Part shown: positions 1 to 64,000 of the stretch, piece by piece
How positions within the stretch are numbered: position 1 is the stretch's first letter
Layout: every line of letters begins with the position of its first letter
Source: Pseudogulbenkiania ferrooxidans 2002
GTDB taxonomy: Bacteria > Pseudomonadota > Gammaproteobacteria > Burkholderiales > Chromobacteriaceae
Assembly (NCBI RefSeq): GCF_000174355.1
Contig: NZ_ACIS01000002.1
Span: forward strand, 186,001-250,000
Length of the DNA stretch: 64,000 nt
Reading direction: 5' to 3'
Position numbers and translations under genes: made by a program
The notes under the pieces: model-generated
What the model was told of the DNA's origin: nothing
What the model saw: the letters and a program-made list of their open reading frames with translations, nothing else
Databases searched by the model: none

Positions 1-270
1 GTGCTGCGTCCGCTCGACGACGCCACGTTGCTGGCATCGCTGCAAAAGACGCACCGCGTGGTCGTCGTCGACGAGGGCTGGAAAAGCGGCAGCCTCGCCG
101 CCGAGGTGGTGGCCCGCCTTACCGAGCAGGCGTTCTACGAGTTCGACGCCCCGCCCGTGCGGGTGTGCAGCGCCGAAGTCCCCATTCCCTACGCCCGCCA
201 CCTGGAAGAGGCCGCGCTACCCCAGGTGGCCACCATCGCCGCGGCGGTACGCACCGTCTGCGGAACCTAA
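1..270 (+). CDS. 2-oxoacid dehydrogenase E1 component, beta subunit (C-terminal part only)
   Basis: This is the last 89 codons of a gene that begins before the window. It matches the C-terminal transketolase-like domain of the beta subunit of E1 (pyruvate, acetoin or branched-chain 2-oxoacid dehydrogenases): a [16 protein letters not shown] strand-helix, then the segment [20 protein letters not shown], which corresponds to the family's 'AP..RV...D.P.PYA..LE' block. E1 decarboxylates a 2-oxoacid on thiamine diphosphate and passes the acyl group to the lipoyl arm of E2, which is encoded two genes downstream. The stop codon is 13 bases before the next gene, so the genes are probably co-transcribed. 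The 2-oxoacid substrate cannot be told from this fragment. Confidence 0.85.
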
Positions 271-283
271 CCGGAGAGTCGCC

Positions 284-736
284 ATGGATGACGTCGCACG
301 CCAGCGGGTGCTGGAAGTGATGAATACCCACAACATCTGCACCATCGCCACCGTCCGCGAGGACGGCTACCCCCAGGCAACCACCGTCGCCTACGTCAAC
401 GACGGCCTGACGATTTACCTGTGCTGTGACGTGCACGCCCAAAAGCTGCGCAACATTCGGCTCAACAACAAGGTCTCGCTCGCCATCGACCATGACTACA
501 CCGACTGGCACGAGATCCGGGGGTTGTCGCTGGGCGGCACTGCCGAAGAAGTGCAAGACCCGGACGAGATCGAGCAGGCCCTCGACCTGATGCAGACCAA
601 GTTCCCGCAAATCACCGACATGGGCCCGGTGGAAAGCATGGCCAGCGAGCTGGCGGTGATCAAGGTCACTCCGCAGGTCATCTCGCTGCTCGATTACCGC
701 CAGGGCTTCGGCTACACCGAGTACCTGGAAGTGTGA
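284..736 (+). CDS. Pyridoxamine 5'-phosphate oxidase-like flavin-binding protein
   Basis: A 150-residue protein of the split-barrel FMN/F420-binding (PNPOx-like) superfamily. The N-terminal block NICTIATVREDGYPQATTV is the typical first strand pair, followed by IYLCCDVHAQKLRNIRLNNK, the cofactor-phosphate region, and a C-terminal strand region ending QGFGYTEYLEV. A Shine-Dalgarno GGAGAG precedes the ATG. It sits inside the dehydrogenase operon, 13 bases after E1-beta and about 40 before E2. True pyridoxamine oxidases are longer, so the substrate is open; a flavin reductase or haem/F420-type binding role is equally possible. Placement among acyl-transfer genes suggests a redox step in that pathway, which is inference. 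Confidence 0.75.
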   Translation: MDDVARQRVLEVMNTHNICTIATVREDGYPQATTVAYVNDGLTIYLCCDVHAQKLRNIRLNNKVSLAIDHDYTDWHEIRGLSLGGTAEEVQDPDEIEQALDLMQTKFPQITDMGPVESMASELAVIKVTPQVISLLDYRQGFGYTEYLEV

Positions 737-776
737 TGCCACTCAAACCCACCCGGCACTAATGGAAAGGCCGTCC

Positions 777-1868
777 ATGATCGAATTCAAACTGCCCTCG
801 CTCGGCGCCGACATGGACGAAGGCAAGCTGCTGGAGTGGAAGATTCACCCCGGCGACACGGTCAAGCGGGGCGATATCGTCGCCATCGTCGATACCGCCA
901 AGGCCGCCGTCGACGTGGAAAGCTGGGTCGACGGCACCGTGCGGCAACTGCTGATCGACATCGGCGACAAGGTGCCCGTCGGCACCCCAATCGCGCTGCT
1001 GCTGGCCCCGGGCGAAACGGCAGAGAACGCCGTCCTGCCCGCCAGGGGCGCCGAGCGCCGCCGCATCTCGCCGGCCGCGCGCAAGCGTGCCGGCGAGCTT
1101 GGCGTCGACCTCGCCAGCCTCAGCGGCTCGGGAGCGGAGGGCGCGATCACCCTGCAGGATGTCGAGGCCAAGGCGGTGGCAACCGCCACCCCGGCGCCCG
1201 ATCGCGGTGCCGAGATGCGCCGCGCCATCGCGGCGGCGATGAGCCGCTCCAAGCGCGAGATTCCGCACTACTACCTGGCCGACACCATCCCGCTGCGGCC
1301 GGCCCTCGCCTGGCTGGAGCGGCGCAACGCCGAACTGCCCGTCACCGAGCGCCTGCTACCCGCCGTGCTGCTGCTCAAGGCGGTGGCGCTCGCCACGCGC
1401 CGCTACCCCGAGATGAACGGCCACTGGATCGACGGCGCCTTCCACGCGGCCCCTGCCGCCCACCTCGGCGTGGCGATCTCGCTGCGCCAGGGCGGCCTGA
1501 TCGCCCCGGCCCTGCACGACGTCGCCGCCAAACCGCTCGAGGTCCTGATGCACGAACTCACCGACCTGGTGCAGCGGGCCCGCGCCGGATCGCTGCGCAG
1601 CTCCGAGATGGCCGACCCGACCCTGACTGTGACCAATCTGGGTGAGCAGGGCAGTGAGTCGGTGTTCGGCGTGATCTATCCGCCGCAAGTCGCCCTGGTC
1701 GGCTTCGGCAAGGTGATGGAACGGCCATGGGTGGAGCAGGGCCAATGCGTGGCCATGCCGAGCGTCATCGCCAGCCTGTCCGGCGACCACCGTGCCAGCG
1801 ACGGCCATCGCGGCGCGCTGTTCCTGGCCGAAATCCGCCAGCTGCTGCAACAGCCGGACGCCCTCTAA
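777..1868 (+). CDS. Dihydrolipoamide acyltransferase (E2) of a 2-oxoacid dehydrogenase complex
   Basis: A 363-residue E2 with one lipoyl domain (about residues 1-76; the lipoylated lysine lies in VDTAKAAVDVES), a short peripheral-subunit-binding domain (RISPAARKRAGELGVDLASL, about residues 98-130) and a catalytic acyltransferase domain ending in the active-site block DHRASDGHRGA near the C-terminus. The enzyme moves an acyl group from lipoamide to CoA. The ATG at 777 is chosen over that at 762 because GGAAAGG lies just upstream and the lipoyl domain starts directly with MIEFKLPSLGADMDEG. It is shorter than typical PDH E2 proteins (over 400 residues), more like acetoin or branched-chain types with a single lipoyl domain. 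The next gene is an acyl carrier protein, so the acyl product may enter ACP-based chemistry (inference). Confidence 0.85.
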   Translation: MIEFKLPSLGADMDEGKLLEWKIHPGDTVKRGDIVAIVDTAKAAVDVESWVDGTVRQLLIDIGDKVPVGTPIALLLAPGETAENAVLPARGAERRRISPAARKRAGELGVDLASLSGSGAEGAITLQDVEAKAVATATPAPDRGAEMRRAIAAAMSRSKREIPHYYLADTIPLRPALAWLERRNAELPVTERLLPAVLLLKAVALATRRYPEMNGHWIDGAFHAAPAAHLGVAISLRQGGLIAPALHDVAAKPLEVLMHELTDLVQRARAGSLRSSEMADPTLTVTNLGEQGSESVFGVIYPPQVALVGFGKVMERPWVEQGQCVAMPSVIASLSGDHRASDGHRGALFLAEIRQLLQQPDAL

Positions 1869-1895
1869 CCGCTGCAACGCCGACTGGAGCCCGCC

Positions 1896-2180
1896 ATGGA
1901 CCGCGCCCACCTTCGCACCCTCGTGATCGACTCGTTACGCAAGATTGCCCCGGAAGTGGAAGAGAGCGCGCTGCGCGACGACCGCCCCTTGCGCGACGAG
2001 GTCGACCTCGACTCGATGGATTGGCTCAACTTCATCATCGGCCTGCACGAGCGCCTTCAGGTCGACATCCCCGAGGCCGACTATCGCCAGCTGGTCTCGC
2101 TCGACGCCGTGCTCGACTACCTCGCGACCCGGTTGCGTGATGCCCCGACCGCCTCACCGCCCCGTGACAGCGAGCCCTGA
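1896..2180 (+). CDS. Free-standing acyl carrier protein
   Basis: A 94-residue ACP. The phosphopantetheine attachment serine is in EVDLDSMDWLNFIIGL, the expected D-S-[ML] motif at the start of helix 2, about residue 38. Helices 1 and 3 (HLRTLVIDSLRKIAP, and the C-terminal VSLDAVLDYLATRL) are recognisable. It lies 27 bases after E2 and overlaps the following ligase gene, which argues for translational coupling. The sequence differs from a typical housekeeping AcpP (no DSLDTVE), so it is a specialised carrier. The likely partner is the AMP-ligase fusion encoded next, which carries its own second ACP domain. Confidence 0.85.
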   Translation: MDRAHLRTLVIDSLRKIAPEVEESALRDDRPLRDEVDLDSMDWLNFIIGLHERLQVDIPEADYRQLVSLDAVLDYLATRLRDAPTASPPRDSEP

Positions 2181-4968
2181 TCCCGGCCCCGACGCTACGC
2201 CAGCGCAACACACCGAGCGCCTGTTGCAAGTGATCCGGGCACTGGAGCGGGAGGTGCATCCGGCCCACCCAGCGGGCGTGACGCTGGACAGCACCCTGGA
2301 AGGCGAGCTGGGCTTCGACAGCCTCACGCGGGTCGAACTGGTGCAACGGCTGAACCAGGCGTTCGCGGTTCAACTGCCGGACGAAGCGCTGTCGCATACG
2401 GAAACCGTGCGCGACCTGCTGCCGTACCTGGCACAGCCGGGCAGGGCCGAGGCGCCGCCCGCTCTCATGCCGCTGCGGCAGGGCTCCGCCATCGAGCCGC
2501 CACGGCACGCAGATACCCTCGCCGAAGCCTTGCTCTGGCACGTCGAGCGCCAGCCGGAACGCGTCCACGTCCTGTTATACGGCGAGCAGCAAACGCTCCA
2601 TCCCATCCGTTACCGCGAGCTGTTCGAGGCGGGCAGGGCGATTGCCGGCGGACTGGCGGCACGGGGGGTAACGCCAGGCGAAACCATTGCACTGATGCTG
2701 CCGACCGGCCTTGGCTATCTGGCGAGCTTCATCGGCGTCATGCTGGCAGGCGGTATCCCGGTGCCTATTTACCCACCCACCCGCCTGAGCCAGCTCGATG
2801 AGCATCTGCGTCGCCACGCCCGCATTCTCAACAACGCCGCCGTCGTGCTGATGATTACCACACAGCAGGCAAAGCCCGTCGCCACGCTGCTGCGCGCCAA
2901 CGTCGCCAGCCTCGCCGGAGCCGTCACCACGGAAGAACTGGCCGGAGAGACCGATCGCCGGCCGTTCCAGGGCACATCCTCGGAGCTGGCCTTCCTGCAA
3001 TACACCTCGGGCAGCACCGGCGATCCAAAGGGGGTCATGCTCAGCCACGCCAACCTGCTCGCCAATATCCGCGCCATGGGGCAGGTCATCGGCATCACCG
3101 CGGAAGATGTCGGCGTCTCCTGGCTGCCGCTCTACCATGACATGGGTCTGATCGGGGCCTGGCTGGGCTCGCTCTACCACGGCTGCCCTCTGGTGCTGCT
3201 GCCCACACTGAGCTTCCTGGCCCAACCGGCACGCTGGCTGCAGGCCGTGTCCCGGCACCACGCGACCCTGTCGGGCGCCCCCAACTTCGCGTACGAACTG
3301 TGCGCGCGCAAGACCGCCGACAGCGAACTGCAAGGCCTCGACCTATCCCACTGGCGCTTTGCCTTCAACGGTGCCGAACCGGTGAGCCCCGCCACGCTGG
3401 AACGCTTCGCCGCCCGCTTTGCCCCCTGTGGCTTCCAGCGCACCGCCTTGACGCCGGTATACGGGTTGGCCGAATCCACCGTGGCCCTGGCGTTTCCACC
3501 GCTCGGCCGCGGCCCGCTCATCGACCTGATCGCAGCGGAACCGTTCGCCACCTCGGGGCAAGCCCTTCCGGCCCAGGACGACCACGCGGCCCTGCGCATT
3601 CCATCCTGCGGCCGCCCCTTGCCCAACCATGAAATCCGCATCGTGGGCGAGGACGGATCGGAACTGCCGGAGCGCCAGGTGGGGCGGCTCGAATTTCGCG
3701 GTCCTTCCGCGACGCGGGGTTACTACCACAACCCCACGGCGAGCACGGCGTTGTTCCACGACGGCTGGCTCGATTCCGGCGACAACGCCTACATGGCCGA
3801 GGGAGAGGTCTACCTGACGGGCCGGGTCAAGGACCTGATCATCCGTGCTGGCCGCAATTTCTACCCCTACGACCTGGAAGAAGCCATCGGCAACCTGCCG
3901 GGCATCCGCAAAGGCTGCGTCGCGGTGTTCGCCAGTGCCGACCCGCACCAGGGCTCGGAACGCCTGGTGGTGTTGGCCGAAACCCGGGAGCAGGGCAGCG
4001 CCGCCCGGGAGCAACTGCACCAACTCATCCGCCAGACCGCCGCCGACGTGGTCGGGGTGCCGCTCGACGAGATCGTGCTGGCGCCCCCCCACACGGTCCT
4101 GAAAACGTCCAGCGGCAAGATTCGCCGTCAGGCCTGCCGTGCGGCGTACGAGCAAGGCATGGTCGATCACCCGTCCGCCGACTCGCCCTGGCGGCAGTCG
4201 CTGCGGCTGTGGCGTGAGAGCGGGCTCGCCCGGGGCGTCATCGCGTTGCGGCAGCTCGCCGCCTGGTGCTATGGCGTTTATGCCTGGGCGGTGCTCCTCG
4301 CCCTGGCGCTGCCGGCAGGAGGACTGACCATCCTGCTGCAAAGGCAGGCCCTGGGCCGGCGCCTTGTCCGTGCCGCCGCCAGACTCGGCCTGATACTGAG
4401 TCGATTGCCGGTGAGGGTGCAGGGACTGGAACGCCTGCCGAGCCAGCCCCACGTACTGCTGCTCAACCACGCCAGCTATCTGGATGTGCTGTTGCTCACG
4501 GCCTTGCTGCCGGCGGTGCCGGGTTACACCTACACCGCCAAACGCGAACTCAGCGCCAACCCGCTGCTCAGAGCCCTCTTGAGCGGATTGGGAACATGTT
4601 TCATCGAGCGCACCGATATCCGGCAGAGCCAGCACGATCTCGACGCCATGGTCGGCGCGCTGCAGGCGGGCCAAAACCTGCTGATTTTCCCGGAAGGCAC
4701 CTTTACCCGCGCCGCCGGGCTGCGGCCATTCCATCTGGGCGGTTTCCTCGCCGCCGGCCAGGCCCATGTGCCGGTGGTGCTGGCCGGGCTGCGCGGCACC
4801 CGCATCGCGCTGCGGGACGGCACATGGCTGCCGCGCCGGGCGCCGATCGAATTCGAGGTCGGCCCCAGCAAACTGCCGAGCGGCCCCGACTGGGCGGCCG
4901 CGGCCGCACTGAGCCGGAGCGTGCGGCCGGTCCTGGCGGCTCTGAGCGGCGAACACGATGCCGCGTAA
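2140..4968 (+). CDS. ACP / fatty-acyl-AMP ligase / PlsC acyltransferase fusion
   Basis: A 942-residue multidomain protein. Residues about 20-95 form an acyl carrier domain with attachment site ELGFDSLTRVEL. Residues about 115-690 form an adenylate-forming ligase: the A3 block is LQYTSGSTGDPKGVMLSH, followed by WLPLYHDMGLIG, YGLAESTVAL and the terminal KTSSGKIRR lysine block; YHDMGLIG is characteristic of fatty-acyl-AMP ligases that load ACPs. A hydrophobic stretch (AWAVLLALALPAGGLTILL, about residue 715) leads into a PlsC/LPLAT domain with the NHASYLD (HX4D) and FPEGTF blocks. The chain could therefore activate an acyl group, hold it on ACP and transfer it to a lysolipid or other acceptor at the membrane. 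The start is uncertain: ATG 2140 overlaps the ACP gene by 41 bases, and GTG 2164 is an alternative. Confidence 0.85.
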   Translation: MPRPPHRPVTASPDPGPDATPAQHTERLLQVIRALEREVHPAHPAGVTLDSTLEGELGFDSLTRVELVQRLNQAFAVQLPDEALSHTETVRDLLPYLAQPGRAEAPPALMPLRQGSAIEPPRHADTLAEALLWHVERQPERVHVLLYGEQQTLHPIRYRELFEAGRAIAGGLAARGVTPGETIALMLPTGLGYLASFIGVMLAGGIPVPIYPPTRLSQLDEHLRRHARILNNAAVVLMITTQQAKPVATLLRANVASLAGAVTTEELAGETDRRPFQGTSSELAFLQYTSGSTGDPKGVMLSHANLLANIRAMGQVIGITAEDVGVSWLPLYHDMGLIGAWLGSLYHGCPLVLLPTLSFLAQPARWLQAVSRHHATLSGAPNFAYELCARKTADSELQGLDLSHWRFAFNGAEPVSPATLERFAARFAPCGFQRTALTPVYGLAESTVALAFPPLGRGPLIDLIAAEPFATSGQALPAQDDHAALRIPSCGRPLPNHEIRIVGEDGSELPERQVGRLEFRGPSATRGYYHNPTASTALFHDGWLDSGDNAYMAEGEVYLTGRVKDLIIRAGRNFYPYDLEEAIGNLPGIRKGCVAVFASADPHQGSERLVVLAETREQGSAAREQLHQLIRQTAADVVGVPLDEIVLAPPHTVLKTSSGKIRRQACRAAYEQGMVDHPSADSPWRQSLRLWRESGLARGVIALRQLAAWCYGVYAWAVLLALALPAGGLTILLQRQALGRRLVRAAARLGLILSRLPVRVQGLERLPSQPHVLLLNHASYLDVLLLTALLPAVPGYTYTAKRELSANPLLRALLSGLGTCFIERTDIRQSQHDLDAMVGALQAGQNLLIFPEGTFTRAAGLRPFHLGGFLAAGQAHVPVVLAGLRGTRIALRDGTWLPRRAPIEFEVGPSKLPSGPDWAAAAALSRSVRPVLAALSGEHDAA

Positions 4969-5012
4969 CGCGAGTCGGCGCCGGGCCGGCCGGCAGCACC
5001 AAGGGTGGTCGC

Positions 5013-5894
5013 TTACCCCATCACCTCGTCGCATGCGGCTTGCAGGCGCTCGGCCAGGTCCAGCACCCGCTGCGGCACGTCGGGGCGGCGGTGCAACACC
5101 AGTTCCAGGGGCGGCAGCGGCGGAAAACCCTCCAGCTCGCCCAGGCGACGGTGACCCGACAACGCCAGCCGGGCAGGGAGGAGGCTGACCCCCAGCCCGC
5201 TCGCCACTGCCGAGCGGATGCTGGCGAGGCTGGCGCTGCAATAGCTGATTCGCCAGCGCCGCCCGCCGCTCTCCAGGGCATGGATCATCTCGTCGCGGTA
5301 CAAACCACCCACCGGGAACACCACCAGCGGCAGCGGATCGCGCTGCCAGCTGGGCGTATCGAGGCTGTCGAACCAGGCCAGCGGCTCCGGCCACGCAGCC
5401 GTGCCGACGGTATGCCCATGCCTTTGCTTGACCAGCACCAGATCGTAGCTGCCGGCGCAGAACTGTTGCCACAGGGTATTGCTCAAGCCGCTGGTCACCT
5501 CCAGCCGGATCGCCGGATACTCGCGGGCAAAGGCCCCCAGCAGCGGCGCCAGCAGGTCGGCGGCAAAGTCTTCCGGCACGCCGATGTGGATCTCGCCCTG
5601 CACCTGCCCCTCGCGTAGTTCTTCCACCGCATCCTCCATCAGGGCCAGCAGGCGGCGGGCGTAGCCCAGCAAGCGGGCGCCGCTTTCGGTGGTCACCACG
5701 TAGCGGCCGCTACGGTCCAGCAGCTCACTGCCCAGTTGTTCTTCCAGCCGCCGCAAATGCTGGCTGACGGTGGACTGGCTGAGGTGCACCCGCTCACCAG
5801 CACGGGTAAAGCTGCCGCTTTCCACCACCGCCACGAAGCTCTTCAACAGCACCGGGTCCAGCATCGGATTTGTCATTACGATTCCCACTGACAT
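5013..5894 (-). CDS. LysR-family transcriptional regulator
   Basis: A 293-residue LysR regulator. The N-terminal winged helix is clear: LLKSFVAVVESGSFTRAGER followed by LSQSTVSQHLRRLEEQLG, then a linker helix and an effector-binding domain beginning near IHIGVPEDFAADLLAPLLG. ATG codons at 5894, 5876 and 5864 are in frame; the last (MLDPVLLKSFV) fits the family start best, so the true N-terminus may be up to ten residues shorter. It is divergent from the CynX-type transporter gene at 6023, with a 128-base intergenic region that should hold both promoters and the LysR operator. Control of the transporter is the natural inference, since LysR genes commonly regulate their divergent neighbour. Confidence 0.9.
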   Translation of the reverse strand: MSVGIVMTNPMLDPVLLKSFVAVVESGSFTRAGERVHLSQSTVSQHLRRLEEQLGSELLDRSGRYVVTTESGARLLGYARRLLALMEDAVEELREGQVQGEIHIGVPEDFAADLLAPLLGAFAREYPAIRLEVTSGLSNTLWQQFCAGSYDLVLVKQRHGHTVGTAAWPEPLAWFDSLDTPSWQRDPLPLVVFPVGGLYRDEMIHALESGGRRWRISYCSASLASIRSAVASGLGVSLLPARLALSGHRRLGELEGFPPLPPLELVLHRRPDVPQRVLDLAERLQAACDEVMG

Positions 5895-6022
5895 TTAGTT
5901 GAACATTTAATTTCTCAATTCTATCGCCGCTTCTTAGACTGCTCCACAACCCCCTCACGGAGCAGTTCGATGACGCTACAGCGCTTTCTTCTTGTAACCG
6001 CCTGCCGGCTGAGTAGCTGACC

Positions 6023-7237
6023 ATGACCGATACCCACGCCGCTACCGTGGCGTCACGCCACCGGGAACTACCGCTGGCCGCCTTGCTGTTGCTCGCCGCC
6101 ATCGCACTCAACCTGCGCCCCTTCCTTACCTCGGTCGGGCCGGTGCTGGACCTGCTGCGTGCAGACACGCGGCTGAGCTTACGCGCCGCAGCGGCCATGA
6201 CCGCATTGCCGTTCGTCCTGATGGGGCTGCTGGCGTTTGGCGGCGCGGCGCTGGCACGACAGATCGGGGAGCGGTGCACGGTGGCGCTGGCCTTGCTGCT
6301 GCTGGCGAGCGGTTGCGCCACCCGGGCTTGGGCCAGTGGCAGCGCCGGGCTGATCGCCAGTGCCGCCATTGCCGGCGCCGGCGTGGCTACCATCCAGGCA
6401 GTGATGCCCGGCGTAGCCAAGCGGCTGTTCCCGCAGCGCATCGGGCTGGCGATGGGAGTCTATTCCGCGGCGCTGGTCGGCGGCGGCGCCCTAGGAGCGA
6501 TAGCCAGCCCCTGGCTGGCGCAGCACGGCGGCTGGCGCCTGGGCTTGGCGGCGTGGAGCGTGCCGGCACTAATCGGGATGGTGCTCTGGCTGCAACAGAC
6601 CGCCGCCACCGGACCCGCCACGACACACGGCGCCGGCGAGGCATCGCTGCGCCGCTTTGCCACGCAGCGCCGTGCCTGGCTGCTGGTGCTGTATTTCGGC
6701 CTCACCAACAGCGGCTATTCCACCCTGGTCGCCTGGTTGCCGTCGTTCTACCGCGAGCAAGGCATGGCGGCGCAGCCGGCAGCCAACATGCTGGCGTGGA
6801 TGGCCGTGCTGCAGGCCACCTCCGCCTTGCTGCTGCCACTACTCTCACGCCAGCACGGCGATCGCCGCCCGACGCTATGGCTGGCGCAGGCGTGTCAGGC
6901 CACTGGCTTTGCCGGCCTGGCATGGCAGCCGCAGCTGGCGCCGTGGTGCTGGGCGGGCTTGGCCGGTGTCGGGCTGGGCGGGTTTTTCTCGCTGAGCCTG
7001 ATCGTGGTGCTGGAACATCTCGCCGATGCGCGCCAGGCAGGCTCGCTGGCCGCTTTCGTGCAGGGCGGGGGGTTCTTGCTGGCGGCCGCCGGGCCGTGGC
7101 TGATGGGCTGGCTCCGTGAAGACGGGGGTAGCTTCGCCACCGGCTGGTGCTGGCACCTCGGAATCGTGCTGGCGATGGCCCTGCTGACCGGACGGCTGTC
7201 GCCCGCCGGCTATCAGCGCAGCATGCGCCGCCCGTGA
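6023..7237 (+). CDS. MFS transporter, CynX/NimT family
   Basis: A 404-residue protein with about twelve hydrophobic helices. The opening LAAIALNLRPFLTSVGPVLD is the signature of the CynX/NimT (cyanate / 2-nitroimidazole) branch of the major facilitator superfamily, and length and hydropathy agree with it. The LysR gene 5013-5894 is divergent. An amino-acid-type binding protein and a deaminase-like hydrolase follow on the same strand after gaps of roughly 110-130 bases, so a nitrogen-compound theme is plausible, but the substrate is unknown. CynX-family members may import or export; no catalytic motif decides this. Confidence 0.85.
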   Translation: MTDTHAATVASRHRELPLAALLLLAAIALNLRPFLTSVGPVLDLLRADTRLSLRAAAAMTALPFVLMGLLAFGGAALARQIGERCTVALALLLLASGCATRAWASGSAGLIASAAIAGAGVATIQAVMPGVAKRLFPQRIGLAMGVYSAALVGGGALGAIASPWLAQHGGWRLGLAAWSVPALIGMVLWLQQTAATGPATTHGAGEASLRRFATQRRAWLLVLYFGLTNSGYSTLVAWLPSFYREQGMAAQPAANMLAWMAVLQATSALLLPLLSRQHGDRRPTLWLAQACQATGFAGLAWQPQLAPWCWAGLAGVGLGGFFSLSLIVVLEHLADARQAGSLAAFVQGGGFLLAAAGPWLMGWLREDGGSFATGWCWHLGIVLAMALLTGRLSPAGYQRSMRRP

Positions 7238-7365
7238 TCCGCGTTTTCCCGGCGCAGGGCCACGATCACGTGGCTGCCCGCCGGTTCATGGCCAGTCAAT
7301 ACAACAGTGATAGCAGGCTGGCCGCTTGGTGCTGTACCCGTTGCGACAACAGGAGATAGAGAGAC

Positions 7366-8133
7366 ATGAGAAAACTTGCACTGGCCATCATGCTGGCCTG
7401 CGCCGCCAGCGGTGCGATGGCGAAGGACTGGAAAGTCATCCGCTTTGGTGTCAACCCCAGCTATGCCCCGTTCGAATCCAAGGCAACCGACGGCAAGTTG
7501 GTCGGTTTCGACATCGATCTGGGCAACGCCATCTGCGACAAGCTGAAGGCCCGGTGTGTCTGGGTGGAAAACGCCTGGGACGGCATCATCCCGGCGCTCA
7601 AGGCCAAGAAGTTCGACGCCATCTTGTCGTCGATGGCGGTGACCGAAAAGCGTCTGGAGCAGGTCGCGTTCACCGACAAGATCTACAACGTCCCGCCGCG
7701 TCTGGTCGCGCGCAAGGATGCCGGCTTCCAACCGACCGCCGAGGCGTTGAAAGGCAAGCGCATCGGCGTGGAGCAGGGCTCCACCGCAGAAACCTACGCC
7801 AAGACGTACTGGGAGCCCAAGGGAGTCGCGGTGATGTCCTACCAGAATCAGGACCTGGTGTACCAGGATCTGACGGCCGGCCGTCTCGACGCCGCGTTCC
7901 AGTCGTCCGTGCAGGCCGAACTCGGTTTTCTCAAGAGTAGTGCAGGGCACGGCTTCGCCTTTGCCGGCGCCGGGGTGACAGATTCCAAAACACTGGGCGT
8001 CGGGGCCGCCATCGGCCTACGCAAGGAAGATACCGATCTGGCCAAGCTGATCAACACGGCACTGGCCGACATGCACAAGGATGGCACCTACCAGCGCCTC
8101 GCCAAGAAGTACTTCTCCTTCGACATCTATTGA
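7366..8133 (+). CDS. Periplasmic amino-acid-binding protein (HisJ/ArgT-like ABC component)
   Basis: A 255-residue family 3 extracellular solute-binding protein. A signal peptide is visible (MRKLALAIMLACAASGAMA, with cleavage before KDWK). The mature part starts RFGVNPSYAPFESKATDGKLVGFDIDLG, the family opening, and continues WDGIIPALKAKKFDAILSSM and the hinge segment LKGKRIGVEQGSTAETY. These match lysine/arginine/ornithine or histidine binders. AGGAGA lies upstream of the ATG. No ABC permease or ATPase is adjacent, so it is an orphan that must dock with a transporter encoded elsewhere. The next gene is a cytosine-deaminase-like hydrolase, which could act on the imported ligand (inference). Confidence 0.9.
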   Translation: MRKLALAIMLACAASGAMAKDWKVIRFGVNPSYAPFESKATDGKLVGFDIDLGNAICDKLKARCVWVENAWDGIIPALKAKKFDAILSSMAVTEKRLEQVAFTDKIYNVPPRLVARKDAGFQPTAEALKGKRIGVEQGSTAETYAKTYWEPKGVAVMSYQNQDLVYQDLTAGRLDAAFQSSVQAELGFLKSSAGHGFAFAGAGVTDSKTLGVGAAIGLRKEDTDLAKLINTALADMHKDGTYQRLAKKYFSFDIY

Positions 8134-8241
8134 TCGCGCGAAACAGGGCAGGGCCGGTGCCGGGGAGGCAGAACCCACCCGGCCCGGCGCCTGTCCGGCA
8201 GCCTCAGCCTGCACCAACCTGTCGATATTAAAGAGGAATCC

Positions 8242-9441
8242 ATGAACAAGACATTCTGGCTACGCAACGTCCGCCCCTACGGCGCGGCGGCGGAAGACAT
8301 CGAGATCGTCCACGGCCGTATCCGCCAGCACCGGCCGGCACAGCCCGGACCCGTGGCGGAACCGGACATCGACGGCGAAGGCCAACTACTGACCCTGCCA
8401 CTGGTGGAAAGCCACATCCACCTCGACAAGACGCTGTGGGGCCTGCCGTGGCGGCCGCACAGTGCCGGCCCCAACCTGAAGGCACGCATCGACAACGAGC
8501 GCCAGGTACTGCGGGAACTGACAGTGCCGATCGCCGCGCGAGCCGGTGCGCTCCTCGAACGGTGCATCGCCCAAGGCACGCTGCTGATGCGTTGCCATGT
8601 CGATGCCGACCCGGAACTGGGATTGCGCCATATCGAGGACATGCTGACCTTGCGCCAGCGCTACGCGGATCTGATCGACCTGGAGTTTGTCACCTTCCCG
8701 CAAGCAGGGCTGCTGACCCGCCCCGGTGCCGCCGCACTGATGCGCGAAGCCCTGGCCATGGGCGTCGAAGTCGTGGGCGGGCTCGATCCCTGCGGCATCG
8801 ACCACGACCCGATTGCCCACCTGACACAGGTATTCGAGCTGGCCGCCGAGTTCGACCGCGGCGTCGATATCCACCTGCACGACGGCGGCGAGTTGGGCCT
8901 GTGGCAGATCGAACGCATCATCGATTTCACCCAACGTTATCAACGTGAGGGCAGGGTGATGATCAGCCATGCCTTCTGTCTGGGCATGACAAGTTGGCCG
9001 AAGGCGCAGCCCATCGCCGAACAGCTGGCGGCCAACGGCATATCCTTGCTAACCACGGCACCCGCCGACATCGAAGTCCCGCCGTTTGCCGCACTGCACG
9101 CCGCTGGCGTCAACGTCTGTCTCGGCTCGGACGGCATCCGCGACGCCTGGTCGCCGATGGGCAACGGCGACATGCTGGAAAGGGTGATGCTGCAGGCGTT
9201 CCGATTCGGGGTGCGCGCCGACGCAGACCTGCATGCTGCGTTCGAAGCAGGCACCATCCATGGGGCCCGGGCGCTCGGGCGCTCCGACTACGGTCTAGCT
9301 ACCGGCATGGCGGCCAACTTCCTGCTGTTGCCCAGCGCCACGCTGGGCGAAGCCATCGTGATGCGCCCGCCGCGGCGCGTCGTGATCCGCCAGGGCCAGG
9401 TGATCGCCCGCGATGGCGCCTTGCTCAGGAGCAGGCTGTAG
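8242..9441 (+). CDS. Amidohydrolase of the cytosine deaminase (CodA-like) family
   Basis: A 399-residue metal-dependent amidohydrolase. The first metal ligands are in ESHIHLDKTLWG (HxH), a catalytic region follows in VDIHLHDGGELG, a later ligand in MISHAFCLG, and the terminal aspartate in CLGSDGIRDAWSPMGNGDML, laid out as in CodA. These enzymes hydrolyse amino groups from pyrimidines or related cyclic amidines. The CodA glutamate that follows the internal HxD is represented here by HLHDGGE, so the exact substrate may differ from cytosine. A ribosome-binding site AAGAGGAA lies upstream of the ATG. Its position after a transporter and a binding protein suggests scavenging of a nitrogen compound. 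Confidence 0.8.
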   Translation: MNKTFWLRNVRPYGAAAEDIEIVHGRIRQHRPAQPGPVAEPDIDGEGQLLTLPLVESHIHLDKTLWGLPWRPHSAGPNLKARIDNERQVLRELTVPIAARAGALLERCIAQGTLLMRCHVDADPELGLRHIEDMLTLRQRYADLIDLEFVTFPQAGLLTRPGAAALMREALAMGVEVVGGLDPCGIDHDPIAHLTQVFELAAEFDRGVDIHLHDGGELGLWQIERIIDFTQRYQREGRVMISHAFCLGMTSWPKAQPIAEQLAANGISLLTTAPADIEVPPFAALHAAGVNVCLGSDGIRDAWSPMGNGDMLERVMLQAFRFGVRADADLHAAFEAGTIHGARALGRSDYGLATGMAANFLLLPSATLGEAIVMRPPRRVVIRQGQVIARDGALLRSRL

Positions 9442-9466
9442 AAATGCCTCTCGGACGGCAAGCCAG

Positions 9467-9802
9467 CTATTTGATCTGCTTGAGGTAGCGCTGGATGGCT
9501 TTGATCTCAACTTGGGTAGGGGCTGCGCCATGGTCGGATTTCAGGCTGGCATTTTGCCAATGCGGCATGGCGGCCTTTAAAGGCCTGCCATGATCATCGA
9601 TGCCGGAGAGGACGGCACGCTGGAACAAGCGAGCCGGCCACTGACTGGCATCGCCAACCAGCCGAGGGCCATTTCCACCTTGGCCTTTGGCGCCATGGCA
9701 ACTGGCACAATTGTCCTGATACAGCGCCTTGCCACCCGGAGCCGCAGCGAAAGCAAATGTACACGAAAGCAGGAGCGAGGCTGAAACGATCACAGTCTTC
9801 AT
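9467..9802 (-). CDS. Small periplasmic c-type cytochrome
   Basis: A 111-residue single-haem class I cytochrome c. A signal peptide (MKTVIVSASLLLSCTFAFAA) precedes the mature protein; the haem site is CASCH within YQDNCASCHGAKGQGGNGPR, and the likely distal methionine is in LKAAMPHW. The fold suits electron delivery in the periplasm, similar to cytochromes associated with alcohol or sulphite dehydrogenases or with terminal oxidases. It is transcribed alone, convergent with the deaminase gene, and its upstream region contains the inverted repeat at 9849-9883. No partner enzyme is adjacent. Confidence 0.85.
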   Translation of the reverse strand: MKTVIVSASLLLSCTFAFAAAPGGKALYQDNCASCHGAKGQGGNGPRLVGDASQWPARLFQRAVLSGIDDHGRPLKAAMPHWQNASLKSDHGAAPTQVEIKAIQRYLKQIK

Positions 9803-10179
9803 AGCAACTCCAAAGTAAAAATCGAAATGATGCGACTAGGCAGTCGTGCGTACAGACACAAGTTTCAGCATAGTGTCTGTACGGTTGTTTTGTAGCGATT
9901 GAGCCGCCAAAGCCGGCAAGTCCACGCGAGAAGTAGATTTGTAGACCACAGAGGGGTGCCGAGCCGGATAAAAGGGGTATATTTCACGGACACAGATGTT
10001 CGCATAATCTATATTATGTCAAATACGATGTCGGATTTTATTTAAACGCCTATGTTTCAGCCCCCTTTCCAGCAGATTTACTGTGCCGCCGAGCGGCTCT
10101 ATTGAAACACTCCACGCGAGCCCGCACAGAGTCTTTCCGAGTTAGCCGGCCCACTGCACGTGACGGGATTGCGTGGCAT
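9803..10179. other. 378-base gap with two inverted repeats, relatively AT-rich
   Basis: No convincing gene is visible here. It lies upstream of the cytochrome c gene (minus strand) and downstream of the minus-strand gene ending at 10180. Two palindromic structures stand out: an 11-base perfect inverted repeat at 9849-9859 and 9873-9883 (CGTACAGACAC, 13-base spacer), and a 16-base palindrome CATAATCTATATTATG at 10003-10018. The AT-rich stretch around 9970-10050 contrasts with the GC-rich surroundings and could hold promoters or a small RNA, which I cannot demonstrate. Confidence 0.5.
9849..9883. promoter_or_regulatory. Perfect 11-base inverted repeat upstream of the cytochrome c gene
   Basis: CGTACAGACAC and its exact reverse complement are separated by 13 bases, and the inner edge is 47 bases from the cytochrome c start codon. 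That position suits an operator for a dimeric regulator. On the plus strand the right arm is followed by GTTGTTTT, so a terminator is an alternative, although no plus-strand gene ends just before it. Confidence 0.4.
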
Positions 10180-10746
10180 TCAGTCTCCAAATGCCCGGCA
10201 TCCCTCTCTTGCGATCGCATCCTGGGCATCCCTCAGCCGCTGCAAATCGTCCTGGTACGCTTTGTTGTTGTTCAACCGCGCCTGCACCTTGTCGCGCTGC
10301 TGGCGTAGCGTGTGACAGTCGGCAATGGCTTGCTTAATCAGTTTCCGCCGAACGGGAGGCGTGACGGCTTTTCGTGGGTGTGGCTCTTCTGCGGTCGCGT
10401 GCCAGGTCGCGGCAAACTGCTCGCGTGCCTCCTCGATCGTGGCGTTGGTGAACGTTGCAACCCCGCTCGAACCAAAAGGACAGCCGCCATCCACAACATA
10501 GCGGAAGCTGTCAAAGCGGGAGTCCATGCGACAGACCGTGACCACGCCACGCTCGCTGCCGTTTCCGTTACCGACAAAGCCACCCTGCTCCGGACGTTTC
10601 ACTGCCAAGGTTCCGGCGGGACAGGCGCCGCTGGTATAAGAGACGGCCTTGGTTCTCTCGTGCTCACAGCGCTGGATGCCCGGCACTTCCGTGGCGGCCG
10701 TCGATTCAACAATCAAGCACAAAGTAGCGAGCAGAATGGCTCTCAT
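10180..10746 (-). CDS. Exported protein of unknown function
   Basis: A 188-residue predicted secreted protein. ATG 10746 is chosen because a strong Shine-Dalgarno (GGAGGATAACC) lies directly before it; the longer reading upstream has none. The N-terminus MRAILLATLCLIVESTAAT looks like a signal peptide. The mature part has several cysteines (IQRCEHERTKAVSYTSGACPAG, VTVCRMDSRFDSF, VDGGCPFG) that could form disulphides, and a charged, probably helical C-terminus (CHTLRQQRDKVQARLNNNK) that may be a coiled coil. The early block loosely resembles DUF4124-type domains (a cysteine, a VSYT motif, then a second cysteine), but I do not assign a family. It is monocistronic. Confidence 0.7.
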   Translation of the reverse strand: MRAILLATLCLIVESTAATEVPGIQRCEHERTKAVSYTSGACPAGTLAVKRPEQGGFVGNGNGSERGVVTVCRMDSRFDSFRYVVDGGCPFGSSGVATFTNATIEEAREQFAATWHATAEEPHPRKAVTPPVRRKLIKQAIADCHTLRQQRDKVQARLNNNKAYQDDLQRLRDAQDAIAREGCRAFGD

Positions 10747-10993
10747 GGTTATCCTCCGGGTTCGATACGTCATCACTATATTTCTTTGTCATAATTAAGT
10801 CGAACCATCGCATCCTGCCCCATGTCTTGCCCCTGCCCGACCTCTGCCTGGATCGGGCCTGGCGCAAAGAGCCCGGAAACGTAATGATCGAATGACGTCG
10901 ATCCTGGGGATGAGCGCCCTCTTCAGCCCGACTATAATGTCGCCTGATCGCGCCACCCTGCTCCCTGCAAACCCACGCTTCGATGAGAACCCT

Positions 10994-11353
10994 ATGAAAA
11001 ACAAAGGCACTGGCGGCCTGGTCTATTCGACCGAACACGGGCGGATGTGCCCTGTCTGCCGACAACCCGTGGACCGCTGCACATGTAGTTCTGCCGAAAC
11101 GGCGCCACCTTCCGATGGCGTGGTGCGTATCCGGCGTGAAACAAAGGGGCGCAACGGCAAGGGGGTGACGGTGGTGACCGGCGTGCCGCTGGAGCCGGCG
11201 GCATTGGCCAGCTTTGCCAAGCAGTTGAGGCAAGCGTGCAGCTCGGGAGGCACGTTGAAGGATGGCGTGATCGAGATACAAGGCGATCACGTCGAACTGG
11301 TGAGCAAAGCCCTCGAGGCACGAGGCTGGCGGGTCAAACGCAGCGGAGGCTGA
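10994..11353 (+). CDS. yciH: YciH/SUI1-family translation factor
   Basis: A 119-residue homologue of bacterial YciH, the eIF1/SUI1-like protein that can influence start-codon selection. The N-terminal part has the usual cysteine set (MCPVCRQPVDRCTC), and the C-terminal SUI1 fold includes VRIRRETKGRNGKGVTVVTG and the conserved GGTLKDGVIEIQGDH segment. ATG 10994 is chosen because the family starts with MKNKG-like sequences; an in-frame upstream codon at 10892 would add 34 unrelated residues. A TATAAT hexamer at 10933-10938, about 55 bases upstream, is a plausible -10 element. A bidirectional terminator follows. Confidence 0.9.
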   Translation: MKNKGTGGLVYSTEHGRMCPVCRQPVDRCTCSSAETAPPSDGVVRIRRETKGRNGKGVTVVTGVPLEPAALASFAKQLRQACSSGGTLKDGVIEIQGDHVELVSKALEARGWRVKRSGG

Positions 11354-11389
11354 GCCGTCTCTCCCCTCCCCGCCAGCAAGCAAGCAACA

Positions 11390-11415
11390 AAAAAGCACCC
11401 CGTGGGGTGCTTTTT
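11390..11415. terminator. Bidirectional rho-independent terminator between yciH and typA
   Basis: GCACCCC pairs with GGGGTGC, flanked by an A-run on the left and a T-run on the right, so it can terminate both convergent genes. Confidence 0.9.
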
Positions 11416-11433
11416 GATGCGGGCGTGAAGCGC

Positions 11434-13242
11434 TTACGCCTTGGACATGCGACGGCGCTCGTGCTCTTGCAGGTAGCGCTTGCGCAGGCGGATGGTCTGC
11501 GGGGTGATTTCGACGATTTCGTCGTCGTCGATGAATTCCACGGCAGATTCCAGCGTCAGCTTGATCGGGGTGGTCAGGCGGACCGCTTCGTCGGTGCCGG
11601 AGGCGCGCACGTTGGTCAGTTTCTTGCCCTTAAGCGGGTTCACCACCAGGTCGTTGTCGCGGCTATGGATACCGATGATCATGCCTTCGTACAGCTTGTC
11701 ACCCGGGCTGACGAACATGCGGCCGCGATCTTCCAGGTTCCACAGCGCGTAGGCCACGGCTTCGCCGTTGTCCTGCGAGATCAGCACGCCGTTGTGACGG
11801 CCCGGCATGTCCGGCTTGACCGGAGCGTAGTCGTCGAACACGTGCGACATCAGGCCGGTACCGCGGGTCATGGTCAGGAAGTCGCCCTGGAAGCCGATCA
11901 GGCCACGCGCCGGAATATGGTATTCCAGACGGGTGCGGCCTTGGCCATCCGATTCCATATTGGTCAGTTCGCCACGACGGCGGCCCAGTTCTTCCATCAC
12001 GGCGCCCTGGTGGCCATCTTCCAAGTCGATGGTCAGGTTCTCGTACGGCTCGCACTTCTCGCCGTTGATTTCCTTGAATACCACACGCGGCTTGCCGACG
12101 GCCATTTCGAAGCCCTCGCGGCGCATGTTTTCGAGCAGGATGGTCAGGTGCAGTTCACCACGACCGGAGACGCGGAAGATGTCGGCGTCTTCGGTGTCTT
12201 CCACGCGCAGCGCGACGTTGGTCAGCAGCTCTTTGGTCAGACGATCGCGGATCTGGCGCGAAGTCACGAACTTGCCCTCGGTGCCGGCCAGCGGCGAGGT
12301 GTTGACCATGAAGTCCATGGTCAGGGTCGGTTCGTCCACACCCAGGACCGGCAGGCCAACCGGGGCGTCGCGATCGCAAATGGTCACGCCGATACCGATG
12401 TCTTCCAGACCGGAAATGATGACGATGTCGCCAGCTTCGGCTTCCGGCACTTCGACACGTTCCAGACCCTTGAAGCCCAGCACCTGGTTGATGCGACCTT
12501 GAGCGGTCTGCTCTTCGTGGTTCATCACCACGACCACCTGACCCGGCTTGATGCGGCCGTTCAGCACGCGCCCCAGGCCGAGGCGACCGGTGTAGGTCGA
12601 GTAATCCAGCGCCGAGATCTGCAGTTGCAGCGGAGCATCCGGATCGCCGGCGGGGACCGGCACGTGCTTCAGTACGGTCTCGAACAGCGGGCGCATGTTG
12701 TCGGACTCTTCTTCCAGCTCGTACTTGGCAAAGCCGGACAGGCCCGAGGCGTAGATGATCGGGAAGTCGAGCTGCTCATCCGTTGCGCCCAGCTTGTCGA
12801 ACAGGTCGAACGTCTGATCGACCACCCAATCCGGACGCGCGCCCGGACGGTCGATTTTGTTGATCACCACGATCGGACGCAGACCCAGAGCCAGGGCCTT
12901 CTTGGTCACGAAGCGGGTTTGCGGCATCGGGCCTTCGACGGCGTCAACCAACAGTACTACACCGTCCACCATGCCCAGTACGCGTTCGACTTCACCGCCG
13001 AAATCGGCGTGTCCCGGGGTGTCGACGATGTTGATGTGGACGCCTTCGTAGTTGATCGCGGTGTTCTTGGCCAGAATGGTGATGCCGCGTTCTTTTTCGA
13101 GGTCGTTGCTATCCATCACGCGCTCGACCACCTGCTGGTTTTCGCGGAAGGTACCGGCTTGACGCAGGAGTTGGTCGACCAGCGTGGTTTTGCCGTGGTC
13201 AACGTGAGCAATAATGGCGATGTTGCGAATCTGTCGGGTCAT
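11434..13242 (-). CDS. typA: Ribosome-associated GTPase BipA/TypA
   Basis: A 602-residue translational GTPase, close to the usual length of about 605. G-domain motifs are all present near the N-terminus: HVDHGKTT (G1), ERGITI (G2), DTPGHADF (G3), NKID (G4). The C-terminal region includes [18 protein letters not shown] and the BipA-specific stretch around [14 protein letters not shown]-like sequence, here [18 protein letters not shown]. BipA binds ribosomes and helps 50S assembly and stress or cold adaptation. ATG 13242 is preferred ([20 protein letters not shown]); a GTG at 13269 would add nine residues. Gene order with the terminator at 11390 indicates a single-gene unit. Confidence 0.97.
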
Positions 13243-13369
13243 GTCTTTGGACGGGAACGGAAAAATCACAAGATTCTAGCACGATATCGACCTGTTCTCA
13301 CAGGGCCAGGCACGACTTTCGGCATGGTTTTGGCTACACTCCAGAGCAAAATGAACAAGGAGCAGGAAA

Positions 13370-14254
13370 ATGTACGACTGGGATGCTTTGTGGCACGAGC
13401 ATGCGGGCTATCGCACCGGCTATACCGGGGACAAGAATGACCTCAACGAGTTGGCCGAAGAGCTGTCTGGCACGCTGGTGCACCCGGCCAAGGACGACGC
13501 CGGCGTGGCCGTTTACGACAGCGGCGACAGTTTCGTGCTGGTTGGCCGCGGCAACGGCATGCAGATTCTGGATGTCCCGAAGCACGCCCTGTTCGACATC
13601 ACCCTGCGTTTCGTGACGGAAGACGAAGGCGTGGACACGCCCCTTCCCTACGTGGAAATCCTGGTCGACAACCTGGCCACGGGCGACGAGGCGGCGTGGC
13701 GCGGCGAGGTTACGCAAGGCGATGACGGCGCTCCACTGGTGGCCGGCTGCCCACTGCGCAGCACCACGCCGCCGGACATGCCGTTCGCCGAGTTGTCGTT
13801 CAGCCGCGGAGAGCGTTTCCGCGCGGCACTGCAGCAGCTGTGGCAGGAGGACATTCCACAGCTCAAGCCGCTGATGGATGCCCGGTTCAAAGGCGAGAAA
13901 GCAGTGGTGATGGATGCCGACAGCCAGCAGCTGCCGGACGACGCCCGCACCCGGGAGATGCTGGAGCGCTACGCCGAGATCATCCACCGTGAACAGGCGG
14001 TGCTGTCGCGAAAGTTTTCCGACAACGAGTTGCACCTGATTGCCGAAGTGCTGCGCGACATCCACTTCGAATCTGCCGCCTCGTGCCGCGGCGTGTGGCT
14101 GGCCGTGGAGGCGCGCCTGGTTCATGACGAACTCGACCGCAAGCTGGAGGTCGATGCGCAATCGTTGCTGGAACGCATGAAAGCCCTCAGCTTTGCCCAG
14201 GAAGTCGCCTTGATCGAGGCCCTGTCGCCACTGCGCGAAACGCAAGAGGGATAA
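13370..14254 (+). CDS. Conserved protein of unknown function
   Basis: A 294-residue soluble protein with no signal peptide or membrane segment. An AAGGAG ribosome-binding site at 13354-13359 supports the ATG. The sequence is acidic (WDALWHEHAGYRTGYTGDKN near the start), with predicted helical parts towards the C-terminus (DIHFESAASCRGVWLAVEAR; LLERMKALSFAQEVALIEAL). I do not recognise a family. It is divergent from typA and convergent with the quinone reductase. It carries one exact copy of the GTTGGCCGAAG motif at 13450-13460, read as Glu-Leu-Ala-Glu with a TTG leucine codon. Confidence 0.75.
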   Translation: MYDWDALWHEHAGYRTGYTGDKNDLNELAEELSGTLVHPAKDDAGVAVYDSGDSFVLVGRGNGMQILDVPKHALFDITLRFVTEDEGVDTPLPYVEILVDNLATGDEAAWRGEVTQGDDGAPLVAGCPLRSTTPPDMPFAELSFSRGERFRAALQQLWQEDIPQLKPLMDARFKGEKAVVMDADSQQLPDDARTREMLERYAEIIHREQAVLSRKFSDNELHLIAEVLRDIHFESAASCRGVWLAVEARLVHDELDRKLEVDAQSLLERMKALSFAQEVALIEALSPLRETQEG

Positions 14255-14259
14255 AAAAA

Positions 14260-14279
14260 GGGCGGCTCAGCAGCCGCCC
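14260..14279 (-). terminator. Rho-independent terminator for the minus-strand quinone reductase
   Basis: GGGCGGCT pairs with AGCCGCCC over a CAGC loop. A run of seven A residues precedes it on the plus strand, giving a U-run only for minus-strand transcription. Confidence 0.85.
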
Positions 14280-14351
14280 GCAATCCCAATCCGTACGAAA
14301 GAAGTGCTCGTGGCTTGCATGGCCCGACGCGAGATGCAGTCTACAAGACGA

Positions 14352-15347
14352 TTATGACGCGGCAGTGACAGGGAACAGCGTCAGCACGATCTTGCCGAGG
14401 TTGCGGTTGCCTTCCATCGCCTCGTGCGCCTCGGCCACGGCGGCGAGCGGATAGGTGGAATCCAGCGTCAGCCGTACCATGCCCTGGCGCAGCGCGGGCA
14501 GGATTTCGGTTTCCAGCGCCCGCGCCAGCCGCGCCTTGACCGCCTTGGGCTGGCTGCGCAGGGTCGAGCCGATCAGGGACTGGCGCTTGACCAACAGCCG
14601 CCCCAGGTTGATCTCCGAGCGCCCGCCCCCCATGACCCCGATCAGCACCAGCCGTCCGTCCAGGTTGAGGCAGCTCAGATTCTGCTCCAGGTAGGCGCCG
14701 CCAACCGGATCGAGGATCACATCCGCCCCGCCCCAGGCCTTGACCTTGCCGCCGAAGTCGGCCTCCTGGCGGGCATTGAAGGCTTCGTCGGCACCGAGGT
14801 TATAGCAATACTCCAGCTTCTCCTCGCTCCCTGCCGTCGCCCACACCCGGGCTCCCAGCAGCCGCGCGAGCTGGATCGCCGCCGCGCCCACACCACTCGC
14901 CCCGGCGTGCACCAGCAACGCCTGGCCTTCGGCCAACCTGCCGACCTCGACCAGGTTGAGCCAGGCAGTCATCCAGGCCTCCGGCAGGCTGGCTGCCTCC
15001 ACCCACGACATGCTGTCCGGTTTGGGAATGGCCAATTCGCTGTCCAGCACCGCGTATTCGGCATAGCCGCCCCCCTCCACCAGCCCGAATACCGCGTCTC
15101 CCGGCTGGAAACGGGAAGGCCCGCGCACGGACTCCACCACCCCGGCCACTTCCAGCCCGAGGATGGCGGATGCCCCCGGCGGCGGCGGATACTGCCCCTC
15201 GCGCTGTACCACGTCGGCCCGGTTTACCCCGGCCGCCATCACCCTGACCAGGAGCTGTCCGTCGCCAAGCACTGGCTTCTCGACGATTCCCAGCTCCAGA
15301 GTTTCCCGGCCACCTGGCCGGCTTTGCATCACTGCTTGCATAGACAT
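14352..15347 (-). CDS. NAD(P)H:quinone oxidoreductase (zinc-free MDR family)
   Basis: A 331-residue medium-chain dehydrogenase/reductase of the QOR / PIG3 type. Features include VMAAGVNRADVVQREGQYPPP near the N-terminus, the structural GLEVAGVV, the nucleotide-binding segment LLVHAGASGVGAAAIQLARL (about residues 140-160) and a C-terminal LGKIVL. The catalytic zinc ligands of alcohol dehydrogenases are absent, as expected for quinone reductases. A GAGGT ribosome-binding site lies upstream of ATG 15347. The gene is alone and ends at a hairpin terminator. It contains one GTTGGCCGAAG copy in reverse orientation (14927-14937), which reads AGG TTG GCC GAA in the gene. Confidence 0.92.
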   Translation of the reverse strand: MSMQAVMQSRPGGRETLELGIVEKPVLGDGQLLVRVMAAGVNRADVVQREGQYPPPPGASAILGLEVAGVVESVRGPSRFQPGDAVFGLVEGGGYAEYAVLDSELAIPKPDSMSWVEAASLPEAWMTAWLNLVEVGRLAEGQALLVHAGASGVGAAAIQLARLLGARVWATAGSEEKLEYCYNLGADEAFNARQEADFGGKVKAWGGADVILDPVGGAYLEQNLSCLNLDGRLVLIGVMGGGRSEINLGRLLVKRQSLIGSTLRSQPKAVKARLARALETEILPALRQGMVRLTLDSTYPLAAVAEAHEAMEGNRNLGKIVLTLFPVTAAS

Positions 15348-15417
15348 GATCGTTTACCTCGTCGGACTTTGCGCTCGCTCAAGCGCGGCAATCCTCATTT
15401 GATTACAATAGCACGCC

Positions 15418-17916
15418 ATGAGTGACGACTGTTTCCACTGCGGCCTTCCGGTTCCGGAAGGCGCTTCCTTTCCGGTGCGCTATCGGGAACGAACCGAATC
15501 CACCTGCTGCGCAGGCTGCCAGGCCGTGGCGCAGACCATCATTGATTCCGGTCTCGACGGCTATTACACCCACCGCACCCAGGGTGCGGGGCAGGCCGAG
15601 GCGCTGCCGCTGGAACTGCTCGAGCGCATACGCCTGTACGATTCCGACGAACTGCAGCAGAGCTTCGTCCACATCGAGGCGGGCAATGTGCGCGAAGCCG
15701 CGCTGATCCTGGAAGGCATCACCTGCGCCGCCTGCGTCTGGCTCAATGAGCAGCACCTGATGCGCCTGCCCGGCGTGATCTCGGTCGACATCAACTACAG
15801 CAGCCACCGCGCCCGGGTACGCTGGGACAATACCCGCCTGAAACTGTCGCAAATTCTCGAGGCCATCGCCGCCATCGGCTACCGGGCCCACCCCTACGAT
15901 GCCGCGCGCCAGGAGGCGCTGCATCAAAAAGAACGCAAGCAGGCGTTGACCCGGCTGTGGGTGGCAGGCCTGTCGATGATGCAGGTGATGATGTACGCGG
16001 TGCCGGTCTACCTGGCGCCGCACGGCGAGATCGATCCCGACTTCCTGTGGATGCTGCACTGGGCCAACCTGCTACTGACGCTGCCGGTGATCGTCTATTC
16101 GGCGCTGCCGTTCTACCGCGCCACCTGGCGCGACATCACCACGCGCCGCGTCGGCATGGACACGCCGGTCACCATCGGCATCCTGACCGCCTTCGGCGCC
16201 AGCACCTGGGCGCTCATCAACAAGGTGGAACACGGTATTTACTTCGACTCGGTATCGATGTTCGTGTTCCTGCTGCTGGGCGGACGCTATCTCGAAGGAC
16301 TGGCGCGGCGCAAGGCCGGGGAAGCGGCGGAAAGCCTGGTGAAACTGGTCCCGGCCTTTGCCCACCGCCTCGCCGGCTGGCCGGGCGAAACGGTGGCACA
16401 CGAGGTGCCGGTGAGTCAGCTGGTTGCCGGCGACGTGCTGCTGGTCAAGCCGGGCGAGACCATCCCCGCCGATGGCGTGGTGCTGGCCGGCCGCAGCGCG
16501 ACCAATGAATCGCTGCTCACCGGCGAGAGCCGGCCCGTCGGCAAAACGGTGGATTCGACCGTGATCGCCGGCAGCGTCAACCTGGAGAGCCCGTTGACCG
16601 TGCGCATCAGCCAGGCCGGGCAAGGCACCCGGCTGGCCGGTATCGTGCGCCTGCTGGATCAGGCGCTGGCGGAAAAGCCGCGGCTGGCACAACTGGCCGA
16701 CCGTTTCGCCAGCGGCTTCGTCGCCGCGCTGCTGCTGGCGGCACTGGCCACCTACCTTGGCTGGCACTTTATCGACCCGGAACGGGCGCTGTGGATTACC
16801 GTGGCGGTGCTGGTGATTTCCTGCCCCTGCGCCCTGTCGCTGGCCACCCCGGCGGCGCTCACCGCCGCCAGCGGCCACCTGGCCGGACTAGGGGTGCTGA
16901 CCACGCGCGGCCATGCGCTGGAAACGCTGGCCAAGGTCAGCGACGTGGTGTTCGACAAGACCGGCACGCTGACCCACGGCGACATGCGCCTGGTGGAAAC
17001 CCATCGTTGGGGCGAGCGCGAGGATGTGCTCGCCCTGGCCGCGGCACTCGAAGCGGGTTCGGAGCACCCGATCGCCCGCGCCCTGCTGGCGGCGGCGCCC
17101 GCCGCGCACCCCACCGCCCAAGAGGTACACAACATCCCCGGCAGCGGCATTGAAGGCATGATCGGCGGTGAGACCTGGCGCCTGGGGCGCAGCGACTTCG
17201 TTGCCGAACTCGCCGGGCCGCTGCCGTCCGGCCTCGCCGACTGGCAGCGCGGTCACACCCGGATTGCGCTGGGGTCGCGCCAGGGCTGGGCGGCCCTGTT
17301 CGCCATCGGCGACACCCGGCGCGACGACAGCGCCGCCGCCGTCGCGGCGCTGTCCCGACAGGGGCTCACCGTCCACCTCTTGAGCGGCGACGAGTACGAG
17401 GCGGTGCAAAGGTTGGCCGAAGACGCCGGCATCAGCCAGTTCCGTGCCCGTGCCACCCCGGAAGACAAGCTGGCCTACGTCAGCGCACTGCAGCAGCGCG
17501 GCGCCCGGGTATTGATGGTCGGCGACGGCATCAACGACGCCCCGGTGCTGGCGCGCGCCGACGTGTCGATGGCCATGGGTAGCGGCACCGACGTCGCCCG
17601 CGCCAGCGGTGACATGGTGCTGATCAACGACAGCCTGGCGCTGGTCCCCGCGGCCGTCACGCTCTCCAGGAAAACCCTCGCCATCATCCGGCAGAACCTG
17701 GTCTGGGCGGTGTTGTACAATATCGTCGCGCTGCCGCTAGCCATGGCCGGCCACGTCACGCCATGGCTGGCCAGCCTCGGCATGGCCAGCAGCTCGCTGC
17801 TGGTCGTGGGCAACGCGCTGCGCCTGGTCGGCATGAGACGCACCACTGCGGCGACGGCAGAAGCACGCCCGGCCGGAATTTCCCGCCCCGGCTCCACTCA
17901 AGTGCAGCAGCCATGA
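15418..17916 (+). CDS. ccoI: Copper-translocating P-type ATPase for cbb3 oxidase assembly (CcoI/FixI)
   Basis: An 832-residue P1B ATPase. The N-terminal cysteine-rich zone (FHCGLP, STCCAGCQAV) and the heavy-metal-associated domain site GITCAACVW are typical of CcoI. Further on are the CPC metal-transport motif (SCPCALSLATP, about residue 470), the phosphorylation site DKTGTLTHG and GDGINDAPVLA. CcoI supplies copper for the Cu_B centre of cbb3-type cytochrome c oxidase. ccoS follows 25 bases later, the standard pairing, but ccoNOP and ccoG are not in the window. Upstream, TTGATTACAATAGC at 15400-15413 could be a -10 or a degenerate FNR half-site. Motif GTTGGCCGAAG occurs at 17412. Confidence 0.95.
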   Translation: MSDDCFHCGLPVPEGASFPVRYRERTESTCCAGCQAVAQTIIDSGLDGYYTHRTQGAGQAEALPLELLERIRLYDSDELQQSFVHIEAGNVREAALILEGITCAACVWLNEQHLMRLPGVISVDINYSSHRARVRWDNTRLKLSQILEAIAAIGYRAHPYDAARQEALHQKERKQALTRLWVAGLSMMQVMMYAVPVYLAPHGEIDPDFLWMLHWANLLLTLPVIVYSALPFYRATWRDITTRRVGMDTPVTIGILTAFGASTWALINKVEHGIYFDSVSMFVFLLLGGRYLEGLARRKAGEAAESLVKLVPAFAHRLAGWPGETVAHEVPVSQLVAGDVLLVKPGETIPADGVVLAGRSATNESLLTGESRPVGKTVDSTVIAGSVNLESPLTVRISQAGQGTRLAGIVRLLDQALAEKPRLAQLADRFASGFVAALLLAALATYLGWHFIDPERALWITVAVLVISCPCALSLATPAALTAASGHLAGLGVLTTRGHALETLAKVSDVVFDKTGTLTHGDMRLVETHRWGEREDVLALAAALEAGSEHPIARALLAAAPAAHPTAQEVHNIPGSGIEGMIGGETWRLGRSDFVAELAGPLPSGLADWQRGHTRIALGSRQGWAALFAIGDTRRDDSAAAVAALSRQGLTVHLLSGDEYEAVQRLAEDAGISQFRARATPEDKLAYVSALQQRGARVLMVGDGINDAPVLARADVSMAMGSGTDVARASGDMVLINDSLALVPAAVTLSRKTLAIIRQNLVWAVLYNIVALPLAMAGHVTPWLASLGMASSSLLVVGNALRLVGMRRTTAATAEARPAGISRPGSTQVQQP

Positions 17917-17943
17917 TGGCCGACGATTGAAACGGACGAATTG

Positions 17944-18135
17944 ATGGAAAGTCTCTATCTACTGATCCCGCTGAGCCTGGTACTGGCCTTCGTGATCGGC
18001 TTCATTTTCTGGATGGCTACCCGCACCGGACAGTTCGACGACCTGGAAGGCCCAGGGCACCGCATCCTGATGGATGACGATCGCCCCACCCCCAGCGACA
18101 AGGACGATCTCAACGCGGACCCGCCCCCGCGCTGA
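17944..18135 (+). CDS. ccoS: cbb3 oxidase maturation protein CcoS
   Basis: A 63-residue membrane protein starting at ATG 17944. One transmembrane helix (YLLIPLSLVLAFVIGFIFWM) is followed by the family signature TGQFDDLEGPGHRILMDDD; the tail is short and acidic. CcoS is needed for incorporation of redox cofactors into cbb3 oxidase. It sits directly behind ccoI, as in most proteobacteria, and is probably co-transcribed. Confidence 0.95.
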   Translation: MESLYLLIPLSLVLAFVIGFIFWMATRTGQFDDLEGPGHRILMDDDRPTPSDKDDLNADPPPR

Positions 18136-18347
18136 CCGGGCCGCCACGCCCTCCTCCGGCCTTGGTGAGGACATCCCCCGCCCGCCTCGCCGACATGGCC
18201 CGCCTTTGACGGCCGACATTCCACGCCCCACGGCCAATCCGCTATAAACACACCATGACGCGCAGACGCTGACGGCGCGCGCCGATCCGGCTGCCGCCAG
18301 CCACCTGCCGCGCCCCAACCCCTTCTTTCGAGCCGACCAGGAGTACC

Positions 18348-21053
18348 ATGCCCGGTAGCCATCGCTCGCCCGCCGCCCATCGCGCCCATCTCGATGCCCT
18401 CAACATCAGCCGCCTGACACCGGAGCAGGCGCTGGGCAGCCTGCACACCGGGCCGGGCGGCCTGGCCGAAGCGGAAGCGGCGCGGCGTCTCACCGAATAC
18501 GGCAGCAACACCGTCGAGGAGATGGCCGGCAAGCCCGGCTGGCAACGGCTGCTGGAACAGTTCGGGCATTTCTTCGCCATCATCCTGTGGATTGCCGCCG
18601 GACTCGCCCTGCTGGCCTACGTCCTGCAAGGCGACCCGGCGATGGCGACGCTGGGCTGGGCCATCATCGGCGTCATCGTCATCAACGGGGTGTTCTCGTT
18701 CTGGCAGGAGTACAAGGCGGAGCAGGCGCTGGCCGCCCTGCGCCAGCTGCTGCCGCTGGAGGTCAAGGTCCGCCGGGGCGGCGTGGTCTATCCCCTGCCG
18801 GCCAGCCAACTGGTGCCGGGCGACATCGTCTACCTCGAAGGCGGGGATGCGGTACCCGCCGACTGCCGCGTGCTCTCGGCGTTCGGCCTGCGCGTCAACA
18901 ACGCGATCCTGACCGGGGAGTCGGCCCCCCAGTCGCGTCACGCCGAGGCCAGCCACAACGCCGATCCGGTACTCGGCGGCAACTGCCTGTTTGCCGGCAC
19001 CTCGGTGGTCGCCGGCTCGGCCGAGGTGGTCGTCTACGCCACCGGGATGCGCACGCGCTTCGGGCACGTCGCCCATCTGACGCAGAGCACGGCGGACACC
19101 GTCTCGCCGCTCACGCGCGAACTGGCGCGGCTATCGCGCTGGGTGGCGCTCTTCGCCACGGCACTGGGGCTGGTCTTCCTGTCCATCGGCCACGCCATCG
19201 GCCTGCCCTGGAGCGACAACCTGCTGTTTGCCATCGGCATCATCGTCGCCAACGTGCCGGAGGGGCTGCTGCCGACCGTCACCCTGTCGCTCGCCCTGGC
19301 CACCCAGCGCATGGCCAAACGCCGGGCGCTGGTGCGCCACCTGCCGGCGGTGGAAACCCTGAGCGCGGCCACGGTGATCGTCTCGGACAAGACCGGCACA
19401 CTGACCGAAAACCGCATGCGCGTGCTGGACGTGTACACGCTGGGGCGCGCCCACCCCGCCGACACCCCGGGACTGCCGGCGGTGCTGAAGCAGATCGCCG
19501 GCCAGTGCCACAACCTGCTGGCCAGCGGCAACGGCTGGATCGGCGACCCGATGGAGCAGGCCCTGGCGGAGTTTGCCGGGGCGTTGCCGCAGCCGCCGTC
19601 ATTGCGTCGCGGCGAATTGCCGTTCGACAGCGAACGCAAGCGTATGGCAGTGCTGCAACAGCAGCCGGACGGCCTGCACCTGTACGTCAAGGGGGCCGCC
19701 GAATGCGTGCTGCCGCTGTGCGGCATGCTGCTGATGCCGGACGGCGAACAGCCGCTCGATGCGGCCGGACGCGACCGCCTGCTGGCCGAGGTGGACCGTT
19801 TCGCCGAGCGAGGCCTGCGCGTACTGGCACTGGCCTACCGCCAGCCGGCCGCATTGCCGCTGGACGAATCCAACCTGGTGTTCGCCGGCCTCGCCGGCAT
19901 CGAGGATCCCCCGCGCCCCGAGGTCGCCGGCGCCATCGCCACCTGCCGCCAGGCCGGCATCCGGGTGGTGCTGTGCACCGGCGACCACGCCGTTACCGCG
20001 AGCGCCATCGCGCGGCAGATCGGCCTCCTGCAAGGGGACGGGAAGGTCGTGACGGGCGACGAACTGGAGCGTCTCTCCGACACCCAGCTGCAACTGCGGC
20101 TGGACCAGCCCGACCTGCTGTTTGCCCGCGTCACGCCGGAACAAAAGCAGCGCATCGTCACGGTGTTGCAGCAAAAGGGCGAGGTCGTCGCCGTCACCGG
20201 GGACGGCGTCAACGACGCCCCGGCGCTGAAAAGCGCCGACATCGGCATCGCCATGGGACAGCGCGGCTCGGACGTCGCCAAGGCCGCCGCCGACATCGTG
20301 CTTCTGGACGACAACTTCGCCACCATCGTCGACGCCATCGAGGAAGGCCGGGCGGTCTACGCCAATATCCGCAAATTCCTGACCTATATCCTGACTTCCA
20401 ACATTCCGGAACTGGTACCCTACCTGGCCTTCGTGCTGCTGCGCGTTCCGCTGCCGCTCACCATCATCCAGATTTTGGCGGTCGACCTCGGCACCGACAT
20501 GCTGCCGGCACTGGCGCTGGGCGCCGAGCCGCCTGCCCCGGCGGTGATGAACACCCCACCCCGGTCGCGCCAGGAGCGCCTGCTGACGCCGGGCTTGCTG
20601 CTGCGCGCCTACGGTTTTCTCGGGCTTTTCGAAGCGGCCGCCGCGTTGTTCGCCTTTTTCACCGTGATGTACGCCGCCGGCTGGCACTACGGCGGCACAG
20701 TACCGGCCAGCACCCCCTTCTACCTGGCGGCCACCACGGCCTGCCTCGTTGCCATCGTGCTGGGGCAGATCGTCAACCTGTTCCTGTGCCGCGACAGCAC
20801 GGTATCCGCCTTCCGCCTGCCGCTGCGCAACCGCTGGCTACTGGGTGGGCTCGCCTTCGAAGCGGCCCTCATCCTGTCGATCGTCTACACCTCTTTCGGC
20901 CAACGTGTGTTCGGCACTGCGCCGCTGGCGGCGGCCGACTGGCTGATCGCCTTGCCGGTGCTGCTGGCGATGCTGCTGGCGGACGAGCTGCGCAAGGCCT
21001 GGCAGCGGCACCGTCCCGGCGCGGCTGCTGACACCCGCCGGGGAATGGGCTAG
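18348..21053 (+). CDS. P2-type cation-transporting ATPase resembling Na+/K+ pumps
   Basis: A 901-residue P-type ATPase. Domains in order: cation-ATPase N-terminal domain (LGSLHTGPGGLAEAEAARRL), actuator TGES (ILTGESAPQS), TM4 ion-binding segment ANVPEGLLPTVTLSLALATQ, phosphorylation site SDKTGTLTENRM, nucleotide domain with YVKGAAE, hinge GDGVNDAPALKSADIGIAMG, then several C-terminal helices. The PEGLLPTVT motif and surrounding residues resemble the P2C (Na+/K+, H+/K+) branch more than Ca2+ SERCA pumps (PEGLP). Mg2+-MgtA identity is less likely. It acts in the inner membrane; the ion is unproven. A 212-base gap separates it from ccoS. Confidence 0.85.
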   Translation: MPGSHRSPAAHRAHLDALNISRLTPEQALGSLHTGPGGLAEAEAARRLTEYGSNTVEEMAGKPGWQRLLEQFGHFFAIILWIAAGLALLAYVLQGDPAMATLGWAIIGVIVINGVFSFWQEYKAEQALAALRQLLPLEVKVRRGGVVYPLPASQLVPGDIVYLEGGDAVPADCRVLSAFGLRVNNAILTGESAPQSRHAEASHNADPVLGGNCLFAGTSVVAGSAEVVVYATGMRTRFGHVAHLTQSTADTVSPLTRELARLSRWVALFATALGLVFLSIGHAIGLPWSDNLLFAIGIIVANVPEGLLPTVTLSLALATQRMAKRRALVRHLPAVETLSAATVIVSDKTGTLTENRMRVLDVYTLGRAHPADTPGLPAVLKQIAGQCHNLLASGNGWIGDPMEQALAEFAGALPQPPSLRRGELPFDSERKRMAVLQQQPDGLHLYVKGAAECVLPLCGMLLMPDGEQPLDAAGRDRLLAEVDRFAERGLRVLALAYRQPAALPLDESNLVFAGLAGIEDPPRPEVAGAIATCRQAGIRVVLCTGDHAVTASAIARQIGLLQGDGKVVTGDELERLSDTQLQLRLDQPDLLFARVTPEQKQRIVTVLQQKGEVVAVTGDGVNDAPALKSADIGIAMGQRGSDVAKAAADIVLLDDNFATIVDAIEEGRAVYANIRKFLTYILTSNIPELVPYLAFVLLRVPLPLTIIQILAVDLGTDMLPALALGAEPPAPAVMNTPPRSRQERLLTPGLLLRAYGFLGLFEAAAALFAFFTVMYAAGWHYGGTVPASTPFYLAATTACLVAIVLGQIVNLFLCRDSTVSAFRLPLRNRWLLGGLAFEAALILSIVYTSFGQRVFGTAPLAAADWLIALPVLLAMLLADELRKAWQRHRPGAAADTRRGMG

Positions 21054-21085
21054 CATGCGCTACCCATCTTTCCCGTACCGCCATC

Positions 21086-22393
21086 GTGATCGCCAGCTTC
21101 CCCTTCATTACCAGCCGCCGCTTCCTGCCGCTGTTCGGCACCCAATTTCTCGGTGCCTTCAACGACAACCTGCTGAAAACCGCCATCGTGGTGCTGATCA
21201 GCTACCACGGCCTGAGTATCGGCGGCATGTCGCCGGCGATGCTGGTCAACCTGGCGGCGGGGCTGTTCATCCTGCCGTTCTTCCTGTTCTCCGCCACCGC
21301 CGGCAAGCTGTCGGAGAAGCTCGACAAGGCGCGCATCGCACGAACGGTGAAGCTGGTGGAAATCGCCATCATGCTGTTGGCCGGGGTCGGCTTCTTCGCC
21401 CACGCTGCCGGGCTGCTGCTGGCGGCGCTGTTCCTGATGGGGGTGCACTCCGCCTTTTTCGGCCCGCTGAAGTACTCGATCCTGCCGCAGTACCTGCACG
21501 AGCGCGAGCTGGTGGGGGGCAACGGGCTGATCGAGATGGGCACCTTCCTCGCCATCCTGATCGGCCAGATCGGCGGCAGCCTGATGACGCAAGGAGGGCC
21601 ATGGCTGATCGTAACGATGATCTGCGCCACCGCGCTGGCCGGTTACGCCTGCAGCCGGCAAATGCCGCCGGCGCCTCCTTCCTCGCCGGAACTGGCCCTT
21701 TCGGCCAACGTGCTGAAGGATTCGGTCGAGCTGGTCGGCAAGGCCTGGCGCATCGCCGACGTGAAGAGCGCCATCCTCGGCATTTCCTGGTTCTGGCTGA
21801 TGGGGGCGATCTACACCACCCAGCTGCCGACCTTCACCAAGCAGCACCTGGGCGGCGACGCCAACGTCTACACGCTGATGCTGGCGTTGTTCTCGATCGG
21901 TATCGGCGCGGGCTCGGTGGTTTGCGCCAAGCTGTCGCAGGGGCGGCTGCAGCTGGGACTGGTACTGGTCGGCAGCGCCGGTATGACGCTGTTCGGCGGC
22001 GACGTGGCACTGTCTTCGCTGGCCTTGCACCAGGGCGAACTGGTCGGCCTCGGCGCCTACCTCGTCACCCCCGCCAACTGGCGCCATATCGCCGACATCG
22101 CCCTGCTAGGGTTCTTCGGTGGCTTCTTCACCGTGCCGCTCTATACCTGGCTGCAGATCGCCAGCCCGGCCGCCTTCCGCTCACAGGCCATCGCGGCCAA
22201 CAACATCACCAACGGCTTCTACATGGTGTTCTCGGCCATCGCCAGCGCCGTGGTCCTGAAGCTGTTCGACAGCGTCGCGGTGCTGCTCCTGGTCACCGCT
22301 TCGGCCAACGTGCTGGCCACCTGGCACCTGGTACGGCGCGCTCCGAGCATCTGGCATAGCCGCTTCAGCTGGCTCAGACCGGTCAAATCCTGA
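21086..22393 (+). CDS. MFS transporter, lysophospholipid transporter LplT-like
   Basis: A 435-residue membrane protein with about twelve hydrophobic helices. The opening FLPLFGTQFLGAFNDNLLKT and the block FFGPLKYSILPQYL are hallmarks of the LplT / 2-acyl-glycerophosphoethanolamine transporter group, often fused to or paired with Aas acyltransferases. Here no acyltransferase is adjacent, although the window's first operon encodes a PlsC fusion. The start codon is a GTG at 21086 (33 bases after the ATPase stop), chosen because the family's first helix begins immediately after; no strong Shine-Dalgarno is seen. It carries a reverse copy of the GTTGGCCGAAG motif (22299-22309). Confidence 0.85.
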   Translation: MIASFPFITSRRFLPLFGTQFLGAFNDNLLKTAIVVLISYHGLSIGGMSPAMLVNLAAGLFILPFFLFSATAGKLSEKLDKARIARTVKLVEIAIMLLAGVGFFAHAAGLLLAALFLMGVHSAFFGPLKYSILPQYLHERELVGGNGLIEMGTFLAILIGQIGGSLMTQGGPWLIVTMICATALAGYACSRQMPPAPPSSPELALSANVLKDSVELVGKAWRIADVKSAILGISWFWLMGAIYTTQLPTFTKQHLGGDANVYTLMLALFSIGIGAGSVVCAKLSQGRLQLGLVLVGSAGMTLFGGDVALSSLALHQGELVGLGAYLVTPANWRHIADIALLGFFGGFFTVPLYTWLQIASPAAFRSQAIAANNITNGFYMVFSAIASAVVLKLFDSVAVLLLVTASANVLATWHLVRRAPSIWHSRFSWLRPVKS

Positions 22394-22395
22394 GC

Positions 22396-22412
22396 CCCCC
22401 GCCATAAGGGGG
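22396..22412. terminator. Weak GC hairpin between convergent genes
   Basis: CCCCC pairs with GGGGG over a seven-base loop between the LplT-like gene and the diguanylate cyclase. There is no T-run, so termination efficiency is doubtful. Confidence 0.4.
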
Positions 22413-22420
22413 CGGCGCGC

Positions 22421-24145
22421 TTATTCCGCCGCCTGATAGCGGGCGAAGGTATAGCGCCCGCTGACTTTGGCCTTGTACATGGCGCTGTCCGCACGCAGCA
22501 CCAACTCCTCCGCCGTCACGCCATCATCCGGGAACAGGCTGATGCCGATGCTGGCGCACACCTGCAGACGATGGCCATGGGTCATGATGTCTTCATTGAG
22601 TGTGCTCAAGATCTTCGCGGCGATGGCGGGCACTTCCGCGGCAATAGCGGGCCCCTTGATCAGCACGATGAACTCGTCGCCACCGAGCCGTGCCACCACA
22701 TCCTCGCCACGCAAGGCGCTGCGCAGGCGTTGCGCCACGACAATCAGCACCTGGTCGCCAACCGCGTGGCCCATCTGATCATTGATCTGCTTGAAGTGAT
22801 CGAGATCGATGAACAGGACGGCCAACTGCTGGCCACTCTCCGCCACCGCGTCAATGGCGCACTCTATCTGGTGGAAGAACTGCATCCTGTTCGGCAGCCC
22901 GGTCAGAGAATCGTGATGGGCCAGATGCCTCAGCTCTTGCTGATTCTGGCTCATCTTTTCCATGTGCGACTTCAACTCCTTGCGCATCTGGTCGAAGCAG
23001 CGCGCCAGCACGCCGATTTCATCGGTGCGCGTCACCGGCAGCGCTTCGAGCGCATGCCGGGTTTGAAAGCTCGTCGCGGCATGGGTGAGCATCTGCAAGG
23101 GGCGGGTCAATGCCCGTGAAAACACCACCGCCAGCACGATGGACAGCACACTGAATGCCAGCACCATCTGAATGGTGCTTTCCCCAAGCGACTTCCCGCC
23201 CCGCAGCACATCCTCCAAGGGGCGGGCCAGGCCAAGCACGACAAATTGATGGTTTTCCGGCAGGCCGAACGGTTTGCGCACAAAAGCCAGAATCTGCCCC
23301 TTTGCCCGCTGTGGATTGTCCAGCCCGTTCACCAGCACACTGGTTTGAGTCTTGTCGAACAACGGCCGGGTCTGCTCATAACTGTCTTGAACCAGCAGGC
23401 GCCGACCTTTATCGAAACCAAAAGTCATCGCGGGATTGGGGTGCGCCAGAAAATCGCCCCACTCGTTGGTCAGGTACAGCTGGTGCCCGGCCGGCAAGTC
23501 CGACTGGACGGAATCGAGCAAGCTTTTCAACCACACATTGATGACGACTACGCCGACGACGGCTCCGGTCGACGTCACAACCGGCGTGGCCAGGCGGAGC
23601 GTCGGGGCGCCTTCCGCCGAATGAGCACCCTGTTCATGATTGACCGTGATCGGCGAAACATAGACGCGCCCTGGTGCGAGCGCCAGGGTTTCGAAAACAT
23701 ACGGGAAATGCCCTTTCTCTTGCAGCAGAGACCCGGTCACCCTCACCAGGCGGTCGCCATCCCGATCGAAGCGGATCAGTTCGAGTCCAAACTGCTGACG
23801 GGAGATCAAGCGCACCTGGGCGTATTGAGGATGCAGGCGCATGATGGTGCCGAACACCTGCGCCAAGCGTTCCTTGGCCACGTCATCCCCGGCAACGTCT
23901 TCGAAGCCAGCGACTTTTGCCGATGAGGGCATGTTGGCCAGCGTCAGGGCATCCGCCGCAATATCGTTCAGGACGGCCGATAAGCGCTGACTCAGCAATT
24001 CGGTCGAGGTGAGCAGATTTCGCTCGGCCTCTTTCACCAACAGGCTTTGATTGGTGGAATAGGCATAGTAGCCCGTCACACCAGAGGCCAGAATGCCAAT
24101 GCAGGCGAGCAGTATCGAGAGTTTGACGGTCAGACCCGGACGCAT
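22421..24145 (-). CDS. Membrane diguanylate cyclase with periplasmic sensor, HAMP and GGDEF domains
   Basis: A 574-residue c-di-GMP synthase. A first membrane helix (LSILLACIGILASGVTGYYA) leads to a periplasmic sensor of about 270 residues (dCache-like layout), a second helix (IQMVLAFSVLSIVLAVVFS), a HAMP region (LTRPLQMLTHAATSF) and a GGDEF domain. The catalytic motif is intact (RLGGDEFIVLI), and the inhibitory site RGED lies exactly five residues before it. GGAGAGGC precedes ATG 24145, which is two bases after the stop of the upstream PotD-like gene, so the two are translationally linked. The likely design is a periplasmic binding protein controlling the cyclase, as with NspS and MbaA in Vibrio cholerae. 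Confidence 0.93.
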   Translation of the reverse strand: MRPGLTVKLSILLACIGILASGVTGYYAYSTNQSLLVKEAERNLLTSTELLSQRLSAVLNDIAADALTLANMPSSAKVAGFEDVAGDDVAKERLAQVFGTIMRLHPQYAQVRLISRQQFGLELIRFDRDGDRLVRVTGSLLQEKGHFPYVFETLALAPGRVYVSPITVNHEQGAHSAEGAPTLRLATPVVTSTGAVVGVVVINVWLKSLLDSVQSDLPAGHQLYLTNEWGDFLAHPNPAMTFGFDKGRRLLVQDSYEQTRPLFDKTQTSVLVNGLDNPQRAKGQILAFVRKPFGLPENHQFVVLGLARPLEDVLRGGKSLGESTIQMVLAFSVLSIVLAVVFSRALTRPLQMLTHAATSFQTRHALEALPVTRTDEIGVLARCFDQMRKELKSHMEKMSQNQQELRHLAHHDSLTGLPNRMQFFHQIECAIDAVAESGQQLAVLFIDLDHFKQINDQMGHAVGDQVLIVVAQRLRSALRGEDVVARLGGDEFIVLIKGPAIAAEVPAIAAKILSTLNEDIMTHGHRLQVCASIGISLFPDDGVTAEELVLRADSAMYKAKVSGRYTFARYQAAE

Positions 24146-24147
24146 GG

Positions 24148-25182
24148 CTAAAGCCTCTCCGGCAGATTGCCGGATACAATCTTGCCCCACAGCGCTTCGC
24201 GCTGCCCCACATCCTCCACCGGCTGGAGCCAGATGATGCGCGATTTATCGCTCACTTCCGGTGGCGAGGTCAGGGTATTTGCCAGCCCCTGGCGCTCGGG
24301 CAGCAACCGGCTGACGGCCGGCTCGAGCATATAGTCGATCCACGCCAGGGCCAACGAACGGTCACGCACCGCCCGCGTCATCGCCCAGCAATCCAGCCAC
24401 GCCAGCGCCCCCTCTTCCGGAATGACATAGCCCACGTCCGCCCCGGCCTTACGGAGCTGCGTCAGCTGCTGCGTGCCATAGTTGGCAAAAAGCAGGGCCG
24501 ATTTATGTTGAATAAATAATCTGGTCGCTTCTTCGGGAAGACTGTAATAACTCAGCAAATTACGCCGCAACGCAACCAATTGCTTCGCGACGCGCCGCAT
24601 CTGATTCACATCGAGCTGAAAAGGGTTGTCCACCCCCAAAGCCAGCGCCGTAAAGGAAAAATTATGCTGTGCACTATTGAAGGCCAGCACCTTTCCGCGA
24701 TAGCGCGGATTCCACAATTCGGACATCGACCGTGGGGGAACGGACACCTGCTTGCGGTCATAAATCAAGCCCATGGCGGAATAGGTAAAGGGAATGGCAT
24801 AAACCTTGCCTCCCTGGGTCAGACCGCCGATGGACGAGAGCGCGCGAAAGCGCGGGAGTTGGAACCGGGTATTGGGCAGACGTGCCAGGTCGAGCGGTTG
24901 CAGCAGCCCTTCACGGGTATAGCGGTGAATTTCAACAGTATTGGCGGCCACCACATCGAACGTGTTGTCATGACCGGCATGCATTTTGTCCCACAACGAC
25001 TCATCGGAGTCGACAAACGTCACTTCCACCTTGCTGTGAAAACGGGCCTCGAACGCCTTCACCACGTCGGGATCGGCATATCCAGGCCAGGCCAAGACGC
25101 GTAATGTCTTGTCGGCGGCGAAGACAGGCGGCGCCAACGCAAGTAAAATAGTCAAAATGGTTATTTGAAAATATTTTTGCAT
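24148..25182 (-). CDS. PotD-like periplasmic binding protein, probable sensor partner of the cyclase
   Basis: A 344-residue family 1 solute-binding protein of the spermidine/putrescine (PotD) type with a signal peptide (MQKYFQITILTILLALAPPV, cleavage after VFA). The mature start is LRVLAWPGYADPDVVKAFEA, close to the PotD opening, and the ligand region has YSAMGLIYDRKQV and NFSFTALALG. There is no transport permease or ATPase nearby; instead a diguanylate cyclase follows two bases downstream. This suggests a signalling role like NspS (norspermidine sensor). The gene and its upstream region are noticeably less GC-rich than neighbours, which may indicate acquisition by transfer. The ligand is unproven. 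Confidence 0.88.
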   Translation of the reverse strand: MQKYFQITILTILLALAPPVFAADKTLRVLAWPGYADPDVVKAFEARFHSKVEVTFVDSDESLWDKMHAGHDNTFDVVAANTVEIHRYTREGLLQPLDLARLPNTRFQLPRFRALSSIGGLTQGGKVYAIPFTYSAMGLIYDRKQVSVPPRSMSELWNPRYRGKVLAFNSAQHNFSFTALALGVDNPFQLDVNQMRRVAKQLVALRRNLLSYYSLPEEATRLFIQHKSALLFANYGTQQLTQLRKAGADVGYVIPEEGALAWLDCWAMTRAVRDRSLALAWIDYMLEPAVSRLLPERQGLANTLTSPPEVSDKSRIIWLQPVEDVGQREALWGKIVSGNLPERL

Positions 25183-25695
25183 TTATTTGTCATTTTATTT
25201 TGATCGACGGCCACTCCTTCCCCATTCGTCAACTAATCGCGCCAATACAGCTCCACAAAAAACAGCTTGATCAATTTCCGAATGTTTACCAAAGTGGCAT
25301 TAATAAAATAATGTACATAAATTCCGTAACAGTTCAATCTACTTCTTGAAAAATAGTTTGTTTAAATTAACACTTGACCAACCAAACGTCATTTCCGCAC
25401 CCAGATTGAAGAGCGCCGGCTAAGCAGCCCTTCACTCGCCGCCCCCTGTTTCCTGCCTCCGGCGCGGCAGGAGCAGCGGGCGCAGGCGATGCAGCCGCAC
25501 GTGTCGCCCCGGTCTGTCGCGATAACGACGAGATGAACGGCCACCAGCCTGCGGTGAGACCCGCACCGCGCCGCTCAGGGCATTGGCGGGGAAATGTGAT
25601 GGTAAACGGACAACGGCGCCATTCCACCGGGAGTGGCGCTTCTGGAGACGGGACGGCCTCCTGCCCATGATGGAGGCACGCTCTGACGAGACCAC
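25183..25695. other. 513-base divergent intergenic region, AT-rich on the left
   Basis: It separates the minus-strand PotD-like/cyclase operon from the plus-strand MASE1-GGDEF gene. The left two thirds (about 25183-25400) are rich in A and T, with several TAAT/TTAAT-like stretches suited to promoters. I see no coding capacity I can support and no clear operator. Confidence 0.5.
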
Positions 25696-27282
25696 ATGGA
25701 AAACACCCAATCGCCAGACACCTTCACCATGAAGCGTGGCGACACCAGGCAACCCACCCGCGACAGCGTAACCGCAGACCTGCCGGCGGAGGCTTCGTCA
25801 CGCCCCCGCGCCCACTACCGCACCCTTTCCGCTCAGCAGCTCTGGCACCACGGCTCCCGTTCTGAACAAGTGCTGATCCTGGGCGGCTGGCTGCTGTCTA
25901 TTGTGGCCTGTATGGCCAGCGGCATCGCCGCCGTCGCCAACAGCTGGTCCGGCCTGTCACTGACATTCGCCGGGGTGGAAGTCTATGTGTCGATCTACCC
26001 GCCGCTCATGATCTGCCTATGGTGGACTCTGTTCTTCGGTTGGGCTTGGGGGGCGATTCCGGCCTATCTGGCCACCTTCTCTCTGGCGCTGTATGCCCAT
26101 ATGCCGCTGCCTTGGGCGCTGCTGTTCGCTTGCGCCAACCCCCTGGGCTTTGCCGTGCTGGTGCTGGGCTACCGCACCATCGCCATGCCGCTGCACCTGC
26201 GCTCGGCCAACGCCGTGCTCTACTACACGCTGATGTCGTTTGTCGCCAGCGTCTTCAGCTCGGCCGGGGCGCTGATCTGGTGTTACACCAATCTGGTCGA
26301 CCCGACCGGCCTGCTGCCAATCTGGCAAGGCTGGTGGTTGGGCGGCTTCCTGCAATGCCTGCTGCTGGGAGCTCCATTGCTGCTCGTCAGTCAGCCGGCC
26401 TTGCAACGCTGGCGCGACCGGCACACACGGCTGTGGCGCACCGCGGCAGCGGAATCGCGCCGTCTCAGCCTGCAGCTGGTGATCGCCATCGTCGCCGGCG
26501 TACTGATTTACGGCTGGCTGACACTGTGGCTCGGCAGCAATACGGTGCGCCACGCCCTGCGCGCCAGCGAACTGGCAATCTTGCCCGGCGCCGTCACCAC
26601 GATGCTGGCGACCACCTGGACCTTCTATTGGGTATTCGCCCTGATTGCCGCCTTCGTCGGCTTCTTTGGCTACCGCATGTTCACCTACTGGCTGGATTCG
26701 TCCACCCGGCTGGTGAACGAACTGGCCGAGGCTAATAGCAAGCTCGCCCATCTGGCGCGCACCGACACGCTGACCGGCCTGCCCAACCGGCGCGCACTGG
26801 AAGAAGCTCTCGAGCAACAGCTGCAGCGCTCCCGGCGCAACGGCGAGCAGGCCAGCCTGGTCCTTCTCGATATCGATCATTTCAAGGTGGTCAACGACCG
26901 CTACGGTCACGATGCCGGCGACGCCGTGATCCGCGCCCTGGGCAAGGCCATGAGCGAGACCATCCGCAACGTGGATGTGGCCGGACGCTGGGGCGGGGAG
27001 GAATTCCTGGTGGTACTGGCCAACGTTGACGAGGAAGGCGCGGCCGCCTTCGCCGAGCGCTTGCGCACGCGGGTCGAATCGTCCACGGTCGCGCACGGCG
27101 AGTTGCACGTGCGTTACACCATCAGCCTCGGCGTCGCCCCGCTCTCCACACCGCATCGCGAGGCCTGGCTGAAGCGGGCCGATGAAGCGCTGTATCGCGC
27201 CAAACTGGACGGCCGCAACCGCACCGCCATTGCGCAGGCACGCGGCGAGGCCGAGGGCGTGTCGCTGCACAGTCCTTGCTGA
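25696..27282 (+). CDS. Diguanylate cyclase with N-terminal MASE1-type membrane sensor
   Basis: A 528-residue protein. After a polar N-terminus of about 60 residues come about eight membrane helices (about residues 65-345), including VEVYVSIYPPLMICLWWTLF and WGAIPAYLATFSLALYAHMP, in the MASE1 arrangement. A GGDEF domain follows from about residue 355 (LARTDTLTGLPNRRALEEAL), with the active-site motif GRWGGEEFLVVL and an inhibitory RxxD (RNVD) five residues before it. It should make c-di-GMP in response to a membrane-sensed signal. It is transcribed alone and divergent from the other cyclase operon, so the two cyclases share an intergenic region. Confidence 0.9.
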   Translation: MENTQSPDTFTMKRGDTRQPTRDSVTADLPAEASSRPRAHYRTLSAQQLWHHGSRSEQVLILGGWLLSIVACMASGIAAVANSWSGLSLTFAGVEVYVSIYPPLMICLWWTLFFGWAWGAIPAYLATFSLALYAHMPLPWALLFACANPLGFAVLVLGYRTIAMPLHLRSANAVLYYTLMSFVASVFSSAGALIWCYTNLVDPTGLLPIWQGWWLGGFLQCLLLGAPLLLVSQPALQRWRDRHTRLWRTAAAESRRLSLQLVIAIVAGVLIYGWLTLWLGSNTVRHALRASELAILPGAVTTMLATTWTFYWVFALIAAFVGFFGYRMFTYWLDSSTRLVNELAEANSKLAHLARTDTLTGLPNRRALEEALEQQLQRSRRNGEQASLVLLDIDHFKVVNDRYGHDAGDAVIRALGKAMSETIRNVDVAGRWGGEEFLVVLANVDEEGAAAFAERLRTRVESSTVAHGELHVRYTISLGVAPLSTPHREAWLKRADEALYRAKLDGRNRTAIAQARGEAEGVSLHSPC

Positions 27283-27303
27283 GCACGCCTGCTACAAAAA
27301 ATA

Positions 27304-27327
27304 ACGCCACCCCTGATGGGGTGGCGT
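27304..27327 (-). terminator. Strong hairpin terminator, minus-strand direction
   Basis: A perfect ten-base stem (ACGCCACCCC with GGGGTGGCGT, TGAT loop) is followed on the minus strand by a U-rich run. It terminates the dihydrolipoamide dehydrogenase gene; the plus strand lacks a T-run, so it is weaker for the cyclase gene. Confidence 0.88.
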
Positions 27328-27347
27328 CTTGGTGAGGTAGCGCCGGC

Positions 27348-28739
27348 TCAGCCGGCCAGCTTGGCCGCCGCGTCACGCAAGGCGGTGCGCAGACCCTCCT
27401 CCACCACAGGGTGGTAGAACGGCATGTCGAGCATCTGCGCCACGGTCAGGCCTTGTTGCACACTCCACGCTAGCAGGTGGGCGATGTGCTCGGCACGCGG
27501 GCCGATCATCTCGGCACCGAGGAAGCGGCCGCTCTCCTTGTCGGCGTAGACATGCAGCAGACCCTTGTTCTTCAGCATCACGCGACTGCGGCCCTGGTCC
27601 TCGAAACTGACCTCGCCGGTGACGAAGCCGCCTTCGGCCAACGTGGCGAAGCTGGCGCCGACCATCATCATCTGCGGGTCGCTGAACACCACGCCGATCG
27701 GCGCACGGCGCAGGCCGGGACGCACATCGGGATAGCGCGCAGCGTTCTCGCCGGCGGTCTTGCCCTCGTCGGCCGCCTCGTGCAGCAGCGTCAGCGTATT
27801 GTTGGCGTCGCCGGCGAGGAAGATCGGGGCGTTGCCGCACTGCAGCGTTTCCGGGTCGAACAGCGGCACACCGCGGCCATCGCGCTGCAACGAGGTGTTC
27901 TCCAAACCCAGCCGCTGCACGTTGGGCGTACGGCCGGTGGACACCAGCACATGGTCGAAACGCTCTTCCCGCTCACCGCCGTCGAGATGCACGTAGCGGA
28001 TCACCGCCTCGTCGCCGTCACGGCGCATCTCCACCACCTTGGCCTTCGGATCGAGGTAGAACTCCTCTCCCAATGCACGGCGGGCGTAGTCACGTATCAC
28101 CGGGTCGGTGAGCGGACCCAGCGAGCCGCTGGCGCCGAATATCCTCACCTCGACGCCGAGGCGCGACAAGGCCTGGCCCAGTTCCACCCCGATCACGCCA
28201 GGGCCGAAGACGGCGACGCGGCGCGGCAGCGTGTCCCAGTCGAACACATCATCGTTCACCACCAGCAGGTCGCCGAACACCTGGAACGGTGCCGGAATCG
28301 CCGGTGACGAACCGGTGGCGATCACGACACGGCCGGCCTTGAGCTGGGTGTGCTCGTCGACCTGCAACAAGGTGTTGTCGATGAAACGGGCGTAGCCCTG
28401 CAGGCGGTCTTGTTCCGGAATACCTTCGACGCTGTTGACGACGAAGCCGACGAAACGGTCGCGCTCGCGCTTGACGCGTGCCATCACCTCACGCCCATCG
28501 ATGCGGATCACGCCATCGACGTGCACCCCGAACGGCGCGGTGTGACGTGCTTCGTGTGCGGCTTCGGCGGCGGCAATCAGCAGCTTGGACGGCATGCAGC
28601 CGACGCGGGCGCAGGTGGTACCGTAGGGGCCGCCCTCGATCAGGACGGCGGTCTTGCCGTTGGCCTTGGCGGCGCGGTAGGCGGCGAGGCCGGCAGTGCC
28701 GGCGCCGATGATGGCTACGTCGACGGAGAGGTTCTGCAT
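27348..28739 (-). CDS. Dihydrolipoyl dehydrogenase family flavoprotein
   Basis: A 463-residue class I pyridine nucleotide-disulphide oxidoreductase. It has the FAD-binding AIIGAGTAGLAAYRAAKANG, the redox-active disulphide TTCARVGCMPSKLL, a second nucleotide-binding fold (VAVFGPGVIGVELGQALSRL), and the C-terminal HPVVEEGLRTALRDA with the catalytic His-Glu region (MPFYHPVVEEG). It oxidises dihydrolipoamide with NAD+ (E3). However, PYGTTCARVGC replaces the GGTCLNVGC of typical E3 proteins; this variant form occurs in standalone lipoamide dehydrogenases. It is far from the E1/E2 operon at the left edge but could serve it. The neighbouring upstream gene is a peroxiredoxin-glutaredoxin. Confidence 0.88.
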   Translation of the reverse strand: MQNLSVDVAIIGAGTAGLAAYRAAKANGKTAVLIEGGPYGTTCARVGCMPSKLLIAAAEAAHEARHTAPFGVHVDGVIRIDGREVMARVKRERDRFVGFVVNSVEGIPEQDRLQGYARFIDNTLLQVDEHTQLKAGRVVIATGSSPAIPAPFQVFGDLLVVNDDVFDWDTLPRRVAVFGPGVIGVELGQALSRLGVEVRIFGASGSLGPLTDPVIRDYARRALGEEFYLDPKAKVVEMRRDGDEAVIRYVHLDGGEREERFDHVLVSTGRTPNVQRLGLENTSLQRDGRGVPLFDPETLQCGNAPIFLAGDANNTLTLLHEAADEGKTAGENAARYPDVRPGLRRAPIGVVFSDPQMMMVGASFATLAEGGFVTGEVSFEDQGRSRVMLKNKGLLHVYADKESGRFLGAEMIGPRAEHIAHLLAWSVQQGLTVAQMLDMPFYHPVVEEGLRTALRDAAAKLAG

Positions 28740-28918
28740 AATCGTTATCCTTATGGGTGATCAGATGCGCCGGGATACGTCACGCCACTGCGCTGGCGTC
28801 ACGTATCCGGGCGGAAAAATGGGCCGGGCCAAACTGCCTTGGGCCGGCCCGAAAGCTCCCACCGGTGTCAGGGCATGAAACCGGCGGAAACAACAGTCGC
28901 TCAAAAACGGCCTGGTGC

Positions 28919-29650
28919 TCAGCGGGCGAAGCGCGTTTCCAGGTCGTCGGCCGAACCGATCAGTTCACCATTGATGAACACCTGCGGCGCAGTCATCTTG
29001 CCCGACACGGCACCCAGCACCTTGCCGCGGATCGTGTTATCGAGCGGGACCTCGACGAAGTTGTAGCCACGGTCGGTGAGCAAGGCCTTGGCCCGGGCGC
29101 AGTGCGGGCAGCCGACCTTGGTGAACACCACCACCTGATCCGGCTTCTTGGCCTTCGGGTTGAGGTAGTCGAGCATGGTGTCGGCGTCGGAAACCTTGAA
29201 CGGATCGCCCGGCTCCTGCGGTTCGACGAACACCTTCTCGACCACGCCGTCGCGCACCAGCATCGAGTAGCGCCAGCTGCGCTTGCCGAAGCCCAGCTCG
29301 CTCTTGTCCACCAGCATGTTCATCCCGGCGGTGAATTCACCGTTGCCATCGGGTACCATCACGATGTTCTGGGCCTCCTGATCCTGCGCCCATTCGTTCA
29401 TGACGAAGGTATCGTTGACCGACACGCACAGGATGGCGTCGATGCCGTTCTCGAAGAACGCCGGCGCCAGCTCGTTGTAGCGCGGCAGATGGGTGGACGA
29501 GCAGGTCGGGGTAAAAGCGCCCGGCAGCGAGAACACCACCACGTTCTTGCCCTGGAACAGTTGCTCGGTGGTCACGTCCTTCCACTCGTTGTTTTCGCGG
29601 ATGTGGAAAGTAACGTTCGGAACGCGTTGGCCTTCGTGATTGCTCAGCAT
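28919..29650 (-). CDS. Peroxiredoxin-glutaredoxin fusion (hybrid Prx5-Grx)
   Basis: A 243-residue hybrid enzyme. Residues about 1-165 are a Prx5-type peroxiredoxin with the peroxidatic site [16 protein letters not shown]; residues about 170-243 are a glutaredoxin with active site CPHC ([16 protein letters not shown]) and the cis-proline region [13 protein letters not shown]. Such fusions reduce hydrogen peroxide with glutathione without a separate glutaredoxin. The final glutathione reductase is not obvious nearby; the flavoprotein gene at 27348, 179 bases downstream on the same strand, is a candidate electron partner by position only. I could not find a convincing OxyR site upstream. Confidence 0.93.
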
Positions 29651-29891
29651 GGTGAATCTCCTGGTTTGAGAGTGGCGTCATTTATCTATCGATGACTGCA
29701 TTCTGATAGCCAACAACAAATTCGTCTAATTGATTGTTAAAAGCATATTGATATTGAAAATCTATGAGCAGTAATCGCCTCCGGCTTTGCCACATCGCCA
29801 TCCCGCCGGCCTCCCATGCTGCACGCCAGCCGGCACAGCGACCGACGACACCCCGACCCGTGCCACACCAGCCCGTCCCCCAAGTGCGCTG

Positions 29892-30284
29892 ATGCAACTC
29901 GTCGGACTTCACCACATAGCCATCATCGGCTCGGACTACGCCCGCTCGCGGGACTTCTATCACCGCATCCTTGGCCTGCCGATCGTCAGCGAGAGCTGGC
30001 GCGAAGAGCGCCAGTCGTGGAAGCTCAACCTGGCCCTGCCCGACGGCAGCCAGATCGAACTGTTCAGCTTCCCCGCCACGCCGCCCCGGCCCAGCCGGCC
30101 GGAAGCCTGCGGCCTGCGTCACCTTGCACTCGCGGTCGGCAACCTGGAGCACGCGCGCGCAACCTTGTCGGCCAAAGGAATCGAGCTGGAAGCCATCCGC
30201 CTCGACGACATCACCGGCCAGCGCTTCTGCTTCTTTGCCGACCCCGACGGGCTTCCCATCGAACTGTACGAATGCAGGCGCTGA
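29892..30284 (+). CDS. Glyoxalase/VOC-family protein (YaeR/GloA2-like)
   Basis: A 130-residue vicinal-oxygen-chelate protein. It has two βαβββ modules: LVGLHHIAIIGSDYARSRDF at the start, with the metal-ligand histidine, and LRHLALAVGNLEHA at about residue 76, then FCFFADPDGLPIELYECRR at the end with the terminal glutamate ligand. This matches the YaeR group. ATG 29892 is used because upstream in-frame sequence is low-complexity and lacks the fold. It stands alone between the divergent peroxiredoxin and Slt70 genes. The substrate is unknown. Confidence 0.85.
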   Translation: MQLVGLHHIAIIGSDYARSRDFYHRILGLPIVSESWREERQSWKLNLALPDGSQIELFSFPATPPRPSRPEACGLRHLALAVGNLEHARATLSAKGIELEAIRLDDITGQRFCFFADPDGLPIELYECRR

Positions 30285-30444
30285 ACCGTATCGGTACCGG
30301 CGCCGCCACACCGCTCCCTTACTGCCAAAAAGCAGGGGCGCAACGCGAACCAAGCAAGCCCGGCGGCTTTCAAAGCAGGAAACGACCGCCCGGGCGCATG
30401 ACGAGATAGCCGGCGTGACGCCGAAAATAATGGATAATTGACTG

Positions 30445-32322
30445 ATGAAACGTTTGAACACTGTCCTGAGCGTGCTGGCCCTGAGCACGGCTCTGCCCGC
30501 CCTCGCCGCGGTCGAAAACGACCTGATCGCCGCCCGCGAAGCCTACCGCAGCAACAACGTGGCCGAACTGGCGCGCTACGCCAGTATCACCTCGAGCCAC
30601 CCGCTGGCGAACTACCCGGCCTACTGGCTAGCCTGGAAAGCCCTGGAAAAGGACGACGACGCCCAAGTCATCACCTTTCTCAACAGCGTCAAGGAAGGCG
30701 TGATGCCGGAACGCATCCGCAACGAATGGCTGAAACACCTGGGCAAGCGCGAAGAATGGGCACGCTTTGCCCAGGAATGGCAGAACCTGCCGCCGGAAGG
30801 CAGCGATGAAGAAACACGCTGCTATGCCAACTTGCTGAGACTGCGCCAAGGCAGCCGTGACATCGACTTTGCGGGCTTCCTGCAAGGGCGCGACACCCCT
30901 TTGGGCTGCGAAACCCTGATCGAGACCGCCGCCGCCAAGGGCCTGCTCGGGCCCGACTGGGTAGGGCGCCGCATCCGGCTGCAGCTTGCCGGCAACTACC
31001 TCTCCTCCGCCCGCAAGCTGGCCGCCGCCACCGGGCTGACACTGGATGCCAGCACGCTGGCCCGGCCGGCCAGCGCCGACGCCTCGACCCCGGGCGGGCA
31101 GGAAATTCTGGTCTACGACATCGTGCGCAACAAGGGCCGCGCCAATCTGGACGCCGCCGCCGACGCCCTGCGCGCCCTCGAACCGTCGCTGAGCCGGGAA
31201 CGCGCCGGTTTCGCCTGGGGTCAGCTGGCGCTGCTGTCCGCCAAGCGCCAGCAGATGGCCCAGGCCCTGTCGTGGTTCGCCCAGGCCGATGCCTCCCAGC
31301 TCACCGACGAGCAATGGGAATGGTGGGCCCGCTCCACGCTGCGTATCGCGCAATGGGGCGTGCTGGAGCAGGTCACCCGCTCCATGCCGGCCAATCTGGC
31401 AGCCAAACCGGTGTGGCAGTACTGGCGCGCCCGGGCGCTGCAGGCCCTGGGCCGCGGCAGCGAGGCCACGTCACTGCTGGTGCAAGCCAGCGATGGCCAC
31501 CAATACTACGCCACGCTGGCGCGCGAAGAACTCGGCACCTCGCTGAGTGCCTCTCCCTCGGCCAAACCGCCGAGCGAGGAGGATATCGGCGCCCTCAACG
31601 CCCAGCCTGCGGTGCGCCGCGCCCTGGCGCTATTCCATCTGGCAGAAGACTACCGCAAGCCGGAATTCCGCAACGACGCCCGAAACGAGTGGCGCTGGAG
31701 CATGCGCAACCTCCCCGACAGCCAGCTCCTGGCGGCGGCCGAGCTGGCGCGTCGCCACAGCTTCTACGACATGGCGATCTACAGCGCCGAACGCACCCGC
31801 ACCGAACACGACTTCTCGCTGCGCTACCTGACGCCGTATCGTGACATCACCCGCCGCTACGCCAAGCAGCTGGACATCGACGAGGCCTGGGTATACGGGC
31901 TGATCCGCCAGGAAAGCCGTTTCGTCACCGTGGCCCGCTCCGGCGTCGGGGCCTCCGGCCTGATGCAGCTGATGCCGGCCACCGCCAAGTGGGTCGCGGG
32001 GAAAATGGGGCTCAACGGCTTTGCCGTGGACGACATCGACACCAATATCCAGCTCGGCACCTGGTACCTGCGCTACGTGCTCAATTCGCTGTCCAACAAC
32101 GCCGTGATGGCCACCGCAGCCTATAATGCGGGCCCGGGCCGCGCGCGCAGCTGGCAGGACAGCAAGCCGCTGGAAGGCGCCATTTACGCCGAAACCATTC
32201 CCTTCGACGAAACCCGCGACTATGTTCAGAAGGTCATGGGCAACGCCGCGTATTATGCGAGTGGCTTCGAGCACACACCGCTCTCGCTGAAGAGCCGCCT
32301 GGGCACCATTCCGGCCCGCTGA
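30445..32322 (+). CDS. slt: Soluble lytic murein transglycosylase (Slt70 type)
   Basis: A 625-residue periplasmic enzyme with signal peptide (MKRLNTVLSVLALSTALPAL, cleavage after LAA). A long helical U-domain precedes the C-terminal SLT domain. The catalytic glutamate is in YGLIRQESRFV, followed by SGLMQLMPATAKWV and AAYNAGPGRARSW, the family motif order. It cleaves peptidoglycan glycan strands to 1,6-anhydro ends. It leads a run (NDUFA9-like, cca, prpF) of closely spaced plus-strand genes; the spacing of 42 bases to the next suggests partial co-transcription. Confidence 0.95.
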   Translation: MKRLNTVLSVLALSTALPALAAVENDLIAAREAYRSNNVAELARYASITSSHPLANYPAYWLAWKALEKDDDAQVITFLNSVKEGVMPERIRNEWLKHLGKREEWARFAQEWQNLPPEGSDEETRCYANLLRLRQGSRDIDFAGFLQGRDTPLGCETLIETAAAKGLLGPDWVGRRIRLQLAGNYLSSARKLAAATGLTLDASTLARPASADASTPGGQEILVYDIVRNKGRANLDAAADALRALEPSLSRERAGFAWGQLALLSAKRQQMAQALSWFAQADASQLTDEQWEWWARSTLRIAQWGVLEQVTRSMPANLAAKPVWQYWRARALQALGRGSEATSLLVQASDGHQYYATLAREELGTSLSASPSAKPPSEEDIGALNAQPAVRRALALFHLAEDYRKPEFRNDARNEWRWSMRNLPDSQLLAAAELARRHSFYDMAIYSAERTRTEHDFSLRYLTPYRDITRRYAKQLDIDEAWVYGLIRQESRFVTVARSGVGASGLMQLMPATAKWVAGKMGLNGFAVDDIDTNIQLGTWYLRYVLNSLSNNAVMATAAYNAGPGRARSWQDSKPLEGAIYAETIPFDETRDYVQKVMGNAAYYASGFEHTPLSLKSRLGTIPAR

Positions 32323-32364
32323 TCGGCCGGTCGTCGAACACGTCTTGCGGAGAGTAATCGAAGA

Positions 32365-33312
32365 ATGAAATACCAACGGATCTGCGTTATCGGCGGCAGT
32401 GGCTTCATCGGTGGCTACCTGGGCGAAAGGTTGGCCGAAGCCGGGGTCGAGATCACCTTTGCCACCCGGAACTACGAACAGCACAAGGAAAAGCTGATCG
32501 TGCTGCCGAAAACCGAGCTGGTCGAAGTCGACGTACACGACCAGGCCAGTCTCAACGCCCTGCTGCACAGCCACGACGCCGTCGTCAGCATGGTCGGCAT
32601 CCTGCACGGCAGCCGCCAGGCGTTCGAACGCGCGCACGTTGCGCTCCCGGAGAAGATCATCCAGGCCTGCCGCTATAACGGTATCCGCCGCCTGATCCAT
32701 ATCAGCGCGCTCGGCGCCGACCCCAACGGCCCCAGCCACTACCAGCAGACCAAGGGCATTGCCGAACAACGCATCGAGGCCAGCGGGCTCGACTGGACCA
32801 TCCTGCGCCCGTCGGTGGTGTTTGGCCGCGGCGACAGTTTCCTGACCTTGTTCGCCCACCTCGCCCGCACCCTGCCGGTGCTGCCGCTGGCCGGTGCCGA
32901 CACCCGCTTCCAGCCGGTGTGGGCCGACGACGTGGCGCGCGCCATGGTAGCGTGCCTGGCCAACGACGCCACCGTCCATCACAAAATCGAACTCGCCGGC
33001 ACCAAGGTCTACGCCCTGCGCGAACTGGTGCGCTACGTCGCCGGTCTGAGCGGCCAACAGCCGCTCATCATCGGGCTACCGGCGGGGCTGGCCATGCTGC
33101 AGGCCGGACTGATGGAATTGCTGCCGGGACAACCGCTGATGAGCCGCGACAACGTACGCTCGCTCTCGGTCGACAACGTCGGCACCGGCCCCTTCCCGCG
33201 CGAGTTGCTCGGTTTCACGCCCACGGCGCTGGAAGCCATCGCGCCGCTCTACCTGGGCAAGGCCGAGCCGAACGAAGTGCGCTCGCACTTCCGCGCCGAG
33301 GCTGGACGTTGA
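32365..33312 (+). CDS. NAD(P)-binding epimerase-like protein (complex I NDUFA9 family)
   Basis: A 315-residue atypical short-chain dehydrogenase. The dinucleotide motif is [20 protein letters not shown]; later [20 protein letters not shown] replaces the YxxxK of true epimerases in the way seen in NDUFA9/YbjT-type proteins. [20 protein letters not shown] is the next conserved block. Homologues bind NADP(H) and are linked to complex I or quinone metabolism. The stop is one base before the cca start, so co-translation is likely. It contains AGG TTG GCC GAA at the motif copy 32430-32440. Confidence 0.88.
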
Positions 33313-33313
33313 C

Positions 33314-34540
33314 ATGAAGATTTACCAAGTTGGCGGAGCTGTGCGTGATCGCCTGCTGGGACTGCCAGTGACCGACCACGACTGGGTCGTGGTCGGCGCC
33401 ACGCCGCAAGACATGACCGCCCGCGGCTTCCGCCCGGTCGGCAAGGACTTCCCGGTGTTCCTGCACCCGGAAACGCACGAGGAATACGCCCTGGCGCGCA
33501 CCGAGCGCAAGGTCGGCCGCGGCTACCACGGCTTCACCTTCCACGCCGATCGCGACGTCACCCTGGAAGAAGACCTGGCCAGGCGCGATCTCACCATCAA
33601 CGCCATGGCCAGCGACGAAACCGGGCAGATCATCGACCCCTACCACGGTCAGGACGACCTGAAAAACCGCATCTTGCGCCACGTCAGCCCGGCCTTCGCC
33701 GAAGACCCGGTGCGGGTACTGCGCCTGGCCCGCTTCGCCGCCCGCTTCGGCTTCTCCATCGCGCCGGAAACACTGCAATTGATGCGCACCATGGTCGCCA
33801 ACGGCGAGGTCGACGCCCTGGTCGCCGAGCGCGTCTGGCAGGAAACGGCGCGCGGGCTGATGGAAAACCAGCCTTCGCGCTTTTTTCTGGTCCTGCGCGA
33901 GTGCGGCGCACTGGCGCGCATCCTGCCCGAGGTGGACGCCCTGTTCGGCGTTCCACAGCGCGCCGACTACCACCCGGAAATCGACACCGGCGACCACGTG
34001 ATGCGCGTCATCGACTACGCCGCAGTCCAGCAGCTGCCGCTGCCGGTGCGCTTTGCAGCGCTCACCCACGACCTGGGCAAGGCCCTTACCCCGGCCGAGC
34101 TGCTGCCGCGCCACCTGGGCCACGAGGCGCGCGGCGAAAAGCCGCTGCTGGCACTGAGCGAACGCCTGCGCGTGCCGGCCGACTGCCGCGACCTGGCCCG
34201 CATCACCTGCCTGCATCACACCAAGGTGCACGTGGCCGGCGACATGCGCCCGGACACCGTGCTGAAGATGTTCCGCGAAACCGATGCCCTGCGTCGGCCT
34301 GAACGTTTCCGCCTCATGCTCGATGCCTGCCTCGCCGATGCCCGTGGCCGCCTCGGTTTCGAACAGTGCGACTACCCGCAAGTCGACTGGCTGGCACGCA
34401 TGCTGGACGCCGCACTGACGGTGGATGCCGGCGCCATCGCCCAGGGTTGCTCAGACAAACAACAGATTCCGCAAGCGGTCGATGCGGCTCGCCGCGCCGC
34501 CATCGCCGCCTGCAAACTGACCCTGGAACCCGCCGCATGA
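33314..34540 (+). CDS. cca: Multifunctional CCA-adding enzyme (tRNA nucleotidyltransferase)
   Basis: A 408-residue class II CCA enzyme, near the E. coli length of 412. The N-terminal nucleotidyltransferase block is [20 protein letters not shown], followed by [10 protein letters not shown] and [12 protein letters not shown]. The C-terminal HD domain ([13 protein letters not shown], and HHTKVH) belongs to the long phosphatase/phosphodiesterase form found in gamma- and betaproteobacteria. The enzyme repairs or adds the 3' CCA of tRNAs. Start ATG 33314 lies one base after the preceding stop, and its own stop overlaps the next start by four bases (ATGA). Confidence 0.97.
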
Positions 34541-35652
34541 CCACCCTGCATTCCCTCAAGGCCACCCTGATGCGCGGCGGCACCAGCAAGGGCCTGTTTT
34601 TTCGCGCCGACAGCCTGCCCGCCGACACAGAAACGCGCGACCGGCTGTTGCTGCGCGCCCTCGGCAGCCCCGACCCGCACGGCCTGCAAATCGACGGCCT
34701 GGGTACCGGGATTTCCAGCACCAGCAAGATCGTCATTCTCTCCCCGTCGCAACGGCCCGACTGCGATGTCGATTACCTGTTCGGTCACGTGGCGATCGGC
34801 GAACCGCTGATCGACTGGTCCGGCAACTGCGGCAACCTGACGGCCGCGGTGCCGCTGTTTGCCGTGGCCTCCGGGCTGGTGGCCCCCGACAAGGACGGCC
34901 CCTTCACCGTGCATATCTGGCAGGCCAACATCGGGAAACGCATCCACGCCGAGATCAACATCGAGCGCGGTCAAGCGGTCTGGCATGGCGACTACCGCAT
35001 CGACGGCGTCGCCTTTCCTGGCGCGCCGATCCGCCTGCATTTTCTCGACCCGGCGGGCGGCGGCGCGGGAGCCCTGTTCCCCACGGGAAACCCCTGCGAC
35101 ACCCTTCTTCTTCCCGACGGCACAACGCTTGCTGCCACACTGATCGATGCCGGCAACCCGACGGTTTTCGTACGTGCCGCCGATCTCGGCCTCTCGGGTT
35201 ATGAGAGCGCCGCCCATCTCGATGCCAAACTGCACCAGACCCTCGAATGGGCCCGTGCCGCCGGCGCGGTGGCGATGGGCTTGGCGCCGGACATCACCAG
35301 CGCCAGCCGCGAGCGCCCGGCCACCCCCAAAATCAGCTTTCTCAGTTCGGCACGCGCCACCGGCTACGATCTGAACGGCCGCATCCTGTCGATGGGGCGG
35401 CTGCATCACGCCTTCACCGGCACCGGCGCCATCGCCCTTGCCGCCGCCAGTGCCATCGACGGCACGTTGGCAAGCGAAATGGCCGGCGGCGTGATACGCG
35501 GGCGGGAACTGAACTTCTCCCACGCCAGCGGAGGACAGGCACTGGAAGCCAGGGTCAGCAGGAACGGCGATGCCTGGCAGGTCGACGAAGTCGTGATGAC
35601 ACGCACCGCGCGCCCGCTGATGAGCGGCGAGGTGTGGGTGCCGCTGGACTGA
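34537..35652 (+). CDS. PrpF-family isomerase (aconitate isomerase / oxalomesaconate tautomerase-like)
   Basis: A 371-residue protein. The N-terminal [16 protein letters not shown] and the block [20 protein letters not shown] are the diagnostic regions of the PrpF/DUF453 family, which catalyses allylic shifts in tricarboxylates (2-methylaconitate cis-trans isomerase, oxalomesaconate tautomerase). The cysteine in GNCGNLT is the family's catalytic-region cysteine. There is no prpBCD or gallate gene nearby, so the substrate is open. Start overlaps the cca stop, indicating translational coupling with an unrelated enzyme. Confidence 0.88.
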
Positions 35653-35720
35653 CTCCAACCCGGCAACCCACCGTCCGCGCCGTGGCTCCGTGCCGGACGA
35701 TGGGGGTGCTCACCGCGCCG

Positions 35721-36698
35721 TCATTCGGATAGCGCCTGGGCGGCTTTTTGCGAAAAGATGGCGTGGACCGTCCTGGTGGGATGAATGCCGTCCCAGAACA
35801 GGTAGTCCCCCGGATTGCGGCAGGTAAACGGTGCCACATTGGGCGTGACACACGGCGTCGAAACGTCCCGCAGGCCAAACGTCGACGGGCTTTGCGTCAT
35901 GTCATTCACCGTCTGGAACACGTTCAAGAGGACAAACTGGCTATCCGGATAGGCCGCCCGCAACCCGGTCAGCAGGTCGGCAAGCCCGATGTTGAAGTTG
36001 AGCGACAGCGAGCTGAGGGCCAGCTTGGCACCCGGAGACGCCTGGTCCAGACGTTGCACCGCGGGTGTCAGGCCGAGATCCGGCACATTGGCGACCAGAT
36101 ACTTCCGGGCGCCTTTGGCATGCAGCAGCGCGATAGTGTCCTGAATCGCCGTCAATGCGGCGGAAATCACGCCGCCGCCATCGCCCCCCATGGCCAGCGC
36201 GACAAAGGCATCGCGCACGTCGTTGGAGCCCGCCTCCACAACATACAGCCCACCCGCTGGTGCGGCACCGCCGAAATCCGTCAGAAAACGGCTGACCTGC
36301 GCGGACAGGCTCAGCTCCCCGGCGTTGCGAGCCCGTGCGCCGCCGACCGCGTAGTTGCTCGCATGGTCGTTCGAGGCCCGAAAGGCAGGACGGGTGTTGG
36401 CGGCAAGCGCGTGAGACTCGGCGAACTGTTCTATCCAGGTCGCGCCGTCGCTAAAGTGGTGTCCCCCTCGGGCGTAGGGTGCCGAGGGAATGAGAAAAGG
36501 GTCCGAGGGATCCAGCTTGTTATACGGCGGGGTGTTTTCCTGACCCGTCAGGGCGAACACATTGCCCGGGTCCGACAGGCTAGTGCCGAATACCACGATC
36601 CGATCGAACGTCACCTGCGCTGCCACCCATCCCGGCGCCAGCAGAAGCAACACCAGCCACCCGACAACCCGCCATTTCCCTGCGAATTCCTTCTTCAT
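35721..36698 (-). CDS. Secreted SGNH/GDSL-family esterase with variant block I
   Basis: A 325-residue secreted hydrolase with a signal peptide (WLVLLLLAPGWVAAQ). Block I reads VFGTSLSDPGN, so the catalytic serine is kept but GDSL is GTSL. Block III is GSND (VVEAGSNDVRDAF) and block V carries the Asp-His pair in WDGIHPTRTVH. It resembles a thermolabile haemolysin/lipase-like GDSL group. ATG 36698 is used because GGGAGCG lies just upstream and the signal peptide begins there. It may hydrolyse lipids or acyl esters outside the cell. It is alone on the minus strand, between the prpF-like gene and ftsH. Confidence 0.88.
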   Translation of the reverse strand: MKKEFAGKWRVVGWLVLLLLAPGWVAAQVTFDRIVVFGTSLSDPGNVFALTGQENTPPYNKLDPSDPFLIPSAPYARGGHHFSDGATWIEQFAESHALAANTRPAFRASNDHASNYAVGGARARNAGELSLSAQVSRFLTDFGGAAPAGGLYVVEAGSNDVRDAFVALAMGGDGGGVISAALTAIQDTIALLHAKGARKYLVANVPDLGLTPAVQRLDQASPGAKLALSSLSLNFNIGLADLLTGLRAAYPDSQFVLLNVFQTVNDMTQSPSTFGLRDVSTPCVTPNVAPFTCRNPGDYLFWDGIHPTRTVHAIFSQKAAQALSE

Positions 36699-37091
36699 TA
36701 TCTTCGCTCCCGATGCGATACGTCGAAACAGGCACCCCCATCTCCTCCGCTGGCCCCATCCTGTGGTGGGGTTGATCACGGAAAACAGGGTGGCACCCTG
36801 GCCCACCTCATCATTATTGGCACAGCACCCGAAGCTCACCACCCGGAAGATGCGCGCCACCCTGCCAAAGGCAGGCACTTCCTGCACCACGCGCTCACCC
36901 CACGGGCATTCGCGCAAGGTGTCGACCGGGCCGGGCACGCATTGCATTCGGCCTCCATCTCCGGCGGCGTCTGGAGCGGTACTGGTCGGTTCAAGAAATG
37001 ACGGGCCTGCACCAATTTTCCAGGATGAAGGCCTCGCCGATGAGCCAGAATGAGAATGAACAGGGACGTGCCCAAGGTTCAAGGTGAAGGC
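36699..37091. other. 393-base divergent intergenic region
   Basis: It separates the GDSL esterase from the plus-strand ftsH. Long in-frame readings through here lack family similarity and I treat them as shadows. A short imperfect repeat (CCCCATCC...GGTGGGG) near 36748-36773 is the only structure I see. Confidence 0.4.
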
Positions 37092-39008
<1,917 letters not shown>

Positions 39009-39053
39009 CAGGTCGAGGCGCCCTTTCGGTCGCCGACGAACCACCCCGGCCGC

Positions 39054-39848
39054 TCAGGCAGCGCTGGCGTCGAGTTGTCGCACCCGTTCGAACAGGCAGA
39101 TGGTGGCCGCCATCGCCACATTCAGTGACTCGGCATGGCCCGGCATCGGAATCCGTACGCGACAGTCTGCCAGTTGCAGCAGCCCCGCAGAAACACCCGC
39201 GCCCTCGTTGCCGAACACGAACGCCACGTCGCCGCGCAGATCCTGTGCATACAACGACTGGCTGCCTTCCAGGTGAGTGACCAGCTTGCGCCCGGCAAAC
39301 CCGCCCAGCACCTCCGCCAGGTCCGCCGCCTCGTGCAGGTTGAGCACGAAATGCGCCCCCATGCCGGCGCGCAGCACCTTGGGAGAAAACACGTCGGCAC
39401 AGCCTTTGGAGAGGAACACCTCCATAACCCCGGAGGCCGCCGCCGAACGCAGAATCGTCCCCATATTGCCCGGGTCCTGAATGTCTTCCAGCAACAGGCA
39501 GCTGCCGCTACGGCGTGGCGGGTGCGGCCGCGGGCAGACGGCGATCAGCTCGGGAGCACTCGACAGCGAGGTCAGTTTGCCCAGCAAGGCCTCCGGCACC
39601 ACCAGCGGCGACAGCGTCTGCGGCAGGCGGGCGAGCAGCACCGAGACCTCGGCACGCCCCAGCGCGGCCTCGTTGATGAAGCACTGTGCCGGGACAATGC
39701 CCTGCTCCAGCGCCGCCTCGAGCAGATGGATGCCCTCGAGCACGATCACGTCGTCCTTGCGCCGGTCGCGGGCAAACTGGACCAGCCGTGCCAGGTGTTT
39801 GAGGGTGTCGTTATGAGGCGAGGTAAGGGAACGGTATGGGTGCGGCAT
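39054..39848 (-). CDS. SpoU/TrmH-family RNA 2'-O-methyltransferase
   Basis: A 264-residue SPOUT methyltransferase. The substrate-binding N-terminal part begins LTSPHNDTLKHLARLVQFAR; the knot region holds the family's three motifs: LLEDIQDPGNMGTILRSAAA (motif 1), FVFGNEGAGVS (motif 2) and RIPMPGHAESLNVAMAATIC (motif 3). It should methylate a ribose 2'-OH in rRNA or tRNA using S-adenosylmethionine; the target is not determinable. It is last in a minus-strand run with the HDOD, methyltransferase and motAB genes; it starts nine bases after the HDOD stop. Confidence 0.92.
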   Translation of the reverse strand: MPHPYRSLTSPHNDTLKHLARLVQFARDRRKDDVIVLEGIHLLEAALEQGIVPAQCFINEAALGRAEVSVLLARLPQTLSPLVVPEALLGKLTSLSSAPELIAVCPRPHPPRRSGSCLLLEDIQDPGNMGTILRSAAASGVMEVFLSKGCADVFSPKVLRAGMGAHFVLNLHEAADLAEVLGGFAGRKLVTHLEGSQSLYAQDLRGDVAFVFGNEGAGVSAGLLQLADCRVRIPMPGHAESLNVAMAATICLFERVRQLDASAA

Positions 39849-39857
39849 GGAGAATGG

Positions 39858-41186
39858 TCAGAGGTGACGCGTGAAACGGGTCACGAGATCCTTGAAACGA
39901 AGGTAAGTATCAGGGTCGATGGCTCGCCCACTGTTGCCGTTGTCGACGTAAAACACGCCGCTCAGGGTGTGGCCGGCATAGAGCGTCATCACGGCAAATT
40001 CGCCGTCGCCGATATGCTCGAAGAACGGGTCCTGATATTTCGCCCCTAACTGGGCGCTCACGTGCGCCGGCGCATGAAAGCTTTGCGGCTTGCTGGTGAG
40101 CAAGGCGAAAAAGGAGCCCGGCTCCAGGCCCACCGCCAGTTGCCGCAGCGGTGACGTCTCTGCCAGTCCCACCTGGTAGCGTAGCCGCAGAGCATGCTCG
40201 GACGGCTCGTAGCGCAGGAACAGGATGCGTGCGAAGCGCAGGTCGTTGGCCAGATGGCGGATCGATTCGCGCATCAGTTGCTCGAGCTGCGCGGCATCGC
40301 TCAACACGGCAGTGGCGGTCAGATGCGCCCGTGGCGGGTAGTCACCCGGCAGCATCAGCAGCTCGCGTATCGGGTAGGTATAGGCCGGTGCCCGCGGCTT
40401 TCTTGCCACATTCTCGGCGGCGCTGAGCACGCAGCGATAGGCATCGTCATAGCTGACCCGCATCTGTCGTGCCGCCACTTCGATCCCGGTCGTCCACGGC
40501 GAGCGCCACCAGCCCGATTCGATCGCGTTGGCGGTCGCCACGGCCAGTTTCAGCAGTTGTTTGCGCGACGAGGGCGCACTGCCGCTGCCCAACAGCGCCA
40601 CCAGTCCCGGCGGCAGGCCGGTAGCCTCGACGAAACGTTCCAGCAACTTGGGGTAGTCCACCCCGAAGTACCCCGACACCGCCTGCAACAGCGGCTGGTC
40701 AGGGAGCTGATTGCGATAGAGCAGAAAGAAACAGGCCGGCAGGTTGTACAGCAAGGCGGCGACAAAGCAATCCTCGACCTTGTGCTCCCCGCTCAGCGAC
40801 AACCAGTCCTTGATCAGGTAGGCCGCCACCCGGCTGCGCCCCAGCCAGTCGGCCACGACCTCGATCACCTCGTCGTCGAGCTTGCCTTCCTGCGCTCGCA
40901 GCGCCGTCGCCTGGGACAAGCGTCGCGTTACACGCTCCAGCCCCATCAGCATCATCGCCTGCTCCACGGTCGGCGCGGCTTCGTTTTCACGTAGTACCGA
41001 AGAGGACCCGACCGCCCGCAGCACGTCGAACAACAGCAAGGGGTCGGAGAGGCAAATATTGGACAGGTCTGAAAGATTGATCAGCTCGGCGTGGCGGGCG
41101 CAGGCGAGCTGCACCTCATCCAGCGTACCGGGCAGGATGGGCCAGCGCCGGTCGGCGATAGACTGTAGCCAGTTAGCGAGTTCCAT
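39858..41186 (-). CDS. HDOD-domain signalling protein
   Basis: A 442-residue protein. The N-terminal half is an HDOD domain (ILPGTLDEVQLACARHAELI; later VEQAMMLMGLERVTRRLSQA and DCFVAALLYNLPACFFLLYR), which has an HD-like fold without the full HD catalytic pair. The C-terminal 170 residues look like a GAF-type sensor fold (ARILFLRYEPSEHALRLRYQ, VMTLYAGHTLSGVFYVDNGN). HDOD proteins commonly tie chemotaxis or motility to c-di-GMP. It overlaps the upstream methyltransferase gene by 14 bases and ends a run that starts with motA, supporting a motility role. Confidence 0.85.
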   Translation of the reverse strand: MELANWLQSIADRRWPILPGTLDEVQLACARHAELINLSDLSNICLSDPLLLFDVLRAVGSSSVLRENEAAPTVEQAMMLMGLERVTRRLSQATALRAQEGKLDDEVIEVVADWLGRSRVAAYLIKDWLSLSGEHKVEDCFVAALLYNLPACFFLLYRNQLPDQPLLQAVSGYFGVDYPKLLERFVEATGLPPGLVALLGSGSAPSSRKQLLKLAVATANAIESGWWRSPWTTGIEVAARQMRVSYDDAYRCVLSAAENVARKPRAPAYTYPIRELLMLPGDYPPRAHLTATAVLSDAAQLEQLMRESIRHLANDLRFARILFLRYEPSEHALRLRYQVGLAETSPLRQLAVGLEPGSFFALLTSKPQSFHAPAHVSAQLGAKYQDPFFEHIGDGEFAVMTLYAGHTLSGVFYVDNGNSGRAIDPDTYLRFKDLVTRFTRHL

Positions 41187-41931
41187 GTGGGTGGCGCCAG
41201 ATCAAGAGTTGTTTTTGCAGCGGGCCGCCCAGGGCGAGGGAGCGTTCTGGCTCCACGCCGGGCACGGTAAAGGTATTGCTCAGCAGCAGAGAACCCGGCT
41301 GTCCTTCCGTCACGAATTTACGCCACAGCCTGGGCATCGGTTGCGGCGAGAGAAAGGCATAGACGGCATCGTATTCGGACAGGGGCTCGAGCCAGAGGCT
41401 GCGACAGGCAATACGCACATTAGCAGGACGCCCCGCCAGACACCAGCGCAGCCACGCCAGTGCCCAGGCCGCCCAGGCGGTTTCCAGCGCCGCGATCTGT
41501 AGATCGGGACGGCGCTCCGCCAGTTGCAAGGCCAGCTTGGCATCGCCGCAGCCGGCTTCGAGCAAACGGGCCTGCTCCGGCAAGGCTTCGGCCAACCGCT
41601 CCACCACCCGCGGCGAGGAGCGGTAGAACGGCACACGCTCCAGCCAGGCATTTCGCCCGATGGCGAAGGTCAACAGCAAGGCCAGCAGATAGGCCCACGC
41701 CGGCAGTGCCAGCTGGTAACAGTACACGACGGCGGGGGCAAACAGGCCATGTGCCAGCCAACTGCCACGACGCAAGCGCAGCAAGGCCGCCAGTGCCGCC
41801 GCCAGGAGCCCTTGCAACACCGACCAGGCCAGCGGCTGCAGTGCCGGAGCGATCAGGAACCAGGCGCCGAGCGCGGCGGCCAGTTGCAACAAGCCATGCC
41901 GCAACAAAGCGACGAATACGGCTCGACTCAA
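41173..41931 (-). CDS. Membrane-associated class I methyltransferase-like protein
   Basis: A 252-residue protein with three or four N-terminal hydrophobic segments (for example AYLLALLLTFAIGRNAWL) followed by a Rossmann methyltransferase fold: LLEAGCGDAKLALQLAERRP matches the SAM-binding motif (E/DxGxGxG variant, GCGD). The C-terminal LLLSNTFTVPGVEP fits a late strand. The substrate is unknown. It overlaps motB by four bases and the HDOD gene by 14, so it is embedded in the motility run. Contains a motif copy at 41586-41596 in the cgg TTG GCC GAA context. Confidence 0.78.
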   Translation of the reverse strand: MSRAVFVALLRHGLLQLAAALGAWFLIAPALQPLAWSVLQGLLAAALAALLRLRRGSWLAHGLFAPAVVYCYQLALPAWAYLLALLLTFAIGRNAWLERVPFYRSSPRVVERLAEALPEQARLLEAGCGDAKLALQLAERRPDLQIAALETAWAAWALAWLRWCLAGRPANVRIACRSLWLEPLSEYDAVYAFLSPQPMPRLWRKFVTEGQPGSLLLSNTFTVPGVEPERSLALGGPLQKQLLIWRHPHGTR

Positions 41932-42836
41932 TGGCCTGCCCCAGCCGCGGCGGGCAGTGCGGGCAGTGCGGGCGGAGCCGCGGGTGCCGGAGCCGCTTCG
42001 GCGTCCGGCTTCAAGCCGTTGCCAAGGATCGAGGCTTCCGCCTCCTTGTTGAGCACCACGATGGCGATGCGGCGGTTCTCAGGGCTGAACACGTTGCTGC
42101 GGATGAGCGGGTTGGCCGCGGCAAGGCCAACCACGCGCAGGATTTTGTCGTGCATCAGGCCGCCAGCCAGCAGTTCGCGGCGCGCGGCATTGGCGCGGTC
42201 GGCCGACAGCTCCCAGTTGCTGTAACCGTGCTGGGCACCGCCAAACGGTTTGGCGTCGGTATGCCCGGAGATGCTGAGCCGGTTGGCGACGCCGTTGAGC
42301 TCCTTGCCCAGTTCCTGCAGGATGGTTCGGGTATGCGGCAGCAGGTTGGCGCTGCCGGAGTCGAACATCGGACGGTTCTGCTCGTCGACGATTTGGATGC
42401 GCAGCCCTTCCGGGGTCATTTCCAGTTGCAGCTGATTCTTGTAGGCCTTGAGCACCGCGCTCTGCTCGATGTTGCTCTCGATCTTCTTCTGCAGTTTCGC
42501 CAGCCGGGTCTTTTCCTGCTGGATTTCTTCCTCTCTCGCCCGCTTGACCTGTCCGGCCTGGCGCGTGAGATCGGTACCCCCGCCCTTGATCATCGAGGTA
42601 GCGTCGCCTGAGCCCTGCCCTCCTGCCAGCGCCACCTTGAGCGGGGTGCGGAAGTATTCGGCGATGCCCTGCAGCGTGCCCTGCGACACCGAGCCCAACA
42701 GCCACATCAACAGGAAGAACGCCATCATGGCGGTCACGAAGTCGGCATAGGCGATCTTCCATGCCCCCCCGTGGTGGCCATGGCCACCCTTCTTGATGCG
42801 TTTGACGATGATGGGGCGTTGCGATTCGTCAGCCAT
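41928..42836 (-). CDS. motB: Flagellar stator protein MotB
   Basis: A 302-residue MotB. The single membrane helix holds the proton-binding aspartate (IAYADFVTAMMAFFLLMWLL), a plug follows, and the C-terminal OmpA-like peptidoglycan-binding domain includes LSISGHTDAKPFGG and NWELSADRANAARREL. The KIAYADFVTAM motif is the proton-driven type. Paired with motA 20 bases upstream; the stop overlaps the next gene start. The C-terminus is alanine/proline rich. Confidence 0.97.
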   Translation of the reverse strand: MADESQRPIIVKRIKKGGHGHHGGAWKIAYADFVTAMMAFFLLMWLLGSVSQGTLQGIAEYFRTPLKVALAGGQGSGDATSMIKGGGTDLTRQAGQVKRAREEEIQQEKTRLAKLQKKIESNIEQSAVLKAYKNQLQLEMTPEGLRIQIVDEQNRPMFDSGSANLLPHTRTILQELGKELNGVANRLSISGHTDAKPFGGAQHGYSNWELSADRANAARRELLAGGLMHDKILRVVGLAAANPLIRSNVFSPENRRIAIVVLNKEAEASILGNGLKPDAEAAPAPAAPPALPALPAAAGAGH

Positions 42837-42856
42837 GCGTGGTCACTCCGGGTGGC

Positions 42857-43717
42857 TTACTTGTTCTTGGCTTGCTTGACGTGGTCTTCGAGTTCCTTGA
42901 ACGACGGACGGTCGTGCGAGGCCAGGACCTTGCGGCCGAATTCCACCGACACCTGCGGCGCGTAGCCGTTGAGGCTGGCGAGCAGGGTCACCTTGATGGT
43001 CTGGAAGACGCGGGTGCCGTCGGCCAGCTTGTGCTCCAGGATGGTGGCCAGCGGGCCGACGAAGCCATAGGCCAGCAGGATACCGAGGAAGGTACCGACC
43101 AGAGCGTGGGCGATCAGCATGCCCAGCTCGGAGGGCGGGATGCCGACCGATTCCATGGTGTGCACCACCCCCATCACCGCGGCCACGATACCGAATGCCG
43201 GCATGCCGTCGGCCAGACCTTTCATGGCATTGACCGGAACCTCCCCCTCGTGGTGGTGGGTTTCGATTTCTACGTCCATCAGGTTTTCGATCTCGAAGGC
43301 GTTGAGGTTGCCGCCCACCATCAATCGCAGGTAATCGCAGATGAATTCGACCACGTGGTGATCGTGCAGAACAGCCGGGTACTTGGAAAACACCGGGCTG
43401 GATTCCGGATTGTCGACATCGGCTTCGACCGACATCAGCCCTTCCTTGCGCACCTTGGCGAGGATTTCAAAGAGCAGCGCGAACAGCTCCATGTAGAAGG
43501 CCTTGGTGTAAGACGAGCCCTTGAACAGGGTCGGCAAGGCAGCCAGCGTAGCCTTGAGTGGGGTGCCGCCGTTGGCCACCACGAAGGCGCCGATGGCCGC
43601 GCCACCAATCATCAGGACTTCCAGCGGCTGCAGCAAGGCGGCCAGATGCCCCCCGGCCATGACAAAGCCCCCGAGCACCGAGAGAAGGATTACGACATAC
43701 CCGATTCCGACAAACAT
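42857..43717 (-). CDS. motA: Flagellar stator protein MotA
   Basis: A 286-residue MotA, the usual length. Four membrane helices are visible: IGYVVILLSVLGGFVMAGGH, LEVLMIGGAAIGAFVVANGG, GIVAAVMGVVHTMES and LIAHALVGTFLGILLAYGFV. The cytoplasmic loop contains the conserved charged residues that touch FliG (around ELFALLFEILAKVRKEG). With MotB it forms the proton-driven stator. It is the first gene of a minus-strand run; I could not find a sigma-28 promoter upstream. Confidence 0.97.
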   Translation of the reverse strand: MFVGIGYVVILLSVLGGFVMAGGHLAALLQPLEVLMIGGAAIGAFVVANGGTPLKATLAALPTLFKGSSYTKAFYMELFALLFEILAKVRKEGLMSVEADVDNPESSPVFSKYPAVLHDHHVVEFICDYLRLMVGGNLNAFEIENLMDVEIETHHHEGEVPVNAMKGLADGMPAFGIVAAVMGVVHTMESVGIPPSELGMLIAHALVGTFLGILLAYGFVGPLATILEHKLADGTRVFQTIKVTLLASLNGYAPQVSVEFGRKVLASHDRPSFKELEDHVKQAKNK

Positions 43718-44255
43718 GCGTCACGTCCTGTGATGATGAAGATGAAACCCGGCTTTCTTGGGCACGGCTTTGCTTCATTGTTTACGTCTGGCGGGTGTCG
43801 TATCAGCACCCATGATAAGAAACTGGACACCCTTCCGGTCGGCAATTATCCGGGCATTGGACTCGCCGAGGCAAGACAAAGGCGTGAAGAAATTCGGGCA
43901 GATATCGCCAACGGGAATGCTGCGCAGCGCGCACCCCGGCGCCGCGACGCACGACCTTACCTGGCGGTCGCCCCGCGGTGGCGTGCCAGATCGCGCACCG
44001 GGGTCGCGCCGTCCGCACGGGGCAGACATCACACCAACAGGAGTGTCATTCCCCGACCTCGTTGATGCAAAGGCGACGAGGCGGGGCCCGCATTCAACAC
44101 GGCCACCACCACCCGAAACGGGTTCGTCAGCCCCACCCGCCTAAGGCCCCGATCAGACAGGTTGACGATTGCTTTGTATTTTCAACCGAAATACTTGATA
44201 CAGCGATGACATTATTGTAAAAGTCGGTAATAAATGACGCATTGGAGAATGCCAA
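43718..44255. other. 538-base region without an intact gene, upstream of motA and before the EAL-HDOD gene
   Basis: It contains the integrase-like remnant at 43796-43921; the rest gives no supported gene. Base composition is mixed, with an AT-rich segment at 44160-44250 just before the EAL-HDOD start that probably holds its promoter. An integration event may have occurred here, leaving only a scar. Confidence 0.5.
43796..43921 (+). pseudogene. Fragment of a P4-type tyrosine integrase (DUF4102 arm-binding domain)
   Basis: In one frame this segment reads LPVGNYPGIGLAEARQRREE followed by IRADIANGN, which matches the 'LG.YP..SLA.AR..R.......G' block of the N-terminal domain of P4-like integrases. 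Only about 42 codons are recognisable; the stop and frameshifted flanks show that no intact integrase remains. No tRNA or att repeat is visible beside it. Confidence 0.6.
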
Positions 44256-45677
44256 ATGCTGAAGCAACTGTTTGGCGGCCTGCTTGGCAAGGATAAGCAA
44301 TCAGCCCCTGGCATCGAACCAGGGCCGGCAAGCACATCACCCACTGCGCCTCCCGCCCGTATTCTGGATGGGGCCCACGCCCCGGCCCCGCTCCATCACG
44401 TGCAAACGCTGGGTTTCGTCTCGCACCATCCGGTGCAGGACAAGGACCAGCGCGTTGTCGCCTATGAATTCATCGTCAAGGGCAGCCAGGACAGCACCAA
44501 AACCGCAGCTCACAAGCGCGCCTTCGACCGGCTGCTGCTCACCACCCTCCGCAACATGAACGTGTTCCGGCTGCTGGCCTACCGGCGCGCGTTCATTCAT
44601 TTGTCGCTGGCCTCGCTGGACGACCTGCCGTCACCGGACCTGCCCGCAGACAGCTGCATTTTCATTCTGGGCATGCGGCAAGGCGATGCCTTGGACGAGG
44701 CGCTGATGTCCAGACTGGACGCCCTGCGCCAGGCTGGCCTGCGTTTTGCCGTGGAACCGGCCGGTGTCGGCAGCCAGCCCGCGGCCTTGGCCCTTTACCA
44801 GCGCATGGACTACCTGGTGCTGGACTTTGCCGCGCCCAACGCGCGCATGCTTTTCCCCCTGCTGGAAAAGTTGCCGCAGCGGTTTCCTCACGTTCGATGG
44901 CTGGGGCGCAACATCAACTCTGCCGAAGAGCTGGACCTTTGCCTCCATTCTCCCGGCAGCCAGCACTTCGTGCTTTTCCATGGTTCCTACTTGAACGTGG
45001 CCCAGCCCAGAAACACCAGCAAAAACGAAGGTGCCAACCAAGGGCGCGTGCTGGAAGTCATGCGTTTGCTGCGCGCCAACGCGCCGATCGAGGAGATCGA
45101 AGCACAGTTCAAGCTGGATTCGTTGTTGCTGTTCAAATTGATGCGCTACATCAATTCCCCGGTAAACGGCCTGAACCGCAAGGTGCAGACCATCGAGGAA
45201 GGCATCATGCTGCTGGGCCGGGGCAACTTGTTCAAGTGGCTGTCACTGATGCTGTTCACGGCGGAAAGCGACAGCGGCGCGGCACTGACGCTGATGGAAA
45301 AGTCGCTGATCCGCGCCCGCTTCATGGAAGAGCTGGGGTTGGCACACGGCAACAAGCTGGAGGCCGAGCACTTGTTCCTGACGGGCATGTTCTCGCTGCT
45401 CGGCACCTTGTTGAACACCACGCTGGCCGAGGCGCTGGCGCCGCTCGATCTGCCGATGATGATTGCGGATGCCCTGCTGAGAGGGAAAGGCCTGTTTGCC
45501 GAACCCTTGCAGCTGGTGCTGGCCTGCGAACAGGATGACAACGAGGCCATCGCCCGCCTCGGCGAATCGCAGCGCGTCAGCCTGGAGCAAGTCACCGGCA
45601 TCTACCTGGATGCCGTGGTCTGGGCGCAGGAGGTGCTCAAGGAAAGCGACGCACAGAACAACGTGGAGGGGGTTTAG
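44256..45677 (+). CDS. EAL-HDOD signalling protein with degenerate EAL (YuxH-like)
   Basis: A 473-residue protein. After an N-terminal linker, residues about 45-255 match the EAL fold of YuxH/CdgJ proteins (FVSHHPVQDKDQRVVAYEFI), but the catalytic EAL is replaced (YEFIVKG), so phosphodiesterase activity is unlikely. An HDOD domain follows (LEVMRLLRANAPIEEIEAQF; YINSPVNGLNRKVQTIEEGI; LFLTGMFSLLGTLLNTTLAE). Such proteins act in motility and chemotaxis control. It is divergent from motAB across a 538-base region, which supports that role. Two hairpins follow the stop. Confidence 0.88.
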   Translation: MLKQLFGGLLGKDKQSAPGIEPGPASTSPTAPPARILDGAHAPAPLHHVQTLGFVSHHPVQDKDQRVVAYEFIVKGSQDSTKTAAHKRAFDRLLLTTLRNMNVFRLLAYRRAFIHLSLASLDDLPSPDLPADSCIFILGMRQGDALDEALMSRLDALRQAGLRFAVEPAGVGSQPAALALYQRMDYLVLDFAAPNARMLFPLLEKLPQRFPHVRWLGRNINSAEELDLCLHSPGSQHFVLFHGSYLNVAQPRNTSKNEGANQGRVLEVMRLLRANAPIEEIEAQFKLDSLLLFKLMRYINSPVNGLNRKVQTIEEGIMLLGRGNLFKWLSLMLFTAESDSGAALTLMEKSLIRARFMEELGLAHGNKLEAEHLFLTGMFSLLGTLLNTTLAEALAPLDLPMMIADALLRGKGLFAEPLQLVLACEQDDNEAIARLGESQRVSLEQVTGIYLDAVVWAQEVLKESDAQNNVEGV

Positions 45678-45682
45678 CCGCG

Positions 45683-45704
45683 ACATCGGAGGTGCCTCCG
45701 ATGT
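45683..45704. terminator. First of two hairpins after the EAL-HDOD gene
   Basis: ACATCGGAGG pairs with CCTCCGATGT over a two-base loop. No T-run follows; it may stabilise the mRNA end. Confidence 0.5.
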
Positions 45705-45712
45705 GTCAGTCA

Positions 45713-45749
45713 AAAAAAGGGAAAGCACCCGATGTGCTTTCCCTTTTTT
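45713..45749. terminator. Strong bidirectional terminator, 16-base perfect stem
   Basis: AAAAAAGGGAAAGCAC pairs with GTGCTTTCCCTTTTTT over a five-base loop. A-run and T-run on either side allow termination of the plus-strand EAL-HDOD gene and, from the other side, the minus-strand aminotransferase. Confidence 0.92.
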
Positions 45750-45850
45750 CGTAGCCGCCTAACCTTCCCTGCCGGTGACGTTAAGCTCGCCACCCCTTCA
45801 CGTGCAACAACATCCCGTGGCGGCACGCCTTCCTCATCCCAACACCTTGG

Positions 45851-47230
45851 TCAGACCAGTCCGCGCTGGTGCAGCACCGCCTCGCACTCGGTGACACACT
45901 GCACCGCCGTGTCGATCAGCTGATCGATCTCGGCCTTGCTGATCACCAGCGGCGGCGCCGCCACCATGTGGTCGCCGCAGGCGCGCATGATCAGGTTGTG
46001 GCGGAAGAAGATGTCGCGGCAGATCGTGCCCACCTCGCCCCAGTTGGGAAACAGCTCGTGGGTGGCCTTGTCCTTCACCAGCGTGAAGGCCTGGATCAGG
46101 CCGACGCCACGCACGTCGTCGACGTGGGCGAAGCCGCCGAACGCCTCGCGCCAGCGCTGCTGCATATAGGGACCGGTGTCGTGTTTGACGCGGTCGATGA
46201 TGCCCTCGTCGCGCAACGCCTTGACGTTGGCGTGCGCCACAGCCGCCGCGACCGGATGACCCGAATAGGTGAAACCATGGTTGAAATCGCCGCCTTCGGC
46301 CAACCCTTGCGCCACCTTGTCGCCGACGAATACCGCGCCGATCGGCAGGTAGCCGGACGACAAGCCCTTGGCGGCGGTAAACAGGTCCGGGTGAAAGCCA
46401 AACAACTGGTGGCCGAACCATTCGCCGGTGCGGCCGAAACCGCAGATCACCTCGTCGGCCACCAGCAGCACGTCGTACCGGCGGCAAATGCGCTCGACTT
46501 CCGGCCAATAGGTCGACGGCGGAATGATCACCCCGCCGGCGCCCTGGATCGGCTCGCCGACGAAGGCCGCCACCTTGTCCGGGCCCACTTCCAGAATTTT
46601 CTCTTCCACCCAGCGCGCCGCCACCACACCGAATTCCTCCGGCGACATGCCCTGGCCGTACCGGTACCACCACGGCTGCTCCACATGCACGATGCCTGGG
46701 ATCGGCAGATCGCCCTGCTCGTGCATATAGCTCATGCCGCCCAAGCTGGCTCCGCCGATAGTCGAGCCGTGGTAGCCGTTCCAGCGCCCGATCAGGGTCT
46801 TCTTCCCGGGCTTGCCCTTGACGTCCCAGTAACGGCGCACCATGCGGATCATGGTGTCGACCGACTCGGAGCCGGAGTTGGTGTAGAAGATGTGGCTGAA
46901 TCCTTCAGGCGCAACCTGTGACAGCAAGTGCGACAGCTCCACCACGGCCGGGTGAGTGGTCTTAAAAAAGGTGTTGTAGTAGGCCAGCTCGTCCATCTGG
47001 CGCCTGGCCACCTCGGACAAATCCTTGCGCCCATAGCCGATGTTGACGCACCACAGGCCGGCCATGCCGTCGAGGATCTTGTTGCCGTCCGAATCCCACA
47101 GAAACACGCCGTCGGCTTTGGTGATCACGCGGGCGCCCTGCTGGTTCAGCGACTCGGTGTCGGTGAACGGGTGCAGGTGATGCGCTGCGTCCAGCGCGCG
47201 CCATTGCTCGGTGGTACGTTCGCTCTGCAT
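45851..47230 (-). CDS. Class III aminotransferase, putrescine/polyamine-pyruvate type (SpuC-like)
   Basis: A 459-residue PLP enzyme. The PLP pocket includes SGSESVDTMIRMVRRYW and the lysine in LFTAAKGLSSGYLPIGAVFV; LLVADEVICGFGRTGEWFGH is the class III signature. It resembles putrescine- or beta-alanine-pyruvate aminotransferases, which use pyruvate and make alanine. A strong Shine-Dalgarno (GGGAGGAATCC) supports ATG 47230. Glutamine synthetase-like, PuuD-like, alanine dehydrogenase, PuuR-like and aldehyde dehydrogenase genes are nearby, giving a putrescine context. The gene carries a reverse copy of the GTTGGCCGAAG motif at 46294-46304. Confidence 0.92.
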   Translation of the reverse strand: MQSERTTEQWRALDAAHHLHPFTDTESLNQQGARVITKADGVFLWDSDGNKILDGMAGLWCVNIGYGRKDLSEVARRQMDELAYYNTFFKTTHPAVVELSHLLSQVAPEGFSHIFYTNSGSESVDTMIRMVRRYWDVKGKPGKKTLIGRWNGYHGSTIGGASLGGMSYMHEQGDLPIPGIVHVEQPWWYRYGQGMSPEEFGVVAARWVEEKILEVGPDKVAAFVGEPIQGAGGVIIPPSTYWPEVERICRRYDVLLVADEVICGFGRTGEWFGHQLFGFHPDLFTAAKGLSSGYLPIGAVFVGDKVAQGLAEGGDFNHGFTYSGHPVAAAVAHANVKALRDEGIIDRVKHDTGPYMQQRWREAFGGFAHVDDVRGVGLIQAFTLVKDKATHELFPNWGEVGTICRDIFFRHNLIMRACGDHMVAAPPLVISKAEIDQLIDTAVQCVTECEAVLHQRGLV

Positions 47231-47277
47231 AGGATTCCTCCCAATGCGGTGGCGCCGGCCGTTCACGCCGGCCCAAC

Positions 47278-47299
47278 GTTGGCCGAAGACTTGGCCAAC
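47278..47299 (+). repeat. GTTGGCCGAAG motif inside an inverted repeat, between aminotransferase and GS genes
   Basis: The 11-mer (47278-47288) is followed at once by a partial reverse copy, so GTTGGCC and GGCCAAC form a seven-base stem with an eight-base loop. It lies in an 81-base gap between two minus-strand genes. The arrangement is like uptake sequences at terminators in Neisseria, though this motif differs from the Neisseria one. Confidence 0.75.
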
Positions 47300-47311
47300 T
47301 CGTTGTGCTCG

Positions 47312-48646
47312 CTACACGTGCAGCAGTAGGAACTTGCGCTCCCACGGGCTGATCACGCGGAAGTACTCGGCATATTCCTTTTCCTTCATCGCCAGGTACA
47401 TCTTGACGAAGCGATGGCCCAGCACCTCAGCGATTTCGTGACAGTTGCGCAACGCCACCAGCGACTCCTCCGAAGAATGCGGGAACTGGTACGGCAGCTC
47501 GTAAGCGTCGGTCTGGCGCGGCTCCATTGGCTGGATCTTGTTGACAATGCCGAGGTAGCCGCAGGCCAATGTGGCCGCCATGGCGATGTAGGGGTTGGCA
47601 TCGACGCCGGGCACGCGGTTTTCCACGCGGCGCGCCTTGGGCGAGGAATGCGGTACGCGCAGGCCAACGGTACGGTTGTCGTAGCCCCACTCGACGTTGG
47701 TCGGTGCCGCGGTGTAGCGCGACAGACGGCGGAACGAATTCACGTAGGGCGCGAACAGCGGCATCACCTGTGGCACGTACTTCTGCAGCCCGCCGATAAA
47801 GTGGAAAAATAGCTCCGACGGCGTACCGTCCTCGTTAGAAAACACGTTCTGGCCGGTCTTTTTATCCTTCAGGCTCTGATGGATGTGCATGGCGCTGCCC
47901 GGTTCGTTCTCCATCGGCTTGGCCATGAAAGTGGCGTACATATTGTGACGGAACGCCGCCTCGCGCACGGTGCGCTTGAACAGGAACACCTGATCGGCCA
48001 GCTCCAGCGGGTTGCCATGCAGGAAGTTGATTTCCATCTGCGCCGTGCCAACCTCGTGGATCAGCGTGTCCACCTCGAGTTCCTGCGCATGACAGTAGTC
48101 GTAGATATCCTCGAACAGCGGATCGAACTCGTTGACCGCGTCGATGGCGTAGGAGCGGCGGCCGAACTCAGCACGGCCGGTGCGACCGATGGGCGGAGCC
48201 AGCGGGATGTCCGGGTCAGGGTTGGGCGACAGCAGGTAGAACTCCATCTCCGGCGCCACCACCGGCTCCAGCCCCAGCTCGTCGAACAGATCGAGTACGT
48301 GCTTCAGGACGTTGCGCGGCGCCACGTCCACCGGCGTGCCGTCGGAACGGTAGGCGTCGTAGATCAGCTGCGCGGTCGGATCGACCGCCCACGGCACGTG
48401 GCGCAGGGTATTCTCATCGGGCCTCAGCACCATGTCCGGGTCGGTCAGGTCCATCATGCTGTCGTCCGGGTAATCACCGGTGACGGTCTGGATCAGCACC
48501 GCCTCCGGCAGACGCATTTCCGGCTCCACGGCGAACTTGTCTTTCGGCACGATCTTGCCGCGTGCGACCCCGGTAAAGTCGGGGACAATGCATTCCATCT
48601 CGGTGATGCGATGCTCGCGCAACCACTCAAAAATCTGGTTTTCCAT
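47312..48646 (-). CDS. Glutamine synthetase-like gamma-glutamylpolyamine synthetase (PuuA type)
   Basis: A 444-residue GS-fold ligase. Catalytic blocks include VAPEMEFYLLSPNPD (the ExE metal site), EVGTAQMEINFLHGNPLELA, MENEPGSAMHIHQSLKDKKT and WGYDNRTVGLRVPHSSPKAR with the ATP-contact arginines. The length and the GSAMHIHQS block fit the class that glutamylates putrescine (PuuA, SpuI) rather than the housekeeping GlnA. ATG 48646 follows a GGTAGGGGTAG stretch. Placement next to a PuuD-like hydrolase and an aldehyde dehydrogenase favours gamma-glutamylputrescine synthesis (inference). Confidence 0.88.
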   Translation of the reverse strand: MENQIFEWLREHRITEMECIVPDFTGVARGKIVPKDKFAVEPEMRLPEAVLIQTVTGDYPDDSMMDLTDPDMVLRPDENTLRHVPWAVDPTAQLIYDAYRSDGTPVDVAPRNVLKHVLDLFDELGLEPVVAPEMEFYLLSPNPDPDIPLAPPIGRTGRAEFGRRSYAIDAVNEFDPLFEDIYDYCHAQELEVDTLIHEVGTAQMEINFLHGNPLELADQVFLFKRTVREAAFRHNMYATFMAKPMENEPGSAMHIHQSLKDKKTGQNVFSNEDGTPSELFFHFIGGLQKYVPQVMPLFAPYVNSFRRLSRYTAAPTNVEWGYDNRTVGLRVPHSSPKARRVENRVPGVDANPYIAMAATLACGYLGIVNKIQPMEPRQTDAYELPYQFPHSSEESLVALRNCHEIAEVLGHRFVKMYLAMKEKEYAEYFRVISPWERKFLLLHV

Positions 48647-48715
48647 TTTACTACCCCTACCTCTATAGATCCTTGGCCATCGATGGCTCTGTCTCACAAC
48701 GGGTCCGAAGCCCGC

Positions 48716-49474
48716 TCACGCCTTGGCGCGTGCAGCTACCCGCTCCCGGCAAGCGGCACCGAAAGCGTTGAAAATCGCGACCGAGATCGCATTGTCATGA
48801 TATTTCCATTCGGGGTGCCATTGCACGGCGTAAGAGAAAGTGCGCGCGTCACGCACGCGGTAGGCCTCGATCAGACCGTCGTCGGCCACAGCCTCGGCCT
48901 CGAGCCGCTGGGCCAAACGCTTGATGCCCTGCTGGTGCAGCGAGTTCACCTCAATAGAATCGCAACCCAGCCACTGCCGCAATAGGCTGCCTTCGGTGAA
49001 GTGCACGGCATGGGCTGATCCGTACATCTCGTCCAGATCGTCGGTCTCGGGCTCACGATGATCGGCGAAGCCCGGCTCCTCCTGCAGGTGCTGGAACAGT
49101 TCGCCGCCCAAAGCCACGTTGATTTCCTGGAAGCCGCGGCAGATGCCCAGGAGTGGAATACCCTCCTGTAGCAGTAAGTCGATCAGCGGCAGCGTGGTGG
49201 CATCGCGCTGCGGATCGTGCGGTGACCCAGGCCGGCTCGGCTCCCCTCCATAATGATGGGGCTCGATATTGGACAGCGAGCCCGTCAGCAGAATGCCATC
49301 GAACGTGTCCAGGATTTCTCGAACGTGGCTGCGGCTACCCAGCGCCGGAATCAGCAGCGGCACGCCGCCGACGCCACCCGATACTGCCTCGGCATACTTC
49401 TCAGCCACTGCATGGAACGGTAACAAGCCGATCCGTTTGACATCGCAAGGGATGCCGATGATCGGTCGCCGCAT
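48716..49474 (-). CDS. puuD: Gamma-glutamyl-GABA hydrolase (PuuD-like)
   Basis: A 252-residue class I glutamine amidotransferase-like hydrolase. The nucleophile elbow is PLLGICRGFQEINVALGG with the catalytic cysteine; FDGILLTGSLSNIEPHHYGG is an early family block; the His-Glu pair is in YAVQWHPEWKYHDN. The enzyme releases GABA and glutamate from gamma-glutamyl-GABA, the last step of the Puu pathway. It starts 15 bases after the alanine dehydrogenase stop and is followed by the GS gene, so the three genes look like one operon. Confidence 0.92.
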   Translation of the reverse strand: MRRPIIGIPCDVKRIGLLPFHAVAEKYAEAVSGGVGGVPLLIPALGSRSHVREILDTFDGILLTGSLSNIEPHHYGGEPSRPGSPHDPQRDATTLPLIDLLLQEGIPLLGICRGFQEINVALGGELFQHLQEEPGFADHREPETDDLDEMYGSAHAVHFTEGSLLRQWLGCDSIEVNSLHQQGIKRLAQRLEAEAVADDGLIEAYRVRDARTFSYAVQWHPEWKYHDNAISVAIFNAFGAACRERVAARAKA

Positions 49475-49489
49475 GACTCACCTCATCTT

Positions 49490-50614
49490 TCAGGACGCCG
49501 CCTTGATCGCCTCGAACGGGTCCACGTATTCATACCCCAGCCCGGCTGCCACGGCGCGGTGCGTCACCTTGCCGCGGCACACGTTGAGGCCGTTGCGCAG
49601 ATGCGGATTGTCCAGCAGCGCCTGCACCCAGCCCTTGTTGGCCAGCTCCAGCATGAACGGCAGCGTGGCATTGGTCAGCGCCTGGGTGGACGTCCGCGCC
49701 ACCCCGCCCGGCATGTTCGCCACGCAGTAATGCACGATGCCGTCCACTTCGTAAGTCGGGCTCTGATGCGTGGTGGGGCGGCTGGTTTCGAAACAGCCAC
49801 CTTGGTCGATGGCCACATCCACCAGCACCGCCCCCGCCTTCATGATCTTCAACATGCGCCGCGTCACCAACTTCGGCGCCGCGGCGCCCGGAACCAACAC
49901 CGCCCCCACCACCAGATCGGCCTCCTTGATCATCTCTTCGATGGTGGCGGTATCGGACATCAAGGTCTTGATCTTGCCACCAAACACCATGTCGATCTCT
50001 TTCAGGCGGTTGAGCGACTTGTCGAGCAGCGTGACATCGGCCCCCAGCCCCATCGCCATGCGGGCAGCGTTGAGCCCCACCACCCCGCCCCCCAGCACCA
50101 CCACCTTGGCCGGCGCCACCCCAGGCACGCCACCCAGCAACATGCCACGCCCGCCCTGCGCCTTCTCCAGCGCGTGGGCTCCAGCCTGGATCGCCATGCG
50201 GCCGGCCACTTCCGACATCGGCGCCAGCAGAGGCAGCCCTCCGCGCTCGTCGGTGACCGTCTCGTAGGCGATGGCCACCACGTCCGACTCCAGCAGCAGC
50301 TTGGTCTGTTCCGGGTCCGGCGCCAGGTGCAGATAGGTGAACAGTACCTGGCCGGAGCGCAGCAGCCGGCATTCGACCGGTTGCGGTTCCTTGACCTTGA
50401 CGATCATGTCGGCGGTTTCGAACACGCCCTCGGCGTTCGACGCGATCGAGGCGCCGGATTGGATGTACTGCTCATCGGTGTAGCCCACCCCCAGACCGGC
50501 ACGGGACTGCACCAGCACCTTGTGCCCGTGCGCCACCAGCTCGCGCACCCCGGAGGGTGTCAGACCAACACGGTACTCATGATTTTTGATCTCTTTCGGA
50601 ACGCCGATTAACAT
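49490..50614 (-). CDS. ald: Alanine dehydrogenase
   Basis: A 374-residue NAD-dependent alanine dehydrogenase, the usual length. The N-terminus [20 protein letters not shown] is classic, the substrate lysine region is [20 protein letters not shown], and the NAD-binding fold is [23 protein letters not shown] 50614 is preferred because GGAGGT lies five bases before it; the ATG at 50626 has no clear site. The enzyme interconverts alanine and pyruvate. Next to a pyruvate-dependent aminotransferase it could regenerate pyruvate from alanine (inference). Confidence 0.95.
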
Positions 50615-50831
50615 ATCAACCTCCATAGTGTTCGGGTGTGGCTTTCAGGCGTCAAAAGCGTTTAAGAAAATCCACATTCGACTTGCTATATATATTTGAT
50701 TCTGACTATAAACTCTCATTCCCGCAAAGAAAACCGGTTTTGCGGCGCAGCAGGCGCCGTGTGTGCGGTCAAAATTCTTATCACGAATCGTCTAAAATTA
50801 TTAACGTATTTATTGGGATGCGACAGGAACG
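50615..50831. promoter_or_regulatory. Divergent promoter region of the putrescine cluster
   Basis: 217 bases between ald (minus) and the regulator gene (plus), clearly more AT-rich than the coding flanks. A TATAAA lies at about 50706-50711 and AT-rich runs continue at 50680-50700 and 50790-50815. It is the natural site for the adjacent PuuR-like regulator, but I cannot identify a defined operator. Confidence 0.5.
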
Positions 50832-51374
50832 ATGGACATAGGCGCCCGCCTGAGAATGGTACGAGCCCGCTTCGGGCTCTCACAACGTGAGCTGGCCAAG
50901 CGCGCCGGCGTGACCAACGGAACGATTTCCCTCATCGAACAGAACCGTGTCAGCCCTTCCGTCAGCTCGCTGAAAAAGGTACTGGAAGGTTTGCCGATGA
51001 CATTGTCGGACTTCTTCACCTTCGACGCCGAGCCCGAACACAAGGTGTTCTACAACGCCGACGAATTGCCCAACCTCGGCAACGAAAAGGTGCAGCTGTT
51101 TCTGGTCGGTGCGTCGCACGAGCGCCGCGACCTGCAAATTCTGCGCGAATTCTACGAGCCGGGCGCCGATACCGGCCCGGACATGCTGATCCACGAAGGC
51201 CAGGAAGGCGGCGTCATCATCAGCGGCTCGATCGAATTGACGGTGAACGGCGTCAGCCGCATCCTCAACCCCGGCGACGCCTATTACTTCGATAGCCAAC
51301 AACCCCACCGATTCCGCAATGTCGCCGCCGAGCCGTGCGAGATCGTCAGCGCAAGTTCGCCGTCCACCTTCTGA
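50832..51374 (+). CDS. XRE-cupin regulator of polyamine catabolism (PuuR-like)
   Basis: A 180-residue regulator. The first 65 residues are a helix-turn-helix (MVRARFGLSQRELAKRAGVT; NGTISLIEQNRVSPSVSSLK); the rest is a cupin with GQEGGVIISGSIELTVNGVS and the terminal YYFDSQQPHRFRNVAAEPCE. This two-domain form is that of PuuR and related repressors that sense putrescine or its derivatives. It faces the ald-puuD-GS genes and is 55 bases ahead of the aldehyde dehydrogenase, so it likely controls both arms of the cluster. Confidence 0.9.
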   Translation: MDIGARLRMVRARFGLSQRELAKRAGVTNGTISLIEQNRVSPSVSSLKKVLEGLPMTLSDFFTFDAEPEHKVFYNADELPNLGNEKVQLFLVGASHERRDLQILREFYEPGADTGPDMLIHEGQEGGVIISGSIELTVNGVSRILNPGDAYYFDSQQPHRFRNVAAEPCEIVSASSPSTF

Positions 51375-51429
51375 GCGCGCGGCCCGCCCGAGGGCGACGG
51401 CGACGCCATCCCTCACCCCGGAGAAGTCC

Positions 51430-52920
51430 ATGTCTCGCACCCACGCCGAATGGCAGCAGCTGGCCGCGACGCTCACCATCGAAGGCCGGCTCTTCATCGA
51501 TGGCGAGTATGCCAACGCCCACGACAGCCGCACCTTTGATTGCATCAACCCGGCCACCGGCGACAAGCTCGCCGAGGTGGCGTGGTCTGCCGCCGCCGAT
51601 GTCGACACCGCCGTCGCGGCGGCCCGCCGAGCCTTCGAATCCGGTGTCTGGTCCGGGTTGCCGCCGCTGAAGCGCGGCAAGATACTCAAACGTTTCGCTG
51701 CGTTGATCCGCCAGCACCGCGACGAACTGGCGCTGCTGGAAACCCTCGACATGGGCAAGCCGATCGGCGACTCCATCACGGTGGACGTGCCGGGGGCTGC
51801 GTATTGCGTGGAGTGGTTCGCCGAGGCCATCGACAAGGTGGGCGGCGAAGTGGCGCCGATCGACCCCAAGCTGGTCGGCCTGGTCACGCGCGAACCGGTC
51901 GGCGTGGTGGCCGCGGTGGTGCCGTGGAATTTTCCGATCCTGATGGCGAGCTGGAAGTTCGCCCCGGCACTGGCCGCCGGCAATGCAGTGATCGTCAAAC
52001 CGTCCGAGAAATCACCATTGACGGCCATCCGGCTGGCCGGGCTGGCCAAACAGGCGGGCATTCCCGACGGCATCTTCCAGGTCCTGCCCGGCGCCGGCGA
52101 CGTGGGCAAGCTGTTGGCGCTGCACATGGGGGTGGACTGCATCGCCTTCACCGGCTCGACCGCCGTCGGCAAGCTGATCGCCGGCTACGCCGCGCAGTCC
52201 AACCTCAAGCGCGTCTGGCTGGAGCTGGGCGGCAAGTCGCCCAACATCATCCTGGAAGACTGCCCCGACCTCGCCCGCGCCGCGCGCACCGCCGCCGGCG
52301 CCATCTACTACAACATGGGCGAGATGTGCACCGCCGGCTCGCGCGTGCTGGTCCAGCGCAGCATCAAGGAGCGCTTTCTGGAAGCGTTCAGGAAGGCGGC
52401 CCAGGGCTACTATCCGACAGACCCGCTCGATCCGGCCGCCGGCATGGGGGCGATCGTCGACCGGACCCAGTTCGACAAGGTGCTGTCCTACATCGATCAG
52501 GGTCAGGGCGAAGGCGCCACCCTGATCTGCGGCGGCCAGGCGACACAGGTAGCCGGCAAGGGCTATTTCATCGAGCCGACCGCGTTCGATTGTCCGCACC
52601 CTGACCTGACCATCTGCCGCGAAGAAATCTTCGGGCCGGTACTGTCGGTGATCACCTTCGATTCGATCGACGAGGCGGTGCGCATCGCCAACGATACCGA
52701 ATACGGTCTGGCGGCCGCGGTATGGACCGCCAACGTCAGCACGGCGCACCAGGTGTCGCGCTCGCTGCGTGCCGGCACGGTCTGGGTCAACTGCTACGAC
52801 GAGGGCGGCGACATGAACCTGCCGTTTGGCGGCTTCAAACAGTCCGGCAACGGTCGCGACAAGAGCCTGCACGCACTGGAGAAGTACACCGAGCTGAAGA
52901 GCACGCTGATCAAGCTGTAA
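51430..52920 (+). CDS. puuC: NAD(P)-dependent aldehyde dehydrogenase (PuuC-like)
   Basis: A 496-residue aldehyde dehydrogenase. Key sites are VVPWNFPILMASWKFAPALA, the glutamate in LELGGKSPN, and the catalytic cysteine in NMGEMCTAGSRVLVQ. The C-terminal GGFKQSGNGRDKSLHALEKY fits the gamma-glutamyl-gamma-aminobutyraldehyde dehydrogenase group. ATG 51430 is used because CCGGAGAAGTCC lies just upstream. It would oxidise the aldehyde made from glutamylated putrescine before PuuD releases GABA. It ends immediately before a GTTGGCCGAAG motif and a terminator. Confidence 0.92.
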   Translation: MSRTHAEWQQLAATLTIEGRLFIDGEYANAHDSRTFDCINPATGDKLAEVAWSAAADVDTAVAAARRAFESGVWSGLPPLKRGKILKRFAALIRQHRDELALLETLDMGKPIGDSITVDVPGAAYCVEWFAEAIDKVGGEVAPIDPKLVGLVTREPVGVVAAVVPWNFPILMASWKFAPALAAGNAVIVKPSEKSPLTAIRLAGLAKQAGIPDGIFQVLPGAGDVGKLLALHMGVDCIAFTGSTAVGKLIAGYAAQSNLKRVWLELGGKSPNIILEDCPDLARAARTAAGAIYYNMGEMCTAGSRVLVQRSIKERFLEAFRKAAQGYYPTDPLDPAAGMGAIVDRTQFDKVLSYIDQGQGEGATLICGGQATQVAGKGYFIEPTAFDCPHPDLTICREEIFGPVLSVITFDSIDEAVRIANDTEYGLAAAVWTANVSTAHQVSRSLRAGTVWVNCYDEGGDMNLPFGGFKQSGNGRDKSLHALEKYTELKSTLIKL

Positions 52921-52922
52921 AG

Positions 52923-52933
52923 GTTGGCCGAAG
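52923..52933 (+). repeat. GTTGGCCGAAG motif directly after the puuC-like stop codon
   Basis: The motif starts two bases after the TAA, with the common extra 5' G at 52922, and sits seven bases before a bidirectional terminator hairpin. Confidence 0.8.
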
Positions 52934-52939
52934 ACGCAA

Positions 52940-52963
52940 AAAAGGCACCTCGCGGTGCCTTTT
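52940..52963. terminator. Bidirectional terminator between puuC-like gene and yajQ
   Basis: AAAAGGCACC pairs with GGTGCCTTTT over a TCGC loop, with A-run and T-run flanks serving both convergent genes. Confidence 0.92.
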
Positions 52964-52983
52964 CCGTTGCAGCTCGTCCCGGC

Positions 52984-53469
52984 TCAGTCGCGGAAGTTGT
53001 TGAACTGCAGCGGGAAGTCGGTGACTTCCTTGCGCATCAGCGCGATCACTTCCTGCAGGATATCGCGCTTGGCGCCGCTGACGCGCACCGCGTCGCCCTG
53101 GATGCTGGCCTGCACCTTGAGCTTGGAGTCCTTGATCAGCCTGACGATCTTCTTCGCCAAGTCACCCTCGATACCTTCCTTGACGGTGATCGCCTGCTTG
53201 ATCTTGTTGCCGCTGACCTTCTCGATCTTGCCGTGATCGAGACAGCGCACATCCACCCCGCGCTTGGCCAGCTTGCCCAGCAGGATGTCCTTGACCTGAT
53301 CCAGCTGGAATTCGGCGTCGGCGAACAGGGTCAGCACCTTGTCGGCGGATTCGATGCGGGCGTCGCTGCCCTTGAAGTCGTAACGGGTGGAGACCTCCTT
53401 GTTGGACTGATCCACGGCGTTGCGCACTTCCACCACATTCACTTCGGAGACGATATCAAAAGACGGCAT
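52984..53469 (-). CDS. yajQ: YajQ-family nucleotide-binding protein
   Basis: A 161-residue YajQ (UPF0234) protein, near the E. coli length of 163. It opens [20 protein letters not shown] and includes the block [20 protein letters not shown], both conserved in the family. Homologues bind nucleotides, and one from Xanthomonas binds c-di-GMP. ATG 53469 has a GAGGT upstream; the longer in-frame reading has none. Fragments of its 5' end are repeated twice in the following 700 bases, inside a broken tandem duplication, but this copy is intact. Confidence 0.95.
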
Positions 53470-53758
53470 AGACGGTTTTACCTCGTACATTCGAGGCCAA
53501 AATTCTAGTGCCTGCGCCACGAAAAGTCACCCTTGTGACCGGGCGGTCGCCTCCGCTTGCCAGCTTCCGGCTGGCAACCGATGATGGTAACGGTTCATCG
53601 CCCCGATCAAAGGACTCCGACATGCTGCTCACGCCCGAACAACTGGCCGGCTTCACCATGGCCGCGATTCTCATCACGCTTTCCCCCGGCCCGGATAATT
53701 TGATGGTGCTGAGCCTCGGCATTGCACGTGGCAAGAAACAGGGCATTGCCTTCGGCCT
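53403..53758 (+). repeat. Direct repeat, copy 1 (356 bases, second copy at 54105-54460)
   Basis: By base-by-base comparison this segment and 54105-54460 appear identical, offset by 702 bases. It spans the 5' end of yajQ, the yajQ-rhtB intergenic region and the first 46 codons of the RhtB-type exporter. Confidence 0.9.
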
Positions 53759-53894
53759 ACAGGGTCAGCACCTTGTCGGCGGATTCAATGCGGGCGTCGC
53801 TGCCATTGAACTCGTAACCGGCGGAGACCTCCTTGTTGGACTGATCCAGTGCAATTGGCACGTCCACCACGTTCACTTCGGACACGATATCTGA
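53622..53894 (+). pseudogene. Truncated 5' copy of the RhtB/LysE exporter gene
   Basis: Starts MLLTPEQLAGFTMAAILITL, the same 46 codons as the intact gene at 54324, then at 53759 runs into antisense yajQ sequence and stops at 53892-53894. The Shine-Dalgarno and upstream region are also duplicated, so a 90-residue nonsense fusion could still be translated. Confidence 0.88.
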
Positions 53895-53903
53895 AGATGG
53901 CAT
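53757..53903 (-). pseudogene. Diverged partial yajQ copy (48 codons, in frame)
   Basis: Reads [20 protein letters not shown] and continues in register with intact yajQ to residue 48, then meets a stop. It has nine amino-acid differences but no frameshift, so it looks like another allele rather than sequencing noise. The conserved RNAVD is changed to PIALD. Confidence 0.8.
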
Positions 53904-54033
53904 AGACGGTTGTACCTCAAACATTCCAAGCCCAAATTCTAGTGCCTGCCCAACTCAAAATGGCACTTGTGACTGGGCGGTCGCCTCCGCTTGCAGCCTT
54001 CCGGCTGGCAACCGATGATGGTAACGGTTCATC

Positions 54034-54171
54034 AGGGTCAGCACCTTGTCGGCGATTCGATGCGGGCGTCGCTGCCCTTGAAGTCGTACGGGTGGAGACT
54101 CTTGTGGACTGATCCACGGCGTTGCGCACTTCCACCACATTCACTTCGGAGACGATATCAAAAGACGGCAT
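54034..54171 (-). pseudogene. Second partial yajQ copy, frameshifted
   Basis: Corresponds to 53327-53469 of intact yajQ but has five single-base deletions in its first 72 bases, each inside a doubled base, which destroys the frame. From 54105 onward it matches copy 1 exactly. Confidence 0.8.
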
Positions 54172-54460
54172 AGACGGTTTTACCTCGTACATTCGAGGCC
54201 AAAATTCTAGTGCCTGCGCCACGAAAAGTCACCCTTGTGACCGGGCGGTCGCCTCCGCTTGCCAGCTTCCGGCTGGCAACCGATGATGGTAACGGTTCAT
54301 CGCCCCGATCAAAGGACTCCGACATGCTGCTCACGCCCGAACAACTGGCCGGCTTCACCATGGCCGCGATTCTCATCACGCTTTCCCCCGGCCCGGATAA
54401 TTTGATGGTGCTGAGCCTCGGCATTGCACGTGGCAAGAAACAGGGCATTGCCTTCGGCCT
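54105..54460 (+). repeat. Direct repeat, copy 2 (matches 53403-53758)
   Basis: Second copy of the 356-base repeat. Beyond 54460 the exporter gene continues intact, so this is the functional 5' end for the RhtB-type exporter. Confidence 0.9.
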
Positions 54461-54965
54461 GGGCTGCGCGCTGGGCTGCATCAGCCACACCCTGCTCGCC
54501 GCCGTGGGTATCAGTGCGCTGATCGCCGCCTCGCCGCTCGCCTTCACCGCCCTCAAGGTCGGCGGCGGAGCGTATCTGGTCTACCTCGGCGTGCAGGCAC
54601 TGCGCAGCCCCGGCGCCAGTTTCCGGCCCGGTACGTCCGGCCAGGGTTCGGCCAACCCGGCGCGCACGATGTTTGCCAAGGGACTGCTGGCCAACGCCAT
54701 CAACCCCAAGGTGGTGCTGTTCTTCCTCGCCTTCCTGCCTCAGTTCGTCGATACCGGCCGCGGCATGGCGGGTTGGCAGACGCTGGTGCTGGGGCTGATC
54801 TTCACGCTGCAGGCGGCGGTCTTGTTCGGGCTGCTGGGTTATTTTTCCGGCCACGTCGGCCAGTGGCTGCAGCGCAAGCCCAGCATGAGCAAGTGGCTCG
54901 ACCGGCTGGCCGGCAGCATCTTCGTCGCCCTCGGCCTGCGCCTGATCCTGGCGCGCAGCCACTGA
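54324..54965 (+). CDS. RhtB/LysE-family amino-acid exporter
   Basis: A 213-residue inner-membrane exporter with about six hydrophobic segments. The family signature LITLSPGPDNLMVLSLGIAR (sequence P-G-P-[DN]) is near the N-terminus and the second conserved segment is GGGAYLVYLGVQALRS. AAAGGA lies before ATG 54324. The family exports amino acids such as homoserine, threonine, lysine or leucine; the substrate is undefined. Its 5' end exists twice (see 53622-53894). A GC-rich hairpin follows the stop. Confidence 0.92.
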   Translation: MLLTPEQLAGFTMAAILITLSPGPDNLMVLSLGIARGKKQGIAFGLGCALGCISHTLLAAVGISALIAASPLAFTALKVGGGAYLVYLGVQALRSPGASFRPGTSGQGSANPARTMFAKGLLANAINPKVVLFFLAFLPQFVDTGRGMAGWQTLVLGLIFTLQAAVLFGLLGYFSGHVGQWLQRKPSMSKWLDRLAGSIFVALGLRLILARSH

Positions 54966-54977
54966 GTCGCACCCGCC

Positions 54978-55007
54978 GGGGAGGCTCTGGCCGACCCAGT
55001 CCTCCCC
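54978..55007 (+). terminator. GC-rich hairpin after the exporter gene
   Basis: GGGGAGG pairs with CCTCCCC around a 16-base loop that has its own short pairing; a CTCTTTT tract follows about 8 bases later. Probable terminator. Confidence 0.6.
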
Positions 55008-55058
55008 GACCGCCCTCTTTTATCGACTACCATTCAGACTGTAAAGGAGGGCGCGATC

Positions 55059-55286
55059 ATGAAATGCTGGACCTTCGACACCCAATACGGCCCCTTCGAC
55101 ATCGTTCCACTCGACGGGCGCTACCACATCATGCACGACGGCGAGGCGCTCGGCGCCTACCCCACGCCGGAAGACGCCGCGCGAGCACTGGCCGAGGGCA
55201 GTTCGTCCTGGCCGCCGTTCGGCGATCCGCGCGACCTGGGCATCCCGGCCGACCTGGCCCAGTGGCGCAGCCGGCCGCTGACCTGA
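55059..55286 (+). CDS. Small protein of unknown function (75 residues)
   Basis: A short soluble protein supported by a strong Shine-Dalgarno (AAAGGAGGGCG) eight bases before ATG. The sequence MKCWTFDTQYGPFDIVPLDG then YHIMHDGEALGAYPTPEDAA has a pattern of small beta-strand repeats with a helix, as in some short regulatory or chaperone-like proteins. No family is recognised. It precedes the large helicase gene by 205 bases. Confidence 0.7.
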   Translation: MKCWTFDTQYGPFDIVPLDGRYHIMHDGEALGAYPTPEDAARALAEGSSSWPPFGDPRDLGIPADLAQWRSRPLT

Positions 55287-55491
55287 CATTTCCCGCCAAA
55301 CCGACCATACAACGGATTTTTTCCACCCCGCCGCTGTCACTGCCTGTGGCCGCGCGCCTGCCCTGAAGCCATTGCCTGCCAGGGACCGATTACCTGCGTA
55401 TAAAAGGTCGGGGGCTTCGCGCTACAATGCGGCATAGATTGTTTTTATACCAATAACCAAACCCATTGCATAAATACGCCACACCCACCCT

Positions 55492-58400
55492 ATGACCGTC
55501 CTGCAACGCCTTGCCGCCCTGATCCAGTTTGTCCAGCACACCGCCCGCCTGCACGCAGCTCCAGTCACCGATCTTGCCAAACACGGCGACTTTCTCGCCC
55601 TGGAAGCCGAACTGCACCAACTGCCGGGCATCTCGCTGAACCGCGAGGACGACGAGGGCGAGGAAGTCTGGCTTGCCGTCGAACGCCTGCAGCCGCTGCC
55701 CATGCCCCAGCCGGAAGCCCCCTTGCTGCAATGCTGGCTGGAGCCGTCGGCCACACCCCACAAGGGAGCGATCAAGCCACCGGCCCTGGCCCCGGCGATC
55801 CCCTTCGCGGCGCTGGAAGCATTGGGCTACGTCCGCGGCGAACTGGCCGAGCCGGCACGCGACGTGGCGCTGTCCGACTTCTCCGACCGCGCACGCGTCG
55901 AAGCCTTGTTCGAGGCCTACCGCAGCGGCCCGTGGCAGACCTGGGCCGACGCAGAACAGCGCCGCCAGAAAACCATGGCGCTCTATAACCAGCTGTTCCG
56001 CCTGAAACAGACGCTGGACGGCATGATCGCCGACAACCAGCTGGAGATCGTCTGGGGCAGCGGCGTCGCCGTCTGGCTGAAGGACGGGGTGCGCTTGTGC
56101 TACCCGCTGTTGACCCGGCCGGTCGAACTGGCGCTGAACTCCGGCACCATGGCGCTGGAACTGCGCCCGCGCGACCTGCCCGCAGCCCTCGAAGCGGACG
56201 CGCTGAACGCGCTCGACGTGGCCGGCCTGGCCGATTTCGAACGCCAGGCGCGCCTGTGGCTGGAAAACGCCACGCACGAGTATTCGCCGTTCGACAGCGC
56301 CAGCTACCAGCCCCTGCTACAAGCCGCCGCCGCCCACCTCGACCCCGACGCCCGCCTGCTGCCGCGCATCCCGGACACCGCTCCCGCCCCCCTCCCCAGC
56401 CCGGACGGCCAACTGCAGCTGGTCGACAGCTGGGCCGTGTTCGCCAGGCCGCGCACCGCCAACCTGCTGGTGCAGGACCTGCAACGCTTCAGCGACACGC
56501 TGCCGCCAACGCCCGAGCCCCTTCCCCCCGCGCTGGCCCAACTTCTGAGCGAGCCCTCGAACCAGCACCTCGATCGCCCGCTGCCGGCCTTCCGCGGGCT
56601 GTCCGCGGTGAGCGGCAGCAACGGCAATGGCACAGCACGCGACCTGTTCTTCCCCAAGCCGTTCAACGACGAGCAGGTGCGCATCGTGCAGATGCTGGAA
56701 CTACACGATGGCGTGGTGGTGCAAGGCCCGCCGGGCACCGGCAAGACCCACACCATCGCCAACATCATCTGTCACTACCTGGCCCAGGGCCAACGCGTGC
56801 TGGTGACCTCGATGAAGGAGCCGGCGCTCAAGGTGCTGGAGGAGAAGCTGCCCGACGCCATCCGCCCGCTGGCGATCAGCCTGCTGGCGGGCGAGCGCGA
56901 CGAAGCCAAGCGCTTCGAGTATTCGGTCAACAAGATCGCCAGCGAAATCCAGTCGCTCGACCGCACCGCGCTGGCGCGCTCGATTGCCGCCCTGGAAGAC
57001 ACCGTCGACCGCCTGCACGGCAACCTGCAGCGCGTCGACCGCGAGATCGACCAGTGCGCCGCGCGCAACCTGCAGCCGCTGACGCTGGACGACGAGCAGA
57101 TCGATCCGCTGCGCGCCGCCGAGCAAATCGGCGCCCTGTCCGAGCGGCTAGCGACGCTGCCGGACGAACTCACCGCCGAGGAACGCCACCGCCCGCAGTT
57201 CGACGACGACGCCATCATCCGGCTGCGCGCGGCACGCCGCGAGCTTGGCGCGGCACTCGCCTACCTGCCGCACGCCCTGCCCGACCCGGCCGAACTCCCC
57301 ACCATGGAAACGCTGCACAAGGCGCATCAGGACTTGCTGCAGGCGGTGCGCTTGCGGCAGGCGATCGCCAGCGGCGACGTGCCGACGCTGGCCAACGGCG
57401 CACTACACCAAGCCGCAGGGTTGGCCGAAGCCCTGCGCGACTTGTCCGCCCGGCAGGTCGAAATCGCCAGCGCCGCGGCGCCGTGGGCGCGCTCCTGTCT
57501 CGACCTGCTGCGCCTGCCGGCCTGCGCGGCGATGTTGCGTCTGCTGGAGGAGTGGGACAGCGCCGCCGAGGCGGAACTGGCGCGCCGCCCACAGTTGCTG
57601 CAGCGCCCGGTGATGCTGCCGGACGGGCTGGAGCAGGACGCCGAGCTGGTCGAGGCCATCGGCCAGCTCGCCGCCGGCCGCAGCGCCTTCGGCCTGGCCG
57701 GCTGGTTCGGCAAGGGGGAAGCCAAGAAGAGGCTGGCGCAGGTCGAAGTGTTGGGCCAGCCGGCGCAGACGAGCGCCGACTGGGGCCAGGTCGCGGCCCA
57801 CCTGCAGCATCGCCAGGCGCTGCGCCGCCTGCTGCTGCGCTGGAACGCCATCGCGGCCGAGTTCGGCGCCGAAACCCTGGCCAGCACCGACCCGCTGCTG
57901 GTGGAGCGGGCCCGCGAGCGCTGCCGGCTGATCCGGCGCATGGCCGAAGCGGTGCAACTGGAAACCGAGGTGCTGCCGCGCCTGCGCCACAGCCTGCCCG
58001 ACGCGGCCTGGCCGGAGACCCTGCTGGAGCAGCCGGCACGCCTGCTCGAGGCCCAGCGCATCCTGCTGCACCACCTCAGCTGCCAGCGCCTCGAAGGCGC
58101 CGCCACGCTGCGCGAACAGTTACTGGCGCTGAGCCGCCACAGCGGCGGGCCGTGGGCGGAGCAACTGGCCGCCCTGGCCGATCAGCTCGGCACGCCGGAA
58201 TTCGACGCCGGCACGCTGTCTGAAACATGGCAAGACCTCTGCCGGCAACTGGCCGCGCTGCACACCCTACGCCCCGCGCTCGACACCGTCCGCACCGAGG
58301 TGCCGCGCATCGCCCAGTCCGGCGCTCCACTCTGGGCGCGCCAGCTCTGCCAGCAGCCCGCCGGCGCCGAGTCCGACCCGTTGCTGCCACAGGACTGGGC

Positions 58401-60042
58401 GGCGCTGTGGCAGGCCAAGCGCCTGCGCCACGCGCTGCAGCAACTGGACACCCGCGCCCGCCTCAAGACGTTGGCCGAAGAACGCCGCCAGCTGGAAAAA
58501 CAGCTGGCGCACAGCTACCAGGAGTTGGTCGCCCAGCGCACCTGGCTCAAACTCGCCGACAACGCCACACCCGAGGTGCGCAGCGCGCTGGGCCTCTATT
58601 CCGCCGCCATCCGGCTGATCGGCAAGGGCACCGGCAAGCGCGCCGTACGCTACCGCCGCGACGCCCGCGCCGCCGCGGCCAAGGCCACCCCGGCAATTCC
58701 GTGCTGGATCATGCCGCACTACCGCATCGCCGAATCGCTGCCGGCCGAGCTGGGCTGCTTCGACCTGGTGATCATCGACGAGGCCTCGCAATCCGACCTC
58801 AGCGCCCTGCCCGCGCTGTTGCGCGCCAGGAAAGTGCTGGTGGTGGGCGACGACAAGCAGGTCTCGCCAGAGGGCGTCGGACTGGAAGAAGACAAGGTGT
58901 TGACGCTGATGCAGCGCTTCCTCGGCGATCAAGTCGCGCTGTACCGCCCGCTGATGACGCCGGAGCGTTCGATCTACGACCTGTTCAAGGTCGCCTTCGC
59001 CGCCAGCGCGGTGATGCTGAAGGAGCACTTCCGCTCGGTCGGCCCGATCATCGAGTACGCCAAGCGCGAGTTCTACCACCACGAGCTCAAGCCGCTGCGC
59101 CTGCCCACCGCGAGCGAGCGGCTCGACCCGCCGCTGATCGACGTGCTGGTGGAAGACGGCCACTGCGGCAACGACAACAGCAACCGCGCCGAAGCCGCCT
59201 TCATCGTCGAGGAAATCCGCCGCCTCGCCGCCGACCCGGCCACCGCCGGGCGCTCCATCGGCGTGGTGTCGCTGCTGGGCGACAAGCAGGCGATCAAGGT
59301 ATGGGAGCTGATCCGCGAGGAGCTGGGCGAGGCGCTGATGGCGCGCCACGACATCGCCTGCGGCGACGCACGCACCTTCCAGGGCAAGGAGCGCGACATC
59401 ATGTTCCTCAGCATGGTGGTGTCCGGCAAGCCGCACGCGGTAACGCGCGACAGCTTCGCGCAGCGCTTCAACGTCGCCGCCTCGCGCGCCCGCGACCGCA
59501 TGTACCTGGTGCGCAGCGTCGAAATCAGCCAGCTGAGCCCGGCCGACGAGTTGCGCCGCAAGCTGATCGAGCACTTCCACACCCCCTATCTGCTCGACCA
59601 GCAACAGGTAACCGACCTGCGGACGCTGTGCGAATCGCCATTCGAAACCGAGGTCTACGACGAACTGACCGGGCGCGGCTACAAGGTCACGCCGCAGGTC
59701 AAGGTCGGCGGATTCCGCCTCGACTTGGTGGTGGAAGGCGACAACGACACCCGCCTCGCCATCGAGTGCGACGGCGACCGCTACCACGGCGCCGCGCAAT
59801 GGCCCGACGACATGCGCCGCCAGCGCATCCTGGAGCGCGCCGGCTGGCAGTTCTGGCGCTGCTTCGCCTCCACCTTCGTGCTGAACCGCGAGGCGGTGCT
59901 GCAAGACCTGCTCGCCACGTTGGCCGCGCGCGGCATCGCCCCGCTGACCCAGGCGCGACGGGTGGCCAGCCCGCACGTCGAGCGGCGCACCTTCCGCGCC
60001 AGCCCCAGGCCCAGCCAAGCGGAAGACGCCGTCCCCGCCTGA
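55492..60042 (+). CDS. Superfamily 1 helicase with C-terminal Vsr/MTES_1575-type nuclease domain
   Basis: A 1516-residue protein. Residues about 1-390 have no recognised domain. Walker A is VVVQGPPGTGKTHTIANIIC (about residue 408); a long insertion follows with coiled-coil-like helices; the helicase core resumes at DLVIIDEASQSDLSALPALL (about residue 1090), KVLVVGDDKQVSPEGVG, ARTFQGKERDIMFL and RFNVAASRARDRMYLV. The last 120 residues (FRLDLVVEGDN; LAIECDGDRYHGAAQWPDDM; RILERAGWQFWRCF) match the restriction-endonuclease-like MTES_1575/Vsr fold with its Asp/Glu residues. Upf1-like helicase-nuclease fusions are found among defence genes such as Hhe, but the role here is unproven. Three copies of GTTGGCCGAAG lie in or just after it. 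Confidence 0.9.
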   Translation: MTVLQRLAALIQFVQHTARLHAAPVTDLAKHGDFLALEAELHQLPGISLNREDDEGEEVWLAVERLQPLPMPQPEAPLLQCWLEPSATPHKGAIKPPALAPAIPFAALEALGYVRGELAEPARDVALSDFSDRARVEALFEAYRSGPWQTWADAEQRRQKTMALYNQLFRLKQTLDGMIADNQLEIVWGSGVAVWLKDGVRLCYPLLTRPVELALNSGTMALELRPRDLPAALEADALNALDVAGLADFERQARLWLENATHEYSPFDSASYQPLLQAAAAHLDPDARLLPRIPDTAPAPLPSPDGQLQLVDSWAVFARPRTANLLVQDLQRFSDTLPPTPEPLPPALAQLLSEPSNQHLDRPLPAFRGLSAVSGSNGNGTARDLFFPKPFNDEQVRIVQMLELHDGVVVQGPPGTGKTHTIANIICHYLAQGQRVLVTSMKEPALKVLEEKLPDAIRPLAISLLAGERDEAKRFEYSVNKIASEIQSLDRTALARSIAALEDTVDRLHGNLQRVDREIDQCAARNLQPLTLDDEQIDPLRAAEQIGALSERLATLPDELTAEERHRPQFDDDAIIRLRAARRELGAALAYLPHALPDPAELPTMETLHKAHQDLLQAVRLRQAIASGDVPTLANGALHQAAGLAEALRDLSARQVEIASAAAPWARSCLDLLRLPACAAMLRLLEEWDSAAEAELARRPQLLQRPVMLPDGLEQDAELVEAIGQLAAGRSAFGLAGWFGKGEAKKRLAQVEVLGQPAQTSADWGQVAAHLQHRQALRRLLLRWNAIAAEFGAETLASTDPLLVERARERCRLIRRMAEAVQLETEVLPRLRHSLPDAAWPETLLEQPARLLEAQRILLHHLSCQRLEGAATLREQLLALSRHSGGPWAEQLAALADQLGTPEFDAGTLSETWQDLCRQLAALHTLRPALDTVRTEVPRIAQSGAPLWARQLCQQPAGAESDPLLPQDWAALWQAKRLRHALQQLDTRARLKTLAEERRQLEKQLAHSYQELVAQRTWLKLADNATPEVRSALGLYSAAIRLIGKGTGKRAVRYRRDARAAAAKATPAIPCWIMPHYRIAESLPAELGCFDLVIIDEASQSDLSALPALLRARKVLVVGDDKQVSPEGVGLEEDKVLTLMQRFLGDQVALYRPLMTPERSIYDLFKVAFAASAVMLKEHFRSVGPIIEYAKREFYHHELKPLRLPTASERLDPPLIDVLVEDGHCGNDNSNRAEAAFIVEEIRRLAADPATAGRSIGVVSLLGDKQAIKVWELIREELGEALMARHDIACGDARTFQGKERDIMFLSMVVSGKPHAVTRDSFAQRFNVAASRARDRMYLVRSVEISQLSPADELRRKLIEHFHTPYLLDQQQVTDLRTLCESPFETEVYDELTGRGYKVTPQVKVGGFRLDLVVEGDNDTRLAIECDGDRYHGAAQWPDDMRRQRILERAGWQFWRCFASTFVLNREAVLQDLLATLAARGIAPLTQARRVASPHVERRTFRASPRPSQAEDAVPA

Positions 60043-60049
60043 CGACAAG

Positions 60050-60082
60050 GTTGGCCGAAGCCCGACAGACGGGGCTTCGGCC
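60050..60082 (+). repeat. GTTGGCCGAAG motif in an 11-base perfect inverted repeat after the helicase gene
   Basis: The motif at 60050-60060 forms the left arm of a hairpin (GGCCGAAGCCC, 60053-60063) whose exact complement GGGCTTCGGCC is at 60072-60082, with an eight-base loop. It starts seven bases after the stop codon, a terminator position, but no T-run follows. Confidence 0.85.
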
Positions 60083-60221
60083 GCTGCCGCCAAAGCATGT
60101 CGCCGCATTGAAATCGGCCACCCTGTTCATGGCCAGGGATAACACCCCAGCAAGGCAACGGTTCAGCCCGCTCCGGAAGCCCTGTATCATTACTCCATCC
60201 TGACACACCCAAGTACCCGCC

Positions 60222-60830
60222 ATGACCCCGGACTACACCCAGCTGGAACGCCAGATCGCCTTCATCCTGGAAATCGACAAGCTCAAGGGCGTGCTGCGCA
60301 AGAACAAGCCGATCACCCTGGAGCGCCACGAAAACTCCGCCGAACACAGCTGGCAGGTCGCGCTCTTGGCCATGGCGCTGCAGCCGCACGCCGATGAGCC
60401 GCTCGACATCGACAAGGTTATCCGGCTCTTGCTGGTGCACGACATCGGCGAAGTCGACACCGGCGACACCATCGTCTACGCCGAAGGCGGCGAGGCCGAG
60501 CGCAAGGCCGCCGAACTGATCGCCGCGAAGCGCATCTTCGGCCTGCTGCCGCCGGACCAGGCCCTCGAGATGCTGGCGCTGTGGCAGGAATTCGAAGCCA
60601 ACCAGACCGCCGAAGCGCGTTTCGCCAATGCCATGGACCGGCTGATGCCGATGCTGCTCAACCTCAACCGCGAAGGGCAAAGCTGGCGCGAAAACGGCAT
60701 CCGCAAGGAGCAGGTCATGGCCAAGGCCGTCAGCAAGGTGCAGGCCGGTTGCCGGCTGGCCGGCGACTGGGTGGCGGCTCAGGTCGATGCCGCCGCCGAG
60801 AAAGGCTACTTCGGCGCGACACAGGACTGA
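60222..60830 (+). CDS. HD-domain hydrolase (HDDC2/YfbR-like nucleotidase)
   Basis: A 202-residue HD-domain protein of about YfbR size. Metal ligands are in RHENSAEHSWQVALLAMAL and RLLLVHDIGEVDTGDTIVYA (the HD pair), with a later aspartate in ANAMDRLMPMLLNLNR. These proteins dephosphorylate deoxynucleoside monophosphates or related substrates. It follows the helicase-nuclease by 180 bases on the same strand; co-transcription is possible but a hairpin lies between. Downstream, a regulated promoter begins at 60855. Confidence 0.9.
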   Translation: MTPDYTQLERQIAFILEIDKLKGVLRKNKPITLERHENSAEHSWQVALLAMALQPHADEPLDIDKVIRLLLVHDIGEVDTGDTIVYAEGGEAERKAAELIAAKRIFGLLPPDQALEMLALWQEFEANQTAEARFANAMDRLMPMLLNLNREGQSWRENGIRKEQVMAKAVSKVQAGCRLAGDWVAAQVDAAAEKGYFGATQD

Positions 60831-60854
60831 CCCATCCCGACAGGACGGAAAAAC

Positions 60855-60868
60855 TTGAGCGCGCTCAT
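60855..60868 (+). promoter_or_regulatory. FNR/DNR-like box upstream of the DUF59-NnrS-hemerythrin operon
   Basis: TTGAGCGCGCTCAT is close to the palindromic FNR/DNR/NnrR consensus (TTGATnnnnATCAA; half-sites TTGAg and cTCAt). Its centre is about 41.5 bases upstream of the start expected from a TACGCT -10 at 60892-60897, exactly the class II activator position. Which regulator binds is not known. Confidence 0.6.
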
Positions 60869-60929
60869 GGAAGACTCGCGGCACCAGGGACTACGCTCCA
60901 TAGCATGAACCACCCCACTGGAGAGCATC

Positions 60930-61244
60930 ATGTCCCTGCCTGACGACACCGCCGTGCTGAACGCGCTGAGCGAGGTGATCGACCCCGAGATGGGGGTCAA
61001 CATCGTCGACCTCGGGCTGATCTACGGCATCGAACGCACCGAGCGCGGCCTGACGGTGCGCATGACCATGACCTCGCCGGCCTGCCCGATGGGCGCCATC
61101 ATCGAAGAAGACGTCCTGGCCGAACTGCACCACCTCGTACCGGGCGCCGAGCTTGCCGTGGAACTCGTGTGGGAACCCGCCTGGACGCCAGAGCGGATGA
61201 GTGACAAGGCGCGCTACATCCTCGGCTGGGAGGGCACCGCGTGA
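60930..61244 (+). CDS. DUF59 (MIP18/SufT-like) iron-sulphur assembly factor
   Basis: A 104-residue member of the DUF59/PaaD family. The opening VLNALSEVIDPEMGVNIVDL and the segment VRMTMTSPACPMGAIIEEDV, with its conserved cysteine, are the family hallmarks. Members help load iron-sulphur clusters onto target proteins. A GGAGAG ribosome-binding site precedes the ATG. The stop overlaps the start of the NnrS-like gene by four bases, so this is the first gene of a three-gene operon with a hemerythrin, pointing to Fe-S cluster repair (inference). Confidence 0.92.
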   Translation: MSLPDDTAVLNALSEVIDPEMGVNIVDLGLIYGIERTERGLTVRMTMTSPACPMGAIIEEDVLAELHHLVPGAELAVELVWEPAWTPERMSDKARYILGWEGTA

Positions 61245-62332
61245 GCATGGCAGCCAGTCCGCGCCCGGTCTGGCTATTGTTGCTGGTACCGGTACTGCTG
61301 GCCGCGGCCCTGCTGGGAGGGCTGGCGCGCGTTGGCATGATGCTGCCCGCCCTGCCGGCGGAAGCCCCCCTGTTTCACGGCCCCCTGATGGTCTCCGGGG
61401 TATTCGGCGCCCTGATTTCACTGGAACGAGCGGTCGCCCTGCGCCGACGCTGGGCTCTGCTCGCCCCGCTCTGCGCCTTCTGCTCCGGCGGCCTCTTGCT
61501 GCTGGGTGGGCCGTGGTGGCTTGCCGCGGCCGGCTTTGCACTCGCCAGCGCCGGGCTGCTGGCGGCCTCGTTTGTCATCTGGCGCATCCAGCCGGCCGAC
61601 TTCACCCGTCTCCTGGCCGTCGCCGCCCTGCTCTGGCTGGTGGGCAACCTGGCCTGGCTGGCCGGGTGGCCGGTGTGGGACGTCGTCGGCTGGTGGCAGG
61701 GCTTCCTGCTGCTGACCATCGTCGCCGAACGGCTGGAACTGTCGCGCCTGCTGCGCCGCCCGCCCCACGCCGCCCCGTTGCTGAACGGACTGCTGATCCT
61801 GTGGCTACTGGGCATGCTGGCCAACACGCTGACGCCACGCCTTCCCGGCTTGCCGCTGGTCGGGCTGAGCCTGGTCGGCATGGCCGCCTGGCTGGCCCGT
61901 TACGACTTGGCGCGGCGCACCGTGCGCCAGCAGGGCCTGCCGCGCTACATCGCCGCCAGCCTGCTGGCGGGCTACGTCTGGCTTGCCGTCAGCGGGCTGC
62001 TCCTGCTGGGCGGCCAGGTGCTGCAACCCGGCCCCGGCTACGACGCCGTGCTTCACACCCTGTTCGTCGGTTTCGTGTTCTCGATGGTGTTCGGCCATGC
62101 CCCGGTCATCCTGCCGGCGCTGACCGGCTGGCGTGTGCCCTACCGCCCCCTACTGTACCTGCCGTTGGCACTGCTGCACGGCTCGCTGCTGCTGCGCCTT
62201 GCCGGCGACCTGCTGGGCCGCTTCGAGTGGCGCCAGGCAGGCAGCCTGCTCAACGGCATCACCCTGCTGCTATTCCTTGCCCTGATGATCGGACTGGTCC
62301 GTCTCGGCAAAACCGCAAAGAGGCCTGCATGA
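61241..62332 (+). CDS. NnrS-like multispanning membrane protein
   Basis: A 363-residue protein with about twelve hydrophobic segments and few charged residues outside loops. Segments such as FHGPLMVSGVFGALISLERA and FVFSMVFGHAPVILPALTG, with conserved glycine/histidine positions, match the NnrS family, haem- and copper-containing proteins linked to nitric oxide defence and to denitrification. The start is GTG 61241, overlapping the previous stop; ATG 61247 is an alternative. Its stop overlaps the next start (ATGA). The operon context favours a role in nitrosative stress. Confidence 0.78.
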   Translation: MSMAASPRPVWLLLLVPVLLAAALLGGLARVGMMLPALPAEAPLFHGPLMVSGVFGALISLERAVALRRRWALLAPLCAFCSGGLLLLGGPWWLAAAGFALASAGLLAASFVIWRIQPADFTRLLAVAALLWLVGNLAWLAGWPVWDVVGWWQGFLLLTIVAERLELSRLLRRPPHAAPLLNGLLILWLLGMLANTLTPRLPGLPLVGLSLVGMAAWLARYDLARRTVRQQGLPRYIAASLLAGYVWLAVSGLLLLGGQVLQPGPGYDAVLHTLFVGFVFSMVFGHAPVILPALTGWRVPYRPLLYLPLALLHGSLLLRLAGDLLGRFEWRQAGSLLNGITLLLFLALMIGLVRLGKTAKRPA

Positions 62333-62724
62333 AACGCCACCCCGCGCTGGTTCCGCTCTCGCACGAGCATCACCACAACCTGTCCTTTGCCCAGCGCCTG
62401 CGCCGGGCCTGTTCCGACGCCGATGCAGCCGGATGCGAGGCGCTGATAGAGAACTTCCGCCAGCATTACGCCGCACCGCTGGAACAGCATTTCCAGCTCG
62501 AAGAAACCTGGCTGCGACCCCACCTGGACGAAGCAACGAGCGCGCGCCTGCTGGCCGAGCACCAGGAGTTGCGCGCGCTGGCCGCGGAGCCTGCGACCAA
62601 CCCTGCCAGTCTGGCCGAAGCACTGATCTCACACGTGCGCTTCGAAGAACGCGAACTGTTTCCATGGTTGGAACAGCACCTGCCTCCCGAACTGCTGGCC
62701 GAGCTGCAAGAGAAACTGGGCTAG
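62329..62724 (+). CDS. Hemerythrin-domain protein
   Basis: A 131-residue four-helix hemerythrin-like protein. The diiron ligands are distributed as HEHHHNLSFAQRLRR (helix A), QHFQLEETWLRPHLDEA (helix B), AEHQELRALA (helix C) and SHVRFEERELFPWLE (helix D). Similar proteins bind oxygen or NO, or donate iron for cluster repair (as YtfE/RIC does). It is shorter than YtfE, which has an extra N-terminal domain. It overlaps the NnrS-like gene by four bases. Its stop and that of the convergent lipoprotein gene share the palindrome CTAG (62721-62724). Confidence 0.93.
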   Translation: MKRHPALVPLSHEHHHNLSFAQRLRRACSDADAAGCEALIENFRQHYAAPLEQHFQLEETWLRPHLDEATSARLLAEHQELRALAAEPATNPASLAEALISHVRFEERELFPWLEQHLPPELLAELQEKLG

Positions 62725-63008
62725 TACGCCGACGTCGTGGCCGCCGTATCGATTTGTTTGCTGACAACCTTGTCGTTGACGAAGCGCACCGTAATCACGG
62801 TCTTGCCGTGACGCCAGGTCGCCGTCCCGCCCGAGAACCCCAACAGGCTGGCACTGCTGACGTCGGCAGGCTCTCCCAGTAGCTCGACCACCTGCTGCCG
62901 GGTCATATCCTCCTGAATTTTCTCGAAATTGGCCGGCGTTACCTTGCTGCAGGCAACCAGGAACAAAGCAAGAAGCGTTACAGCAAACAGCTTCCACAGG
63001 GCTTTCAT
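62721..63008 (-). CDS. Small outer-membrane-type lipoprotein (DUF3862/SmpA-like)
   Basis: A 95-residue lipoprotein. The signal peptide ends in the lipobox LVAC at Cys20 (ALFLVACSKVTP). The mature part NFEKIQEDMTRQQVVELLGE is the BamE/SmpA-like 'I..GMT..QV..LLG.P' fold seen in DUF3862 proteins, followed by a beta-strand pair (ATWRHGKTVITVRFVNDKVV). Function is unknown beyond envelope location. It converges on the hemerythrin gene with the two stop codons interlocked, leaving no room for a terminator between them. Confidence 0.88.
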   Translation of the reverse strand: MKALWKLFAVTLLALFLVACSKVTPANFEKIQEDMTRQQVVELLGEPADVSSASLLGFSGGTATWRHGKTVITVRFVNDKVVSKQIDTAATTSAY

Positions 63009-63140
63009 AAATCATCCTCAAGGGCTGGACGGAAGGGCCACAGCATAACAAAAGGCAGCCGCGCCGCCAGCCCAGTGCGGGCGCAGCCGGATGGCCGTGT
63101 ACAGCAACTATTTTCCGATAGCACACAGAAATCGCTTGCC

Positions 63141-63294
63141 TTGCGCGACAACTCGGTGCACTATCCTCCACGCAAGATTTTCAAGTCGTAGATGTGTAGT
63201 TGTCGTCGTGGCCTAAGTCCGTACCTCAGTTCGCCATTTCCCTTGATTTTCATGCACTTAGTTCACATTGTTATTTTTATAGATGGGAAATACC
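63141..63294 (+). promoter_or_regulatory. Possible promoter and long 5' leader of the cold-shock gene
   Basis: TTGCGC (63141-63146) and TATCCT (63162-63167) are a weak -35/-10 pair with a short 15-base spacer. The roughly 120-base leader after them is less GC-rich than the surroundings and may fold as a temperature-responsive element, as known for csp genes. Confidence 0.4.
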
Positions 63295-63498
63295 ATGGCA
63301 ACTGGTACCGTTAAGTGGTTCAATGACTCCAAAGGCTTCGGCTTCATCACCCCGGACGAAGGCGGCGACGATATCTTCGCTCACTTCTCCCAGATCAAAG
63401 CCAATGGCTTCAAGACCCTGGCCGAAAACCAGCGTGTAAGCTTCGACGTGACCATGGGTCCGAAGGGCAAGCAAGCCTCGAACATTCAGCCGCTGTAA
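63295..63498 (+). CDS. CspA-family cold-shock protein
   Basis: A 67-residue cold-shock domain protein with both RNA-binding motifs: GFGFI ([20 protein letters not shown]) and DIFAHF. It starts [20 protein letters not shown] at ATG 63295; an in-frame ATG at 63283 would add four residues. It binds single-stranded nucleic acids and acts as an RNA chaperone. A long AT-containing leader (about 63165-63294) precedes it, as in cold-induced csp mRNAs. A strong terminator follows. Confidence 0.97.
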
Positions 63499-63523
63499 TT
63501 CTTACTGCGACTAAGCGTTCCAG

Positions 63524-63552
63524 AAAAAACCCGGACTGGTTCCGGGTTTTTT
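63524..63552. terminator. Strong terminator after the cold-shock gene
   Basis: CCCGGA pairs with TCCGGG, extended by an A-run on the left and a T-run on the right (12 paired positions, five-base loop). Confidence 0.92.
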
Positions 63553-63607
63553 CATGCCCGTCTACAATGAAATCCCACCAACGACACCACCCTCACCGGA
63601 CCGCGAC

Positions 63608-64000
63608 ATGACTACTCCCAGCGACAACGACATCATCACCGCCACCCGTCAATGGGTGGAAAAAGCCGTCATCGACCTCAACCTGTGTCCGTTTGCCAAG
63701 TCCGTATACGTCAAGAATCAGGTACGCTTCGTGGTGAGCCATGCCCCCCACATCGACGCCCTGCTGGAAGAACTCGAGCGTGAACTGCAACTACTGGACG
63801 AGACCTCCCCGGAAGAGATCGACACCACCCTGCTGATCCACCCCGACACGCTCACCGACTTCCTGGATTACAACGACTTTCTCGATCTCGCCGACAACGT
63901 CGTCGAAGAACTGGGCTACGCCGGCACCCTGCAGGTGGCCAGCTTCCACCCGGACTACCAGTTCGAAGGCACCGACAAGGACGACATCGAGAACTTCACC
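63608..64000 (+). CDS. DUF1415-family protein (N-terminal part; runs off the window)
   Basis: The first 131 codons of an open frame that continues past the end. It begins MTTPSDNDIITATRQWVEKA, followed by VIDLNLCPFAKSVYVKNQVR and VASFHPDYQFEGTDKDDIEN, the conserved blocks of DUF1415 (about 185-190 residues when complete). The cysteine in LNLCPFAK is invariant in the family; function is unknown. A TACAAT at 63563-63568 is a likely -10 element. Confidence 0.9.
   Translation, partial: MTTPSDNDIITATRQWVEKAVIDLNLCPFAKSVYVKNQVRFVVSHAPHIDALLEELERELQLLDETSPEEIDTTLLIHPDTLTDFLDYNDFLDLADNVVEELGYAGTLQVASFHPDYQFEGTDKDDIENFT

Follow-up and report, generated by a model that had tools for sequence, protein, structure and literature searches.

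Behind several genes of the window (i.e., the whole 64,000-nt stretch of DNA analysed here) stands a short word, GGTTGGCCGAAG in its 12-base form, which the initial annotation described as sitting at gene ends inside hairpins, a habit it likened to that of the DNA uptake sequences (DUS) of Neisseria. Two questions are raised by this locus: is such placement a general property of the word in this genome, and what kind of word is it?

The word at three gene ends of the window

The word GTTGGCCGAAG begins at position 60050, 7 nt beyond the end of a large helicase/nuclease-like ORF (55492-60042), the 12-mer extending over 60049-60060 on the plus strand. As annotated, this copy supplies the left arm of an inverted repeat that is perfect over 11 bp (60053-60082, plus strand), in which GGCCGAAGCCC (60053-60063) pairs with GGGCTTCGGCC (60072-60082) over a loop of 8 nt. 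The left arm consists of the last eight bases of the word plus CCC, with the first three (GTT) outside the stem, and the right arm is a partial inverted copy of the word that lacks AAC. The predicted RNA fold is stable (-29.5 kcal/mol, z = -4.1); the hairpin is not accompanied by a T-tract, and a terminator role there is only putative. In the relative G047, the first base of the core differs at this site and the hairpin is kept with one G-C to G-U change (pairing by eye). The ORF itself specifies 1516 amino acids with helicase parts; its matches to two anti-phage models, ProA and Hhe, fall far short of the respective cut-offs.

On the minus strand, the word and a half copy form the seven-base stem that had been noted at 47278-47299 (GTTGGCC pairing with GGCCAAC, loop 8), behind a glutamine-synthetase-like gene (47312-48697, minus strand) and in the gap between that gene and a transaminase gene. 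The stem is weak on its own: its fold has a z of -2.2, and a 7-bp stem is reached by 2.7% of flank-shuffled non-coding copies. The same gap contains GCTGGCCGAA...TTCGGCCAGC in G047 and the perfect AGGTTGGCCGAAGCGCTTCGGCCAACCT in G038, a genome of another genus, along with a different, GC-rich but shorter palindrome in G010 and a partial, shorter repeat in G046 (pairing by eye in each case); G051 has an unrelated hairpin there. At this one locus, the pattern fits a gene end at which stems may get rebuilt from the word.

At the third site, the 12-mer (52922-52933, plus strand; word start at 52923) is indeed located between a stop codon and a terminator-like structure: it follows, at a distance of 2 nt, the TAA (52918-52920) of an aldehyde dehydrogenase gene and precedes a separate hairpin, AAAAGGCACC-TCGC-GGTGCCTTTT (52940-52963, plus strand), which is not built from the word. 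The copy is unpaired in the fold of 52921-52970 (z = -1.4), save for a 2-bp pairing in the minimum-energy form. The 12-mer is conserved here in G047 and absent in G046. The three sites thus vary, from a strong hairpin without a T-tract over a weak 7-bp stem to an unpaired copy before a separate hairpin. A scan of 44.5-62.5 kb with a terminator consensus gave 16 matches vs 12.8 in shuffles, i.e., no more than chance, and none of the three hairpins (60053-60082, 47278-47299 and 52940-52963) was among them.

The window also carries core copies, GTTGGCCGAA, within coding DNA, which were compared with G047 over the 47,860 window bases that align at 93%. Conserved in G047 are those at 17412-17421, 32430-32439, 57420-57429 and 58470-58479 on the plus strand, and at 14928-14937, 21700-21709, 22300-22309, 41587-41596 and 46295-46304 on the minus strand. 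The copy at 13450-13459 (plus) has one base different, and those at 27633-27642 and 54647-54656 (both minus) are not conserved, while the copies at 3465-3474, 3972-3981, 8993-9002 (all plus) and 20895-20904 (minus) are outside the alignment. Since 10 of the 15 aligned core copies of the window are intact (four copies being unaligned), against a background of 57% for coding and 50% for non-coding 10-mers, the comparison shows no excess conservation of the copies between the two genomes.

One further orthologous place, the gap behind apbC (mrp), was considered for following a switch of dialect. A paired hairpin is present behind this gene in the genome under study (G000) and absent from G047; the gap proved uninformative because G047 is without the segment and most genomes have the next gene directly behind apbC. 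Two genomes of genus g5 carry a copy of the spelling GTTGGCCGAG there, 120 and 134 nt past the stop. Elsewhere in the window, at 53500-54650, a direct repeat with an offset of ~702 bp maps to G047 in an overlapping manner; the promoter-like and terminator-like matches in its two units are identical (53530/54232 and 53545/54247).

Abundance, placement and pairing in the genome

In all, the genome contains 497 copies of the 12-mer in 4,225,125 bases, and its reversed control word occurs once. The core GTTGGCCGAA was counted in 863,164 bases, i.e., the window and 40 further stretches that together make up ~20% of the genome: 218 copies were found vs 10.7 expected from a 5th-order Markov model, which extrapolates to ~1,070 genome-wide. 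One short word is, therefore, strongly over-represented across the whole chromosome, as expected of a DUS. The meningococcal genome is smaller than the present one and has more copies, ~1,900 being the number given in the literature accessible to us. The context around the core reads AGGTTGGCCGAAGcC, with strong conservation over ~12 bases and weak conservation beyond; variants of the 12-mer with one changed base are uncommon unless the change is in the first or last position.

Gene boundaries in the placement statistics are approximate, as they come from a simple hexamer caller built in-house. The headline figures are limited to 400 kb (L021-L040, on contigs C18-C20) that were picked before any copy position in them was known, because the other stretches had been chosen with a listing of copies in view: L017-L019 have listed inverted pairs and L020 listed copies, and the copies of L001-L016, which cover the initial 160 kb of two long contigs (C11 and C12), were also in the prior listing.

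These 400 kb contain 98 copies, 74 coding and 24 non-coding. Of the latter, 13 are part of a perfect stem of at least 8 bp, vs 2 of 480 in a flank-shuffled null, and the coding copies never are (0/74). Sixteen of 22 non-coding copies lie at most 50 nt from a stop codon (null 23%), and just one of 23 is in a divergent gap. The same picture emerges from the full 863 kb, where 66 of the 218 copies are not wholly coding and 152 are coding, non-coding DNA amounting to 16.5% (P = 5e-7). The nearest stop is a median of 26 nt away (n = 62), compared to 142 nt for random positions. Where both neighbouring genes are known (n = 63), 42 copies are in tandem, 20 in convergent and one in divergent gaps, whereas ~39, 10 and 14, respectively, are expected by length (chi-square P = 9e-6); for the deficit in divergent gaps alone (1/63 vs ~14), P is 5e-6. 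Motif copies at gene ends in hairpins are thus real and general. The survey of stop distances and inverted pairing that had been proposed, run here on ~20% of the genome, yielded a strongly non-random placement, instead of the randomly placed, unpaired intergenic copies that would have spoken against the idea.

Over all samples, stems of at least 8 bp involve 27 of the 66 non-coding copies and ~2% of the 152 coding ones. The 27 copies constitute 18 distinct hairpins, half of which (9/18) contain two exact cores. Exact pairs of the form GTTGGCCGAAG-(0-30)-CTTCGGCCAAC number 23 genome-wide with none for the control (one arrangement counted), and the loops between paired copies vary in both sequence and length. 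Pairing of inverted copies in hairpins behind genes is another trait of DUS. The accessible text of PMC1852404 reports that ~55% of such terminators in Neisseria contain the uptake word, which bears out the annotated habit of DUS as inverted pairs in terminators, and describes a strong bias in the arrangement of the pairs. Such a bias is not seen in our sample, in which the two-copy hairpins are split 5 to 4 between the arrangements, albeit in a small number (n = 9).

These data bear on what the word could be other than an uptake sequence. A preferred terminator stem or an RNA stability hairpin, without a role in DNA uptake, could explain copies just behind genes, the avoidance of divergent gaps and the many stems; as in intrinsic (Rho-independent) terminators, a GC-rich stem is found shortly past the stop codon, and some of the word hairpins have A/T tracts on both sides (e.g., in L017 and L033). 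We nevertheless consider this explanation very unlikely. Unlike in intrinsic terminators, most copies (152/218) are in genes, where stems of at least 8 bp are lacking in the 400 kb (9 of 35 coding copies have one in the relative G051). Many non-coding copies are, moreover, single, and a terminator needs a stem rather than one fixed spelling with genus-specific variants. Of the 18 distinct hairpins, only seven are followed by a T-rich tail, judged on the strand of a gene that ends there; random windows of 13 nt located 10-80 nt past a stop pass this test in 8% of cases.

Chromosome maintenance or protein-binding sites (Chi-like, segregation, nucleoid protein or modification sites) are likewise known for high density and lineage-specific words, and the word has both. 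We hold a function of that sort to be highly improbable, as inverted pairs behind genes are not expected of such sites, and a strand bias is absent. The 12-mer occurs 234 times in forward and 263 times in reverse orientation, the sampled contigs behave likewise, and the counts are near equal in 100-kb samples of six relatives (at most 21 to 30). In G034, a single contig, the split is 31/35 in 100 kb, and 65 listed forward copies extend to 640 kb, where ~72 are expected without bias. The near-equal strand counts in the sampled stretches, measured without a located replication origin, differ from the orientation bias of a Chi-like word.

Finally, transposition of a short, mobile palindrome (REP, MITE or similar) is scarcely credible as the origin of the copies: the word has the high copy number, the inverted pairs and the intergenic preference of such palindromes, but its strong conservation fades past ~12 bases and leaves no conserved unit of more than ~20, the loops vary, and 152 of the 218 copies are in genes, 82 of them in the single reading frame xxG-TTG-GCC-GAA (Leu-Ala-Glu).

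Spellings of the word among relatives

We compared 61 genomes of the family, the genera of which are labelled g1 to g10. The word-bearing family is probably Chromobacteriaceae. The transaminase of the window has as its best PDB matches 7q9x, 6s4g and 4a6r, the last of which we take to be a structure from Chromobacterium violaceum. From a scan of named genomes, 80 MiaA loci were kept, almost all from betaproteobacteria by title, with a Pseudogulbenkiania MAG as the best (73%); the word was absent from the 20.8 kb of the MAG locus, and the other 79 loci contain three copies in 1.3 Mb (reversed control: six).

The spelling GTTGGCCGAA is used in its own genus and in four other genera, and the spellings GTTGGCCGCA and GTTGGCCGAG in one genus each; the genera beyond these are without all three. 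In the own genus, the 12-mer is frequent in all three genomes, with 497, 405 and 68 copies (the last genome being 84% complete). Elsewhere, it is found 515 times in G010, the sole one of ten g2 genomes, 51 times in G036, 218 in G037, 595 in G038 (2.9 Mb) and 131 in G045; the two g5 genomes have 17 and 15 copies and the remaining genomes of the family none to five. Among 300 genomes of the order, only members of this family exceed six copies. The other two spellings were detected by k-mer analysis in 100-kb samples, with 61 copies of GTTGGCCGCA in G051 and 66 of GTTGGCCGAG in G034. Counted in whole genomes, AGGTTGGCCGCA occurs 680-1095 times in all 13 genomes of g10 and 15 times or fewer in the other 48, while AGGTTGGCCGAG occurs 731 and 428 times in the two g5 genomes, 27 times in G036 and nine times or fewer elsewhere. 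Lineage-specific dialects are also characteristic of DUS. A k-mer search for a DUS-like word in word-free genera found none in G003 and G018 (260 kb each) or in G039 (80 kb); for genus g4, the three spellings were counted only.

Placement in hairpins extends to both other spellings. Stems of at least 8 bp involve 11 of 26 non-coding copies in G051 (null 3/520) and 10 of 23 in G034 (null 4/460). Among the relatives that use GTTGGCCGAA, the numbers are 3 of 15 in G037 and, in 100-kb samples, 0 of 9 in both G038 and G010; exact pairs nevertheless number 25 and 17 in the complete genomes of the latter two. For coding copies, the fractions are 9/35 (G051), 4/43 (G034), 0/40 (G037), 0/31 (G038) and 2/21 (G010). 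We left G045 (5 of 42 "non-coding" copies in stems) out of the placement counts, because the coding fraction of its gene calls is only 0.21.

Other repeated words were noticed in the course of the comparison. In G051 (L144-L148), back-to-back inverted pairs share CCAACGTTGG, counted 16 times in 100 kb when both strands are taken together. In G010 (L124-L128), a second frequent word, GTTTGCCGAA, occurs 14 times in 100 kb beside 30 copies of GTTGGCCGAA; this genome perhaps has two dialects. The top k-mers of G018, which belongs to a word-free genus, stem from a repeat around GTGTTCCCCACGTGCGTGGGGATGAACCG that resembles a CRISPR repeat (L134-L138 and L218-L225; joined and judged by eye).

Candidate uptake machinery and relation to described uptake sequences

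The genome encodes ComEC, which was found in 59 of the 61 family genomes, word-free genera included; the two misses (G057 and G058) are word-bearing g10 genomes. It also has 16 matches to the N-methyl pilin model, of which three PilE-like ones were compared with solved structures. For the pilin at G000:C20:189996-190418, the best PDB matches are the ComP entries 2m3k, 5hz7 and 2nba (E 4.5e-13 to 6e-12), with PilE entries at E 2e-8 or weaker, and the NCBIfam matches are to generic pilins only; the two other PilE-like pilins have no ComP match at E 0.01. With the ComP-like query and a threshold of E 0.001, each of the 61 family genomes yielded pilin matches. They are strong in the word-free genera g2 and g3 (best E 1e-25 to 1e-38) and weak in g4 and g8, where they may represent another pilin. 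As both are present nearly everywhere, word-free genera included, and the ComEC misses are word-bearing, neither the ComP-like pilin nor ComEC predicts the word, and their presence is ruled out as a predictor. The ComP-like pilin is a candidate receptor and no more than that; FimT-like pilins, suggested by three GspH matches in the genome, would be alternative candidates.

Taking this evidence together, we regard AGGTTGGCCGAA(G) as very probably a DUS, i.e., a self-recognition word, scattered along the chromosome, that would render DNA of the cell's own kind the favoured substrate of uptake mediated by type IV pili. The word is abundant, has a narrow consensus, is placed behind genes in inverted pairs and is spelled according to genus, in a genome with ComEC and a ComP-like pilin. 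The argument that an uptake role gains weight when a different word shows the Neisseria habit is borne out by the non-random placement and the pairing, and the spellings and the pilin lend the uptake idea further support, uptake itself being deduced from sequence features. Our best reading is that of a new group of DUS dialects, probably of Chromobacteriaceae, part of whose copies would be reused as terminator stems. Several of the above results count against it: ComEC and the pilin also occur in word-free genera, the pilin has generic NCBIfam matches only, window copies show no excess conservation in G047, the hairpin behind apbC is absent there, stems are few or lacking in the samples of G037, G038 and G010 but present at coding copies in G051, and T-rich tails accompany a minority of the hairpins.

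The following mechanism can be envisaged. A minor pilin, most likely the one at G000:C20:189996-190418, would bind the word on free DNA, the pilus would carry the bound DNA through the outer membrane, and ComEC would let a single strand pass inward. This strand would then recombine with the chromosome and swap word-less for word-bearing DNA, and copies would, as a result, build up wherever they are tolerated. Gene ends would tolerate them best; there, two inverted copies, or a copy and a partial one, would form a GC-rich stem that could double as a terminator stem. One spelling per genus is as expected if receptor and word change together.

The word resembles the DUS dialects of Neisseriaceae (12-mers, e.g., AGGCCGTCTGAA, AGGTCGTCTGAA and AGGCTGCCTGAA) in being a 12-base word with a strict core, in having lineage dialects and inverted pairs behind genes, and in the ComP-like pilin of the genome. 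All eight dialects in the accessible text of PMC3630211 have CTG at positions 6-8 and A at position 10; further dialect spellings are given in the accessible parts of PMC7371117, PMC12061091 and PMC10715097. In register, the present word has CCG at positions 6-8 and is, therefore, not one of the eight; the spelling GTTGGCCGAG also lacks the A at position 10. What is new is the dialect family with CCG in place of CTG. In register, AGGTTGGCCGAA has 9 of 12 bases in common with AG-mucDUS and with AG-simDUS. Compared with seven of the eight dialects, shuffled words do as well with P = 0.010 when every tested register and either strand is allowed; the match is suggestive only, as the comparison was made after the word had been seen. 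The uptake signal sequence (USS) of Pasteurellaceae is likewise an abundant short word also found in terminator hairpins (accessible text of PMC1852404), but it is spelled differently (AAGTGCGGT in H. influenzae) and belongs to a gammaproteobacterial lineage.

According to the accessible text of PMC3630211, no DUS was obvious in Laribacter, Lutiella, Pseudogulbenkiania NH8B and two Chromobacterium genomes, no ComP was found by BLAST in C. violaceum, and the DUS system was inferred to have arisen after the split from C. violaceum. Unlike Neisseriaceae DUS, the present word is found in what is probably the Chromobacterium/Pseudogulbenkiania family, four genomes of which were reported in 2013 as lacking an obvious DUS. 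Table S1D of the same paper gives the over-represented 10-mers of the five genomes in which no DUS was obvious, and the word itself may already be printed there. In a text search of the literature outside subscription papers and supplements, six 10-mers had no match as whole words. Within the same scope, such a word is not described in the listed titles and abstract openings on uptake sequences or transformation in Chromobacteriaceae, Neisseriales and Xanthomonadaceae.

A further-reaching proposal, which we put forward tentatively and with somewhat more doubt than conviction, is that the family (probably Chromobacteriaceae) speaks a separate branch of the uptake language of Neisseria, with word-for-word homology and a change of the core from CTG to CCG, that DUS-guided transformation predates the family split and was lost in the word-free genera, and that the three spellings and their own ComP-like pilins are receptor-word pairs. 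If so, DUS-guided transformation would be older than the split instead of arising after it as proposed in 2013, and the spellings and pilins would be natural receptor-word pairs in which the core itself changes.

Sequence-guided DNA uptake has been firmly described in few lineages. Its known range would widen with dialects that have a changed core and belong to bacteria beyond Neisseriaceae sensu stricto. Such a group would also cast doubt on when the system arose according to PMC3630211, and provides candidate word-receptor pairs for studying how ComP reads DNA. Missing or wrong-dialect words might also serve to pick out foreign islands in these genomes; in Neisseriaceae, islands have been flagged in that manner (accessible text of PMC7371117).

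Some stretches with few or unusual copies were looked at individually. L025-L027 are word-poor (0, 1 and 1 copies), and no mobile genes were recognised among four proteins tested, which counts against the DUS reading. In its favour, L012 has no copies in 20 kb and carries, at L012:2249-10203 (~62-70 kb of contig C12), a run of three integrase-like genes, one clear and two weak, followed by a RecD2-like helicase gene. In G034, 8 of the 17 copies of GGTTGGCCGAAG, the wrong dialect there, are within 7 kb (G034:C1:1158708-1165803), possibly an island from an AA-dialect donor or else an internally repeated gene. In G047, 4 of the 15 copies of the g10 spelling AGGTTGGCCGCA are clustered within ~16 kb (G047:C6:18767-35185), which is possibly imported DNA.
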